Of a stretch of DNA of 64,000 nt, positions 1 through 64,000 are shown one piece after another. A program made the translations under genes and the position numbers. The DNA is taken from positions 1,067,115-1,131,114 of the forward strand of contig NW_006768788.1 in NCBI RefSeq assembly GCF_000204055.1, read 5' to 3'. The notes beneath the pieces are model-generated. The model was not told the DNA's origin. It saw only the letters and a list, made by a program, of their open reading frames with translations, and did no database searches. This DNA comes from Melampsora larici-populina 98AG31. Taxonomy: Eukaryota; Basidiomycota; Pucciniomycetes; Pucciniales; Melampsoraceae. Each line of letters begins with the position of its first letter. Position 1 is the first letter of the stretch.

Positions 1-555
1 AAGCCAATGTTGCACCGGTCACCACCTCTCCAGTCCAAGTCAATTCCCCTCCCAGATTGTTTTCGCCGGGTTTCCTTGATTTTTACAATGAGCCAGCTAC
101 GGAGAGCAACCTCAATGAGCTCGACCGATACCTTCAAGGAATCGATCCAGTCAAATCTCGTAATGTCAATAATCCCCAACACGCTTTGGACTGGTGGAAG
201 GTAAGCATAAGATTCTTCTGTTATATCTTTGTAACTAAAGTTAACTAGTCCCTTACCAATCATATTTTGTTTCTAGTCGTTAGAAGGCAAATACCCTGTT
301 CTGTCACGCTTGGCTCGGGACTACTTGGCAACTCCGGCTGCTTCGTCTGCTCCAGAGCAATCGTTTTCAATCGCTGGCCGGATCTGTACTGACAAACGAG
401 GTGGATTGAAACCTAGAATGACTGAAATGTTAGTTAGTAGCACTCTCTGGATGGGCGAAGGCATCCCTCTCACAGGTGATTTTGCAGAGGTTGGAAAAGT
501 TATTGATTTTGCAAAGAAAGCGCTCATGAAGAAATCCAGAGTTAATTACTCTTGA
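1..555 (+). pseudogene. hAT transposase, C-terminal part (5' end outside window)
   Basis: The reading frame enters from the left edge. The first visible exon ends at base 200 (frame ...ALDWWK) with a GT donor at 201. The second exon starts at 277 after TTCTAG and ends at a TGA at 553-555. Together they give the hAT dimerisation region: WWK, then LEGKYPVLSRLARDYLATPA, then the SSAPEQSFSIAGRI block typical of hAT transposases from fungi and plants. In the family this C-terminal segment mediates transposase dimerisation and completes the RNase H-like fold. The catalytic part lies outside the window, so I cannot say whether the gene is intact. No break is seen in the part that is present. Confidence 0.85.
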
Positions 556-739
556 GTTTTCATTTTATTTCAATTGAAAAAAAAAAATTTACATCTCTTT
601 TATATTACTTGTTTCTCTACACTCCTTCACATAGTTGTTTTCTCCTTTCTTTACACTCCTTTATCACTAGTTTTCTTTTATTTTCATCTTTGAAAGAGAT
701 TTTTATTTTCAACAAAAAAACCGCTACTTTTTTGCCTGT

Positions 740-908
740 AACGCTGAGTAGCGCTGCGCAAAAAAAATACGCTACCAACTACCTTTTCAGCCAAAGGATA
801 GTTGGTCACTACTGCCAGAGCTACCAAGCCTGGCCGACTTTTTTATGCGCTACGCCTCTCATTTTAACGCCAGTGGCGCTGCGTAGCGCTGCGAGCCAGG
901 CTTGGTCC
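740..908. repeat. probable right end of the hAT element: inverted repeats and AGCGCTGCG motifs
   Basis: Downstream of the transposase stop, the motif AGCGCTGCG occurs near 749 and again inside 875-893, with a related GCGCTACGC near 847. A 12-bp inverted repeat ACCAAGCCTGGC (823-834) pairs with GCCAGGCTTGGT (895-906). GC content is clearly higher than in the flanks. Subterminal repeats of this kind next to the 3' end of a hAT gene suggest the transposase-binding end of the element. The left end is not in the window, so neither the terminal repeat nor an 8-bp target duplication can be confirmed. Confidence 0.45.
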
Positions 909-1089
909 AGGTATAAATTCAAAATGTTTGCTATTAATGGTATCAATAGGGTCAGACAGGTTGACACTAGATACTCACTGGATTTTCACTTCCCTAGTTT
1001 AGATTTCCTGTGTTTGTGGCTTGCTATATATCTATGTTTCTACATATCTATACATTGTGTTCTCTGTGATGTTTGGTTCTTATGATGAT

Positions 1090-4000
1090 TAGGGCTGAGC
1101 TGTGATGCACCATTCAGATCAGAATGATGCCTTAATCTTTCTGAGATTTTGCTGTGACCTGAACAAGTAGACCTGAAATTGACCCCAAGATTGCTTAGAT
1201 ATCACTCCTTCTTCAAGTTCTGGATGTCAAAACTTTGTATCTTTTTTTGCTTTCAATTTCCTTGTTTGATCAATAATTCTGCTTAGGCACACCACTGATC
1301 CAAAAGTCAAACCTGATAGTGCATTTAGGAGGTACCACAGTGGGCATGGGGGATGTGGAATTCATGAAAAGTTGACCTTTGTGTGAGCAGGAGGTGCACT
1401 TGAGCCATCAACCAAAAGGCAAATTCTGAAAATAACAAGAGAGTTCAACTTCTGAGGGGATATATTTCCTCACCCTTATGCTGAGGGACAACTGGCTGGT
1501 CATTTTCTATGTGCTCTAGATGATTACAAGAGGTTATGAGCCTATTATCTACCAACTGTGTTGAAACAGTGTAAATCCCCAAAAAGTTGTCTTGCTGATA
1601 AATCAAATTGTTATCAATTTCACATCACTTTCAATACCCACATATCATACAATAAGTTCATATCATTAGTATTACCCTAATTCATAATGCTTATAAACAC
1701 TCTTCACCTATATCCAATAATCATTGAAATCATAATCATTCTACATCATGTCTATAGTTCCTCACATTAATCCTAACTATTCTCAGAAACCTGATATCAC
1801 CACTTCTCCCCCATCTGATATCCAGGCTGCATATGTCTCAGGCTCTTAAATCTAAAAGCCAAAAGTTTGAGGCAAAACTTCAATCTTGAAACTTGCTCAT
1901 AGAGAAACTGTTATCTCAGTTAGAAGGGTTCAAGATTAAGAAAATCTCCCACTCCATCCAACAGTACCTTAGGCTCTGCCCAACCCCAAACCACCACCAC
2001 CAAGAAACCAGTCCCCCAAAATTCTGTCAACATTGGTTTGGTAAGACCTGTTAGAGATGTATTGGAGCTGCATGTAGGTTCATCAAAGGCAAAAGCCAGT
2101 GTCAAGGCAGGCTTGGAAAAGCCACAGAAGAGGTCCCCATCAAGTAGTTACTGCTGAGTATGCAGACAGGTTTGAAAAAAACAAGGAAATGTGATCAATT
2201 ATCTCTCAGCTGGTAAATATCCATTGAGTTTCTTTTGAACTCTAGACTGTATTTGAAGTTAACATCAAAGTCCTTTGAGGGATTTTGAAGGTCAAGTCAT
2301 CTCCACTCCCAGCTGACAAAGCAAGTATGCAATTCTTTGCCACCTCATACACCAATCTTGAGAAAGTCGCAGCTGCCATTGATAGTTCTGCAACTCCTCA
2401 ACTGTTAGCCCTTTCTCAAATTCAAACACTATGCAAAGACAGAATGTTTCAAATAGGAGTGTCCTGTGGCATGATTACACTAGATCAGGAAGAAATTTAC
2501 ACAATCCACACTTCTCTTTCAAAGGCCAGATAATCTCACTGCAAATATGATGTATTTTTCAAAGGTGAAAAATGATTACATTTAATTTAGAAAATGATTA
2601 AGAATGCATTAAGTCAGCATTCATTCTATATTTTTCTACTTTCATTCTGTATTATTAATCATTTTGTAGATTAAAATCCAATTATTTTTCACATTGGAGA
2701 CATACATTAATCTTTGTAGTGTCTCTATGGGGCCCCAACTTGACTCAAAGCCACAAAGCCCTCTTCAAAACTGTCTGTTGATAGATTTCCACTTAAACAT
2801 TTTACAAGCTCTCATCCGGCCCTTGCTACCAATATCTCCATGTCTTAAGACTCTCACTTCTCTGTATACAATCACTACCTCTGTTATTATTGGACCAAGA
2901 AGTTCAAAACAGAACTCAAACACACCTTTAGTTCTTTGATCAAAGCTGAAAAAGATCAAGACCATATTCCAAAACTTCAAAATGGTAAAAGTATCTTTCT
3001 TCTCATTTTTTTTTTCAAATTTCTTACCATTCTTGTGGTCCAATTCTCAGCTTACCAATACAATATACCTTATAATTAGAATTTTCCAAAAAAAAAAAAA
3101 AAAATTCTCATAGCATCACAAGAAGTTCTTGGAAAAAATCTTATGCTCATATGTAATGAATTTATGAGCATGAAATCAAAAACAAGGTCCATCTAATGAA
3201 GACTTTTGGATATTGTTCAGACATCACTACCAATTTTTTCAGCAGCATCATCAATGGGGATTTTGCTCAGACCAAATCTGCTAAGGTTTTCCAGTAACAT
3301 CCTGATGATATATGCTACCAAGGATCCCTGTCCCCTCTGTGTACAAGTCTCCACCAAACCAACTTCCCCTTGATTATTAAACCCTACAATAGTTCAACAA
3401 CTGAAAGAGCTTGCAAATTGGAAAAGCACCATCTGGTCAAGTAAACACATGGTGATCCCAGTGTGGATATACATCATACTGTGCTCTGAATGTGATGAAG
3501 CAGTCATTCTGCCACTGATTGATGGAACCTATATCATATTTTGTAGTCATTAAGCTTTTGGTGTGAGATACCAAATGTATGTGAGTTTTTATGAATTGAT
3601 AACCTAGCAATTTGTGTTGCAAAAAGCTGTAAGATTCTTAACCCTGATGGGTGTGTTTAGTTGCAATAGTCTTTCAAATTGACAGGTTTGACATTCATTT
3701 GAGCTAAGATTTTTCTGTATACATAGATCTTTTGAAATCCATATCTATACCATCTCCACTGTATGTATTCTTCTTTCTCTATGATCAGTACCCAAACAAA
3801 ATCCTTCAAAACCTTTTCAAAGTATGCACATCTTCTTCTTCATGCTTCTATTCCTCTGATCTGATATTTGCAAGCACAGGCTCAGTAAACTTCAACATAT
3901 GTTTGAAACTCATAGATCAAGGAATTTTGGGGAGGGGTAGGGCAAAAGACTTACACTTAATTGAACAAGAACTATCTAAATGTTAAGAAGCCATATGTAA

Positions 4001-5200
4001 TGTTAGGTCAAAGTAGGTACTACATACAAAATCATCCAGAAAAACCAAAACATGAAAAAAAAAGAAAGTTATATTTTCTTCAAGCAAGACAGTGACACCA
4101 TTTACCTGAACATACCTTGATTACTAATGTAGTAATGGAATGGTAGTACAAGTCTCTTGAATGAATGTATGAATATAATCCATTTGAATTCTACATTTAA
4201 AAAAGTCTTAGATTCCAACTTGATTTTTAATTTCTTTTCCAGACTCTCAGCCTACTGTTTTACACTACTCTAACTCTCTAGTAGAGATTCTCCTAAGTCA
4301 AGAGTACTCTGTTGGCAGAGCTGGGGGGTGTCTTGAGCCTATGTAGCTTCAGTAACACTTTGAGGCTCTAGTTTCCAGGGCCCTGAGTTGTCTCAAAGAT
4401 CCAGTTCCCTCTGGGCTCTAAGCTTGAAAGGACCCAGAGGACTTAGAAGTCCTAGCCTACAAAAATAATGAGTAAGACAAAAGAAAAAGACTAGGAACCA
4501 AAAATCTTGTCAAACCACTTGTATACTACTTTATGAGACCAGTTAAGTGAGGATTACCTAATACATATACAGGAAGAAGTAACAGAAAACATTTCAAGTT
4601 CCAACACACTCTTCTTTCTCTTTTTCCAAGCTCTGATGACTTTATCATGTTAAACTTACATCATCTACAGCCTCAGCCATAGTCTCTCTTTTACCTTCTT
4701 AAATTGTACAAACAATGGAAAGCATTCACTCATTGTGCTTTTGGTGATAGATAGTATGAAATCATCATTTTACTTTACTTTTACTGCAAAAAAAAATCAA
4801 TTCCAAAAAAAACAAAAAACAACAATTTATACACACACACATATACCCACATATTTTTTCAAACATTTTAACAATCCAACAAATCAACCCAATTGAGTAA
4901 AAATCACAAAAAAAGAAGAAAAAGATCAAAACATTTACAAAATCCAAAAAGAAAAAAAAAACGACAAAATGAAAGCCTTTTCAATGTAACTTGAATATTT
5001 TTTTTTCCAATGGCAAAACCCCCCCAAAAAAAAACATCCATCCTTTCCTTCATTCCTTCCTTCCTATTTATTCATTTATTCTTCCTTACTGATTCACTTC
5101 TTCATTTCTTCTAGGTTTCCCATTCCAATTCGATTGACTTAACCCATACTCACTACAATCTACTACATACTCCGATACTCTTCCCATTCGAAGAAAAAAA
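1090..5200. other. gene-poor stretch, decayed repeat DNA
   Basis: No intact gene is visible. Short frames at 2285-2533 and 2694-2939 are weakly protein-like (the first reads like a coiled, Ala/Leu-rich segment) but match no family I recognise and are bounded by stops. A block at 2538-2600 recurs near 37,819. The stretch 4,760-5,080 is A-rich and C-rich low-complexity sequence that runs into the 3' flank of the phosphatase gene. Most of it looks like an old, mutated element. Confidence 0.5.
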
Positions 5201-5213
5201 TCCCTTTGAAAGT

Positions 5214-8200
5214 TTACTTTTTAAGAAAATGATTCGAAGGAAACTGATAACTCATAGATCGTGTCATACTACCTAACCCTTTTCCATTCCCATTGCCCAT
5301 CAAATTCCCTACCACTCCTCCTCCTGCTCCTCCTGTTCCTCCTCCGCCATTCCCTCCAACACCATTCGTACCTAATTCTCGTTCTTGAAACCTCATTAAT
5401 TCAGCCAAGAATCCGATATCTAACCCAAAGAAAAAAAGTCACATCACATCAACTTCTTTCCCTTTTCATTCATTGGTTTGAATCAAATCTTAAACCAAAT
5501 CTATAAACTCAACTTGGACAAATTCCTTTTCTTCGATTCGAAACAAACTCATACGATTCTTTTAATGAGATCTTATACCGATGAATCAAATAAGCCAAGA
5601 CGATGGTCACCGATCTAGATTTACCTGCTTTACAATGTACATAAACGGCTGATGAATGTAATAATGCATCATCTGTTGTGAAAGAAAAAGAAATCCATCA
5701 GTTCAATCTTTGAAACAGATGATGGGTCAAAAGTATTTGGCAATGGCTTTACCTAAAAACTTATTAGCTAAATCAATTCCATCCTGTACTCCTACTTCTT
5801 CGACAAAATCTCTCAATGAAATCTTCATATATTTTTCAATAAATTCAGTTTCATTTGGATGATCATCAGTTTCATTTGATTTATATGATTCAACTTCAAT
5901 GGCTACATTTAAGATTCGTTTGATTTTCATTTGATTTAATTTTTCATAATCTTCACTTTCAATCGGTTCAGGTCCTAAATAAAGAAATCCAGGTATGATC
6001 GTCGAGGTCTTAAACCTTGAATTACTTTGATGACTCAATGCTTGTGTAGCTGAATCCGGTGAAACTAGTTTGCCTACTTGTGTGGGTGATGATTCAGATG
6101 GTGGATGATGTTGGAAAATTGATGCAGGAATTGATGTACAAGATAAAGATGAAGCTCGATTGATGGGTTGTGTGTGATGTGAGAACGGTCTTTTTTGAAT
6201 GGGTGAACTGTTGGTATGGTTTTTGGGTGGAAAACAAAACCCACTTGAACGACCTACACCAAGGTTGGTTCGATCGACTCTAGGTGTATGACATGATACT
6301 GGTCTTGCTCCTACTCCTGCTCCAAGTGGTGATGGTAATCTAGAACCTCCTGTGTTGGGTGATAATCTAGTGTATCCTCCTTCAGATGATAATTTAGATG
6401 ACGATGCTGCACTTGTGCCATTTTCATTCAGATGATGTGATCTTGGTGCACTAAGTGATGATTCAGAAGTATCAATCCTTCGAAGTTTAGGTGGTTTGTT
6501 CTTTTTACTACTTTGAACCGTAAGCTTATTTCCCAACATTAATCGAAGTGATTGTGTATTCGAAGTAGATGAATCACAAGCTGATGAACTAGCTGATGAT
6601 GTCGTCTCCGGAATAATCAACTTGGGACCTTTTTCAATCGACGGAAGTGACCCTTTCAAAGGTCCACTAGGTTGTAACCTTCTTAAGCCTTGAGGTCCTG
6701 ATCCACTTGAAACCTCGTACTGCTCTGATCGATCCGTAGGACTGATCATGTCAAAAGCCTCACTCGAGTCGTAACTGTTTCTTTCACATTCACCAGTCAC
6801 TAGCCATCGTTTAGCATCCGGATTATCAACAAATCTCTTGAAAGATTCATTGAGAAAGTAAAGTCCATGATTGATACGTTTTCGTTGATGTAACACATCC
6901 AACAAGATTGTACCAATGGCTTCTTTGGGTTTCTGTCTTGAATTCTCATCCGACGCCAAATCATCATCAATGACACAGATGTCCACTTCATCTAAAACTT
7001 GACTCGTTTCATGGCGGGATCGATGAGTTTTCTCTAGCTTTGCATAATATCGTTTACCAACTTCGGTAGTGATGAAAGAGCCAAGTTGAAATTGACCATG
7101 ATGTCCTTTTCGAAATCGCTTGATTAACAATGATGGAAAGTTAACATTACTTGATAATGAAAGAGAAAAAAGTCAGAACACGATGAATGGATACTTGGAA
7201 GACAATTTTATAAAAAAAGAGCTCACATGGACCCTTTGAGTCGACCTTCAGACCCTAGATACTGAGGTAAGCTCCTAAGATCAATGATCAAAAGAGACGA
7301 GTGAATATCGTTTTCTTTCCCTCTTCCAGCTCTGTTCATCAAATCTATTAGTTGATCTGCATTGACAGGTGTAGGTTGGATAGGAGTAGCTGCATTTGAA
7401 ATTCGGTCCGGTAAACTAAGAAGTGATCCAGTAATCGGACCAAGAGGGGAAAGGTTTGAACCATCAGATTGAAGTTTGAGTGATCTTCGACGTTTAGCAG
7501 ATGCAATCGAATTTCGATGAGAAGGACTTTTGCAATTGATGGATGTTGACCTTGATGGTCTGGTAGAGAGAAAAGGACTTGAAGTATGATTGAGATGACT
7601 TGTTGATGTACAGTCTACGATTTTAACACCCAGACTTTCAATAGATTGAATCTCATCTTCGGTCATAGGCATTGCCGGTTCGGGTGAAGAAGCAACGTAA
7701 GGTGAAGCCCAAGAGAAATGAGCACGATTTCGAACAGGAGTAGAAGGATCGTTTGGGGTCGGATTCCATGAGATTCGTTTTGAGGCAGGAGATAAAAGAG
7801 ATGAGAGGAGTGGAGCTCCAGAGTGAGTACGACGATGTGGAGAAGATGAGGAAGGATGAGGTCCAAGGACAGTGTTCGGATGGATGAAAGCTTTAGGACT
7901 GAGTGGCGAAAGGTGATGTAGACGTGGTGAGGAGGATTCCAATGAGATGGCATCTGAAGAATTGAAGAGTATTTGGTCAGTAAGATATTGGAAGGGAGAG
8001 AGTGAGTAGAATAGTTGATTCTAACCTTTTGGACTGATGGAATGTGAACCTGAACTCCATCTATGTTGAAATCGTTTAGAGTCACAAGAATGAGATCCCA
8101 AGATAGATTGTGACTTGAATGATTTAGTCAAGTTGGAAGGGGTGAGTTGTTGGATTGGAGAAGATGATGAAGCAGTTGGAGTTTTGATTGAAGTTAAAGG

Positions 8201-8707
8201 ACTGATGATATGATCTTGATTTTGATTTAGAGAAGGATCAGACGATGAGGAGTGCCAGTTTGAGTTTGAATCGAGAGATAAGACGGGTTTAGGTGAAGAT
8301 GATTGATAAATTGAGATTGAGTTGAAAGTAGGAGTAGGAGGTTGAAGTTGATGTAGATTGAGATTCATCATCTTGGTGATAGATTGAGTAGGAGTGATGA
8401 GAGATGAATCGAGATCTGAAGAGAGTTCTAGTTGAGAAGAGTTGAATGAAGTAGGATGATTGGTTGTTGTGTTTGAATCTGAAGATGATGAATCGAATGA
8501 GTTAATGAGAGATGAAGAATCAGATGAGTTGGATGAGTGATTGATCAAAGTTGAAGAAGTTGAATGATGATGAGTTGATGAGTTGGTTGAGATTAGTTTA
8601 GCAAATGAACCTACTAATCTATCGAAGACTGATGAGTCAGATGATGAAGATGATGAAGATGAAGAGTTGATTTTCTTTTTTGATGAATCTGATTTGATCA
8701 TCTTCAA
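5214..8707 (-). CDS. rhodanese-like plus dual-specificity phosphatase (MAPK phosphatase, Msg5/Rok1 type)
   Basis: Five exons on the minus strand: 8707-8026, 7953-7227, 7149-5753, 5672-5514 and 5419-5214. They sum to 3,171 bases, giving 1,056 residues. The N-terminus is low-complexity and Ser-rich (a nine-Ser run near residue 15). A rhodanese-like fold spans roughly residues 420-520 (LLIIDLRSLPQYLGS, then NVNFPSLLIKR across the second intron). It lacks the usual active Cys, as in MAPK-docking rhodanese domains. The phosphatase domain covers about residues 850-1000, from IIPGFLYLGPEP to the signature HCKAGKSR at about residue 948, then SVTIVLAYLIHRYK and NRRKGICPS. The C-terminus is Gly/Asn-rich. 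Family knowledge: such enzymes dephosphorylate Thr and Tyr in the activation loop of MAP kinases. The MAPK substrate is an inference from domain order. The ATG at 8705-8707 is the first Met of exon 1. Confidence 0.87.
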
Positions 8708-9510
8708 GAGTCAAGTCAAGTGAAGTAGTGAAGCTCAATCGAGTTGATATAGTCTTGGTGATGATAGCTTGGATTGGATTGAGAAAGTAAAAGTAATCTG
8801 AGATATTCCACTCTATCTCTCTCTCTTGTTTCTTTGATTTGGTTGTCGTTGTCGAGTAAAGATTGAGTTGTTATGGTTTTGAATGAGAATCTCAACCAAT
8901 CGGATTGTCAAATTCAATTCATTAACCCTAACAACCCATCCATTCTACCAATCTACTCTTCTCACATAAATCACTCATTCACTACCTGTCTTCCTCACTC
9001 ATCCGCCACTCCTAATATGCATAAATCATCTTCTTGTATTCTTCTTTCACTTTGACAAAACCATGGGCTCTTGAATTCACTCTCCAGTGATAATCTCAGA
9101 ATTCTCAAACCCATGCCCTCCACTACAATGTAAATTCTAAAATGAGGACGAATGAGGAATAAACACATCATCACATATGACTCAGACAAGACGCCGCATT
9201 TTGGTTGAAATGAGTTGACAAGATGAGTACTGGATTGAAAGGTAAGTCAACAAAAGGCAAAAGTTGAGACCGTGACAGTCTTGGACGCGGAAAACGTCTT
9301 CAGTGAGAGAATTTAGAAATCTCACAAGAGAGGTCCTCAAATATACTCAGCATCGGCAGAGATTAAAAAGGCCAAGGTGAACAGGTGGACGAAGGTCAAC
9401 AGCAAAGCATAGATAAGGGGGAATAGTTCTAAAATTCAATTTGACCAACTGTTGATAATAATAATGCAATTACAAAGCAATATATAGATTATAATGACAA
9501 CAAATCATCT
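8708..9510. other. intergenic: phosphatase upstream region and downstream flank of the first Grg1-like gene
   Basis: The first part is the upstream region of the phosphatase gene (CT-rich near 8815-8830 on this strand). From about 9,400 the sequence is recognisably related to 19,230-19,376, the 3' flank of the second Grg1-like copy (shared GCAAGCATAGA/GCAAAGCATAGA-like and TCTCTAATGTTT segments). The duplication therefore includes 3' untranslated sequence. No further gene is seen. Confidence 0.5.
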
Positions 9511-9941
9511 CTAATGTTTAGCTTTTTCCTAAAGAAATGCAAATATTTCAAAGGTTCAGAAATTGAACACCACGAGTGGACATTAGAGTTATGACTCACC
9601 TTGTTAGCAGTGGCCGATGCACCATCTTTAGCCTCATTCATCTTGTCACCAACTGCATCCTAAAAGTTGACAAAAACGTATTAGAAATCTTGATCACGTT
9701 AAAAGCAAAGATGAGAAAATAATTCAAAACTTACTTTAGCAGCAGATGCCCTGGTACCCATGCTAGCGTCGCTGTCTTTCGCCACATCCTTGTTAGCTTC
9801 TTTGGAAGCAGTGTTTGTGAGCTCGCTGGCCTTGTCACCGACGTACTAATCACTCGAACATTAATCAGAATTAGATCAATGATAACAGACAGAAAGCAAG
9901 ACATGAGTACTGACGTTTAGGCTGTCTTTAACAGTTTGCAT
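9511..9941 (-). CDS. small Grg1/Ccg-1-like stress/glucose-repressible protein, copy A
   Basis: Four exons on the minus strand: 9941-9915, 9845-9735, 9659-9600 and 9528-9511. They total 216 bases and encode 71 residues. The protein starts MQTVKDSLNYVGDK and contains ASKEANKDVAKDSDAS, MGTRASAAKDAVGDK and a Lys-rich end (EKAKH). This layout matches the Grg1/Ccg-1 family of small hydrophilic fungal proteins, which are induced by glucose depletion, stress or the clock. Their biochemical role is unknown. No signal peptide or membrane segment is present. Exon phases are all zero and exon lengths are identical to copy B at 19,377-19,804. A TGACGTCA site lies 278 bases upstream of the start codon. I am confident of the structure and fairly confident of the family name. 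Confidence 0.87.
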
Positions 9942-10947
9942 GATGATATGGATGAGATTTTTGGGCTGTGCTAAAGACGAAAGAGAATGAAGAGAAAGCA
10001 ATGGTATGATTAAGATGAGACAATGGTAAAGAAGAAAAGTAAGAGAAAGAAAAGAGAGAGTCTGGAGTAAGAGGTAAAACGCACAAAGTGAGTTTTTGAA
10101 AGATTGGTTGTTGGTGATTTGAATGATGACTTGGGGATGGGAGGAGGAAAGAAAGCGACGATTGAGGTCAGCTTTTGTAGTCGAAAGTAAACGGTCAACA
10201 GGCTCTGAAAATGAAGAATGACGTCAACTTCAAATAGAACTTAACCCGGTAATGGCTTACACCATTCTCCACTCGATGAAGATCGGCGCTCACTAAAGAA
10301 AGGTAAATCACGGTCTGTCGATCCGGCACAAACGATAACCGAGCCAAAAAGCCATCATCAACTTGCTTCACTCGCAGATGAGAGACAGTAAACTCATGAG
10401 GCCTTTTGATATCCTAACAGCACTTGCTATGGTAAAACTCATATATGAATCAAAGTGTTCGTCTTCACAGAAGTTTGATTCGATGAGGGGTTTCAAGCTG
10501 ATAGTTTTGAGGTATATGAAGCGACATACATCAGCTTGAAAACGTACGTAAAAAGTATCTCCAACCTGGGGTCTACGAATTGAGGGCAGCTCTCATGAAG
10601 ATGTTTGGGACACTTGTGAATTTTTGAACAAGACATGAAATTGATGACATACCAATGCGCGGATGGGGATCACCAATGATTTTCAGGTGAAAGTCAGGCA
10701 AGCAGTTTTGGCTCATTGAGTAAGAAGTATTGGGTTGGTCTTGCGCGACCTTTGGCCTCCATCAACTCATGGTCAGCATCGCCACGCAGTACGCTTGCAC
10801 AATAAAGGAAATGACAATTTTGCACATCTTGGCCAGCGGGGGAGTCACACTAATTTGGGTAAATATTCAGTTGCCATGGCTTGGGAGCGGAGAAGTATCG
10901 TCTCAAAGAGACGCAATATCGAAACGTAGTAGCAACCCAAAAGATGG
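9942..10947. other. promoter region of Grg1-like copy A and pre-insertion spacer
   Basis: The first ~530 bases are the promoter, alignable by eye with 19,805-20,385: shared GTCAGCTTTTGTAGTCGAAA at 10,168 and 20,040, TGACGTCAACTTCA, and CGGCACAAACGATAACCGA near 10,324 and 20,209. From about 10,470 to 10,947 it is the spacer that lay between the two copies before the large element inserted. No convincing gene is seen there. Confidence 0.5.
10219..10226. promoter_or_regulatory. CRE/ATF-type palindrome TGACGTCA upstream of Grg1-like copy A
   Basis: A perfect 8-bp palindrome starts 278 bases before the ATG at 9941. The same octamer sits 280 bases before the ATG of copy B, inside a conserved block (TGACGTCAACTTCA). 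Family knowledge: TGACGTCA is the consensus for ATF/CREB bZIP factors, which drive stress genes in fungi. Retention in both duplicates supports function. Binding is inferred. Confidence 0.6.
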
Positions 10948-10956
10948 GGAAAGGAC
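10948..10956. repeat. target-site duplication GGAAAGGAC, left copy
   Basis: GGAAAGGAC at 10948-10956 directly precedes the left terminal inverted repeat and is repeated exactly at 19196-19204 after the right one. If two more terminal bases (CC/GG) are counted to the element, the duplication can be read as 7 bp. The 9-bp reading uses the outermost base that is still inverted-repeated. Confidence 0.85.
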
Positions 10957-11251
10957 CAAACTTATATAAGTCCAACTCGCGTGGCCCCGACGGTACAAGT
11001 ACCACGTACCTCCGAGCGCCAGCGAGGGACTTACGCGCAATCTCCAAAATCTGGCGTGAGATCAGGGAGGGCTTCTGCCCAAAATCTCTTGTCTCACTCC
11101 CTCACTTCAAACACTTATCAACACATGTTGAGACTATAATGAAAAAGACGCGCAGGACTGCCTTCTATAATTTGCCATGCTCAATTCCCCAGCGGCCCAT
11201 CACGTTTTAATAATAGATCCCAAAAAAGGTTCTGGGCCATCACCGGGGCCG
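10957..11251 (+). repeat. left terminal inverted repeat (295 bp)
   Basis: It starts CAAACTTATATAAGTCC and ends CACCGGGGCCG. Read against the reverse complement of 18901-19195 I find no mismatch. Just inside, the two sides diverge at once (CCTGAGG against TACATGA), so the repeat edge is sharp. The outer TTATATAA is itself palindromic. Confidence 0.93.
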
Positions 11252-11604
11252 CCTGAGGTTACATGTGCTCCCAACGCTGCGCGTCAGAAAGCTTTGCCTC
11301 AGCGAAAGATTTAACTACAGTTGGAAATGCAGTTTGGCTTTGGCATTTGGCATGATTCACAGTACATTGCTCATAACAGATCCAGTAGGCCCGAGCTGGA
11401 AGTGAGTAATATGTCAGTATGAATGTTGCAACATGAGGTCATTGGGTCAGGCAATATAACTGACCACACAATCCTAGTAGCTGCGCAAGCACTCTACCTT
11501 TCAGACGGAGAATTCTTGGGGGCTACCCAGTTTGTTGATGTTGATTTGAAGTTCATCTGCCTGAGCAACATTAAAGCAAAGGACGGGCAAAGGAGAGCAT
11601 TAAG

Positions 11605-12051
11605 TCAATTGCTTACACAGGCATATGACGAGCATAGAATCACCTGCTCTTGCACGAATTCACGCCATATAGTATCCCCGTTGCCTGCATCATATATGCA
11701 ACCTCGTATACTCATCAAGACACTTCGTATCAAGCGGCGCGAAACTGGGCTATTCCCACGCAGGTCATGTCGTTGGGGTCTTCGGCGGAGGAAACGATGA
11801 TCCAAAAAGTTGAAGATGAACTGCCAGACATTCATCTGGCTGATTTCGATGAATTCGATGATCTCCACAGTTTGATTAAAGAGCCTTCGCGTAGTTGATG
11901 ATGATGCACGGTTTTTGGCGATGCTCGTGGGGAACGGTCCATCCACGGCTTCGATGAATGAGTCCACGGTGAGGCCTTCGCCCTCAATGGTGTCGGTGAT
12001 TCTCCCAATGACTCCCTCTAGATCAAGCAGGGGGTCCACGTAGGGTGGCAT
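11605..12051 (-). CDS. unrecognised ORF inside the TIR element
   Basis: The minus-strand frame opens with ATG at 12051 and runs 148 codons. Its first ~60 residues read like a real protein (VDPLLDLEGVIGRITDTIEG, then GLTVDSFIEAVDGPF). They resemble the helical N-terminal part of DUF6589 proteins, which often has a GLT-x-x-x-F segment. The rest (after about residue 60) is less convincing and may be intron or shadow. It lies opposite in direction to the DUF6589 body on the plus strand. It could be a third element gene, a captured or inverted fragment, or an exon whose partners I could not find. Confidence 0.4.
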   Translation of the reverse strand: MPPYVDPLLDLEGVIGRITDTIEGEGLTVDSFIEAVDGPFPTSIAKNRASSSTTRRLFNQTVEIIEFIEISQMNVWQFIFNFLDHRFLRRRPQRHDLRGNSPVSRRLIRSVLMSIRGCIYDAGNGDTIWREFVQEQVILCSSYACVSN

Positions 12052-12858
12052 ATTGCGAGGTGATATACAATAACTGGGTCGAGGCAGAGAGATCCTGAGC
12101 CCTTTGAAGGCAACTGTGCGAGGTTGCGAAGTCCTTTTGTTATCTTTTCTTTATCAATGGATAGCAATTACAAGTCTCATGAATGGCGGACACCCACCCC
12201 AATCTGCACTGGTGTGAAACACTTTCAAGTTCAGGCGCAAGCGCGTTAAAATGACTGTTCCCTTTTCATGTGACTTCAAACCATGACTCGGTAGAATGAA
12301 TGGGACTCAAACTTTTCGATGGGCACTAAGCAATATATTAGCTTGATCCGAGGGTATGACCGTTTCACTTGGATAAAACCAGGAGCTTGACGCTTGGCTA
12401 GTCCTTTGGTCACCTGCCGATTGGGCAGTTGTTCATGTGCACCGGATCCCAATAGGTATTCCGATTATGGGAGACTCACAACTAGTGTCACATCATCGGC
12501 GCTCTTGCACACGTTTGGCAAGCTGGAGGTGCTACGGTGACACGAGGAGGGACCCAGCGCAGAGTGTATTTGCTGCATTCGGTTCAGTTGAGGTGCCTTT
12601 CGGATGCGGATGGTATATCTCACATTGCCAATAGATTTCAATGTAACAACTGAGGGGGGCAAGGGTAAGCGCCTCGTTTGCTTCACTTATCGCAAACTCA
12701 TGAGGTGTTTCGATTCAAGCAAGGAAGTGACCCCAGTTCGCTGACGCCCTCATTACTTTTCATGACGGCGGCCCACTGAGTATCTTGAAGCCCAAAAAAC
12801 CCCCCAGCGTTGATATCAATTCTCCTGCCTTTGATATTGGCCTGATTATTCCTCGTCT

Positions 12859-15775
12859 ATGGAACCGGGAGTTCAAACTGCGGACAGCAGGCCGTTGCCC
12901 AACACTGTAAATCGTACCATCCTGGTGTTGAGGTACATGGCCGAGCTGGATATCGCTCCAAAACAATTCATGGTCACTTTCATGTCGTCCATGGAACCGG
13001 AGATCAAATATTGTCGACGCCTGATGAGGACCGGCCTGGGGATTGAGCAAACCCGTTCAATCATCAACAATTTTGGCAAACACACAAAGTCTTGCGAAGA
13101 AGGTCGTGCGGCGTGGGAGGAATTGATATTGGACCAGGTAGGTCGCTTCCTTGGTCCGGATTGAATCATCACAAAGGTTAACATCTGATGGTGATGATTC
13201 ACATCCCTTCAGGCTTCAGACATCGTGAATCATCAAGGATTGCCCCGCGGACATTTCCCTACAGGTGCATATGTCAGTTCAAACAGAATCACCGCCGACT
13301 TTTTCAGCGAGAGTTCTGAAACACTTCGCGAAGAGCAAGTAAAAAAAGGAATGAGCTTCCTATACTCACTCATTCATCAAAAGGTCCAAACCGACCTGAA
13401 TCATCCGCCTGAAGGTGAACAGGATGACGAAGCAGATGAAGACAATTCCTTCACCGATTGCGCCTCAAACACTGCCATGGCCTCTGTGGACGGTAGCCCA
13501 ACGGTTGATGGTGATCTAGATGAAGATACTGTAATGTCCATGGAGAACCTGGTATTCGTCAAACCTTTGGACAAGGACCAAGCTCGTCACAAGCTGGCAA
13601 AGGTTCAAGCACCTCGTTTCTTAATCAATCAGATGTATTCGAGCTGATATATGGGATGAACCACGTAGGTCCCCATCTTGGTTTGTGCAATGATTGCGAA
13701 TACCGGGAACCGTCGCAGCAATGCCCTTCAAACCGCCAATGGTTTGATGGGATACGCGGGTGGAATATCATGTCGAATCAATGAGTGGCTGCATTGCCAC
13801 GGAATCACGACTTCAAGGTCGACTACGCTCGCCGCTATGGACAACCTGCGCCGTGTACAAGAAGATCGTTTGATGGACGTGTTCAAGCTCAATCATAAGC
13901 TTCTCCCACTGCTCATATACGACAACATCGATATCCAACTGAGAATTCATAATACCCGTGTAGAAGCTTCGTCTCGCCTATTTCACGGAACCTGGGGATT
14001 CTTCATCGTGGTGAGGGCTTGTCTCCAGGCGAAGTGTAGCACGGAAGTAGCCCGACTGGCCTCTTTTTTGGACGCAATGGCCTTAGCCGACAAGAAGAGC
14101 GTCCATCTGTCATCTTTTTGCCCTACCCCTGCGGAAGCGGCACATTGGGTGTCAGTAGTCAAGGCGCAAGTGGCGAAAGCATTGAAAGAATACGTGGATC
14201 ACCTCCCTGGCGCGCCAGACAGGCTCAAGCTCCCTTCACTGATGACCAAACCGCCACCCATTGACCCCATTGACATGCACTTACCCAATATACATTTCCT
14301 ACGAATGATAGACGCGCCAGATTCTTCAGCCGAGGGTGTCTCGCGGGTCCTAGACGAGGTCATTCGGCAAATAGGTCTAGATAAGAAGAAGTACGCGGAA
14401 AGCCTGCTTGTAGCCGGAGGTGACGTGGGCTCGAATCAATTGCTCAAGAGCCTGCGTCAGAAGCGGTTTCCTCCTATTGACTCCGTAGAGGGAATCCAAT
14501 GGGTGCTCTCCATCTTTGGTGGGGCTCATACAACGTGGAACTTCACAAAGGCTCTACTAGGTCACCACTGGGGGAAATCCGACAACGGCGATGACACAGG
14601 AGCCTGGCGCTCGTTGTTTGCGTTGGGAGGAGAATATAAAAAACCTCCGGCGACGCAAGATTTCAACACGATTATGCGCTCGGCCCGCATACTTCATAAG
14701 GCCAACCTGGTTCATATCATAAGGTCAGCGTCTATGTATGATACGAACTGGAACGCATGTATGTACTTACCCACCCTTGGTAATTCAAGAGAGACATTCG
14801 AGTCCAACCACGAATTAGATTTGACCAAGGCGAAAGACTGTGAACGTCTGGTAGATCAAATTTGGGATGTATATTTTAGTGGAACATCATTAGAAGAGGC
14901 CAGACTGGCGTTCGACTCAACTCGATACAACTTGATGTTACGGCTGCGAGACTTCGCCACCGTGGTCGAGGCTCACGAAGCCACCCGCGCGGGGGATATA
15001 GGGCGTCTCATCCTCGTGTGGAAACATTGGGCTGTGATGGCCCAAGGCATTCAGGGGTTGTCAAATTATGCAAGACACATCCCGCGGATCGTCTTGTTGC
15101 TAGAGGAAGACTTACCTCGAGAACTGGCACATGCAATTAAACATTGCCTCCTGATTCCGTCTAATGAGAGGCCAGATCATTGGCTTCCGATTGATGAATA
15201 CCTCGAGATCAGCATCTTCTATCTCAAGCAGGTTTATAATAACACGGTAAGTAAGCTCCACACATGGTCAAGTAGGCGTGCTCTGTTCATGACGGAATGT
15301 TGACCAAGCCACCCTTTGAGCGCCCTTAGGGGAATGGCACTGACCTTCGACGCCTGATGGATCGACTCTCCAACATTATTTCTTTGGTAAGTTTCGAGCA
15401 GATCCTCAAAATTTCATTGCATGAATTGTCACAAAGCTTAAAACATTTGAATACAACCGCCTGCAGCTACGAAAGCTAATGCAGCTATTTAAAATTCACT
15501 CTGGACACACGTTACTCTTTCAACCGAGCACCAATTCCATTAGCCCTCAGTCGATGGCGGCGTTCCTGGCTTATGCAAAGGCAAACCTAGGTAAACAGGC
15601 GGCCAGGCGGCCTTCACCTAAGGTAGGTAATATACTCAAGGTAGGAGGGCGGAATATGATCAAGCTCATTCGAGCTGACCAAATGGCGGGTCGTAAGTCG
15701 AGGTTTTGTTGGGGGGCAGCGGACGTGTTGTCTTCGTGGGACAGTCAGGGTTCAGACTTGCCTGGAGAAGAATGA
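12859..15775 (+). pseudogene. DUF6589-like protein, candidate transposase of the TIR element
   Basis: Supported exons are ~12859-13137, 13213-15246, 15330-15386 and 15467-15775. The N-terminal exon holds a helical block (ILVLRYMAELDIAPKQF, then TRSIINNFGKH). The long exon holds the features I associate with DUF6589: NRRSNALQTANGLMGYAGG, LLIYDNIDIQ (invariant Asp), LLVAGGDVGSNQLLKSL (GD motif) and GGAHTTWNFTKALLGHHWG. Spaced acidic positions with His-rich surroundings are compatible with an RNase H-like nuclease, but this is inference. Three in-frame stops sit within 24 bases: TGA 13645, TGA 13657 and TAG 13666. The frame is unchanged across them, and a 34-base intron would be too short, so I read them as C-to-T lesions. 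The 5' start is not resolved. An alternative upstream frame near 12,778-12,900 (PPSVDINSPAFDIGLIIPRL) may be the true first exon. Confidence 0.7.
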
Positions 15776-15850
15776 CATCAAATGAAATGAAAGATGTTAG
15801 CCCAGAAACTCGACAAGTGCTCATAATACTTCAGCAGCGCCTGAGGCCAA

Positions 15851-15902
15851 GCCATCTCGCTCTGACAATGAATATGGACATTCATTGTCAGAGCGAAATG
15901 GC
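15851..15902. terminator. 23-nt stem-loop between the two converging element genes
   Basis: Arms 15851-15873 and 15880-15902 are complementary over 23 positions with one mismatch (C at 15856 against A at 15897). They enclose a 6-base loop (ATGGAC). The hairpin overlaps the stop codon of the helicase gene (TGA on the minus strand at 15888-15890) and lies 76 bases after the stop of the DUF6589-like gene. It could act in 3'-end formation for both transcripts or be a protein-binding site for mobility. The role is inferred. Confidence 0.6.
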
Positions 15903-18654
15903 AAACAGTTTAACCGCTTTGATGAAATCGCACCATGGAAATACCTGAGTCGCCCGTTTGTTTGATGGGGTATTTTCGTAGCAGTGGTCACGTGGGCGTT
16001 TGGGGGTGGTGTCTCGAGGTGCAGGGAGGGGTACCACCGGACTCCTTGGGGAGGTTTGTGCGACCTCATTCTGTGCAGTTGCCGCAGCCTCTTTGGTCAA
16101 TCGTGCTTGACCTCGCTTAGCCGCCGAGTTTGCCTCACGTTCCAATTGTGCATGTTCTCTCTTTGCAGCAGCAACAGCCTCACGTTCCAGGCGTGCCAGT
16201 TCCTTCTTCGCAGCAGTGTCATTTTCTCTTTGGGCTTTCGCGGCGGCCCGTTGCTGAGCTCGTTCAATGGAAAGTGCTTCCTTCAGGGCGGCCCGTTGCC
16301 GCGCTGCTTCTTGCTTTTCTCGCTCTTTCTTTTCGAGCACCGCCGCCCTCTCAAACGCCTTCGCCTGGGCGTCCCGTAGTTTCTGTAAGACTCGGGCCTC
16401 CTTGGTCGCAATTCAAATGGCCTCGAGTCGATGCTTTGAAAGCTGTGCCCCCTCAACTGATTGGACGAGTTTGGGCGGCCCGCGCGAAGGGGTGTCCCTT
16501 CGATTTGCAGCCAGGGCAATAATGTCAGTTGATGACTCAAGGTTCTTCCATTCTAAGAACTCGTCGAAAAGTACAGCGAATTGCCCCGAGATGGCCTCGC
16601 TAGCCAGAACGACTCCGAGATCCTCAGGATCTTGCAGAATATCAACATTCTTAGCGAGGTCCCAAGCTAAGTCTTGGCCGAAATAGTCGTCAGGCCCTAA
16701 ATGGCAAGGCTCAGGGAAAGTGCTGTGCCAAAAGTCATTGAACACCCGAATCCATCGGGAGACCAGGTTTTGGAGAGCCGGACAGTCCAATATGGGATCA
16801 TCAGGGCCACAGAGGTATGGAATGGGGCGCGAATCGCCCAAAGGGAAGTGAGGAGGGTCGGGCAAGCTTGCGAGCAATTCTTCAAGGGCGACCTCGTCCA
16901 TTTCCAGCGCACAATCAAAGTTCACGTTCGTCATAGCCGGTTGAGCCAACCAGAGGGCTTCCGCCTCATCAGGCTCGCAGTTCGAGCAATCACAGACACG
17001 CATATCGGACTCTAGCTGCCGTTTCTCTTTGGCAGCGACAACCGCGGAATCGTTGTCCAGCGGTATGTAACCGTGCCTGGATGAATAATCCGAAGGCTTC
17101 AGCGGCCTAAGTTCGAATGATAATAAGAGAGTCACAACTTACTCCAGATCAACCGCGAGGGCAACACGCAGGCAGACTGGCGTGATAGCCAGCGCATCCA
17201 TACGGTCGTCATCGGTCATGACCATGGGCGTTTCAAAATCATCAACACTATTTTTTCCGTTAGCTCAAAAGTGTTCGACCAACAGAAAGGCCAGGCCTCG
17301 ACGGCGATCCCTGCCACATCGTCCAGACATCTGGACGAAGTTGCACGGGTCTTGGCGCCCAACAATGACCACACGTCGAACCCTGTGCCAGTTCTGGCCT
17401 AACCCTAGTGCAAGGGTACAGCAAATGACGGCGAGTTTACTTGCTACAAACACCTGGACCGCGTGAACTTTTGCGTTCTCGCCGGTGGTGGCGTGGTAAC
17501 GCCGAGCAAAATCCGACTTGCCATTTCCAGCCTCGGTAGGTTGTCCTCGGGCCAAGTTAATCAGCTCTAGATAATCCAATGTTGCATTTTGAGTGCCAGA
17601 GTAAATCAGAGTCGGAGGAATCGATGATGTAGGTATCAAAGTATGATGGGTAAAGAGGTTCCGTAATGAGGCTTTCAGCGGGCGCTTGAAGCTTCTTCTG
17701 ATTAAACGTAGTTCTGGCCGGCTGAGCTCAGCGCGGACGAATCGAACATCACGAGTGTCAAGCTTGAGGTTTCCAACGATAGCTTCAATGGCGTGAGGAG
17801 TGCAAGTGGCTGACATCAAGAGTAAAGGCACTTTGTCGGAGGCCAAAAAGCGACGGGCTAGTTGTCCATAAGAAGGTCGAAAGGCCCCACCATCGTGGAC
17901 TCGGGACCAGCTGGCCAGGCGTTTTGCTTGACCACTCTCGACCAAGCCCCAGGTATATACCATGTGGGCTTCGTCGACCACATTGAGTACCAACCTTGTT
18001 TGGAAACGAGCATCCGTCCACATACGATCAAAAACATCGCTCGTCAAGGCTACCTCTGGGCTCTAGTACCATGTGAGTCGAACATCAATTAGAAATTGTC
18101 AGTTGAAACTCTCATTTATTTAGATGACGAGAATGGAACTAGGGAAGGGGATGGTCAATACCACGTAGACAAAGTTAAATTTTCCCTGAATAATCGCATT
18201 GCAGGCCTCGTGTGTACAGTTGGCTCCTGTCAAATTGATACCTTTCAAATGCACAGATTCCTTCTCGCTGACCTGTTTCGACAAAGACTCGAAATTGTGA
18301 GCTCAATTCCAGGTATGCCCGTAGCTGCGCCAAAGGAGTCTAGCTGACCTGGTCGTCACCTAGAGCATCCAGAGGGTTGATGCTCAGCAAAATTGGTGCC
18401 GCATGCTCCTCATATGCCAAATAGACCAATTCTGGCACTCGGCTTTTGCCAAACCCAGTACCAGCTAATAAGAATGTTGTTTGGCCGTTGATCAAGTTTA
18501 TCACCGCCTCGACTTGCTGGGGTCGGGCAGGATATCCATATTTAGAACGAAACAAGTCGCCGATGATTACTGCTTGCTGTTCTTCACTGATCCCTATAAG
18601 TTCCGCTCGTAGTTTAGGACGTGACGTATTCGATTTGGCTATTCGGAGAGCCAA
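15888..18654 (-). pseudogene. RecQ-like DNA helicase with a CxCxxC segment and coiled-coil tail, in the TIR element
   Basis: Minus-strand exons are about 18654-18349, 18272-18162, 18062-17143 and 17106-15888. Motifs in order: ARPQQVEAVINLI (Q-like), LLAGTGFGKS (Walker A), SPEVALTSD, VVDEAHMVYTWG (DEAH box), LLLMSATCTP (motif III), PPTLIYSGTQNATLDY (motif IV), LALGLGQNWHRVRRVV (motif V), and FVQMSGRCGRDRRRG (motif VI, arginine finger). Then follow DDDRMDALAITPVCLR, CDCSNCEPDE (possible metal-binding Cys) and a long Ala/Arg/Glu coiled coil. RecQ enzymes unwind DNA 3' to 5'. Here a role in transposition is inferred from location. Two in-frame TGA codons interrupt the frame, at 17265-17267 and 16413-16415, each explained by a CGA-to-TGA change. 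The true start is unresolved: the first exon has no in-frame ATG, so one more upstream exon or splice is likely. Confidence 0.78.
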
Positions 18655-18900
18655 GCATTGGAGGCGGACTGACTCCTACGTAGCATTCTGAGAGGTGACG
18701 TTTGTAGAAATGATATAGAGGGTTTCGGAGGGTGGTGATATGATGTGATGTCACTGTGAGGGGGTGTGAATTTCGTGTACTTGGCAGAAATTCCTTGTTT
18801 GGTGCAGCTGATCGAGAAACTGCAGTTTCTCTTGGAACTTTTGTATGTTTTGTCCATCAATCAGGGGTTTTGGACGCCGCAGTCGTGCCCCAGTCATGTA

Positions 18901-19195
18901 CGGCCCCGGTGATGGCCCAGAACCTTTTTTGGGATCTATTATTAAAACGTGATGGGCCGCTGGGGAATTGAGCATGGCAAATTATAGAAGGCAGTCCTGC
19001 GCGTCTTTTTCATTATAGTCTCAACATGTGTTGATAAGTGTTTGAAGTGAGGGAGTGAGACAAGAGATTTTGGGCAGAAGCCCTCCCTGATCTCACGCCA
19101 GATTTTGGAGATTGCGCGTAAGTCCCTCGCTGGCGCTCGGAGGTACGTGGTACTTGTACCGTCGGGGCCACGCGAGTTGGACTTATATAAGTTTG
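18901..19195 (-). repeat. right terminal inverted repeat (295 bp)
   Basis: This is the reverse complement of 10957-11251 with no difference seen. It ends ACTTATATAAGTTTG and is followed by GGAAAGGAC. The identity of the two ends points to a young insertion or to homogenisation of the ends. Confidence 0.93.
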
Positions 19196-19204
19196 GGAAA
19201 GGAC
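19196..19204. repeat. target-site duplication GGAAAGGAC, right copy
   Basis: Exact repeat of 10948-10956. Joining the flanks without the element gives an uninterrupted spacer between the two Grg1-like genes, about 1.2 kb from the stop of copy B to the start of copy A. Confidence 0.85.
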
Positions 19205-19376
19205 GGTCTCTCAGGGTTCAAGGTCTCGACAAGACGAGAGGCAAAGGTTGGAACACGGGTCAAAAGGCTCAACCGCAAGCATAGAGAGAACAGTCTAAGA
19301 TTCATTTTGGCATACGGTGGATGATAGTAATACATTTACAAGGGAAAGTGGGGATCATAGTGGCAACAAAGGATCT

Positions 19377-19804
19377 CTAATGTTTGGCTTTCTCCTAAAG
19401 AAATCAAAATCAAGCAAAGGGTTAGAAGCTAGACCACAAACTCATGACAAAATGTAAACTAACCTTGTTGGCAGTGGCTGATGCACCGTCCTTGACCTCG
19501 TTGATCTTGTCACCGACTGCGTCCTAAATGTGCACGACAAAGTGTTAGGGATACTGATAACATTAAACATAGGAGAGAATAATTCAAAACCTACCTTGGC
19601 AGCTGTTGCCCTGGTACCCATGCTGGCATTGTCATCTTTGGCAACTTCCTTGTTGGCTTCTTTTGATGCAGTGTTTGTGAGCTCGCTGGCCTTGTCACCA
19701 ACGTACTAATAATTCAAACATTAATCAGAATCAGAATCAGACCGAGGAGAGGAGTTCAAGTGAAGCTGACGACTAACGTTTACGGCGTCTTTGACAGTCT
19801 GCAT
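19377..19804 (-). CDS. small Grg1/Ccg-1-like stress/glucose-repressible protein, copy B
   Basis: Exons on the minus strand are 19804-19778, 19705-19595, 19523-19464 and 19394-19377, also 216 bases and 71 residues. The protein starts MQTVKDAVNYVGDK and differs from copy A at few positions (for example DDNAS for DSDAS and RATAAK for RASAAK). All intron positions are the same, while intron sequences have drifted. Substitutions are mostly conservative, so both copies look under selection. The promoter block around TGACGTCA is also kept. The upstream end of the duplicated segment runs into the N gap at 20,386. The function is the same as for copy A, known only as a stress- or carbon-responsive small protein. 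Confidence 0.87.
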
Positions 19805-20083
19805 GATGAATTGGATAAGATGTGTTGAGTTGTGCTAGAGACGAGATGGAATGAAGAGAAAAGAAAATCATAAATTAGAAAAGGAGACGATGGTGATGAA
19901 AGAAAGTAAGGGAAATAAAAGGAAAGGGTGTTGCGGGAATCTAAGACGCACAAGGTGGTTTTTAAGAAGATTGTTTGTCGAATGATTTCAATGATGGTTT
20001 GTGTTGTGGATGGGAGAGAGAAAGAGAACGGCGATTGAGGTCAGCTTTTGTAGTCGAAAGGAAATGGTCTCGAAGCTCTAGCA

Positions 20084-20091
20084 TGACGTCA
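20084..20091. promoter_or_regulatory. CRE/ATF-type palindrome TGACGTCA upstream of Grg1-like copy B
   Basis: Perfect octamer 280 bases upstream of the ATG at 19804, at almost the same distance as in copy A (278). The surrounding promoter has many differences between copies, so the unchanged octamer stands out. Confidence 0.6.
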
Positions 20092-20385
20092 ACTTCAGTT
20101 AGAACTTGATCCGGTAATGACTTACATCATTCCATGAAGATCAACGCTCTCTATGAAAGGCAAATCTTACTCCTCACTTCTGCCATAACCGTATGGTCGA
20201 ACAAGTCCGGCACAAACGATAACCGATCGGAAAGGGCATTAGCCATTTGCGTCATACTCTGAAGTAAGTCTATCACCCCTGCGCATCTCATACGGGTCGT
20301 CAGTTGATGTCCTGACTACACGTAACGCTTGGTATGGTAAAGCTCACATGTGAATCAAAAAGGTTCAGTTTTACTTTGATTTCAT

Positions 20386-20485
20386 NNNNNNNNNNNNNNN
20401 NNNNNNNNNNNNNNNNNNNNNNNNNNNNNNNNNNNNNNNNNNNNNNNNNNNNNNNNNNNNNNNNNNNNNNNNNNNNNNNNNNNNN
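20386..20485. other. assembly gap (100 N)
   Basis: Exactly 100 Ns, the usual placeholder for a scaffold join of unknown length. Distances across this point, including the upstream limit of the Grg1 duplication, should not be trusted. Confidence 0.98.
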
Positions 20486-22325
20486 ACGGTTTTTCGCACC
20501 CATTTGCCTAGTGTTAAAGGTATACACATAACTCCACCGACATGACCAAACTCTGAATAGAAATCAAAATCAAATCACGTGATAAGGGGATTGTTGAAAG
20601 ATGAGCTAGCCAAAAGCCAATTCCATTCCCGTCACATTCTTCTCTTTCTGAAAGACAAGTTAAGGAAGGATACCTTTAAAGGCTGACGCTAGCTATGTAG
20701 CTGCGATTGTTCTTCTAAAATCGTCTGTCAGCCTTGCCTCCAAGCCGACTAGCCAACATTCCATTCTCTTGATTATCATTAGTCAAGCTTCCATATGGGT
20801 CATGAAGAGAACAACAAATGTAGAATTTTATCAATTTTCTTTCCGGTGATCGAATTTGTGCGATTCCATTGTGCAATTTAGGAAGATAGACTAGATCTAG
20901 CGAATAGTAGCGCGCTGTAACATGAAATGTCCCTAGGTATGCAAGTACACGACAGCATCTGGGAGTCCCATGGAGCCTAAGGATAAACCGAATCCAGCTA
21001 CGGGGGTCACGTCGTAAATCTCTGGTCTTTAGTTGAAAAAATGGCAAGGAAAGCCTTGAAGAAATTCATAGATGAATTCAATCCATTGTCAGATGGAGTC
21101 ACTCTCGAGGATCTGCTGTCCAAGGACGGGCAATATTTTGCCACTCGAGCCATCCTTTAGCAACTTTCTCGTCCAGTTTGATGTCCGGCTAATGGTGATG
21201 ACTTATGTGTGTAAACTATGTACTACTTGTAGGATATACCGATTCTAGCGTACTTTCCATGCAAGTTTCAAGCTCACATCGAGCTCACATCACAATTCAT
21301 CAAAAATCTACTGACCAGCATAGACAAGAAGATATATTTAGGTATTCACATGTGTGAATGGGTAGAGGGTCATGGAGAAGAGCTGCTGATGACCTCCAAA
21401 ATGACGTAAGACGCTGACGTAAAAGGTATTGGATAGAGATGATAACCTGTGGTAAAGACGATGACAAAAAAGGATTTGATGCAATTTATTCCGCGTTTTC
21501 CTAATGGCCCACTCTAACAAAAGCTGAAAGTCTATCAGACGTTACGTGCGTTCAACGTCTAGTATACCAAAGGAAGGGATTTGACATCAACCTCTGAGTG
21601 ACTTTCTTGGTATTTTATTTGTATACTGACTACATAAGGGTGGCCACTATCTTTTCCCATGCATAACAAACGGAGCAATCGATAGTGCTATGATTACGAC
21701 ATTGATGTGGAGTATGTTTATCATCCTCACTTGCAAAAGCTGGTGCGGCCCCAATGATATATACGTTGATCGATGGTCGATGCTGAAAAAAGCTCGAACG
21801 GTCAAATCAACGCATCTCAAAGCAAGTCATGACTGGGGTTATAACCTACTTTTAAATCGCAGACGCTTTTACCTTTCGAAAACGACAAGGCGGAAAGCTT
21901 CTTCTCTATGACCGAATTATTAGATACCCTGTGATCACAAACGCAGTTGGGGCAACACTCCAAGCCATGGTCACGACAGAATATAAATTGATTCACTATG
22001 ATATTCTCAGCGGGCATCGCTGTTGAATATTACGCTGATTCTTTGAGGACGAAAGTTCTGAGACAAAAGAGATAGACAATCCCGAATCAGGTTCATCAGA
22101 AGAATAAAAATGAGTATGGATATGCGTTCAAGAAGCGTTGAGATAAGAAGGCACACCAAGAGGATATGATATGATAGGTAGGGAGATTTCTCCGACACGC
22201 AACTGTGCAAACGCGAAACCTACAAGACTTTGAGGAGTTTTTACGATGTGGGATGTATTTATATTTTGATTTGCTTTTCCAGCATCGGTCCGCTCTGTGA
22301 TCACGTCCAGCTGCTAAAGCCCCTC
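20486..22325. other. intergenic stretch without a recognised gene
   Basis: Only short frames without family resemblance are present. GC content and codon look are unlike the neighbouring element. I see no convincing exon chain, repeat pair or RNA gene. Confidence 0.45.
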
Positions 22326-22330
22326 CTTTC
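22326..22330. repeat. target-site duplication CTTTC of the copia element, left
   Basis: CTTTC precedes the left LTR and recurs at 27911-27915 after the right LTR. Five bases is the usual length for Ty1/copia insertion. Confidence 0.9.
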
Positions 22331-22622
22331 TGTTATGGCCGGAGGCCATAGGCGGTTAGGTTAGTGAACGGGGCCACGTCTACGACAAAGCCCGGGGCTT
22401 AGGTTTGGGGATCTTATACAATTAGTTGTACCACTCCTCGATATCCCGGCTCTTCACCCATTGGAGCCGGAACATCGAGCGAGGAACAGAGTGCTCACTT
22501 GAGACTCTGTCACTACAGGTTAGCCTATTCTTCTCTCTATGTTGTAGTGTTTGCAATCCAACCCATTGGAGCCGGAACATCGAGCGAGGAACAGAGTGCT
22601 CACTTGAGACTCTGTCACTACA
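22331..22622 (+). repeat. left LTR (292 bp) with internal 62-bp tandem duplication
   Basis: TG...CA ends. A 62-base segment starting ACCCATTGGAGCCGG occurs twice, at 22456-22517 and from 22561 to the LTR end, 105 bases apart. The inner copy is followed by GGTTA, the same five bases that follow the LTR end in the primer-binding site. Confidence 0.95.
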
Positions 22623-22648
22623 GGTTATGAGCCCGCACTGCCACTGCG
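22623..22648 (+). promoter_or_regulatory. primer-binding site matching the anticodon arm of initiator tRNA-Met
   Basis: Directly after the LTR comes GGTTATGAGCCCGC. Its reverse complement, GCGGGCTCATAACC, is the anticodon stem and loop of initiator tRNA-Met (CAT anticodon in CTCATAA). The following ACTGCCACTGCG also reads as complementary to the D-arm side (CGCAGTGG). Priming from a 5' half-tRNA of initiator Met cut in the anticodon loop is known for Drosophila copia. The match here is read by eye. Confidence 0.75.
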
Positions 22649-22675
22649 TGAGCGAATTCCGATAGTCACAGTTTC

Positions 22676-25600
22676 ATGCGAACAAGAAGGAAAGATTACG
22701 GGGAAGCGAAACCAATAGCAAAGCGATCATACAAGAAGAAAGAGAAAGTTAAAGACGAAGTATTACTGAAAAGCGATATTGAATTACCGACATTTATAAA
22801 GAAACATCCTGAAGTATTAGAAAATCTAAAACGTCATCCCGGTTTAAGACCGATTACCCCTTCAGTATACCCCCCAACTTCCGATTCATTATATCCCCCT
22901 ATACCTATCAACAGATTACATTTTATTTTTCGCTTCTCACTTTTATCTCTTCATTCGCCCCCGCAACCTTATTTCCATAATCGCCGACTTAACCCTCTGC
23001 CCACACCTCTCTCGCAAGTTCCTTTCTTCGCTCCGAAAGGTCTACTCTTCGAACCTACTCCTCGAGTTACACAATATTCGACTGCTACTCGTTTGGAGAT
23101 TCGAAGGATTTTCCAACGCAGCAAGACTATTAAATCACAATCGACAATGTCGAATGCCGGACCACCTCCCCCTGCTGCTCCACCGGGCATGCGTCAACCA
23201 CCCCCTCATCAAACTCATGCTGCCTCTGTCGAAGACTACCGTTCCAACAAATTCCAACTGTCTATGCCTACTTACGTTAAAGGCTCCGTCGATACTCTTA
23301 AAGTAGACGGTTCAAATTATGCCGAATGGGAGTTCAAGATTGGTCGTTGCGTGGATCGTGTGACAAAAACGACTGATTATCTTTCAAAAGATGGGATGAA
23401 GTCGTCCGATCCCGATGGTGATGCTGTTGTTTACTCGATGATCGAACTCACGGTGCCCTTCGAAATTCAACGTCGCTTGTCTGGCTCAGCTAAAGATGCT
23501 TTCCGTACCATCCGAGCTCTGTTTTTCTTTCCCAGTCGTAGTGGTCATATGGCTACTTGGAAAGAAGTGTTGGAGATTAAATATGATGATGTATCGGACA
23601 TTGGTGACTATTTCCGCAAGATCGACGAGAAGATATCGGATCTTGAACGTTCTGGTTTTGAATGGTCCAAGGACGCAATTACCGGTGTACTATATCAAAT
23701 TGGACTCGGTAATGCTTTCACCAACGTCAACAACACCTTGAACGCTCGACTCCGTGCTACTCCAACGAACCCGATCACTGCTCGTGAGGTGGAAGAATCA
23801 ATCCGTGCCGAGAAACAAATTCACAATACCGATAACATTACTCCAGCCTTCAGTCAATTAGATCTCAACGCCAACGCATTCAACGCCTCGCCTACCATGA
23901 ATAGACGTGGAGCTGGTAATACGGGCTCCCTATATCGTGCCGCGACACCGTCGAGAGGCAGAGGTGTTTTTGTCCACTCACCTCAATTTCAATCTCGCAA
24001 TCTTAATTCTCCTCTATCTCGTCATCTTACTTCTCCTCCAACTCGAACTTATCAACTCAGTCCGAAATTTGTCCCGCCAGCCCCCGGTGTCGTTTCCAAA
24101 TTCCATCCCTCACTTTACAATCAGGGTATATGCTACGTGTGCCACAATACTGGACACTGGTCTGACACCTGCCCTACCAAGTTTCCGGCGTCACCCTCAC
24201 AACCGTCAACAAGTCGATCATCTACGACTGCCTCGACATCGACACCGCCTCGTTCGTTTCGCCTCAATCTGATCGATGCAAACGGCGCGACGTTCACCGT
24301 GGACGCCACAGGTGTTGAGGAGGATGAGGGACCACTACCTGATGGGATCTGGGCGTCAGAGGGTACCCTGACCGAGATGTGGGACAATGGGGATGAAGGT
24401 GTGAGTGACACCGGCGCTACCCATATGGTAACTGGTAAACTCGAATACCTAACTGATGTCCGCATGTTACCTAGACCGATCCCGGTATCGGTGGCGACAA
24501 AGGCACCTAAGGCGTTTGTTACCCACGCGGGGACGATGCACATTAGGAGTGATGATGGCAAGCCTATCCCGATCCACAACACCTTTTATTCGCCACTGGC
24601 CAGCAGCACACTGATATCTATTCCTCAACTAGTGAAATCAGGTGGATCATGGGATGCGAAGGATGGCAAGATGAAACTCAAGTTTCCGTGTGGTGGTGTT
24701 GTTACTTCTGATCTAAACTTGAATGCTAGGAGGTGGACTGTTCCTGTAATGAAAGCTTCGGCATTTGATTGTCCCAAGTTATCGCCTCCGTCAAGGATCG
24801 TGCACCCCACCCCACCTTCCCTATCCTCTCTGACGACCAATGCGACCATGATTGGTGCTCCGCCGGCTGTGAACGAAGCCCTGAAATGGCATTGCCGCTT
24901 CGGTCACACCAGTATGCGTAACATCCAAAGGATGATTAAGCATGGTGTAGTGTCTGGACTTCCCGAAAAGATCGACAAGACACCTTTTACTTGCCTGGAC
25001 TGTCTCAAGAGTAAGAGTTTACGTTCGATAACTCTTACGTCCTCTGGAACGCGTTTACAACCACTGGAATTGATCGTTAGTGATGTTGCCGGACCTTATA
25101 CGCCTTCAGCAAACGGTGCACGCTACATGATTAATTTCAGGGATGTAGCCACTACCTACACAGAGTCCATATGTGTGGCTAAACGTGATCAAGTTCCCCA
25201 GATGTTCTTCGAATTTGTTGAACGTATGGAAAGGCAAACCGGCTTCAAAGTGAAGAAACTACGAAGCGATGGAGCCGGTGAATATACCTCCAAGGCGATG
25301 AACACGTGGTGTGCAGCACGTGGGATCATCAACCATCAGACAAACCGTTACGAACATCACCAGAATGGCACAGCTGAAAGGTCCATACGAACAATCTCAG
25401 ATATGGGCCGCACAATGCTTCATGCAGCGAACTTTGGGGAGGACATGTGGGCGTATGCACACACCGCTGCGTCCCATGTGCACAACCGAATTCCTAACGC
25501 CGCCACTGGGCTCAAGACCCCTTTTGAATTGATGTTCGATCGGAAACCACACCTCGATTACTTACGTACATTTGGTGAACCTGCAATTGTCCATATCCCG

Positions 25601-27463
25601 TGTGAGATAAGACGCAAACTAGATGTACGGGGTAAGAAGATGCTTATGGTTGGTTATCCGAAGGGCAAGAAAGGTTGGACCTTCTGGGATCCTGAAACCA
25701 AGGTTACAACGACAGTTGATTCCTCTCTTGCTCGGTTCTTATCTGATGGGCCTCCGCTACCCCAACCAACACCAGCGCCAACATCGACGGAGACCCTGTC
25801 GGACGTCGAAAACTCCAAAGGAAGTTTAGCTTATGTTCTAAATGCTTTACGCCTTGGTGAATTCGATGGCGAACATGCAGTAGAGGAGCAGGACGCTCTC
25901 GCTCTTATGGTCGAAACTCAGACATCGCCGTATGGGATCATTCCAAAGTCCTATACAGAAGCTATGCGTTTACCTGAAGCTGAGAAGTGGAAGGAAGCAT
26001 GCTTGGAAGAGTTACGACGCTTTACTGACATGGGCGTATGGGAAGTGAGCGACCCACCTGAAGGTCAACATCTTACTGATCTGAAATGGGTGTTTACCAT
26101 CAAACGAGACGGGCGCTTCAAAGCACGACTCGTGGCAAAAGGTTACTCACAAGTTGAAGGGGTAGATTTCACCGAAACTTTCGCACCGACGGCGACTTTT
26201 GCTGCTCTTCGAGTGGTATTGGTCATTGCAGCCTATTACGGGCTGAAGGTGCGTGGTTTTGATGTGATAGCGGCATATTTGAACAGTCCAATGGACCACG
26301 ATGTTTGGGTGAAGTCACCGCCTGGTTTTAAACTTGGTCGTGTGATGAAGCTGTTGAAAGCATTGTATGGTACTAAGCAGGGTGCGAGGTGTTGGTGGAA
26401 GTTCATGGAAGAAAAGCTACGTGCTTTAGGTTTTCAGCCAAGCCAGTTTGATCCAAGCTTCTACGTGCTGCGTCGCAATGGCAAGATGTGTTTGGTTTGG
26501 TTGCATGTGGATGATGGATGTGTTGCGAGTGATTCAGATGAGTTATTGAAGGAGATAGAAAAAGAATTGAGTTCACAGATTGAGATCAAGTGGGAGAAAG
26601 ACCTGACTCACATTGTTGGCGTGCAAATTGACCGTGTGGCTACTAATCACTTCATCCTTTCACAATCTGATTTGGCTAACAAGATTGTAAGGGATAACCA
26701 GGACCTACTCTCGTCATTCTCAGCTACGACCCCGGTGCCACCCAACCTTTCACTAACAACGCCAACAAATGAATTACCGCTAGAAAGCAATCGCTACCTT
26801 AGTATAGTGGGAGCAGTTAGCTATTTGGCAGTAGGAACAAGACCTGACTTAGCATTTCCGGTGAACTTCTTAGCTCGATACTCCAAATCGCCTCAGACAG
26901 AGCACTGGAATGCGATCAAGCACCTGTTGCGCTACGTTCGAGACACTGCCAACATGGGTCTCGACATCAATCCTACGAAAATTAAGGTTAGGAGAGCGGT
27001 GGAAACCTTTGTGGATGCCAATTGGGGTGGAGAGTTTGCAAGGTCGACGTATGGACACGTGACACGATTATACGGGGTACCGATCGCGTGGGTATCTCGA
27101 AGACAAGGATGCGTTGCAACATCCACGTGCCATGCTGAATTTATGGCGGTTGGTGCAGCATGTCGGGACACGATTTGGTTACAATCTTTAATTCAAGATA
27201 TCATTCCAAGAATTGGAACTCCTCTGATCCTAGGTGACAACAAATCATCGATCCACGTATCAAAAGACAACGCAGCTAATAAGCGGACACGACACACTGA
27301 ACGAGAATTCTATTACATCAATGAACAGCTGTACAAGAAGAAGGTGGATCTTGAATGGATACCGGGAAATGAACAACTGGCTGATACTTTCACAAAGGCC
27401 TTGGGACCATTGAAATTCAGAGAGGCTAGAGGATTGTTGGGTGTGTGTGCGAAGAGGAAGTGA
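22676..27463 (+). CDS. copia Gag-Pol polyprotein (1,595 aa)
   Basis: A single open frame. Domains by residue: Gag core about 190-420; zinc knuckle CYVCHNTGHWSDTCP near 486-500; protease DTGATHM near 579; integrase zinc-binding HCRFGHTS...CLDC from about 738, with catalytic Asp in IVSDVAGPY (~801), Asp in LRSDGAGEY (~864) and Glu in NGTAERSIR (~900); reverse transcriptase from LKWVFTIKRDGRFKARLVAKG (split over 1135-1155) to the active site LHVDDG (~1275); RNase H with VDANWGG (~1444), CHAEF and GDNKSS (~1518). Order PR-IN-RT-RH defines Ty1/copia. The ATG at 22676 adds about 157 residues before MSNAGPPPP (ATG at 23147), which is the more usual-looking Gag start. This N-terminal part is Lys-rich, then Pro-rich. 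All catalytic motifs look intact. Confidence 0.96.
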   Translation: MRTRRKDYGEAKPIAKRSYKKKEKVKDEVLLKSDIELPTFIKKHPEVLENLKRHPGLRPITPSVYPPTSDSLYPPIPINRLHFIFRFSLLSLHSPPQPYFHNRRLNPLPTPLSQVPFFAPKGLLFEPTPRVTQYSTATRLEIRRIFQRSKTIKSQSTMSNAGPPPPAAPPGMRQPPPHQTHAASVEDYRSNKFQLSMPTYVKGSVDTLKVDGSNYAEWEFKIGRCVDRVTKTTDYLSKDGMKSSDPDGDAVVYSMIELTVPFEIQRRLSGSAKDAFRTIRALFFFPSRSGHMATWKEVLEIKYDDVSDIGDYFRKIDEKISDLERSGFEWSKDAITGVLYQIGLGNAFTNVNNTLNARLRATPTNPITAREVEESIRAEKQIHNTDNITPAFSQLDLNANAFNASPTMNRRGAGNTGSLYRAATPSRGRGVFVHSPQFQSRNLNSPLSRHLTSPPTRTYQLSPKFVPPAPGVVSKFHPSLYNQGICYVCHNTGHWSDTCPTKFPASPSQPSTSRSSTTASTSTPPRSFRLNLIDANGATFTVDATGVEEDEGPLPDGIWASEGTLTEMWDNGDEGVSDTGATHMVTGKLEYLTDVRMLPRPIPVSVATKAPKAFVTHAGTMHIRSDDGKPIPIHNTFYSPLASSTLISIPQLVKSGGSWDAKDGKMKLKFPCGGVVTSDLNLNARRWTVPVMKASAFDCPKLSPPSRIVHPTPPSLSSLTTNATMIGAPPAVNEALKWHCRFGHTSMRNIQRMIKHGVVSGLPEKIDKTPFTCLDCLKSKSLRSITLTSSGTRLQPLELIVSDVAGPYTPSANGARYMINFRDVATTYTESICVAKRDQVPQMFFEFVERMERQTGFKVKKLRSDGAGEYTSKAMNTWCAARGIINHQTNRYEHHQNGTAERSIRTISDMGRTMLHAANFGEDMWAYAHTAASHVHNRIPNAATGLKTPFELMFDRKPHLDYLRTFGEPAIVHIPCEIRRKLDVRGKKMLMVGYPKGKKGWTFWDPETKVTTTVDSSLARFLSDGPPLPQPTPAPTSTETLSDVENSKGSLAYVLNALRLGEFDGEHAVEEQDALALMVETQTSPYGIIPKSYTEAMRLPEAEKWKEACLEELRRFTDMGVWEVSDPPEGQHLTDLKWVFTIKRDGRFKARLVAKGYSQVEGVDFTETFAPTATFAALRVVLVIAAYYGLKVRGFDVIAAYLNSPMDHDVWVKSPPGFKLGRVMKLLKALYGTKQGARCWWKFMEEKLRALGFQPSQFDPSFYVLRRNGKMCLVWLHVDDGCVASDSDELLKEIEKELSSQIEIKWEKDLTHIVGVQIDRVATNHFILSQSDLANKIVRDNQDLLSSFSATTPVPPNLSLTTPTNELPLESNRYLSIVGAVSYLAVGTRPDLAFPVNFLARYSKSPQTEHWNAIKHLLRYVRDTANMGLDINPTKIKVRRAVETFVDANWGGEFARSTYGHVTRLYGVPIAWVSRRQGCVATSTCHAEFMAVGAACRDTIWLQSLIQDIIPRIGTPLILGDNKSSIHVSKDNAANKRTRHTEREFYYINEQLYKKKVDLEWIPGNEQLADTFTKALGPLKFREARGLLGVCAKRK

Positions 27464-27609
27464 GAGATTGTTGTTGTTTTTTTTTATTATTTTATTTTCC
27501 TTTTATTTTTTTCTAGTTTTATTTAGCAGTTACTGCTTATTTGTTTGAGATGTTGTGAGCGTTGTTGTTTCTATTTTTTCTTTTCTAGAGATAGGCTTTG
27601 TCTTGCCGT

Positions 27610-27618
27610 GGGGGGGGG
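27610..27618 (+). promoter_or_regulatory. polypurine tract (G9)
   Basis: Nine consecutive G immediately before the right LTR, the expected place for the plus-strand primer in LTR-element reverse transcription. Confidence 0.8.
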
Positions 27619-27910
27619 TGTTATGGCCGGAGGCCATAGGCGGTTAGGTTAGTGAACGGGGCCACGTCTACGACAAAGCCCGGGGCTTAGGTTTGGGGAT
27701 CTTATACAATTAGTTGTACCACTCCTCGATATCCCGGCTCTTCACCCATTGGAGCCGGAACATCGAGCGAGGAACAGAGTGCTCACTTGAGACTCTGTCA
27801 CTACAGGTTAGCCTATTCTTCTCTCTATGTTGTAGTGTTTGCAATCCAACCCATTGGAGCCGGAACATCGAGCGAGGAACAGAGTGCTCACTTGAGACTC
27901 TGTCACTACA
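27619..27910 (+). repeat. right LTR (292 bp)
   Basis: Matches the left LTR, including the internal 62-bp duplication, and ends CACTACA. CTTTC follows at 27911-27915. Confidence 0.95.
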
Positions 27911-28148
27911 CTTTCAACGCTTGTCAAGGATATATCATCAGACTCACCACATCCTTTCCTTGCAAATGAATGCGACCTAAAATTTTTACCACCCTGCCCC
28001 ACTTTCACACTGCGCTGATTCAAATGCTTGACAAGAGATAACAAAGTCGAATCAAATAAGATCAAATAGCGCGGGACCATGGTTAATAAAGACAATCAAG
28101 GTGCAGTTTGTGCAGAGATCCATATATAGATCATATATTCCCAAGACT

Positions 28149-28560
28149 ATACCTACAGGACCCCGGAAAGCTCCAGGTAAACTATCCGACCTAAAATGTA
28201 TGGATCGAGGGTCCAAAAAAACGCTGACGTACCGACGAAAAAGGAATTTTTTGGGTCTTTTTCGAGCAAAAACCCGTTTTTTTGAATTCAGACGTACCGA
28301 CCTGACAGGTATGGATTTGTCTTTGGCCGGAAAAAAAGGCCAAAAACACTCCCTTTTCAACGTACATACCGACGAAAAACGAATGGATTCGCTTCGTGAG
28401 GAAATTTTAGCGATTTTTGCTCTTTGAACGTACCGACGAAACCGGAATTGTTTGACCTCAATTTTTGGGTTTTTACCGGGTCACAGGGTATTGAAAAGGT
28501 CAATTTGGGTGGTTTTAGGTCGGATAGTTGACCTGGAGCTTTCCGGGGTCCTATACCTAC
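28149..28560. mobile_element. 396-bp MITE with ~40-bp inverted ends and 8-bp target duplication
   Basis: The ends are AGGACCCCGGAAAGCTCCAG (28157-) and its inverse (-28552). The inverted repeat continues to about 40 bases (through ACTATCCGACCTAAAA) with one or two mismatches. ATACCTAC flanks it on both sides (28149-28156 and 28553-28560). The inside has no coding capacity but holds four copies of a CGTACCGACGA-type motif. An 8-bp duplication fits hAT or KDZ-type transposases, so the autonomous parent is uncertain. Confidence 0.87.
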
Positions 28561-29713
28561 TATACTGGCTGGATCATGAATTGAATCTCGACCTACCTCG
28601 ACGAATCACGATTGCGTATTGGGCGCTATTGGGCGTATAGCTGATCTCAACTTTGTCGCGGATCCCACGGGGTACACCGGTAAGCCCAAGACCCTCCTGA
28701 GTCCTGAATGCTGAGCACCCCCGAGCCTAGGTGGAAGAGTGAAGAGGCACTATGTATAAGCAGAAACCTTTGTTGAATACCATTGTGTAAACTCCGTGCA
28801 CGTGAGAAATCATCAAGACCTTTGACACACTATCATGTCCTAAAACTTGATATGTTTTTTTACAAAGGAGAACACACCTTACTCATTGATGCGAGCAAAA
28901 CCAGTTCCCTCAATCTTTCCTACCAACATATAAAGGAATTCAGTCTCCAGCGTGTATGAATATTTACCAACAACTATGTATGTTTGGATACTTCCTTAGT
29001 AACCTGCAAGTTTGAGATGATCACCGTGCAGCTAAAGAAATGGCTATCTTGTAACCTGCTCAGGACTAATAGCTAAACAATGCCACTAGTATATTGCACC
29101 CAGGTAGTTTGTCCAGACCTGAAGACTCAAGGTTGGTCTGGTGTTGCCTTACTCTGATCAGTTTTGGTATAAAAAGCTATGGATCAGATCCCGATCTTGA
29201 TGATTACCCAACCAATCAGCTTCAAAGCACAGCTATTCAAGAGTAGGCTAAACCATAGTACCCATTACACTCCTCGAGAAACTTCAAACAACTACTCCTG
29301 AGATGCAGGCATTCAGCTCTCTCTTCTTTATGTACAAACCCATTTGTTTATTATATTTCTTTAAAACACATTGAAAAAGATTCAGTTAAATTCGAGAGCA
29401 AGGATAATGGAACAACAACAAATTTCTTCAACATCAATTAACCAACCTAATCTTACACATGATATATCTTCTTACCTATCCACCATAAGTCTTAGATAAG
29501 AAGCAAAAAAGAGAAATTCAATACACAAACCTTGCGCATATAGAGTACATGATTTTGCCTCTGATCTTTGAAGTTGCTTGACCATATTATCAGTATCAGA
29601 GTGCTGAAATCACAGGAAAACAAAAAAGGAGGAACAGCAAGCCTATCCAGCATATAAAGCACACTCTAGAGAATCAGATCCCTGGCTTCTTGGTATCAAA
29701 ACACAAAAAATGA
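28561..29713. other. intergenic stretch, 3' flank of the RING gene
   Basis: No gene recognised. The part from about 29,300 to 29,713 is AT-rich and likely includes the 3' untranslated and termination region of the minus-strand RING gene. Confidence 0.45.
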
Positions 29714-31460
29714 TTATCGTCGTGAAGGCAAACGAGCTTGATCGAGAGTGACACTTGACGAAGAAGGTATCGGTGATCGGACTTGTGGAGTAGATCGAAT
29801 GGGAATCGGACTTGATGAACTTCCAGCGATATCAGATGCAGAGATAGGCATAGGACCAGGAATCGGTGTATTACTAGGTTTGACCGCTTCTTCATTTTCT
29901 TGTTCCATAATTGACATTCGACAAATCGGACACTTAAGAAAGAAGAGAATCTCAAATTGAATTAGATATCAATCCATTCTCAATAATGTAAATTGTTGAA
30001 CATACCAATCTTTTTGATTTTAAAAGCCAACAATCAATTCCCATACAATTATTGGTAATCTCAGCTTGATGAAAACAATGACCACAAGGTAAGATCCTTA
30101 CAAGATCCCCGATTTCAAAATCAGATAAACATAATGCACATTCTCTTTGAGCAAAATATACTTTAGGAATCGGTAATGAACGATTGGTTTTCAAGTGTGG
30201 TCGAGATGGATCAAGGAGAGGGGTATGTTCTGAATCGGTTGAAGATCTATGTCTTTGAAGTATTGGCCAACTAGAAATCATTTTACAAGTATGTGTGATC
30301 CATCCAAGTCCGAGCACGGAGTTCTTGGGTCTGGAAACTGATTCTTCTGGACAGTCGCTTAGTTCAGAGCCAGCTGGGATTCCTTTTTCCATATCTTTGG
30401 CCCAGATGACACATGGTAATCGGTCAACAAATGCTTGCGGTGCCCTATCAGCTCTTCTTTTGCGGAATAAATTGATTCGATGAAGGACGAGTGTGACAGC
30501 GGTCAAAATGGATGGTAAAAATAGTAGGATGATTAAAAGGTCGAAGAAAGGCCTAAAGGAGAGTTAACACCAAGGTCAGGAGACGCACAATAAGTTTCTC
30601 TTCCTCATCGATAGTAGCATTGTTACTCACCAAGTCCATAACTGATCTTTGCTCATGATCACTTCCAAAGCTTGAGGAAGATGAGCATCGACTGATTGAC
30701 CATGAATTAGATTTGAAGAAACAGGTGATTGAAGAGAATTAAGTTCAAGCCAATCTTCACGTAAACTCATATAACTATCACGAGCCACAAAGACGCTAGG
30801 TATCTCTAGATCACTAGTATCACCAGGCGCATACATCGTCACCAAACCTGTTCCAAAACCAAACTTATCACTTCCTAATGGATTTGAATAAAATATCGGT
30901 CCAGATTCTGTCTTGAATAAAGTAGGAGATTGATCCCAATCACCCACAATGACCGCTGATGCACCTAGGTATTGAGCGTATCTGATCTTATCGACGAATG
31001 TACATGTACCACGTTCTACTAAAGCTATCCAATCCTTAGGAGGCTCTAAGACGGTTGAATGTGAACCTGATGAGATTTGTGAATGGTCGATGGTGAGATC
31101 CAAATGGTGAGATGAGAATGAAAGCAAGTCAGTTGGAGGACATCCACGACGAGCTTCGATTAAGTGATGATTCTGAAGTTGAAGATTTGAATCATTTGTC
31201 TTATTAGGATGAGTGATAGATTCGATAGGTAAAAGTTGCATAAGTCGACCATCCGGATTATCAAAATGAGGACCGAATCCAGCGGGACAAGATGCATGAA
31301 TTCGGGAAGTATGTTGAACGTAGATAGTCGAAGTACTTGTAGTAGAAGGAGCATTGGCTAAAATCGTAGTAGAAGGTGATGAGATCACTTGAATGAAACT
31401 TAAGGATTGAAGTTGATTAACAAGAAATGACCAAAGTGAATTGAACTGATCCACTATCAT
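29714..31460 (-). CDS. PA-TM-RING E3 ubiquitin ligase
   Basis: Minus-strand exons are 31460-30631, 30552-30006 and 29932-29714, with phases matching at each join. The first exon carries a protease-associated domain (WIALVERGTCTFVDKIRYAQ, GASAVIVGD, then IPSVFVARDSYMSLR). The second begins with a transmembrane helix (PFFDLLIILLFLPSILTAV) followed by basic residues. A RING-H2 finger spans the last intron: CALCLSDFEIGD, LPCGHCFH, IDCWLL, then CPICRMS. The tail is Ser/Pro-rich. The family (Goliath, RNF13, plant RMR) sits in endosome, Golgi or vacuole membranes with the PA domain lumenal and the RING cytosolic. Such a protein should start with a signal peptide, but the ATG at 31460 does not give one. 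An upstream exon, possibly starting after TGTATACAG near 31,575, is likely, so the 5' end is provisional. Confidence 0.82.
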
Positions 31461-32665
31461 CTTGCTCAGGAATTAAAGATGTGAGTATATAAGTTGTAGT
31501 TGGAGAATGTGTAGAACGTTGAGACTCGAGAGGGCAATGATTGATCAAGCAAAGTTGATAAAGAATTTTGTTAATCTGTATACAATACAAGAAAGTCAAT
31601 TAAACATAATTATCAAATCCTTTGTACAAAAACTTCCCTTTTAGACCAGACCCCTTTGAATCAACCTTCACCATCATGAAGTCATGACTCATCACTCAAC
31701 TTCTGCTCCTACAGGCTACCGCTACAGCACATGAGATTGAGAAAAAATCCGAGATGAAACCTTACAAGGGGCTGAGCTCACTGACTTCCCTGAAGGGTCA
31801 ATGCTCAAGTCCAAATATTTACCTTTTGTAGTATCCAAAATTATCACATCTTTCACTTTGCCAGGTGCCAAGTGTGTTCTTCACTAAGCCTCCTAAAGAA
31901 TTGTACATACATAGCTTGTATTTTTGTAAACATTACTTGAACTGGTTTTGTTTTATTTAGTATCAGGATTCAGCAGGCTGCCAGGTAAGACTATCAAAGA
32001 ATCTGATGCATAGAGTTCTTCAAAGGCCAAGTGCTTATAGCTCTATACATATGTATAGAAAAAAATCACACCTTGAAGCTGCCCATGGTGAATGACAGAC
32101 TAATATGCTATAGAAGTGGTACACCTCATGTATGGATTTTGGGGTCTATTTTGCAGCCAATGGAAAGCTGGCCTGATTGAGGATTAAGAAAACATCCATC
32201 ATGAGATTACTGGTGTAATCAAATTATCCTCATACAAATCATATTTGTATGGATAAGGGGAGGGAGACAACCATCAAAGAACTTTAAACAGAGAAATGAT
32301 CATAATAACTAGTGAGGGTGTAGATCAGGGTACATCATGAAATAACATTTAATCACTGTTCTTTTTCATATTTCCCAAGTTTATCATAAAATCATTGAAG
32401 GATATGTCCACCTGTCAAAGTTATTTTTTTCAAAGACTTTGGCCATTCATTTGGTCTCAGTAAAACACCAACTTGGATGTGGTGGTGATGAGATGATTCA
32501 GGGAGAAATTGAATCTGGGTCGTCTTAGACCGGTGTCAGGGCCATCGGTGCGGGGCCGGACCAAAGCCTTACAGTACTCCCTCTGTCATTTGGATTCCGG
32601 TGACTTCCCTAATTTGATCGATAAAGCCGTACAAGAAGAACCACGACACATCTTAAACCAACGAC
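31461..32665. other. intergenic stretch between divergent RING and NDUFA6-like genes
   Basis: Contains the promoters of both genes and, at about 31,750-32,500, AT-rich non-coding sequence that looks like old repeat DNA. No intact gene is seen. The GC-richer 32,515-32,650 region is probably 5' untranslated sequence of the downstream gene. Confidence 0.45.
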
Positions 32666-33390
32666 ATGCCACTACATATCAGTCCCACCATCCCTTCTCG
32701 ACTGGCACGTCGCACACTATCGTAAGTCATTTCGATTTCGTGTACCATTTATCCAATTTGCTCACTACCTCTTTTTCTGGCAACACTTTAGCTCACCTAA
32801 CTTGGCTGTTGCTCAAGCTCGGTCCAGGAGTCTCTACCGTGATTGGTATCGAGCTGCTCCAGAAATCTGTCAGGTGAGCCTTCATGGCAGTATTAGTTTG
32901 ATTCGTACGATCACCTTCCTAATTCGATTGGATGGATCAACTCATCAAACATTTCAATTTATTAGCTTTATGCACTTGATGTACCTTATCCAGCCTTGAG
33001 AGCCAAGATTCGACAAATTTTTAATAAACATTCACATGTTCGAGATGTACAAACGATTGATGTTTTAGTATCAAAATCTCATATGGAATATCAAGAATTT
33101 GTAAATGTTTGGAAAATGCCAAGTCAAGTGATGAGATATTTTGAATCAGAACAAGTGCGCTTTTCCTTTTTTTTTTGTCAATCTTTTGAAATTTAAACTT
33201 CATGATTATTGATATTTTCTTTTTGATTCGAAAAATAGTCACCTCCATTACCCAATACGTTTTTGGAGAAATTCTTGTCAGTCGATTTAGTCATTGATTC
33301 AAATCTGATCCTTGCTAATCAAATCACTTCAAATTCATTATTTCATATAGGGCCGGCAAAGACGAGTTGATGGTCAAGCCGGCCGCATAG
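32666..33390 (+). CDS. NADH:ubiquinone oxidoreductase LYR subunit (NDUFA6/B14-like)
   Basis: Five exons: 32666-32721, 32792-32873, 32966-33154, 33239-33276 and 33351-33390, totalling 405 bases and 134 residues. The LYR motif is in SRSLYRDWYRAAPEIC. Family-typical blocks follow: YALDVPYPALRAKIRQIF, IDVLVSKSHMEYQEFVNVWK, then PLPNTFLEKFL and AGKDELMVKP. The subunit belongs to the peripheral arm of mitochondrial complex I, where it anchors the acyl carrier protein. The start ATG gives a short basic N-terminus (PSRLARRTL) fitting mitochondrial import without a long presequence. The length matches the family. The last intron is placed so that TT|G GCC restores the LAGKDE sequence expected in this family. 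The gene points away from the RING gene. Confidence 0.9.
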
Positions 33391-34934
33391 AGTCAAGTTC
33401 ATTACTCTTTTGTTCTATCCTTAGTTTCCAACCTGACGAAGGCGACTGATATGACGGGGATATTTTACATGTAAATTGTTGATTGAAATAAATAAAACAT
33501 AAACAAAACAGCAAAGCATATTGTGAAAGTGACGCATTTCAAAAGGTGTAGTGATTATTGGGAAAAGTACTGACTCGACTGAATAATGTAAACAGTTTGA
33601 GGTTTTGAATCAAGGCAGTAGAGGTGGAGGTGAACTTATGATCGAATTCATACGCCTCTTGTAGGAAATGGGGTATTGCAGGCCAGAAGCTTAGAAAGGT
33701 GATTGAATGGGCTCTGTGTGGTATCACATGAAGGGTTCTTAGATAAATACTATCTTGAAGTGCACACTGTGAAAATCACTACTGCTCAAATGTTTTCCCT
33801 CGCGGATTGCTTGTAGGATTCTTAGTCCACAATGCAGTACGAGCAATCATAACAACAGAGGTACAAACAGTCAAGTACCTGAGCCTGCCCACTATCCGGA
33901 TGGCCGGTCCCAAAATAAAATCATTATTATCACTGATCCACATTTTCTGATCATACCTGCTCTACATCTTGAGATGAGTATTGCTTTCTATTTCATCATC
34001 TTGAGACCAATGGCCAAGGGATTTGAAACACATACAAACATCTTGGTGTGCTCCCCTTTCTAAATGTTATGTATTTTCCATTGTTTTATTTACATAATAT
34101 GAGAATGGAAAGTGTTTTGAATTGCTTGTTAGCCATTAATATGAATGAAATGATTGATTGAGCGATACACTCTCCAAAAAGTATTTCGTGATTGTTGGAA
34201 CAAATTCCCCGTAGATTTGACCGAGCCTTGGTTGGTAAATCTGGGTAAAGAAGGTTGTCTTGCGGTATATATGTTAGATTTGTTTGATGTTTTGAATACT
34301 ACATAATAGCATAGCAATTCATAGCTAGTATTTATCTTGTACCCAAAGTCAGATATATGCAAGTAACTCATTAAACTGATTTGATCTGCTTCAGGCGGAG
34401 CAAAACACATCCCATTGATTCAATATCAAGGTGTTTGTCACACATTTCTTCAAAATTTACGCTTTACCAATCTTGAGGCGCATTGGGCGATGTGATACAT
34501 ATTTCTAACACCTCGCATGATAATAAAGGGCACACAGCTCCATTCATCAAAACTTGCTAGAATGGTTGATTGCGGGGATGTGATCAATGATCATGTGTGT
34601 AAACACAGCCTCAACACAGCGGAAGCAACACCGGGACTCGGCGGAAGGCGGACTTTGACAGATTCATGAACGATGTGAGAAAGAGACACCGAAAGAGATC
34701 ACATATTCAAAAGGTGTTCTTTACGAGGGATTGCAACGACTACCGTTATCCGTTCGAGCGTCGCACCTCTGGCCGTTCTTTTCCCTCACGAGCTTTACAA
34801 ACTTTCACCTATTTTCGAACGTCCCTCAAGTCTGATTTGCCCTGGCACTTTCAACGCAAGCTTAAAAACTCCGAGTAACGCTTCCGCATCTGTCCACATC
34901 GTACATTCGAACTTCTTTGCTTATACTTCAAAGA
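33391..34934. other. intergenic stretch
   Basis: Downstream flank of the complex I gene and promoter of the wax-synthase-like gene. A frame at 34,666-34,878 is Arg-rich but lacks family resemblance and lies in what is probably the 5' untranslated region of the next gene. No repeat or RNA gene recognised. Confidence 0.45.
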
Positions 34935-36429
34935 ATGTTACTTGACTCGTTGCTGAAGACATTCTGGCAGCCAGAAGAAGTGATATCATGTCGACCACCC
35001 TCTTTATATGGCATCGTAGTTCGATTAATCCCACTATGGATCCAATGTTCTCTGTTACACCCGCATTTTTGTAAATCTTCAATATTACGCTGGATCAGGT
35101 TATTACTCACTCCCTTGAGCGTGTGCATCTTGATCACAATACCTATCGATTACTGTTTTTTACCTTGGACGAAGAGCGGAATGTTGAATTTACTATTGGC
35201 TGTTTGGGGCTTCCATCTTGCTACGAAATCTTCCGAGTGGGGTATCACCAACGGATACTGGGCTGGAAAATATTGGAATAAACCTACTTCAGACTCCTCA
35301 CCAATGCCTACACCATCAGCACCAGGCGCGTCTACGGAAGCGAACGGTTGGGTTGAAATCGCTTCATGGACCACACGACAATTTGTTTCGTGAGTTTTTC
35401 GAAATCGTTGGCTTTACTTCTTGCTATATTGCATATTTGTTAACTTTTTCGTCACGGTCATTTCCTAAATCCAAAGCTACCGAGGTTACCAGTATGGTTG
35501 GGGAATAAAACCTCAGCACAAGGTTCCAACCGTGCTTGACTTGATTCAAAGGTTGATTGTTGACAACTGCGTGCGAGCCATTTCAATCGCATTTATAATG
35601 ACGGCACGAGATAAAGGCTCTCCCAATCAAGTATTGGCTACTATTGGCTTACCAGATTTTCCTTTGCGATCATTACTGGCTGAAGGTTTATCAACACTGT
35701 CTTTTGGATTTCTCTTGATATGCGGTGTAGATGCCCTATCATGCCGGTACGGCTTGATCTGCCACCTAGTTCATTGGATTGGAGGCTTTGTGCAAATACC
35801 TAAATTGATCTTGGCCTTGTGCGATCCGAACCGTTTTCAACACGCCTTCAACTCTCCTCACACGTCCACTTCCCTGAGCTGGTTCTGGGGAAAGGCATGG
35901 CATCAATTCTTTAGAAGAGACTTCTTGATGTGCGGTGGTTTCCCTGCAAGCGCTTTAGCCAAAAAGCTTGGTGGTGGATTGAAGGTTCAAAGGATCTGCG
36001 GACTTTTTGGCAGCTTCTTTATTAGCGGTGTAATGCATGAATTTGGTAAGGAGAATTGATTATCTCAGAATCCACTCCGATGATATACTGACTCTACCCA
36101 TTTCATCTTTGAAATGATTTTTATCAGTTGCACATGCCATTGCACGCAAGGCACATCCTTTCCCTCACGTCTACTTTAAGGAGTTCCCGGCTGCATTTGT
36201 ATATTTCCTTGTGCAACCAATAGGGATTGTCTTGGAACCATACATAATCCCCCACATACCTCGCAAACTCGGAGGAGGATGGCTTTGGGTTCTGATATTC
36301 ACTCTTTTGACTGCCACACCTTTTTCGAAACAATATGCCTACAACTTCAGGCTGGTTGACGATGGGTACAAACCTTTGGACGAATGGAATGTTGCAACTG
36401 TCTTACTGGGAAGTTTACAAAAGCGTTGA
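34935..36429 (+). CDS. wax-synthase-like membrane-bound O-acyltransferase
   Basis: Three exons: 34935-35389, 35477-36045 and 36128-36429, totalling 1,326 bases and 441 residues. The start ATG opens MLLDSLLKTFWQPEE, and a frame extension upstream has no ATG. Several hydrophobic segments are visible (LYGIVVRLIPLWIQ; LLLTPLSVCILITIPI; LLAEGLSTLSFGFLLICGV; AAFVYFLVQPIGIVL; WLWVLIFTLLTATPF). The wax-synthase domain signature is near residues 288-340: SWFWGKAWHQFFRRDF, then GSFFISGVMHEF, where the His is the likely catalytic residue. Fungal members acylate alcohols or sterol-like and terpenoid substrates at the ER. The substrate cannot be read from sequence. It could equally be annotated as a Tri7/AtmX-like acetyltransferase homologue. 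Confidence 0.82.
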
Positions 36430-38499
36430 AGATGTGTGAAAAAACTTACATGCGGTCAATTTAGGTTCATTATGAGTTATGGACATACAAGCTTGAAGGT
36501 CTTCAAAGTTGTAGTATTTTATTTTCGAACAGTAGATTAAAAATCATATTCAAAATAGAATTTCATATACATCCTTTTTCTTTTGGAGCTCACCATTTAT
36601 AGTCCGGAAAAACACACCCAAAGCCCGCTTTTTTGGCTTAACCAAAGCAGTCAAACATTTTTCGGGCCATAGCCCCATTTTTCTCTTCAATTCTTGATTT
36701 ACACTTGTTTGGTTAGTATTTAATCAATTTTTCTCTTGGTTAGTTCTTGATGCTCATTTGTTCATTTCTTTTATTTGCTTACACTTCTCGTTCTATGGAT
36801 TTCTTGACTTTTTGATATCTTCACACTCATTTTGGTATGGCACTGCTCGCCATCAGATCATTCATCTTTGTTTTCTTTGATTCACCCTCTTGAAATTCAT
36901 TATACTATAGTTTTGCACTTGAAATATCACAATGACAATTGATAAGGAGGCCATCAATCACAAGAAATCTCAACAAAACAATGTGATTGATTATGTAAGT
37001 TGAAGTGTTGGAAAATAGTCAGTATAAGTGAAAAAAAAGGATCACATGTGTTTTTTGTTTGGAAAAACATCCATCAAAAACAAACAGAGTATTTGACAGA
37101 TGTACTCAACATAGCAACAGTGCTGTGCAAGTCAGCCCAGCCCGCTGTTGGCAAAATGGGCTGCAGCCTGGTGCCAATTTTGAAACTGGCCTTCAGTTAT
37201 TTTTTCTGGACTACAAGTAGTGAGCTCCTTTGTATTCTGTATTCATGAAGTTCTATTGGATTTTACATTGGTGAGATAGCCAGGACATGGTTAAAGGCTG
37301 ACAGATCCTTAGGAGGTGATACAATCAAAGACCTGCAGTCAAGATCAAGGTGTCTTTTAGGGTATCTTACTGAGGAAGGCTGAGGCAATATGAATAGTAT
37401 GTAGCTCAGACCACAGGAATTAAACCCATGACAATATCTGTGGCAATACAGTCAGCATTGATGTTCATCACTTGTGAAATAATATATGTACAGTCAAATC
37501 CCATTGTCAGTGTTTGACAGTTGCCATGGAATAGTTCTGTGCATCACATTTCACACTTGCCTGTATGTTGGATATCACCACCCCATGTCCTGTCCATTCA
37601 AGCATCACCACCCAAGTGGTAGTGATGTGACAATTGCAACACTTCCCTTCCCAAGTCATCAATGAGTATGAATGGTATTTCAGTTATGAGTCCACCTTAA
37701 ACCACAGCTTCCAACCTATAAGCTATTTTGCTTCTTTCTTGTCTGTGGTGATAAATAATCTACATTTTTTGTTAGCTACTGCAGCAAAAACAATCTGACC
37801 AGACCTCTCAACTTGTCACACTGCAAATATAATGCATTTTTCCAAGGTGAGAAAGATTACATTTATTTTACAAAATGACTAGCCAGATTGAGCAGCGGGC
37901 GCCACACTGAAATATTTATGAATGTATGTTGTAATAACAGCCAACTGTGTATGTACGTAACATGATGTCTCACTTGGCATACTGTGAGATTGCCTCACCA
38001 ACAATCAGAAAAGGCATGACATGTTATTGGCTATAAGACACTGATGCTGAATGTAGTTATCAATCATGGCAGTTGACTTGAAAAAGCTGCTGCTCTGGAT
38101 TCTTGGGGGAAGAGAAAAAGGGTCCCATGTGAATACAGATCTACAATAGTTTGTTGAGGATGAATCTAATGGTGTAGTGTGAATGGTGTTCACACTATTG
38201 GAGGCGGTAAAAATTGCCTGAAAATCATTGCTGGTCTTAACCAAGGCACGACTTAAGGGGAAAGTTCCATGAGCAAAGATCTGAGGTAGTGAGTAAACTG
38301 TACAGCCTGTACGAGAGTACAGCTCGCACCTTCCAAGATTCCAAATCTAGGGAAAAAAAAATTTGCTGTACACAACCTTCACACCTCTGCTCAAAAGCTT
38401 GCGAATAACATCAAGACATTCATAGTTTCTATACCCCGTTCCCCTATAAACTTCTTTTTTGTAAACTCATACGACACTCAGGAACTATCTTGCACAGTC
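36430..38499. other. gene-poor stretch with repeat remnants
   Basis: A short exon-like frame at 36,932-36,993 (MTIDKEAINHKKSQQ) ends at a good GTAAGT donor but has no clear continuation. A ~62-base block at 37,819-37,880 repeats a sequence near 2,538. The last 240 bases are the leader of the tyrosine-recombinase retroelement. I could not identify its terminal repeat. Confidence 0.45.
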
Positions 38500-38913
38500 A
38501 TGTCATCTTTCAACAAAGAAATAGAGGCAGCAAAAAAGAAAATTACAGCAGCGGGTACAAAGATACGAATCACCAGGAAAGGCCAGAAGGGACATGATAC
38601 TGCAAATATAGAAACTAGAAGCCAGTCCAAGGCAGGAGAAGCAGGAACAAGCAAGGAACAACAACAAACCCAAGAGACAAATTCAGGACAACAAGAAGAG
38701 GAACCCGAGACGGTTGAGAATCAGAAACAGCAAGCAAGCGAGGAACCAGTAGCGAGTACAAGCAAAAAAGAGGAAGGACAAGTACTCAACGAACCAGAGA
38801 ACGAGACTCAAGAAAACGGTAAGCATTCAAATTTTTTAGAGGAAGCAAGTCAAGAGAAATCCAAAAGACGACCCACTAGGATTCGCCAAAAATCAACAAC
38901 CCGCCACCCATAA
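38500..38913 (+). CDS. YR-retroelement ORF1 (charged, Gln/Glu-rich, Gag-like)
   Basis: An open frame of 137 codons starting MSSFNKEIEAAKKKI. It is strongly charged and low-complexity (Glu, Gln, Lys, Thr) with no conserved domain that I recognise. Its place before the Gag and RT frames suggests a nucleocapsid-like or leader protein. It may be joined by splicing or frameshifting to the frame at 39196. Confidence 0.55.
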   Translation: MSSFNKEIEAAKKKITAAGTKIRITRKGQKGHDTANIETRSQSKAGEAGTSKEQQQTQETNSGQQEEEPETVENQKQQASEEPVASTSKKEEGQVLNEPENETQENGKHSNFLEEASQEKSKRRPTRIRQKSTTRHP

Positions 38914-39195
38914 AATCTTTCATTTCTCTTTATCCAACAAACACCGTTTCTACTTTTCAATCCTGTCATACCAAGGGGAGAAACAAATGTATTAGCCCAA
39001 AATGAAGAGGACGCGGGAATATCCGCAGGGAAAGCCAAAGCAACTTGCTTAAGAAAAGGAACCAGTGCTCCAGTCACAAAATACTGAGGCTCGGCACAGG
39101 CTATACCGTGACCAAAAAAGAACCCAAGTGGAAATGCACACCGAGGCAAAATATATCCAAAAGAATCACCTGAATAGAAAGAGACCAAGGGCAAT

Positions 39196-39663
39196 ATGCT
39201 AAAGTCCGCAAAACTAAAGACAACTGGTGTTTCTTTTCTCGTTCTGACAGAAAACCTAGACCACGAAAGCCGGAAGGCGAAGTGGATGGAAAGAACCAAA
39301 CACAAATACTACTGGGGTGACTCAGATCGAGCAGACGAGATGCTCAGAGCATTTAATGCAGTGTACGGAGGCGAGCATCCTACGCAACAAGACCGAGACA
39401 ACGTAACAGACAACGTCAGAAACGTTGCCGGCAACAAACGTGCTAGATCTCCAGCGGATCCACCAAATACACAACGCGTAAGCCAACGCCCACGCACAGA
39501 GTCCCTGGTACCAGGCGGCGAGAGCGAGAGCGAGGAGGAACATACCTTGGTCACAAAGAAGACGCCTATGGACTCTAAAAAACCAGCAGCCAAAGCGAAA
39601 AAAACCTGCAGAGCCCAAAGACCTTCAGACAGACGAAGAACCCAACAACGAAGAAGGGGATGA
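39196..39663 (+). CDS. YR-retroelement ORF (Gag-like, basic C-terminus)
   Basis: 155 codons. The first half has helix-like segments (KWMERTKHKYYWGD, then ADEMLRAFNAVYGGE). The second half is Glu/Ser-rich, then Arg/Lys-rich, as in nucleic-acid-binding Gag tails. No zinc knuckle is present. It could be the second part of one Gag together with the frames before and after. Confidence 0.5.
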   Translation: MLKSAKLKTTGVSFLVLTENLDHESRKAKWMERTKHKYYWGDSDRADEMLRAFNAVYGGEHPTQQDRDNVTDNVRNVAGNKRARSPADPPNTQRVSQRPRTESLVPGGESESEEEHTLVTKKTPMDSKKPAAKAKKTCRAQRPSDRRRTQQRRRG

Positions 39664-39867
39664 TGGTGAGCATAAACCAACCTGTAGAGTGGTTGGAAAG
39701 TCAGCAAGCAGACAACCACAGCTGACCAAGTGACTCCAACAAACAGAAACGGAAGAAGGGATCACCTACATGATAGGCAAGCCTATTGAAGGAACCATTT
39801 TGTTACCGTTAACACCTTACTTTGAGAACAGAATCACCGCCAAGTCGGAAAAAAGAAAACAAAATCC

Positions 39868-40707
39868 TTGAAGGAACTGCAAGAAGACAATTCAACGGCC
39901 ACGTATTCAGGTTTGACACCACCGGAAGAGCTTCTGATGACGTATGGCGCGTGGACAGACACGATAGATTTGTTCATCAAGTACCTAGAGACAGAGTATA
40001 ACAGACCAACAGCCGCCAAGATGTTCATGCGCCACAAAGAAAACGTAGGGAGAATAAGAAGATCAACCAAGTGCTGGATGGTGGCCTTAAGGTACTGCAT
40101 GAAAGTGCGCCTCGTAGTGATGGTCGTGAAGAAGAAAAACAGTAAACGGGTCATGATAGACGCCAGCCATTTTCACGAAGATATCTTGAGAGAAGCGAAG
40201 GAAGAAGCCAATAAAAACGGTGAAAGGAAATATGCTGAGAACCCCTACGTAGCCGGTGGCAGGAAAGAGCAGATCGACCCTACAACCGGGCTAACGAAAT
40301 TGGTGGCAAAAAGGAGTTTTGCGTTCAAAAACGGTAGCGGATCAAACCAAAGTAAGCATGTTGACATCAGGCAGAAAGACCAACGAGCTGAAAAGACGGT
40401 TTTGCCCACAGGAAGTTCCTTCCCCCCCCAAACCAGCCAATACGCAAGCAACGCGCAAACGGCGCCGAACAGGAGCTGGGGTAAACTGGAAAGCGTAGGT
40501 TATCAAGGCAGAAATTTTGTAGAGAATTACAGTGCCATCAAAAGAGCAAACGGATCCTGGAACTCGAACCAAAAGATAGACGCAAACCAAGTGTTCGGAA
40601 CAGAGGGAGCTGGAAAAGGGAAGAGTTACCTCAAGGGAAGGGGAGGGGGAAACGTCAGCTCTGGGAGCGGTAACGCAGGCACCCCAGCAGAAGCAGAGAA
40701 ACAGTAA
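39868..40707 (+). CDS. YR-retroelement Gag-like ORF
   Basis: 279 codons in one frame. The first codon is not ATG, so translation must come from upstream by splicing or frameshifting. The N-terminal ~120 residues are helical (LMTYGAWTDTIDLFIKYLE, then TAAKMFMRHKENVGRI), resembling the capsid-like block of DIRS/Ngaro Gag. The C-terminus is Gly/Asn/Ser-rich and basic (GKGKSYLKGRGGGN). The frame ends at a TAA shortly before the RT region. Confidence 0.55.
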   Translation: MKELQEDNSTATYSGLTPPEELLMTYGAWTDTIDLFIKYLETEYNRPTAAKMFMRHKENVGRIRRSTKCWMVALRYCMKVRLVVMVVKKKNSKRVMIDASHFHEDILREAKEEANKNGERKYAENPYVAGGRKEQIDPTTGLTKLVAKRSFAFKNGSGSNQSKHVDIRQKDQRAEKTVLPTGSSFPPQTSQYASNAQTAPNRSWGKLESVGYQGRNFVENYSAIKRANGSWNSNQKIDANQVFGTEGAGKGKSYLKGRGGGNVSSGSGNAGTPAEAEKQ

Positions 40708-40743
40708 GTCTCCAAGCAGACCTAGCTTTAGTCGAGGAGTGAA

Positions 40744-42741
40744 TTGTTGCCAGTTTCCATGTTCTTGCTGTGTGAAGTAATGAATCCAAAATTTTCACCA
40801 CGAACACCCTTTTCTGCCAATAGACCCGTGACCGCAGACGACCCTGAGAAAATAGTGAGACAAGCCCTGTTCGTGAAGAGCCCAAGAGCTAACCCTCCAG
40901 AAGGGAAGGGCAACGTTGAGGTGAAACAAAATCTAGACGTGAAGTCTGCCCACCCCGTCCTGAACCAAGTCCCAAATCACCTACAAGCAAGCCTGGTAAA
41001 CAAATACAGGGGTCCAATCCCAAAGCTAGCGGCGACACTCCCGGAGGGAGGATACCACATGAACAGAGTGTGGCCAAAGAAGGTCGAGTGCGAGATGGAC
41101 CTGGAGGCATGGGAAAAAACGCTGAAAGCACTAAACTTGATGGAGAAGCACGGCTATGTACTACAAGGCTTCAGATACGGCTTCACGCAAGGAATCCCTC
41201 AACATACAGTTGGGGACAAGAAATTCTACGCTCCAGATAATCACGCAACACACGCTAAGGAGAAAGACAAGATAAGAGAGAAAATATCAAAAGAGTTGAA
41301 GTCTGGCAGGATGCAAGGCCCTTTCACGGAGGATGAAGTGCTGTCGGCCCTAGGTTTCTTCCAAACCAGCCCAATGGGTATGGTGACAAACAACAACGGA
41401 TCTACACGAGTAATAAATGACCTGTCCCACCCGAAGCACGTAAGAGGAATATTGTCAGTAAACTCGTACGTCAACAAGGAAGATTTCAAAACCAGTTGGG
41501 ACAATTTTAGGACCGTCACGGCTTTCTTTAGCAAGGAAAACGGGGTACTAGAGCTGGGGATTTTTGACTGGGAAAAAGCCTACCGGAAAATTCCAACCAG
41601 CCCCAACCAGTGGTGATACTTAATGCTGAAAACGTCAGAGGGTCGTTTCATCCTGGACACGAGGGTGTCATTTGGCGGCGTGGCAGGGTGCGGAAGTTTT
41701 GGGGGCCCAGCAGACGCGTGGAGGGCTATTATGAAGAAGAAATTTAATTTTGTAGAGGTGTTTAGGTGGGTCGATGACAATTTGTTCATCAGGAGGGCAG
41801 GTGAAATTGACCCAACATTGATGAAAGAAGTGGTAGACGCAAGCGCAGTGTTGGGAGTGAAAACCAACGAGGGGAAGTATTCCAAATTCCAAACCAAGCA
41901 GAAGTACATTGGTTTCATCTGGAACGGTTGAGACAAGTCACTTCGTCTACCGGAGCGGAAAAGACAAGAGAGACTTGAGCAGATCAGAGAGGCGATAGCA
42001 AACGAAGGCCCACATACTCACAAGGCAATACAGAAGCTGACCGGTAGACTAGACCATGTAACCTACATGCTCCCGCAAATGAAATGCTACAACATAGGAC
42101 TCTACGGAATGCTAGCAGGATGGAAAAACGAGTTAGCCATACGGGGAATACCAAACCATGTTAGATAAGACTTACAAGAGTGGGAGGAAGTACTAACAAA
42201 CTTCAAGAACCACAGATTGCTCCCCAAGAAAGGAGTCGAAAACATCGGGTGGATTGGTGATGCATCCACGAGCTTTGGGATAGGGGTGATCGTGGGAAAG
42301 CGGTGGACACAGCTGAAACTCAAAGACAGTTGGAACAAAGTGGATGAGAGGGGTGTGAAACGCGGAATAGCGTGGCTAGAGACTGTCGCCGTAAGAATGG
42401 GCCTCAAAATGATACAAAACACAATTGAAACAAGGGGGAGAAGGTTTTTGGTCCTAACGGACAACACCGGGACCGAAGCGGCTATACGTAATCAGAAGTC
42501 TAGAGATTGATCAGTGAACGACGAATGGAAATTAATTCAAAAAGAATTAGCTTACCTTGATTGTGAAATAGAAGAAAGATACGTAAGGACGGGTGACAAC
42601 AACGCTGACGTCCTGTCAAGAGGTGACAGAGGAACAAAGAAACAGAAACACCACAAAAAACCGGAAATCCCGACCCATCTTACAAAATATGTCGAGTACG
42701 AATCAGAAGAAGCCTACGAGAAAAGGACGCGCAACCTTTGA
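40744..42741 (+). pseudogene. YR-retroelement reverse transcriptase and RNase H, interrupted
   Basis: RT blocks in order: TSPMGMVTNNNGSTRVINDL (template-binding), LELGIFDWEKAYRKI (motif A), SFGGVAGCGSFGGPADAW (motif B), FRWVDDNLFIRR (catalytic DD, motif C), and KTKQKYIGF-like (QTKQKYIGFIWNG). RNase H follows: WIGDASTSFGIGV (first Asp), AWLETVAVRMGLK (Glu), VLTDNTGTEAAI (Asp) and GDNNADVLSR (Asp). Stops interrupt at 41614 (TGA), 41929 (TGA), 42166 (TAA) and 42508 (TGA) without loss of frame. Three are explained by TGG or CGA turning into TGA. The catalytic residues themselves are preserved, so decay is fairly recent. Confidence 0.75.
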
Positions 42742-43882
42742 AAGAGTTACAAGGAATGAAGACGGCGAAGGTGAAGAGAGTTGGAGAAAGCCGGTGTCGG
42801 AGCACCTGGTGAAAGGCGCGTGGACAGACAACACAATGAAAAGCTATGGAAGTGCAGTACAAAAATTCAAAGCCTATGTAGAAAGCACAGGACAGGTATT
42901 CAACGCGGAAGAACCAATAGAGGGAAAGGATGTGTACGGATTAGTGGTTTGGGCAGGACCGTCTGAAGTAGAGAAGTTGTCATGCCCGAATAGGGAGATC
43001 AAGGCGAAAACGGTGGAGAAGTATCTGGCGGGTTTGAAAGCATGGCAAGTAGCAAAACATTTGAAACAACTGGAGCTGGATAAACAAACAGTAGATTGGC
43101 TACTGAAGTCGACAGCAAGAAGCGAGGAAAAAAGAAAGCTGTTGGGAGAGAAGAGAGAACAAAAAGAGAAGAAGCCGATTCGAGTCCAGAAATTATTCGA
43201 AATGATAGCGGAGCTGAATAACAAATCTAAGGCACACGACCTCGCGATAACGATAGCCCTCTGCGCCTTTTGGGGAATGGCACGACTCGGCGAGCTGGTA
43301 AGAGAAACGACTCTAGAAGGCGCTATCAGACTAGAAGACCTGTCCTTCAAAGAGACGAAAAAGGGCGGCATCGCTATCCTAAGGGTATGGAAGGCCAAGA
43401 CAGCGAAGCCAGGCAAACCACAATTCATAAGGTACGCAAAAGAACAAATTGTGAAACGATTGTAGGACCCATGCTAACTGGAAGTCGGAGAAAAGAATGA
43501 CTTAACAGAACTCGGTACTGGACCCAGTGGGGGCACTGAGGAGATGGGTGAACAAAGAACACAAGGAAAACGATGGGAAAGCCCTGCTTTTCTCATACAA
43601 CGTAGAAGGCGAACGGCAGACGATATCGAGAATGAAGTTCACCAAAATGATGGAAAACGTGTGGGGTAAACACAGCGTACAAACGGGAGAGTGGTCGGGT
43701 CACTCTTTCCGAGTGGGTGGAGCATCTCTGAGGTTCAACCTAGGATGGGAAAAAGAGAAAATCATGGAAGTTGGTAGGTGGAAATCAAAAGCAGTGGATG
43801 TCTACCTTAAAAGCTTTGGGGAAAAAGAAAAGGAAGATACAAAAGATTTCCTATGGCTCATCGACCGGAGGAACAGATAAGA
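42730..43882 (+). pseudogene. YR-retroelement tyrosine recombinase, interrupted
   Basis: The N-terminal SAM-like part reads GAWTDNTMKSYGSAVQKF, then KTVEKYLAGLKAWQ. The catalytic domain has Arg in FWGMARLGELVRE, the His-x-x-Arg box in WSGHSFRVGGAS, and GRWKSKAVDVYLKSF with the Tyr nucleophile. So the R-H-R-Y set is present. The frame breaks between 43465 (TAG) and 43527, where about 60 bases must be read in another frame, pointing to a small indel. Tyrosine recombinases insert circular cDNA by recombination in DIRS-type elements, without target duplication. Confidence 0.75.
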
Positions 43883-44309
43883 GTACAGCCGAGATATACA
43901 GAATCCCGTATTAATTCCAGAGAGTTAAAATGGTGTACACCCAAAGTTTTGAACCAATAAAGTGAAATACAGAGCTAACCCTCCAAAAATGAGCACAAAC
44001 AAGTCAGACTCGCATAGAGTTTGACGGGACGCTCAACGAGTTGAGACTTGACGCGAGCCTCACTGTATGGGGTGTTGATTGCCTGAGCCACCAAACTCTA
44101 ATTGCCACGCCCGCATAAATTGGCGAGCCACAAACGGGGCCCGCTCAGTCGTCCGGTAAGGTTTAACCGTGATGAAACAGAGCGCGCACCCGGGACCGGG
44201 CTCCCCCAAACATCTCCTCCCTCAGCCTACGAATACATAGGCCTAGGAAGGAGAATATCACGTGAGGTATATAAACTAGAAAAAATCTCACATCTAACGA
44301 GATTTGTAG

Positions 44310-45140
44310 AATGGATATTTCTGGTCAAGATGCAAATTGGCATCAGCGACTCAAGTGCACCATTGGACATGAAAGATATTCTAATGGTACTTGGTCAGTG
44401 CAATATGTGATCTGTTCCCTGCTAATGTGTGATCGGCTTGATGATTTCAGATTCGAGTGATTTCAATCACCTGCTGAGCTTTTTCAGTTTGTGATAAAAG
44501 TTTGTGTTTGCAAAGACTACCAAAATGGTTCGGCCGTGGCAAGATATGACAGAGTCCCGTGACAACGCCGAAGACAAAGCTCAGCAAAACTCCCATCAGG
44601 GACTTTCGCTCAGAGTCATCATGCACTCCTTCACGCGGGCCGAAGCAATTGAAAGCTTGAAGCGCTCGTCAGCCTGTGCTTTGTCTAATTTGTCAGCACC
44701 AGCCACACGAACGAATCGGGGGTTTGGTACAGGAACATCATGTACGTGGTGATTTTGACTCGAATAACGGTTGCATTCGATATCAATCTGTGATGATTTG
44801 AAGGTCAACTTGTTGCTGGAGACGCGTAAAAGTCACGAGCCGAAATTGTGGACGTTATTTCCGGTCAAGATGGAAATTTTCATCAGTGACTCAAGTGCAC
44901 TGGTGGATGTGAAAGAAATCCAAGGCTCACTTGATCAGTGTGATACGTGATCTTTTGTGAAACACTGTTGATGTGATTGCTTGGATGATTTCAGATTCAA
45001 GTGATTTCAGTCGAATTGCGAACTTTTTCAGTTCGTGATGATATTTTGTGATTGAAGAGATCACCAAAATTGCTCGGCCGCGGCAAACATGGACAAAGTC
45101 CCGTGCCGACAACGGCACTTCCATCAGGAACGTGCTTGCT
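44310..45140 (+). repeat. two ~280-bp direct repeats, 540 bp apart
   Basis: From GGTCAAGATG at 44323 and again at 44863 the two segments stay alignable for roughly 250-280 bases: shared GACTCAAGTGCAC, GATGATTTCAGATTC, GTGATTTCA, CTTTTTCAGTT, and CGGCCG near 44,532 and 45,076. Similarity is about 70-75% by eye with small indels. The second copy leads into the transcribed region of the gene at 45,460. It is an old duplication of what is probably promoter or upstream sequence. Confidence 0.7.
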
Positions 45141-45459
45141 TCTGTGCCTTGAGGCATTCTTTCAGCAGACCGGGACACAATCTCAAGCAGAAGACAGGTA
45201 TAAATATCTGTCGTTCTCTCCGAGTTCTCCTTCTCCTCATCCTCTATCATTCACATCTTTTGATAACATTTCCCAACCACTTCTCACTCCGCACTTTGCA
45301 TCCCCATCATCTGAATCTTTTTAAACCTTCCACAACTGCATCATCACATCACTCTATCTTCTACCATCCAATCCAATCTCAGAAATCTTGATCTTTCTCG
45401 ATCTTCATCCTTCAATCTCTTCAATCCATCTCATAATTACTCACCTTCCTATAATCAAC

Positions 45460-47225
45460 ATGTCTTACCTTTTGCTCGGCCTTAACTTGCCTGCACGATT
45501 TGGACTTGATCCTTGGTTTGTCATGAAGAGAGCTGTAGCACTTCACAACGCCACAGTCGCATGTGCATCATCGGACAATTCACAGCAGGTAAGCTTTTCT
45601 TTTGCTTCTTCATCTGATCAATGACCAGTCAGCTAATTTTCTTCATTGTTTCTCATAACAGAATGCCTATGAATTGCTCCTCATCAGTCTTTGTAAAAGT
45701 CCAAAACTGATCGCATGGAATTCGACTTCAACCCATCAGGTTTGTCGACTTTCATATTTCGTGGTTTTCCACTTGTTGCTTTCTTGCTGACATTTTTGGT
45801 ATTTAATAGTCTGAAGTCTCAGAAGAAAAGTCAATCAAATCTTCCCCTTGTGTTGCGCTACCTTCCCAAAGAAAGCGTCCTGTTCGTCGACAAAGACTTG
45901 CAAAAATCTTGATCTCGGATGAAGATTGCACTTCGGATTTGGCTTTTGTCACCAAAGTTGATCCTACTTCGACTTCACTCAACCGAACAACTTCTTTCAT
46001 CCCGCTCACTGAGGAGCAATCTGAAAACTTTCACATTTTCAATGAGTTACTCGCCGAACACAGTGTTTCAACAACCTCAGCCCCTACACTTCCTACCTCC
46101 AAGTCTCCCTCACTCGTTCCAAACTCATCCCAAGGAACAAAAAGATCACATTCAAAATCACAACTTTTTGCCACTCCTGAACCAGTCTCAAAGAAATCAA
46201 AACCAACACTTCATTGGACTGAGATCTTAGATGATCTAATGACGGCGTCTGATTGGGAAGAAGCAGAAGAAGAGCTAAAGAAAGAAATCAAACCATTAAT
46301 TAATACAACTTTATTTGATCAAACCCTTTCTTTCATCCCGCTCACTGAAGACGAATCTGAATTTTTTTTTATCTACAATGAGTTACTTGCTGAACATCAA
46401 GTATCTACAATCTCGACCCCTTCAATTTCGACTTCCGAACTTGCCTCAATCACTCATAACTCACCAGTTTTCACCCCTCGGTCATTGATTTCAAGGAAAC
46501 CGAACCCAACACTCCACTGGACTGAAATCTTAGACAATTTAATGACCGCTTCTGATTGGGAGGAAGCGGAGGAAGAGTTACGGCAAGAAACTGATAAAAT
46601 GGCATCAATAGAGTTCATGCCTCTTACTTTAGTAGAATCTTCCAACTTTGATATCTTCAACGAGTTGGTTCTCGAACATCAAATTTTAGAGACTTTGAAA
46701 TCTTCTACTTCTAGTACACTGGCTACTACCTCATCCTCTTCATCTTTCAACACGACAACTTCTTCGAATTCGAAACCTTCAAAATCTAGCTCAAAGAATC
46801 TCAAAGATACTGAAGGACAACTTCATTGGTCTGAAATCTTGGATAATTTGATGACAGATGAAGATCGACAAGAAGCCGATGAATCTTTCACCATCACTCT
46901 TCCTTTCTCTCAAGAAAGACGTTTAGAGTCTTTTACAATTGATGAGACTTATTCTCTCCCATCTACACCCTCTTCGAATATCCATTCATCTTATTCGAGC
47001 GCTCAGAATACTCATTCTCTACCAACACCTGTAGAAGAACTCAAAGATCCGTTCAGTTTAATTAATAACAATCATCAAAACTCTTTCTATCATTCAGATA
47101 TCAGTTTTGAGATTGTGAAATCTTGTTTAGAAGAAAATGATGATTTTACAACCGATCTTACTAGTTTGAATCTCGAAAAATCTATTTTAAATCTTGATTT
47201 CGATTTTGAAAATTCTTTCTGTTGA
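45460..47225 (+). CDS. unrecognised protein with three paired repeats (FIPLT...NELLAEH and LHWTEILDNLM)
   Basis: Three exons: 45460-45588, 45662-45739 and 45810-47225, totalling 1,623 bases and 540 residues. I recognise no family. The protein carries three repeat units, each of two modules. Module one is FIPLTEEQSENFHIFNELLA (unit 1), FIPLTEDESEFFFIYNELLA (unit 2) and FMPLTLVESSNFDIFNELVL (unit 3). Module two is LHWTEILDDLMTASDWEEAE, LHWTEILDNLMTASDWEEAE and LHWSEILDNLMTDEDRQEAD. Linkers are Ser/Thr-rich and variable. The N-terminal 100 residues are separate, with a basic patch (QRKRPVRRQR) that could be a nuclear signal. No signal peptide is evident. Amphipathic acidic modules joined by disordered linkers suggest a peptide-binding or transcription-regulator-like scaffold, but this is only a guess. 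Confidence 0.72.
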
Positions 47226-49920
47226 TGACTCAACAGAAGAATTGAGTATGTACCTAATAGAAATCTTTTTTGAAAAGTTTAAAATACAAAATGCTTCATA
47301 TAATTTCCTACTATGTATCTGGCCTGATTTGTCTTATTTTTCCTTATTTTCCTCGTTTGTGTTTTTCTCTATTCGGTTTCTTTCTGATTTGTAATTTTCT
47401 TTTGGATCGTAATGAAGCAATTTGACATCATTCATATAACTGAGCCTGAAGAAGGATTGAGAGAAAGTGAGAGGGACCTGTCTTGTAAGGTGATAAAGTG
47501 TGACCTAGCCTAGAGCCTTTACATAGTCTTCGTACTTGATTCCAAGAAATCAGATCCATGACTTGTTTTGCCTTTCTCGTGTTCAATGATCCCTTACATG
47601 ATATTTACATCCTCTAGGACTCGCCATCCATGATCGCCAACTGATTTTGCAAAGTTGTGCACCCAAATCACGATGGGGTTCGATGCCTTGCATATGGACC
47701 GATATGTTGCGTTACGGTGTCGCAACCTTCAAAACCGTCAATTCGATCACCAAATCAAGTTTCATGAACACGGACTATATACCCATAACCTTGAAGAAGA
47801 TTCAACTTCAAAGGTAATGTACCACTAAAACCCCCCAAAACATCCACTCTTGGCTGTGTTTAGATCCCATTAACAACTGAACTTTGAACTTCTTCATTTT
47901 CTTTTCTCAATGTCCAACATATAAAAAGAGTTGTACCTATAACCAATGAATCTGATTTCCTCAACTCTATCTTTCCAAACCACCTATACATTAAAAATTA
48001 AAAAATAAAAGAACTGATCCAATACAACCCACATCCCTTCTCAAAGAAAAAACCCTAAATCCTCTACACCATCTATCACAAAAACCCCACCCCACCCTCC
48101 AAAAAAACTACATCTTTGATCAACTTAAATTAGTTTTTTGCCAATATATTGTACCACCAGAAAAATCTGAATGATATCAAGACCTCTAGGAGTAACACCG
48201 GTTGATACATTTTGGATATTGGACTGACCAAAGAACATTGGTGTTTAAAACATGATTTCAGCAAAAAGATAAAGCCTACCACAATCTGAACTCTTGTCAT
48301 ACTGAAAAAAAGTCAAGGTTAGGGACTGATCAAGCTTTTACTGATGACTACATGATAAGATGGAAGAGTTGACACATGGCACATATCCGAAAATAATTAA
48401 TGTGGACCACACCACACTTTTGTGCTTGGTTTTCATGCACAGATAGCTATACTTATAATAGGAGTAGATATGACTGGATGGAGAGCTTCAATTAAATGCT
48501 ATTTTCACCAAGAACAACACCTCTGATTCACAATCCATACTTATTTGATCTAAAGTGCTACTTGAATGAGTTAAGAATTTGGAAAAAATCTTACTTTGAG
48601 TTGTAACAAAGATGAACAAGTTCCAGTATGTGTTAACTGTAGGTTGATTCAAGTCAAGAAATGCAAGCAGCATGACACAGAGTCACAACAGGTTTTTCAG
48701 GGTTGCTTGCTCCTGAAATCTTTTGATCACACAGTCACAAACACTCCAAAATCAAGTTTCAGGGCCTTGTAAAAAACAGGGCCACTGTTTCCCAACACTC
48801 ATGTTTCTTTTTTTCAGCGCCCAACAGTTCTCTTTTGGTTGTCTGCCCTTTTTTACTTGCCTTGGAGAAGTTAAATGCCTTGTTTCAGTGTTTTATTATG
48901 TAGTTTTTGGCAACTTAATTCATACCTGATGAGAACAAACTTTCACATCCAGCTGCACCACAAAAAGCAAAAAATGCAAGGTAAACTTTTTTTCATCATT
49001 TGGACCTCACAGTCATAAGAACTGTAAGGCTAACTGAGTGATTGCAAAACTGTGAACCACCTCTCGAGGTGGTTTGCAAACTTATAATTATACTTATAAT
49101 CTCAAGTACTCAAAGAACAATGGATGTGAAAGCACTTCTTGAACTGCCCTAGTAAGTCTCTCAAGAGAATGGTTATTGGCATCAAATTGACTGCTTGATG
49201 GTTTCATATTATTACATCTAAAATCTTGACCAGAGTTTTTGATGAATTAAATTGTGTTGATCCATTGATACTCAATTGTGAAGAAAGTTCAAAGGCTCCT
49301 CCAGCAAAATCTTCAAAGATTGCATCCTGCTCAAAAACTCCAATCAGACACACAAAGCCTCCAATTTCGAGTAATAAAAATCAGGTAAATCTAGTTCTTC
49401 TGACCTGAAATTGATGTGTGCATAGAATTCAGTCAGCACCCACCACATGTTCCTGAGCATATGTTTGCAAAGCTCTTGTACATCATCAGGCACCCTTCAA
49501 ATCAAAGCCACTCCTTCATCATGATCCTCTTAATGTTTCCTTATGTCTCCTTGCATCACCTGAAAAAGAACTCTGAACCCCATTCATAACCAAATTTATC
49601 CATGCTGTATTCCTTAAACAATTTATTAGGACAATCTAGATCATCAACTTTGTGTAGTATATTGGTCATCTTAACTTGAATGATGGATGGAGATCTGTAG
49701 ATTAAATTGGTTTGAATACCTTGTCCTATTGTGTCAATATCACAATGGTTCAGATTGGTTTAAAAAATCTGAATGGATTGGGTTTGGTTGATCTCTCTTG
49801 GTTACATCACAATCTATTGCTAATAAAATGGTGAATATTGTGACTTATTCACATAATATCTCATATTTGTGTAGGATTCAAGGTCTTTTGTGGAGGTCCT
49901 CACAATCCAGTCGGATGGTG

Positions 49921-50123
49921 TCTTGGTCTTGTCCTTTGGCATGATTGGAGGTGTTGGGGTGTAAGAACAGACCAATAAAGTCCAAGCACAGAGGAAAAAG
50001 CTAAAAGCTGGTGCTGGGGTGCACCCACCATATGTTTCAACTTTATGTGTGTGCCTAAAAGGGACATTTTTTGTGCCACACCCACCACTTGAAATTGAAT
50101 ACTGATCAGTGATAGATGCCTTG
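49921..50123 (+). repeat. dispersed ~200-bp direct repeat, copy 1
   Basis: Starts TCTTGGTCTTGTCCTTTGGC and contains GGGGTGCACCCACC and GTGCCACACCCACCAC. Related to copy 2 at 52792-53003 with about three quarters of bases shared by eye. No coding frame. It may be a solo LTR or MITE remnant. Confidence 0.65.
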
Positions 50124-51547
50124 CCAAGCCATAATTTTGGTTTCCACTCTTTTGAGGGGGCTTTAGTCTGGGCTTATCTTAGCTGATCTATGTCTCAAAC
50201 AAAAACCCCGTCCAAAAAAAGAATTTTGATTTAAAATTGAAACCTTCAAGTTCTTATATATATATCATTACAATCAAATTACATATCATCAAGTTTTCAA
50301 AAAAATCAAATTATTAAAAATGCTAAACAGATTTTTTTATTATCTCATCACAAAAAACCTTTAATAAAAGAACTATGAGTGATGTATCAAGGGATACCTC
50401 TATTCCCAAGCTTTATCAAACGTGTGGATACCAAAGATGGAGTGATTGGCTTCCATAAGATTATTTGTAAATTATCGGATTGTCAAGTGTTTCCTGATCA
50501 TCAAGAATATCATTGTAAATAAATCAAAGGTCCTTGGACCAAGTTTCACTGTTATCAACTAAAAAAAAAACAGGAGATCAAAAAGAGACTATCATCCATG
50601 CGCTTTTCTCTCCAAGCTTGGAGGGATGGTTTTTTCTTACACAGGATCTAACTATCCTGAGCAGAGGTTCTAGGTTTATGAGGGTGCAATTGTCTACCTT
50701 GCCCTAGAAGGAGTCCAGGGAGAGGAAGACGTGCTACGGGAGGAACCTAGAGTTCGTGAGCCTGAGGAAGCTTCTACGAGCTTCCTTCTTGCAAGGCTCT
50801 ACACAAACTAGTCTCTCAAGAGACGGGCAAGAAACCCTTCCAACCACCGGGGGGGTGGGAGATGAAATCTAGCGGGTTCACAAGAGGTTCTTACCACAGA
50901 AAGAGAGCACCAACAAGGGAGAAAACTGTGAGGACAAGATTGGAGGATGAGACAACGAAACAGAAGACAGATACGATTCCTCACATCACTTTGTGAAAGT
51001 TGTAGAAGGTCTTTCCTCCAACCGTGCCTGAGAGGATGACCTCATCCAGGGCATGTCTTGGGCAGGTGTAGGTCATGTAGTCTGTTCACTTCTCAGCTTT
51101 GAAGGTGTCCTGTAGCTTGTGCTTTTATGATATATTCGACAAATCTTTTTTGGGGCATTCATTGAGGTCTGGTGGCGCTACATCTATACATTCAAATTAT
51201 TGGTTGTTGGTCTTCTGAAGCCTTCTGTATTTATATAAGAGGCCATGCTGCTTTAAGACTTCCAAAAAAATCATGTTATTGGGAAATCAAGTCATGTAGG
51301 GGCTTTGGTTATTTTTCAGTAACAGTGAGTTTTCTCTAGTTTTTTTTTTTTTTAAAAATATATTCTGTGTGAAGATTGGTTGTTATATTCAAAGATGGAC
51401 CCTTCTAGTATATATTCTTTGCTGCATATTTGGGATTACCTCACAAACTAACAACCTTATTGGTGCTGGTATTTTTGTGCTTTGAATTAACTTCTCCTCC
51501 CCTCTTCACCACTCTTAAAGCCTATGTTCTTTGCAGGCGGGTCGGAG

Positions 51548-51643
51548 AGGGTGTTGTGTGTATGATGTTAATTTCAAACAAAAGTTTTAGCCCAGTCACA
51601 CTCATGGTTATGTTTGTACTTCCGTAAGTACCAGGAGGATATT
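51548..51643 (+). repeat. ~95-bp direct repeat, copy 1
   Basis: GGGTGTTGTGTGTATGATG through CAGTCACACTCATGGTTATG to GTACCAGGAGGATATTTC. Repeated at 52233-52325 with few changes, about 685 bases apart. Possibly the ends of a short non-coding LTR-like (TRIM) element. No TG...CA ends could be fixed. Confidence 0.6.
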
Positions 51644-52232
51644 TCTAGTTGTAGGTAACTAGTTACTTACTGATTGGAATATTTGGGGAATGAATAGGTT
51701 TTCGGGAAAGTCTGATGTAATTGACGGGTTGGTTTTTTATTTAGAATCAAAAAAATTGGTGGTGAAATGACATCACTTGTTTACCACTCCAATCATCATC
51801 ATATCTTTTCCTTTTACCTATTTCACTTTCCTCCAATATTCTCAACCTAGTATCTCCTAAAAGATATCTTAAAGTTCTAGTTCCTTTTTTTTCTGAAGCC
51901 CTCCCTCTCCACCCTATTGTGTTCTGTTAGAAATCCTGGTGGTGTAGAAGTTATTTCGAGATGATATTATACTTACCTGGCTTGTTATTTTTATGTTTTT
52001 GCAGTTATGTTGTTTTCTTATGTTTTTTCTCTCCTGTGTGATGAGTTGTTTGGTTATAAGTTCAGATAGCAAAGAATTTTTATTCTTTATTTTTATTTGT
52101 ATTTTTTTTATCTATACATGTTTAGTGGTTTGTCACTTATACTATTATATCCTTTAGTATCTTTATTGTTACATTATTAGTGTCTTATTCTACATTGTCT
52201 TTAACTTGTATTTTACGCCAAAGCAACCCCGT

Positions 52233-52325
52233 AGGGTGTTGTGTGTGATGTTGATTTCAAAAAAAAGTGTTGGCCCAGTCACTCTCATGGTTATGTTTGT
52301 AATTCTGTAAGTACCAGGAGGATAT
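52233..52325 (+). repeat. ~95-bp direct repeat, copy 2
   Basis: GGGTGTTGTGTGTGATGTTG through CACTCTCATGGTTATG to GTACCAGGAGGATATTTC. Pairs with 51548-51643. Confidence 0.6.
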
Positions 52326-52791
52326 TTCCTCTCTTATCTCAGGGGTGTTGTACATTTGCTGTAATTCTATCAATTGGTCTAACTCTGTTCTTGCACTGCC
52401 AACATATTTACCTGGGATTGAAACATCTGAGGTATCCTTGGATTCCAACCCTTGGAGAGAATCTTTTCGAGATTTTGATCTGACAGTATCCACTACCACA
52501 ATATCTGTAAATACTTTATCAGAATTGGAATTGTTGGACAAAGCAATGTCAGTCACAATTTTATATAACTTTGTTCCTTGACTGCAATATTGTTGAGCTC
52601 TGCTGAATCATCATAAAAAACTTTTTCTTGAGATTCTTGGAGTTGTTCAAGGAATTTGAATTTGAAATCTGTTGGTTTTTTGTTTTTGGAGCTTAATCTT
52701 TTGGGATTTTGACTGTAGATAGGCCACTTGGGTTTTTGGCTTGAAAATCCATCTCAATCTGACGCATCATCTTCAATGTATCAACTTACAT

Positions 52792-53003
52792 TCTTGGTCT
52801 TTTCCTTTGGCCTGATTGGAGTTTGCAGGGTGTAAGGACAGCAGGATAAATTCCAAGAATGGAAGAAAAAGCTTGAAACAGGTTCTAAGGTGTGGTTCTG
52901 GGGTGCGCCCACCCCATATTTTGAGTTTTTTGGGTGCCCAAAAGGGATGATTTCTTTTCCGCACCCACCACAGGAACATTAAGTAGAGCTTGGATGCCCC
53001 TCA
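52792..53003 (+). repeat. dispersed ~200-bp direct repeat, copy 2
   Basis: Starts TCTTGGTCTTTTCCTTTGGC and contains GGGGTGCGCCCACCCCA and CCGCACCCACCAC. Pairs with 49921-50123, about 2.87 kb apart. The GGGTG/CACCC inner pairs give each copy some self-complementarity. Confidence 0.65.
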
Positions 53004-53944
53004 TAGAAAAGGGCAATCAAGAGATACTATTACTCCTCAGCCAAATTTTGGCTCTTGGCATTTCCTTTGATTGGCTGCTTAAATGAAGCTTTGATTGGAG
53101 CCAAAACCCAAGAATTCTCAAATTTTAATCTTTTAGATATTTATATCTGCTGGTTGTGCTTGAGACAGATGTGTAAATGACTTAGAAGACTCTAGTACCT
53201 ATAAATATAGTGTGTGTTATTAGCACTCTTCTCCAACAGCTCAGGTATGCAGACTTTGCAAACCTCAAACCAATAAGCAGAAATGATCAAAATGAAAAAA
53301 ATTCAGACTGGTGGAAGGTGGTGAGAGAATTATTGTAGTTATACGCAAAGGTTTGTGGGGTAAAATTTGATGTGAGAAAACAATAGGTAAGCTCAAAGGC
53401 TCTAATGATTGATCTAATGGAATTTCTAATATGTTTGTTGAGTGATACCAGTAAGATGGTCAAAATGGTGATTCTAAGAAAGGTCACTTACTCTCTTTCC
53501 AATATGTAAGGAAAGAGATTCATTTTCCATAGACACAATCAGATACATATAAGGGACAATAATTTGAGCAAACATATTGGGATTGATGTGCAATAATGTT
53601 AATGGGAGTTCTAAGCTACTCTAAGGACAACCAAGAAATATAGCACACTACTACACTGAAAACAACTTATCAGTACTCAAGTCTTGATTGTCTTTGAACA
53701 AAATGGCCAAGGGCCTTGCAACATATCAACTTGTGTGTATGTCATGATAACCTTTGTGACTAGTACCCAAGGATTGGAAGGAAACCTCAACATCAAGGAA
53801 TGCAAGGAAGCTATGTTTTGGTCAGAATTTTTCATTATGGTGGGTGACAGCCAGAAGCACAAAACCAAAGACCGGGTATGTAATTACAACAACAAAAAAC
53901 TCAAATTCATCAGTCTTATAAAACTTGAAAAAACAAGAGCTTTG

Positions 53945-54126
53945 TACAGTCAACTCCCTTTAATTACATACAGTTTGGCGGGTGGTTTTTGCATGCAATT
54001 AAAGGAATATGCACTTATATGTAGACCTCATTTTGGCTGGAAAACCCCCTTTTGGTGGCAAAAAATCCTATGCACATGGAGAATTATGCACTTACAGGGA
54101 TATCAACTTAGAGGGAGTTGACTGTA
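53945..54126. mobile_element. 178-bp pogo/Tc1-type MITE with TA target duplication
   Basis: The element at 53947-54124 begins CAGTCAACTCCCT and ends AGGGAGTTGACTG, flanked by TA on both sides (53945-53946 and 54125-54126). The inverted repeat extends about 18-20 bases with small differences. No coding capacity. TA duplication and a CAGT start fit the Tc1/mariner-pogo group. It lies about 180 bases upstream of the uS12m start codon, so it may contribute to that promoter. Confidence 0.85.
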
Positions 54127-54304
54127 ATGTGGTCCGCTGAGGATAATTTTGAAAGCGCCGGGTGCATAAACTGTAGTTTACAAAACACTGTTTCGCGGTT
54201 AGGTTTGAACTCTGAACCAATTTATGTATTGTAACCGGATCGAAACTTGAAAGTAGAAGGACTCATCTCACAACTTATCTCATTCACGATCTCTCAAAAA
54301 CTCA

Positions 54305-55045
54305 ATGGCAAACCAGCTCAAACGATTGGTTTCACTTACTCCTTCGTCTTTCTCTCTTCGACCTTCTCTGGAACAAATTCTACCTCGTTCTTTGATCGGC
54401 TCATCTACACCAACATGGATTAGAATCCTATCATGCCAATCTCAAGTCAACCAACTCCGATCATTTTCTAACACTCAAATAAACTCATCAACAATAAATC
54501 AAACAATAAGAGGATGTAGAAAATCACCAATCAAAGAAGTCAAAACACCTGCATTAGAAGGTTGTCCACAAAGAAAAGGAGTTTGTTCTAAGATTTATAC
54601 AATGAAACCTAGAAAACCAAATTCGGCTGTTAGAAAGGTGGCTAAAGTTAAATTAGCCAATGGCAAGACTATTGCTGCTTATATTCAAGGAGAAGGTCAC
54701 AATTTACAAGAACATTCAGTCGTTTTGGTACGTGGTGGACGAACGCAAGATTTGATTGGGTTGAGGTAAGTCGATAAATATACTACGGAGATGTTCGGGC
54801 CCTGGGTATAAAAACTTCAAGTCTTGATCCTAATTCAATTCTCACGTAGGTATAAGATCATTCGTGGGGCTTTGGACTTTGCAGGTGTAGTAGGAAGAAG
54901 GACCTCACGGTCTAAATACGGAGGTCAGTTTCAGATCCTCTTGCGATGTGATATCACTGGTCTCAATAACGGGATGGATGTTTTTTACTGATGTGGTCCT
55001 CCCATTGAAATCTTAACAGTCAAAAAACCGAAGGACCAACCATAG
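54305..55045 (+). CDS. mitochondrial ribosomal protein uS12m
   Basis: Exons 54305-54765, 54850-54923 and 55020-55045, totalling 561 bases and 186 residues. The first ~60 residues are Ser/Leu/Arg-rich, as in a mitochondrial targeting sequence. The conserved body has [56 protein letters not shown], then across introns [20 protein letters not shown] and SKYGVKKPK. uS12 sits at the decoding centre of the small subunit. The usual [10 protein letters not shown] loop reads [10 protein letters not shown] here, a Pro-to-Gln change. The three-exon model restores the canonical C-terminus exactly, which supports both introns. The first Met at 54305 is used because the upstream sequence is not open. Confidence 0.94.
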
Positions 55046-57211
55046 ATATCGTCCAATTCATTGTCAACCACGTCGTATCTCCAAGGACGCCTTGAGCCGA
55101 ATACCTTACCTGGCTTTCAAAAAGGTACTCCGATCAGTATGGGCATCAGTCGGTGTTGCTTTTGACAGTGGTGAAATGGACTCGCCTTACCGATTTAAAA
55201 GCCTTTCGACTCCTGGCTATCTCCTATATTTATGAGCTTAGGAAGAAACCTTTCTTGAAAATGGTGTCAATGGACCGATTTGGGAACTTCATCTGCCCTG
55301 ATCGCCGGCTTTGACTTGTGCAAATATGATATGGTATCCATTCTCTTAGTCCTGGCTCCAATAGTGATCTTGATAAATTAGATATTGGTATCGATTGCAG
55401 GACTTCATTTATGACCTGTTGACCATATTTGTATGGTTCGTAAGAAGAGTGACAAACCTCTCGTATTGACCAAGAAGCTATACTGCCTGTTGACACTGAG
55501 GATGGTTGAGCACCTATCAGGGTAATTGTTGGCTATTGAGCCAAACATCATACTGCATAACTCAACATTCAAGTCATTTCAGCAAATTCTGCTCAGTGAT
55601 CTGGTTCCTAGCCTGTTTGACATGACCTTCTCAAATCGCCTTTGCCAAAGTTCAAAATATGTCGTGCTCATACCATTTTCAGAAGATAGAGCGGACCAGG
55701 ACGCTTGACTTCAAAGTTCAAACGAGTGAGCCGTCTACAACGCTTATTGCTCTGTCTGACAAAAGCCTCGAACAAATACACTGATTTGAATATCTGAATG
55801 ACACGACTTTTCCACATTGTTTCTAAAAGTATTGAATACCCAGAAGATAACTTCAGTTTGATTTATATGACCACTTTTTTTCACCAGTACAATAAGAATC
55901 CTTGAATGATATGTATATTTATTGGTACGCTACTTGGGTTTATGATGAGAGCTGATCCATTCAACTTGCCATCCTAGGGTTGAGCTTCAAATGGCTTGAA
56001 TTTCTGTGAACCCATTTCCCTCTAACTTTCATTTGAGGCATTCGAAATCGATTTTTCCATAATTTTGGGGTCTTCTCTTCAAGGCTCTTGTTGTTCTTGG
56101 AAACGGCGCTGTGATCGAAATGGCAAGAATCAGACCTCGGGCCCCAAATCGATACGACTTATCAGTTTAGAAATTTCTTTGGTCAATGATCAGAAGTGAT
56201 CTAATTTCAAATCAACCACCACTCTTGACCATATCTCACTCTCTAATTAGAAAAGAGAAATTGCAAGGTTTTTCACGAATCAAAACCAAGAATTGCGTAT
56301 CACCAGTTTACCTACGAGCGAAACATGTTAGGGTACCTTCACAGCATTCAATTAACCCAAGCAGCAAGTGAGTCTGGAAGAGCCGGTTTTCGGGTATCAT
56401 CTTGCCAGGTTTTCACACATCAACTTCGAATAGATCATCGATCATGAATAAAGTTGAGAATAGATCAAACTATATACGTTTTCTTATTTTAGCCAAGACT
56501 GAAGTTTTTGATCAGTAGATTCTTGAGTGAATTGTCAAAGTTCAAATCCTCATTCGATTCTCACTTTCATTCTCAATGATGATTTGATCAAATCAAAGAT
56601 CGGATTCGGATAACTCATAACCGAACAGTTTGATGATGTAAGAGAAAAGGACTGATTTGAAAAGAGACTTTGTCTTTGAATTCTAAACGAACCGAATTGA
56701 GTTCTCAAGTTGTCGCAAGATCAAGTTCTCGAAGTTGCCGGTTCATCTGATCATCTCTTTCTTTCTTTTGAATTCCAAATCATAAATCAGAGAAAACGAT
56801 CAAGAAGTTCATGTAGAGGATCCCTGACAGAAAGTTTGGGGTGTAAGTCGAATTCATCATAAGACTTGAGCTATAGATTAAGAGAGAAAGAGAGATTGAT
56901 TCGATTCGAAAGTGTTGATGACTTTCGTAAGCCAACTCAAAGACCAAAGCATCTAAGAGCCAAGTCGAAAGAAGATCATGTGAATCGTTCAAGAATGTGG
57001 ATTAAGATTATGTAATTGGATTCAAGACATTTGACCATGACTTCAAGTTCACCCAGTGGAATGGGATTCGTGAGTCATTTCCTCAAAGGTATAAAGTCAC
57101 ACTCTTTCCTACCATTTGGAAATCCCATCTTCGCACCAATCTACAGTTCTATCTAGCAAACCAATTCTATCAAACTTTTCCATTTTCTTTCTCTAAGATC
57201 AAAAATTAAAC
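55046..57211. other. intergenic stretch between uS12m and the SDR gene
   Basis: No gene is recognised on either strand. The last ~200 bases (CT-rich, from about 57,090) are the probable promoter and leader of the dehydrogenase gene. Short frames near 55,230-55,496 and 56,186-56,371 have no family resemblance. Confidence 0.45.
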
Positions 57212-58416
57212 ATGTCTCAAAACAACAATGGTCATTCTACTGGCAATGGTCATCGCGCCATGTCCGGCAATGGTCATCAACATGATAACCAACCAGACCT
57301 TCATTGTACCAATCTATTCAATTTAGATGGTCGTGTTGCAGTAGTCACTGGTGGTAGTTCAGGTTTAGGTTCTATGATTGCTCGTGCTCTTGTATCAAAT
57401 GGTGCTCGTGTTTATTTAGTTGGTCGTCATGTTGAAAGTCTTCAAAGAGTTTGTAAAGAGTTTGAATCTATGGATAAAGGTAGATGTTCTGAAGGTGCTA
57501 AGCTCATTCCCATCCCGGCTGATTTAAGTACTAAAGATGGGGTTGAGAAGATGAAGAAAGAAGTTGAGAAACGAGAAAAATCAATCGATCTCTTGGTTCG
57601 TGTTCTCAAGTTTTGATTTCTCTAGTATTCTTCTTTCCATCAATCCGATCTGACTTTTAACTGGCTCTTTATACATCTTAATTAGATCAATGCAGTTAAA
57701 ATGCAAGGACAATCGATCCATCCAACTGGTGGCAATAGTCTTCAATCCATCTCTCAAGCTCTCTTACAACAAGGACAACGTGAAGCTGAAGACGTCTTAC
57801 GTACCAACGTGATTGGAACTTATTTCGTCATTGCTACTTTATTACCTTTACTTGGTAATTCGTCTCATAATCCTCAAATCATCAATGTTGCTGGTGTTGC
57901 TGGTCTTTCTCGTGAATTTTCCGAAGGTCTTATCGAACCTGCTTCTCAAGCTGCCATCATTCATATGTCAAAGACTTTATCAACTCTTTTGGCTAGAACT
58001 AATGTTCGTTGTAATGTCATTGCTCCTGGAATTTGTAAGTTTCCTGTCGATTTGTTTAATCTCATTATGTATACATTTTTAATTCAATTTATTCTTTTTT
58101 TCTTCTTCTGTATCTGATTCTTAGTCCCAGGTGGAGACAAGAATCAACATGGAAAAGATCAACAATCAATGTCATCTATGAAAGAAATGATCTCACGAGT
58201 TCCAGCCGGTCGAGCTGGTGCCGAAAAAGATATCAGCACTTTAATCCTCTGCTTATGTGTAAGTCATCTTCCTTTCTCTTTAATTCTTAAATCCCTTGTC
58301 TAAAATGTTTTGTTTTGATCCTTACAAATGTTCAGAGCGGATTCCAAACTTATGTTTCTGGAGCTGTGATCCCTATCGATGGTGGTCTTCTTACTCAAGT
58401 TCCATGTTGTTATTGA
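57212..58416 (+). CDS. short-chain dehydrogenase/reductase family protein lacking the Ser-Tyr-Lys triad
   Basis: Exons 57212-57595, 57686-58034, 58125-58258 and 58336-58416, totalling 948 bases and 315 residues. The N-terminus is Asn/Gly/His-rich with a repeated NGH pattern. The Rossmann fold is clear: VAVVTGGSSGLGSMIARALV (cofactor glycines), VYLVGRHVESL, IPADLS, NVIGTYFVIATLLPLLG, NVIAPGIFPGG, and the end VSGAVIPIDGGLLTQ. Catalytic positions are changed. The usual VSS before VAG reads VAG (INVAGVAGL). The YxxxK box reads ExxxQ (EPASQAAIIHMSK). NNAG reads INAV. So NAD(P) may still bind, while normal oxidoreductase chemistry is unlikely. First donor is the weak GTTCGT. The fold assignment is certain, the role is not. 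Confidence 0.88.
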
Positions 58417-59677
58417 TCTTTCTCTTGTATTTTGAAAATGAAATATCTTCAATATGCGCTATTTGATCATCAAACTCTAAAAAAAATTATGTATCACTTT
58501 ATTTGAATATCATCCTCGTTATTATCTAGTATTGTAAGAAGAATCAATTCTTTTATTCCATCTCGTGCTACTGTTGTTGTTAGGTAAACATTTTATGTTA
58601 CTTGCAATTATGTGATTCGATTATTGTGTCCTCCCTTCATACTTTGTGCGTCCTTCTGAGTCTGACAATCAACAACATCCGGTTCCCCATGACATTATGA
58701 TCTGATCTCACTAGGTCCATTACAATTTATAACATCCTATCTTATTTCATAAAGGACACTGTTTTTCCCTTGCCTACATTATTTCTAGGTGAGGAAAAGT
58801 TTTTATAGCGTGAGTTAGGTCTCCGCTTGCAGGGATAGTTCTTTCGCAAACTCTCCATACCGCGGGACCTAGTAGTGGAGGAGGTTCACAAAAGGTGTTA
58901 ACCAGAGAGATCTCTTTGTTGGTGAGAACTCTCCTTTGGTCGGGAGAGATCCTCCTGATCTTCTGTTTCCCAATATCTTGCCTTTTGCTTACCTCCTAGA
59001 ATTTCCTGTTATACATAGTCATTTTTCGGGTGGGTGGGAGGATAAAAAATGGTTAGTTAAGTTAAAGAGTTATAAATTGTTGATAATATTCAATAATGTA
59101 ATTAGCGGTTAGTGAGGAAGAATGGAGGATTACACCACAAAGAACGTTTTGTGCGGGAGGATGTCCGGACCGTCCCAGATTGGATGATCGGGTCAGCACC
59201 CCGGGTCAGGACACGTCATCGACATCCAAGGGCGGTTCCTTCAGATGCTGTGCGGATGTCAAGGCCAGGACTCCGATGTGCCCTCAGCATACATGGAAGT
59301 CCTACCGAAGTCCAATTGAGGTTGTCCTCAAGGCACACCTCGGACATCTGCAAGGTGCTCCGCACTCAGGACCCCAGGCAGCTGTGACGTGACATCCCCC
59401 GGTTATCCCCAGTCCGGCTATGCTGTGCGGTGAATATCAGCTTTGTAGTCCCAGCAAGATACCGGAACGGTGTCGCTCAGCCATCATCTGCCTATTAATC
59501 TCTCCGATAGCGAATCAACCTTCTCATCCTTGCAATACAACACTTGGTACGTTATGAGATCAAAGTCTCCGTGTTTGTTCGTATAGTTTGCTGACAAACT
59601 CATGACTCTCTATGTCCATTTTTAGTTAAACTCAACTTTCCATCGTCTTCACATCACATCTCGGTTTTCCTTTTATC
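58417..59677. other. intergenic stretch with a GC-rich insert (about 58,800-59,560)
   Basis: The 58,800-59,560 part is GC-richer than its surroundings and contains CTGTGACGTGACATCCCC near 59,383. It resembles retroelement LTR or leader sequence from a different element. TTGGTACGTTATGAGATC near 59,544 looks like a primer-binding-type sequence. No LTR pair was found. No gene is called. The left end of the CACTA-like element should lie here. Confidence 0.4.
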
Positions 59678-62600
59678 ATGGCTTTGCCCAAAGCTATTGT
59701 AGATCTCTGTTAGTTGTTTTTGTATCTTATATCTTGGTTTCTTGCTATTCTGAGACACATGTATATAGATTTTGAACGCACACCGATACAGGGTGGCTTT
59801 CAATATTGGTGTATCCTGTGCAAAGGTCGAAAAATGAAAGACACATCTCGTCATAAAAACTCGGAAACTCACAAGGCTATGGTGGCTGATGAGGAAGCAT
59901 CAGAGGCTCGAAACCGCGAGAATGAACGTCATCTAGGCTCATTCCTTCAAAATGACGATGAGCCCAATAATGATGCACCCCAATTCCTGGGCTTTGAGGA
60001 AGATGATAACATAAACACACCTGAGCCGACTTCTGTCGGTTATACTGAGACGTTGATGAAGATGATAGCTGGCCTTTACGATGATGACGGGGATTCCGAT
60101 CGCTCCAAAGATGATCAAGACTTTCCAGGTCTTCCTCAGCTCGACTTCGAAACAATTCTACGAAAACGACTAGAAGATATCCAGTGCAGCCAGACCGACT
60201 CTGTTTCACAAGAGTCAATATCCGATTCTAATGATGATACGGTTGAAAAACCTGAACAAACAGGTCATAATCAAAAGAAAGAATCCTTTGATTCTGACTG
60301 GTATCCCTTTCAAAAAGAGGTGTTTAATCTCCTTCCTTCCAAATTGAATGTAACAATGTATTGATTCTATATTGATCCCTTTTGAAAGCAGATCGCGGGG
60401 TTGGTTCTCTTGGGGTCAGGTCGTCATATTCTTCCTGAAAAGCAGTACGAGCGAGGTCGCTTTGTGTTTTGTTTGTTTAATGTCGTCATACCTGCATACA
60501 AGACTCTACGAAACTTGCAATCAAAATTGTGTACGCGCTTAGGTCTTAACGTTGTCAGATGGGAAAGTTCACTTCAAAATAAATGTTACGGACTGAGTAT
60601 AAAGGAAATCATAGCTCAGGTAAGTGTTGTGTTGTTTTTAAATTTCCCTCATATTGTTCCGATCCTGGCTGATAATTAAATGTGCTATCAGGAGCTTGCA
60701 AATCCTATAGTCACAAAGCACTTAGTTTTTATTCCTGAGTACAACATAGATGTTCAGATCAACAGATTATCACAATCTAAAAAATGGCTGGAAGGATTCT
60801 CTCGGAGCCAGAGAGTACAAATGGTTCCTTCTCCTAACAGACACTTCTTCCTTTACAAGCCAGTGTGTCGAACTACAGGAGAGTGGATTGTGCCAATTTT
60901 CTTCTTTCAGCGGGCGGGCCAAGCTTACGCCAAATGCTTAAAACCTTCAACTGTACCTCAGGGTGTTAATCATGGAATAAGAATTGTTGTTGATTCACAC
61001 CAGGAGTTTGATTCTCCCTTTCTAGTTACAGTTTCAATTGATTCTCTTAGAAAAACTTTCATAGATTCAAAAGATGAAAATGGTCTTTCTCTGGAAGAAC
61101 AATGTGGAGGTGTAATGTATCATACATGATTCATTTTTACACTTCCTTCTGTTGACACTTCCTGTTTGGTCTGATCCTTTTGGTACGGTATACAATCAGA
61201 ACGTAATCTTGATGGTGATCAGTACCAAGAGATACCTCTGCCGAACCCATGGCGAACTAAAGCAAATGGTAAAGTGATTCGACACGTCCCTATCACACTA
61301 TATTCAGATGATACTTCCGGAAATGTTTCAAAAAAGTGGAATAAACACATGAGTTATTATTTCACATTATCCGGTTTACCTCCTGGAATGACGAATCAGG
61401 AGTACAACATTCACTTCCTTGCTACCTCAAATAAATTGAGCGCTCTGGAACTTGGTGATCACGTAGTAGACGAATTGAAGTACTCATTTATTAAACAATT
61501 TTTCAAATCAATTAAAAACGCTTACTTTTCACTTGTTTCTCTACTTATGTAGCACACTTGAAACCGAGGGATTTTCCACCTACAACGAAATTCTGAAGGA
61601 GGATGTCCTGGTCATGATTGTTCCTCTCTGTCATCTTGGTGATTCTCCTATGCACGCGGAGATCTCAAACACAACAAACCCTTCAATTACATTGAACCCT
61701 TGTCGGATATGTATGTTGAGTGTTGAAACAATTGCTGAGAAACAAGATGCTAAATATACTCGAGCCTTTGTGGGTTTAAATCAAGATGAGGTATGTGTAT
61801 TTTGCAATTATAAAAAAAGCTGGATATTTTTGACATAGTTGTAATCTTTTTAGGGAGGACCTAGACCGCGAGATTGGGATGTGACAAAGGCACAAACCGT
61901 TGAACTTTGGAACCTTCTTCGCAATCCAAAAAAATACACTGAATTCTTGAAGAAAGCAAAAGATTATGGAATTCGTGACACTATGAAAGTTCAATTTGTT
62001 GAGTGGTTTCATGAGCTACACCAAGATAAAGAATATTCAAATGAAGAGGTTCAAAAAATGTTTGACGATCTGAATGAAAAATTTGGAGAACATCTGTTCA
62101 ACCCCTTTTTGCGGCTGCAAGGTATGATTCTCAATTTGTCCATTTCTTACTTGTTTCTAAAGTATAAATCTGATGGAATTATATCAGGGTTTGACGCACA
62201 TAAAGATACACCTGTGGAGATTCTCCATGTGGTTTTACTCGGGGTTATCAAGTATTTGTTGAAGGATGCTATGGATAGTATTCCGGATTCAGCTCTGCCT
62301 TCAATTTTGGCACGATGGAAATCGTTCAATACTTCCGGCCTCAAAGTTCCACCAATTCAACCCAAGACAATGACTCAATTCTACCAGAGCTTAGTGGGAA
62401 AAGATTTTCGAACGGTCATACAAGCAATACCTTTTGTATTGTATGAACATATCTCCTACGAGCGACGACGTATGTGGACGGCATTAGCACATCTTTGTTC
62501 CTTTATCTTTCAAACCTCCATTACCAACTTTTCTTCTTACGAGAAAAAACTGAAGATATTGGTCAATATATTTCTTGGTCACATCATCCGATGGACGGCA

Positions 62601-63811
62601 CAGTGGACAAACAAACCGAAGTTCCATATGCTAGTCCACTTAGTAGAATCAATCAAACGGTTTGGCCCATTACGTTTAGTTGCAACTGAAAAAAACGAAG
62701 GCTTTAACGGTGTAACACGCTTAGCTTCAATTCATTCGAACCGTCACGGTCCAGGCTTACACATTGCAACAACCTTTCTTTGTGCATGTCTGATGCAAAT
62801 GTTGCTATCTGGTGGCTCATTCTGGGATGAGAAGTATCAGTGCCGAGCAAAAGCAGGAAAAGAAGTACTCAATTTATTCTTGAATAATGAATGGGTCCGG
62901 GATACTTTGGCTTATAATCAAACATGGAATTCACAAGGCTCAATTTCAATGAAAGGTTTGTGATACTCCCTTTCACGAACCTTCTTTTTTGGCAAAACAT
63001 CTAATACCATCATTTTCATTCTCACCTGTAGGCAACATCAATGAGAGCTTACCACCAAGTGATATTAAAGAAGCGTTCCCAAAATTTGGCTGGTTACAAA
63101 AGAAAGTATTGTATCTTTGATCTAGCCAGCGTGTAAGGATGGACAACTTCGTTTTCCTTGTGCTACCGGGGGAAGAGACTCCTAAAGTTGGTAAAATCGA
63201 AAGCTTCTGGCAAGGTACCTACAAGAATAGTTTGAAATTATTGGCAAAGGTGAAGGCCTGTCGTTTAAATGAGGATGTTGATGATTTCTATGGCTTTCAA
63301 GGTTTGACTGTTACCCCAGAAAGTATGTGGATTCCTGTGGAGGTATGTCTTTCAAACTGAATGGACATTCCAATTATGGACTTGAATGACACCATTTATT
63401 TCACAGAAGATAAGGTGTGTGCTTAACGTCCAGCATAATTGTCATCTCCTCAATTGTCAGCCACTATCCAGCCCACCAAGACACGACGGACAAATGCCAG
63501 TCAAATCTCCATATCAGATGGTTCATAAACCCGTTGATGAGTACATCTTGAACTCGGGTGCGTTATATTCACCTGAAGATCATAGGGCTGTTGCAAACAT
63601 TGAATACACTCAATGGACAAACGAAGAATGGGAGGAATGCATTAAGATGGGTATCAATAATTGGAAAAATAGTCAAGAAAAGAAAGATAAAGCCAAACAA
63701 GACAAAGCAAACAAGGATAACAACCAAAAGGCCAAAACAAAAGGTAAGAAAAGGAAACATGAAGATATTGTACCACGTGAAGATATTGACCCAGCGTTGT
63801 TTGAGATTTGA
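59678..63811 (+). pseudogene. CACTA/Tnp2-like DDE transposase gene, ten exons, one in-frame TGA
   Basis: Exons 59678-59708, 59769-60349, 60392-60619, 60692-61109, 61200-61479, 61553-61790, 61854-62121, 62188-62955, 63032-63342 and 63407-63811, totalling 3,528 bases or 1,175 codons before the stop. The N-terminal zinc finger reads WCILCKGRKMKDTSRHKNSE (CxxC...H). An acidic linker follows. Then come YSDDTSGNVSKKWNKHMSYY (candidate first Asp), NIHFLATSN, MHAEIS..NPCRICM, GFDAHKDTPVEILHVVLLGV (second Asp), and KFHMLVHLVESIKRFGPLRL with TEKNEGFNGVTR (candidate Glu). The C-terminus has NVQHNCHLLNCQ and a Lys-rich tail. This layout matches the large CMC-type transposases of basidiomycetes. Whether it is Plavaka or another branch I cannot decide. 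A TGA at 63118-63120 interrupts LYL(stop)SSQRVRMDNF in one frame, as CGA-to-TGA would. Confidence 0.75.
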
Positions 63812-64000
63812 ATCAGTTTCATGTCCATTTCCTAACCAGACCATTGCAATTCAGAGAATGAATAAAGAGTGTACCTGAAAACCAGTCAAATCCAGGATTG
63901 GAACCACTCCAAACGAGCGGTTTATAAACCAAACAGTCCCCTTTTGAACTCTTGAACTCTCTTTGACGATATTCTTTTACCAGTCAAATCAAGGGTTGGA
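63812..64000. repeat. subterminal direct repeats at the right edge of the CACTA-like element
   Basis: ACCAGTCAAATCCAGGATTG (63881-63900, continuing GA) recurs as ACCAGTCAAATCAAGGGTTG (63979-63998, continuing GA) just as the window ends. Short repeats near the ends are typical of CACTA-type transposase-binding sites. The element terminus itself is outside the window. Confidence 0.5.

Follow-up and report, generated by a model that had tools for sequence, protein, structure and literature searches.

We have high confidence that positions 10957-19195 of the window, the 64,000-nt stretch of Melampsora larici-populina 98AG31 contig NW_006768788.1 to which all coordinates below refer, hold a copy of a transposon family with inverted repeats and 9-bp duplications, in which a DUF6589 protein is the predicted DDE transposase and a RecQ-like helicase likely assists it, and that this family likely belongs to the AcademH lineage.

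Terminal repeats, target duplications and end signature

The segment is a DNA transposon copy with terminal inverted repeats and a target duplication. Its ends comprise the following features:

10948..10956: target duplication, left copy, exactly 9 bp, GGAAAGGAC
10957..11251, plus strand: left terminal inverted repeat, 295 bp, first bases CAAACTTA
10959..11033, plus strand: terminal signature of the left end, AACTTA-N3-AAGTCC...GGGACTTA, with an imperfect subterminal hairpin
18901..19195, minus strand: right terminal inverted repeat, 295 bp, 100% identical (complementary) to the left arm
19119..19193, minus strand: terminal signature of the right end, with the same AACTTA-N3-AAGTCC...GGGACTTA pattern
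19196..19204: target duplication, right copy, exact 9-bp match to the left copy

The sequence-only reading had proposed a unit bounded by 295-bp inverted repeats and a 9-bp target duplication, and both were recovered as described; the inverted-repeat search itself returned 296 bp owing to chance pairing of flanking bases. Exact 9-bp duplications of varied sequence were observed at all 13 copies of the window family in the host genome and at 10/10 further gene-bearing elements. Among the gene-bearing elements with both ends, 18 of 19 were flanked by an exact 9-bp duplication; a diverged gene-bearing element (C7:2005960) was without one. In addition, empty sites were seen for the element family, and most element ends are 5'-CA or CT. 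A search of 37000-45500 gave no tandem repeats.

The terminal signature had 468 exact matches genome-wide vs 0 for the reversed control. Examination of the pairs formed by the first 100 of these matches revealed the helicase in 12/12 long inward pairs and DUF6589 in 11 of the 12, together with 17 short pairs carrying neither. In ten of the short pairs, which were tested for duplications, the 9-bp repeat was exact at the expected edge in six, matched at 8/9 bp in one and was absent in three. The end signature thereby connects gene-less short copies with their likely source element.

DUF6589 gene and predicted fold

The plus strand of the element carries the DUF6589 gene:

12859..15775, plus strand: DUF6589 gene, several putative exons by comparison with Melampsora americana protein P0001; predicted DDE transposase
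13669..15303, plus strand: main DUF6589 exon ORF, 544 aa; Pfam DUF6589, E 3.6e-65
13921-13923 and 13930-13932, plus strand: codons of candidate catalytic D85/D88
14422-14424, plus strand: codon of candidate catalytic D252
14518-14529, plus strand: GxxH motif, DUF6589 residues 284-287
14968-14970, plus strand: codon of candidate catalytic E434

The gene aligns over its full length with the M. americana protein, save for short stop-containing stretches that are putative introns. Sequence comparisons gave no known transposase relative, either in PDB searches with the DUF6589 ORF and with a 65-sequence DUF6589 profile or in NCBIfam and Pfam scans; a viral fold library gave no match at E 0.001, and no mention of DUF6589 was found in the literature searched. 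On the other hand, two AlphaFold models built from overlapping alignments match, by VIA-align, the DDE transposases Hermes, P element and ISCth4. This fold assignment is based on VIA-align, as the Foldseek PDB list was weak by itself. The acidic residues D85/D88, D252 and E434 are conserved and placed where catalytic ones belong, so that the RNase H-type fold with acidic residues anticipated from the sequence is borne out at the level of prediction.

The transposases of hAT (Hermes) and P elements are the best fold matches of the models, and ISCth4, of the IS256 group, gave the lowest rmsd among the best ten (4.6-5.0). The hAT transposases have an RNase H core with a helical insertion, and hAT and P element duplications are of 8 bp. 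No DUF6589 sequence match was obtained in the PDB, and a search of the DUF6589 ORF for the hAT dimerisation domain PF05699 was negative at E up to 1.

Third conserved ORF

A further ORF is conserved in the family:

11605..12150, minus strand: third conserved ORF, 181 aa stop to stop

By profile it is related to the N-terminal domain of DUF6589 proteins, and the link is founded on profiles since BLASTP against the window's own N-terminal exon was weak (E 0.025). The diverged C7:2005960 element and C14 yielded no such ORF. Its product would likely be an end-binding or regulatory protein.

RecQ-like helicase and its pairing with DUF6589

The helicase gene lies on the opposite strand, facing the DUF6589 gene:

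18340..18675, minus strand: helicase ATP-binding (Walker A) part; DEAD E 0.0014 and recQ_fam E 0.0036, both below cut-off
17265..18062, minus strand: RecQ-like helicase core, with an in-frame stop at 17265-17267 relative to relatives
16413..17138, minus strand: helicase C-terminal part with a CDCSNC motif, with an in-frame stop at 16413-16415 relative to relatives
15888..16412, minus strand: helicase C-terminal tail, charged and repeat-rich

For the minus-strand gene, Pfam Helicase_C scored above cut-off (E 2.8e-6) and NCBIfam recQ_fam reached E 2e-13, below that model's whole-protein cut-off. The in-frame stops were defined against two related copies, and the helicase of the window copy may be decayed. 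Subtelomeric RecQ genes are known from other fungi, according to excerpts of one report (PMC4522978).

In the host genome, a RecQ-like helicase lies downstream in convergent orientation, within 8 kb, at 84 of the 94 DUF6589 loci, vs 2.4 pairs expected. The many copies with both genes between matching ends and 9-bp duplications that had been foreseen were thus found. Loci without a helicase neighbour, named beforehand as evidence to the contrary, do exist, with 9/94 lacking a helicase within 8 kb, against the 84 that are paired. Helicase and DUF6589 diverge in parallel, down to about 39-47% identity. Among other Pucciniales, compared by protein names, the pair was also recognised in Puccinia striiformis from neighbouring locus tags.

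These data bear on whether DUF6589 moves the element alone, the helicase being a captured passenger without a role in transposition, which we regard as unlikely. Helicases are common in fungal genomes, the window helicase bears in-frame stops while the repeats are 100% identical, and short copies miss the gene; against this stand its presence in every long signature pair of the set examined, the fixed convergent order at the 84 loci, a parallel divergence of the kind expected of a maintained partner, and the pair in P. striiformis. The pairing, the shared ends, the duplications, the DDE fold match and the conserved acidic residues lead us to predict, as originally suggested, that DUF6589 acts as transposase with the helicase as its partner.

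Comparison with known transposon systems

Puccinia graminis has Academ families with a helicase. Within Academ DNA transposons, the citing literature describes AcademH as a lineage (Kojima 2020, Mob DNA 11:15) that encodes a helicase, produces 9 or 10-bp duplications and occurs in fungi including Basidiomycota (PMC10045372, PMC10799480). By these descriptions, AcademH resembles the window family in its duplications and its helicase, which is here RecQ-like. AcademH also encodes a DDD/E transposase, a feature matched here at the level of the predicted DUF6589 fold. Those descriptions of AcademH make no mention of a third gene or of a hairpin end signature. From the helicase and the 9 or 10-bp duplications, compared with these published descriptions, we infer that the element is most likely a new AcademH member.

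Since a helicase element with such duplications had already been described as AcademH, the idea of this transposon is less new than the sequence-only reading supposed; the new elements here are the predicted DUF6589 fold, the conservation of a third gene and the shared end signature. No description of a DUF6589 plus RecQ-helicase unit was recognised in the accessible portions of the literature on helicase/RecQ transposons, KDZ and Academ, and we claim no novelty for the unit on that ground.

KolobokH, described in excerpts of PMC9587614 as a fungal element that encodes a RecQ helicase along with its DDD/E transposase, has this pairing in common with the window family. Kolobok has TTAA 4-bp duplications and 5'-RR ends, in contrast with the 9-bp varied duplications and mostly 5'-CA or CT ends observed here, and KolobokH was rejected because of these duplications. 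A Helitron was rejected on account of the inverted repeats and target duplications.

Mutator elements have long inverted repeats and about 9-bp duplications, both of which resemble those of the window family. A divergent MuDR/Mutator (MULE-type) transposon in place of an AcademH member is nevertheless quite improbable. The low-rmsd fold match to ISCth4 would agree with it, as would the best, non-significant profile alignment with eight MULE proteins of the same genome, which puts the DUF6589 GxxH on the MULE CxWH region. However, that profile comparison reached a probability of 1.7%, the MULE domain PF10551 was undetected in the DUF6589 ORF with E values up to 1 allowed, and the descriptions consulted give AcademH and KolobokH, but not Mutator, a helicase partner.

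KDZ transposases are abundant in this genome (207 matches), and in rusts KDZ elements (Zisupton, Dileera, Kyakuja) have a partner enzyme, TET/JBP, according to excerpts of PMC12730594, a likeness to the window family; the duplications reported there for Zisupton are of 8 bp vs 9 bp here. A scan of 9 window ORFs for the KDZ domain PF18758 was negative.

Known transposases inside the elements

Nothing else transposase-like had been noticed in the unit, and consistently no other transposase domain was detected by Pfam in the 9 window ORFs scanned, nor in 10/12 listed L029 ORFs and 10/19 listed L010 ORFs. When the 19 two-ended gene-bearing elements were compared by eye with the MULE, KDZ and hAT matches listed, at least two contained a known transposase among those matches, a case named beforehand as one that could overturn the reading. 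The KDZ gene at C5:1140252, the single KDZ gene encountered within an element, belongs to an insert of 10.5 kb that has inverted repeats of its own (330 bp) and a duplication of 8 bp. For the MULE gene at C6:356508, the insert measures 4.8 kb, its inverted repeats are 90 bp long and its duplication is again of 8 bp. Both inserts are nested insertions.

It is highly improbable that DUF6589 is an accessory protein and that all elements are moved by some unrecognised transposase whose gene lies elsewhere: the sequence searches that gave no known transposase relative would fit this, but the DDE fold in both models, the acidic residues at the expected catalytic places and the nested nature of the two inserts argue against it. 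Although public databases list both genes as ordinary proteins, the reading of the units as a host gene pair multiplied by segmental duplication is refuted by the exact 9-bp duplications and empty sites, and is also opposed by the conserved ends and the short copies sharing them.

Proposed mode of transposition

For the preferred reading of a DUF6589 transposase assisted by a helicase, we infer the following course. The transposase would bind both ends at the tip CAAACTTA and at the hairpin-forming AAGTCC...GGGACTT block, pair them, cut, and join them to the target at positions offset from each other by 9 bp, with cutting and joining proceeding through D85 or D88, D252 and E434. The helicase would unwind the ends or the joined product, and the third protein, akin to the transposase N-terminal domain alone, may bind the ends and tune activity. 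Short copies with ends but neither gene were likely moved in trans.

A bolder reading, which we hold to be doubtful, is that DUF6589 founds a transposase lineage of its own with three genes. Here the transposase, of RNase H fold, would act on hairpin ends together with a RecQ helicase that is obligate and a separate protein related to the end-binding domain of the transposase, and this machinery alone would explain the DUF6589 and RecQ-like expansions of rusts.

Implications for rust genomes

With a RecQ-like helicase carried beside DUF6589, the predicted transposase, it is likely that the numerous DUF6589 and RecQ-like genes found in rusts represent copies of transposons, not host or virulence genes. 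A Pfam family of unknown function thereby gains a testable function, and two expanded rust gene families are likely explained as transposon genes. In excerpts of earlier work, the RecQ-like helicases of rusts are discussed as a family that is enriched and effector-like (PMC9370660), and a possible role in DNA repair is considered for the helicases expanded in rusts (PMC4164029). If most rust RecQ-like helicases are indeed transposon genes, lists of effector and repair genes would need filtering.

Organization and state of the element in the window

The inverted repeats of the element at 10957-19195 are 295 bp long and identical end to end, and the element is flanked on both sides by the target duplication GGAAAGGAC. 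In the 98.3-Mb host assembly, the window lies at G000:C24:1067115-1131114 (C-numbers denote contigs). The element carries the following genes:

within 10957-19195, + strand: DUF6589 gene (predicted DDE transposase), facing the helicase gene
within 10957-19195, - strand: RecQ-like helicase gene, facing the DUF6589 gene
11605-12150, - strand: third ORF, inside the element

The DUF6589 gene was alignable over nearly its full length with P0001, a Melampsora americana DUF6589 protein, except for short stop-containing stretches that are taken as putative introns. The helicase gene contains in-frame stops at 17265-17267 and 16413-16415, whereas two related copies (loci L039 and L040) are open there, so that the window copy may rely on other copies for a full-length helicase. 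The flanks of the element (9428-10370 and 19294-20254) form direct repeats of ~0.9 kb, matching in five blocks at 75-87% identity with a spacing of ~9.87 kb; the element may have inserted into an older duplication.

Elsewhere in the window, the 6 kb at 38001-44000 showed a strong AT skew of 0.30-0.37 and three ORFs of ~293 aa, one of them reverse transcriptase-like and another tyrosine recombinase-like by eye; Pfam gave no match above cut-off for the ORFs of this region. Reverse transcriptase plus tyrosine recombinase is the combination of DIRS elements.

Mobility and coding content of related copies

Search of the genome with the 295-bp repeat resulted in 44 matches, many of them arranged as inward pairs. 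An exact 9-bp flanking duplication was present in all 13 paired copies with assignable ends, a set that omits two short pairs without assigned ends. Genes are present in eight of these copies (C24, C35, C30, C5, C8, C21, C59 and C64); the other five (C33, C7:1219305, C97, C1 and C17) are short. Joined-flank queries for 8 of the 13 insertions, run against the rest of the genome, revealed an unoccupied junction elsewhere for five (C33, C35, C7:1219305, C8 and C97), that of C35 being located at C1:1050460 with 99% identity over 220 bp; no empty-site sequence was found in the genome by this query for C24, C30 and C5. The element has moved. With two samples combined, exact 9-bp duplications surrounded 18 of the 19 gene-bearing elements with both ends; the exception, the long element C7:2005960, lacks a duplication despite repeats of 290 bp. 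The unit described in the sequence-only reading, bounded by 295-bp inverted repeats and a target duplication, was borne out by copies in the host genome with exact 9-bp duplications.

That reading had also placed DUF6589 and a RecQ-like helicase in one unit, and this pairing recurs across the genome. Genome searches gave at least 104 matches to DUF6589 (94 merged loci) and at least 144 to the helicase core (139 merged loci); these and the pairing counts are lower bounds because only part of the candidates was scored. A helicase was found within 8 kb of 85 of the 94 DUF6589 loci, convergent and downstream in 84, against a chance expectation of ~2.4. The helicases of C35 and C30, listed as unpaired, do have a DUF6589 gene once the element sequence is read. 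The identities of both proteins to their window counterparts are correlated (r 0.98, 12 loci). Among public protein names, nine DUF6589-helicase pairs had neighbouring locus tags (six in M. larici-populina and three in Puccinia striiformis), counted among 59 and 81 tags listed, with 0.07 expected if there are 15,000 genes per annotation.

Known transposase profiles matched the genome abundantly (MULE at least 154, KDZ at least 207, hAT at least 150). A known transposase in elements with the same ends had been named as one of the cases against DUF6589 as transposase; by eye, among the matches listed, one was found in 2 of 19 two-ended gene-bearing elements, both as nested insertions with their own repeats. 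The KDZ gene at C5:1140252 belongs to an insert of 10.5 kb whose repeats are 330 bp long and whose 8-bp duplication is ATGGGGGT. The insert that holds the MULE gene at C6:356508 measures 4.8 kb and has repeats of 90 bp and likewise an 8-bp duplication. Minus these inserts, the host elements would measure ~7.8 kb (C5) and ~7.5 kb (C6).

A conserved end signature

When tips were aligned from both related and unrelated copies, most showed C(A/T)AACTTA followed by AAGTCC and, after a spacer, by GGGACTTA. In four ends folded as single strands with RNA parameters, AAGTCC pairs with GGGACTT in an imperfect hairpin. Exact matches to the pattern AACTTAN{3,4}AAGTCCN{27,57}GGGACTTA numbered 468 genome-wide, against 0 in a backward-read control. 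This end signature is independent of repeat identity.

Pairs were analyzed among the first 100 of the 468 signature places, which run from contig C1 into C8, giving 29 inward pairs of less than 25 kb: 12 long (6.3-18.2 kb) and 17 short (0.57-2.2 kb, median 616 bp). A helicase was present in all the long pairs and a DUF6589 gene in 11 of them; inside the 17 short pairs, neither was found among the matches listed. Signature pairs bracket 11 of the 19 DUF6589 loci and 12 of the 29 helicase loci of this region. Ten of the long elements were newly checked, the other two being C5:1130611 (already in the set of 13) and C7:2005960. In each of the ten, 9 bp are exactly duplicated where the edge was predicted; their helicases are 40-46% identical to that of the window in six cases and 69-77% in four. 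Of 10 short pairs checked, 6 have such an exact duplication at that edge.

At five places (C1:1069820, C3:3116293, C4:1605173, C5:1303970 and C6:1038978) the signature is palindromic, both strands matching over almost the same 57-83 bases, which resembles fold-back or tip-only remnants. At 1082-2013 of locus L023 (C17:203456-206474), a short element is nested in another short copy; its tip is CTAACCTAAC, its hairpin signature is of the same type, and it has a duplication of 9 bp.

A third gene

All eight further gene-bearing loci of the window type that were read (C35, C30, C5, C8, C64, C21, C59 and C7:1559596) contain a relative of the ORF at 11605-12150, as do C44, C77 and a single short copy, C1; the search was negative in C33, C7:1219305, C97, C17, C14 and C7:2005960. 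Genome-wide there are 35 matches, counting separately the two halves of an interrupted gene at C5. For 20 of the 35, a DUF6589 gene is present within 8 kb, and in every such case the match is upstream of it and divergent; DUF6589 or helicase is near in 25, and neither in 10.

A profile of the third ORF matched the DUF6589 N-terminal domain with 94.6% probability and E 6.6e-8. With hmmsearch, the best match in a set of 11 was 5.1e-9, and 3 of the 11 were not significant. When the N-terminal profile was run over 1487 ORFs, it retrieved the third ORF from C77 at 1.6e-9, from C44 at 2.4e-6 and from the window at 6.8e-5; the remainder of the window, included among these ORFs as a control, gave no match. 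We infer that the third protein may act in end binding or repression.

Classification

Like the window element, KolobokH carries a RecQ helicase, but the duplications made by Kolobok are TTAA (PMC9587614), in contrast to the 9-bp duplications of the window element. AcademH is described, in passages of papers citing it, as encoding a helicase and making duplications of 9 or 10 bp (PMC10045372; PMC10799480), and by helicase and duplication length, as given in those descriptions, the window element is therefore filed as likely AcademH. In a 2025 survey of Pucciniomycotina transposons, 27.5% of consensus sequences are given as unclassified in the part consulted (PMC12210899). Other work discusses rust RecQ helicases as effector-like (PMC9370660) and links the expanded helicases of rusts to a possible role in repair (PMC4164029). 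P0183 (MELLADRAFT_109329), which is related to the element's helicase, has a UniRef name that begins 'Secreted p'; this is perhaps a misannotated transposon gene. Helicase-encoding families from Puccinia graminis are reportedly named in the original AcademH paper.
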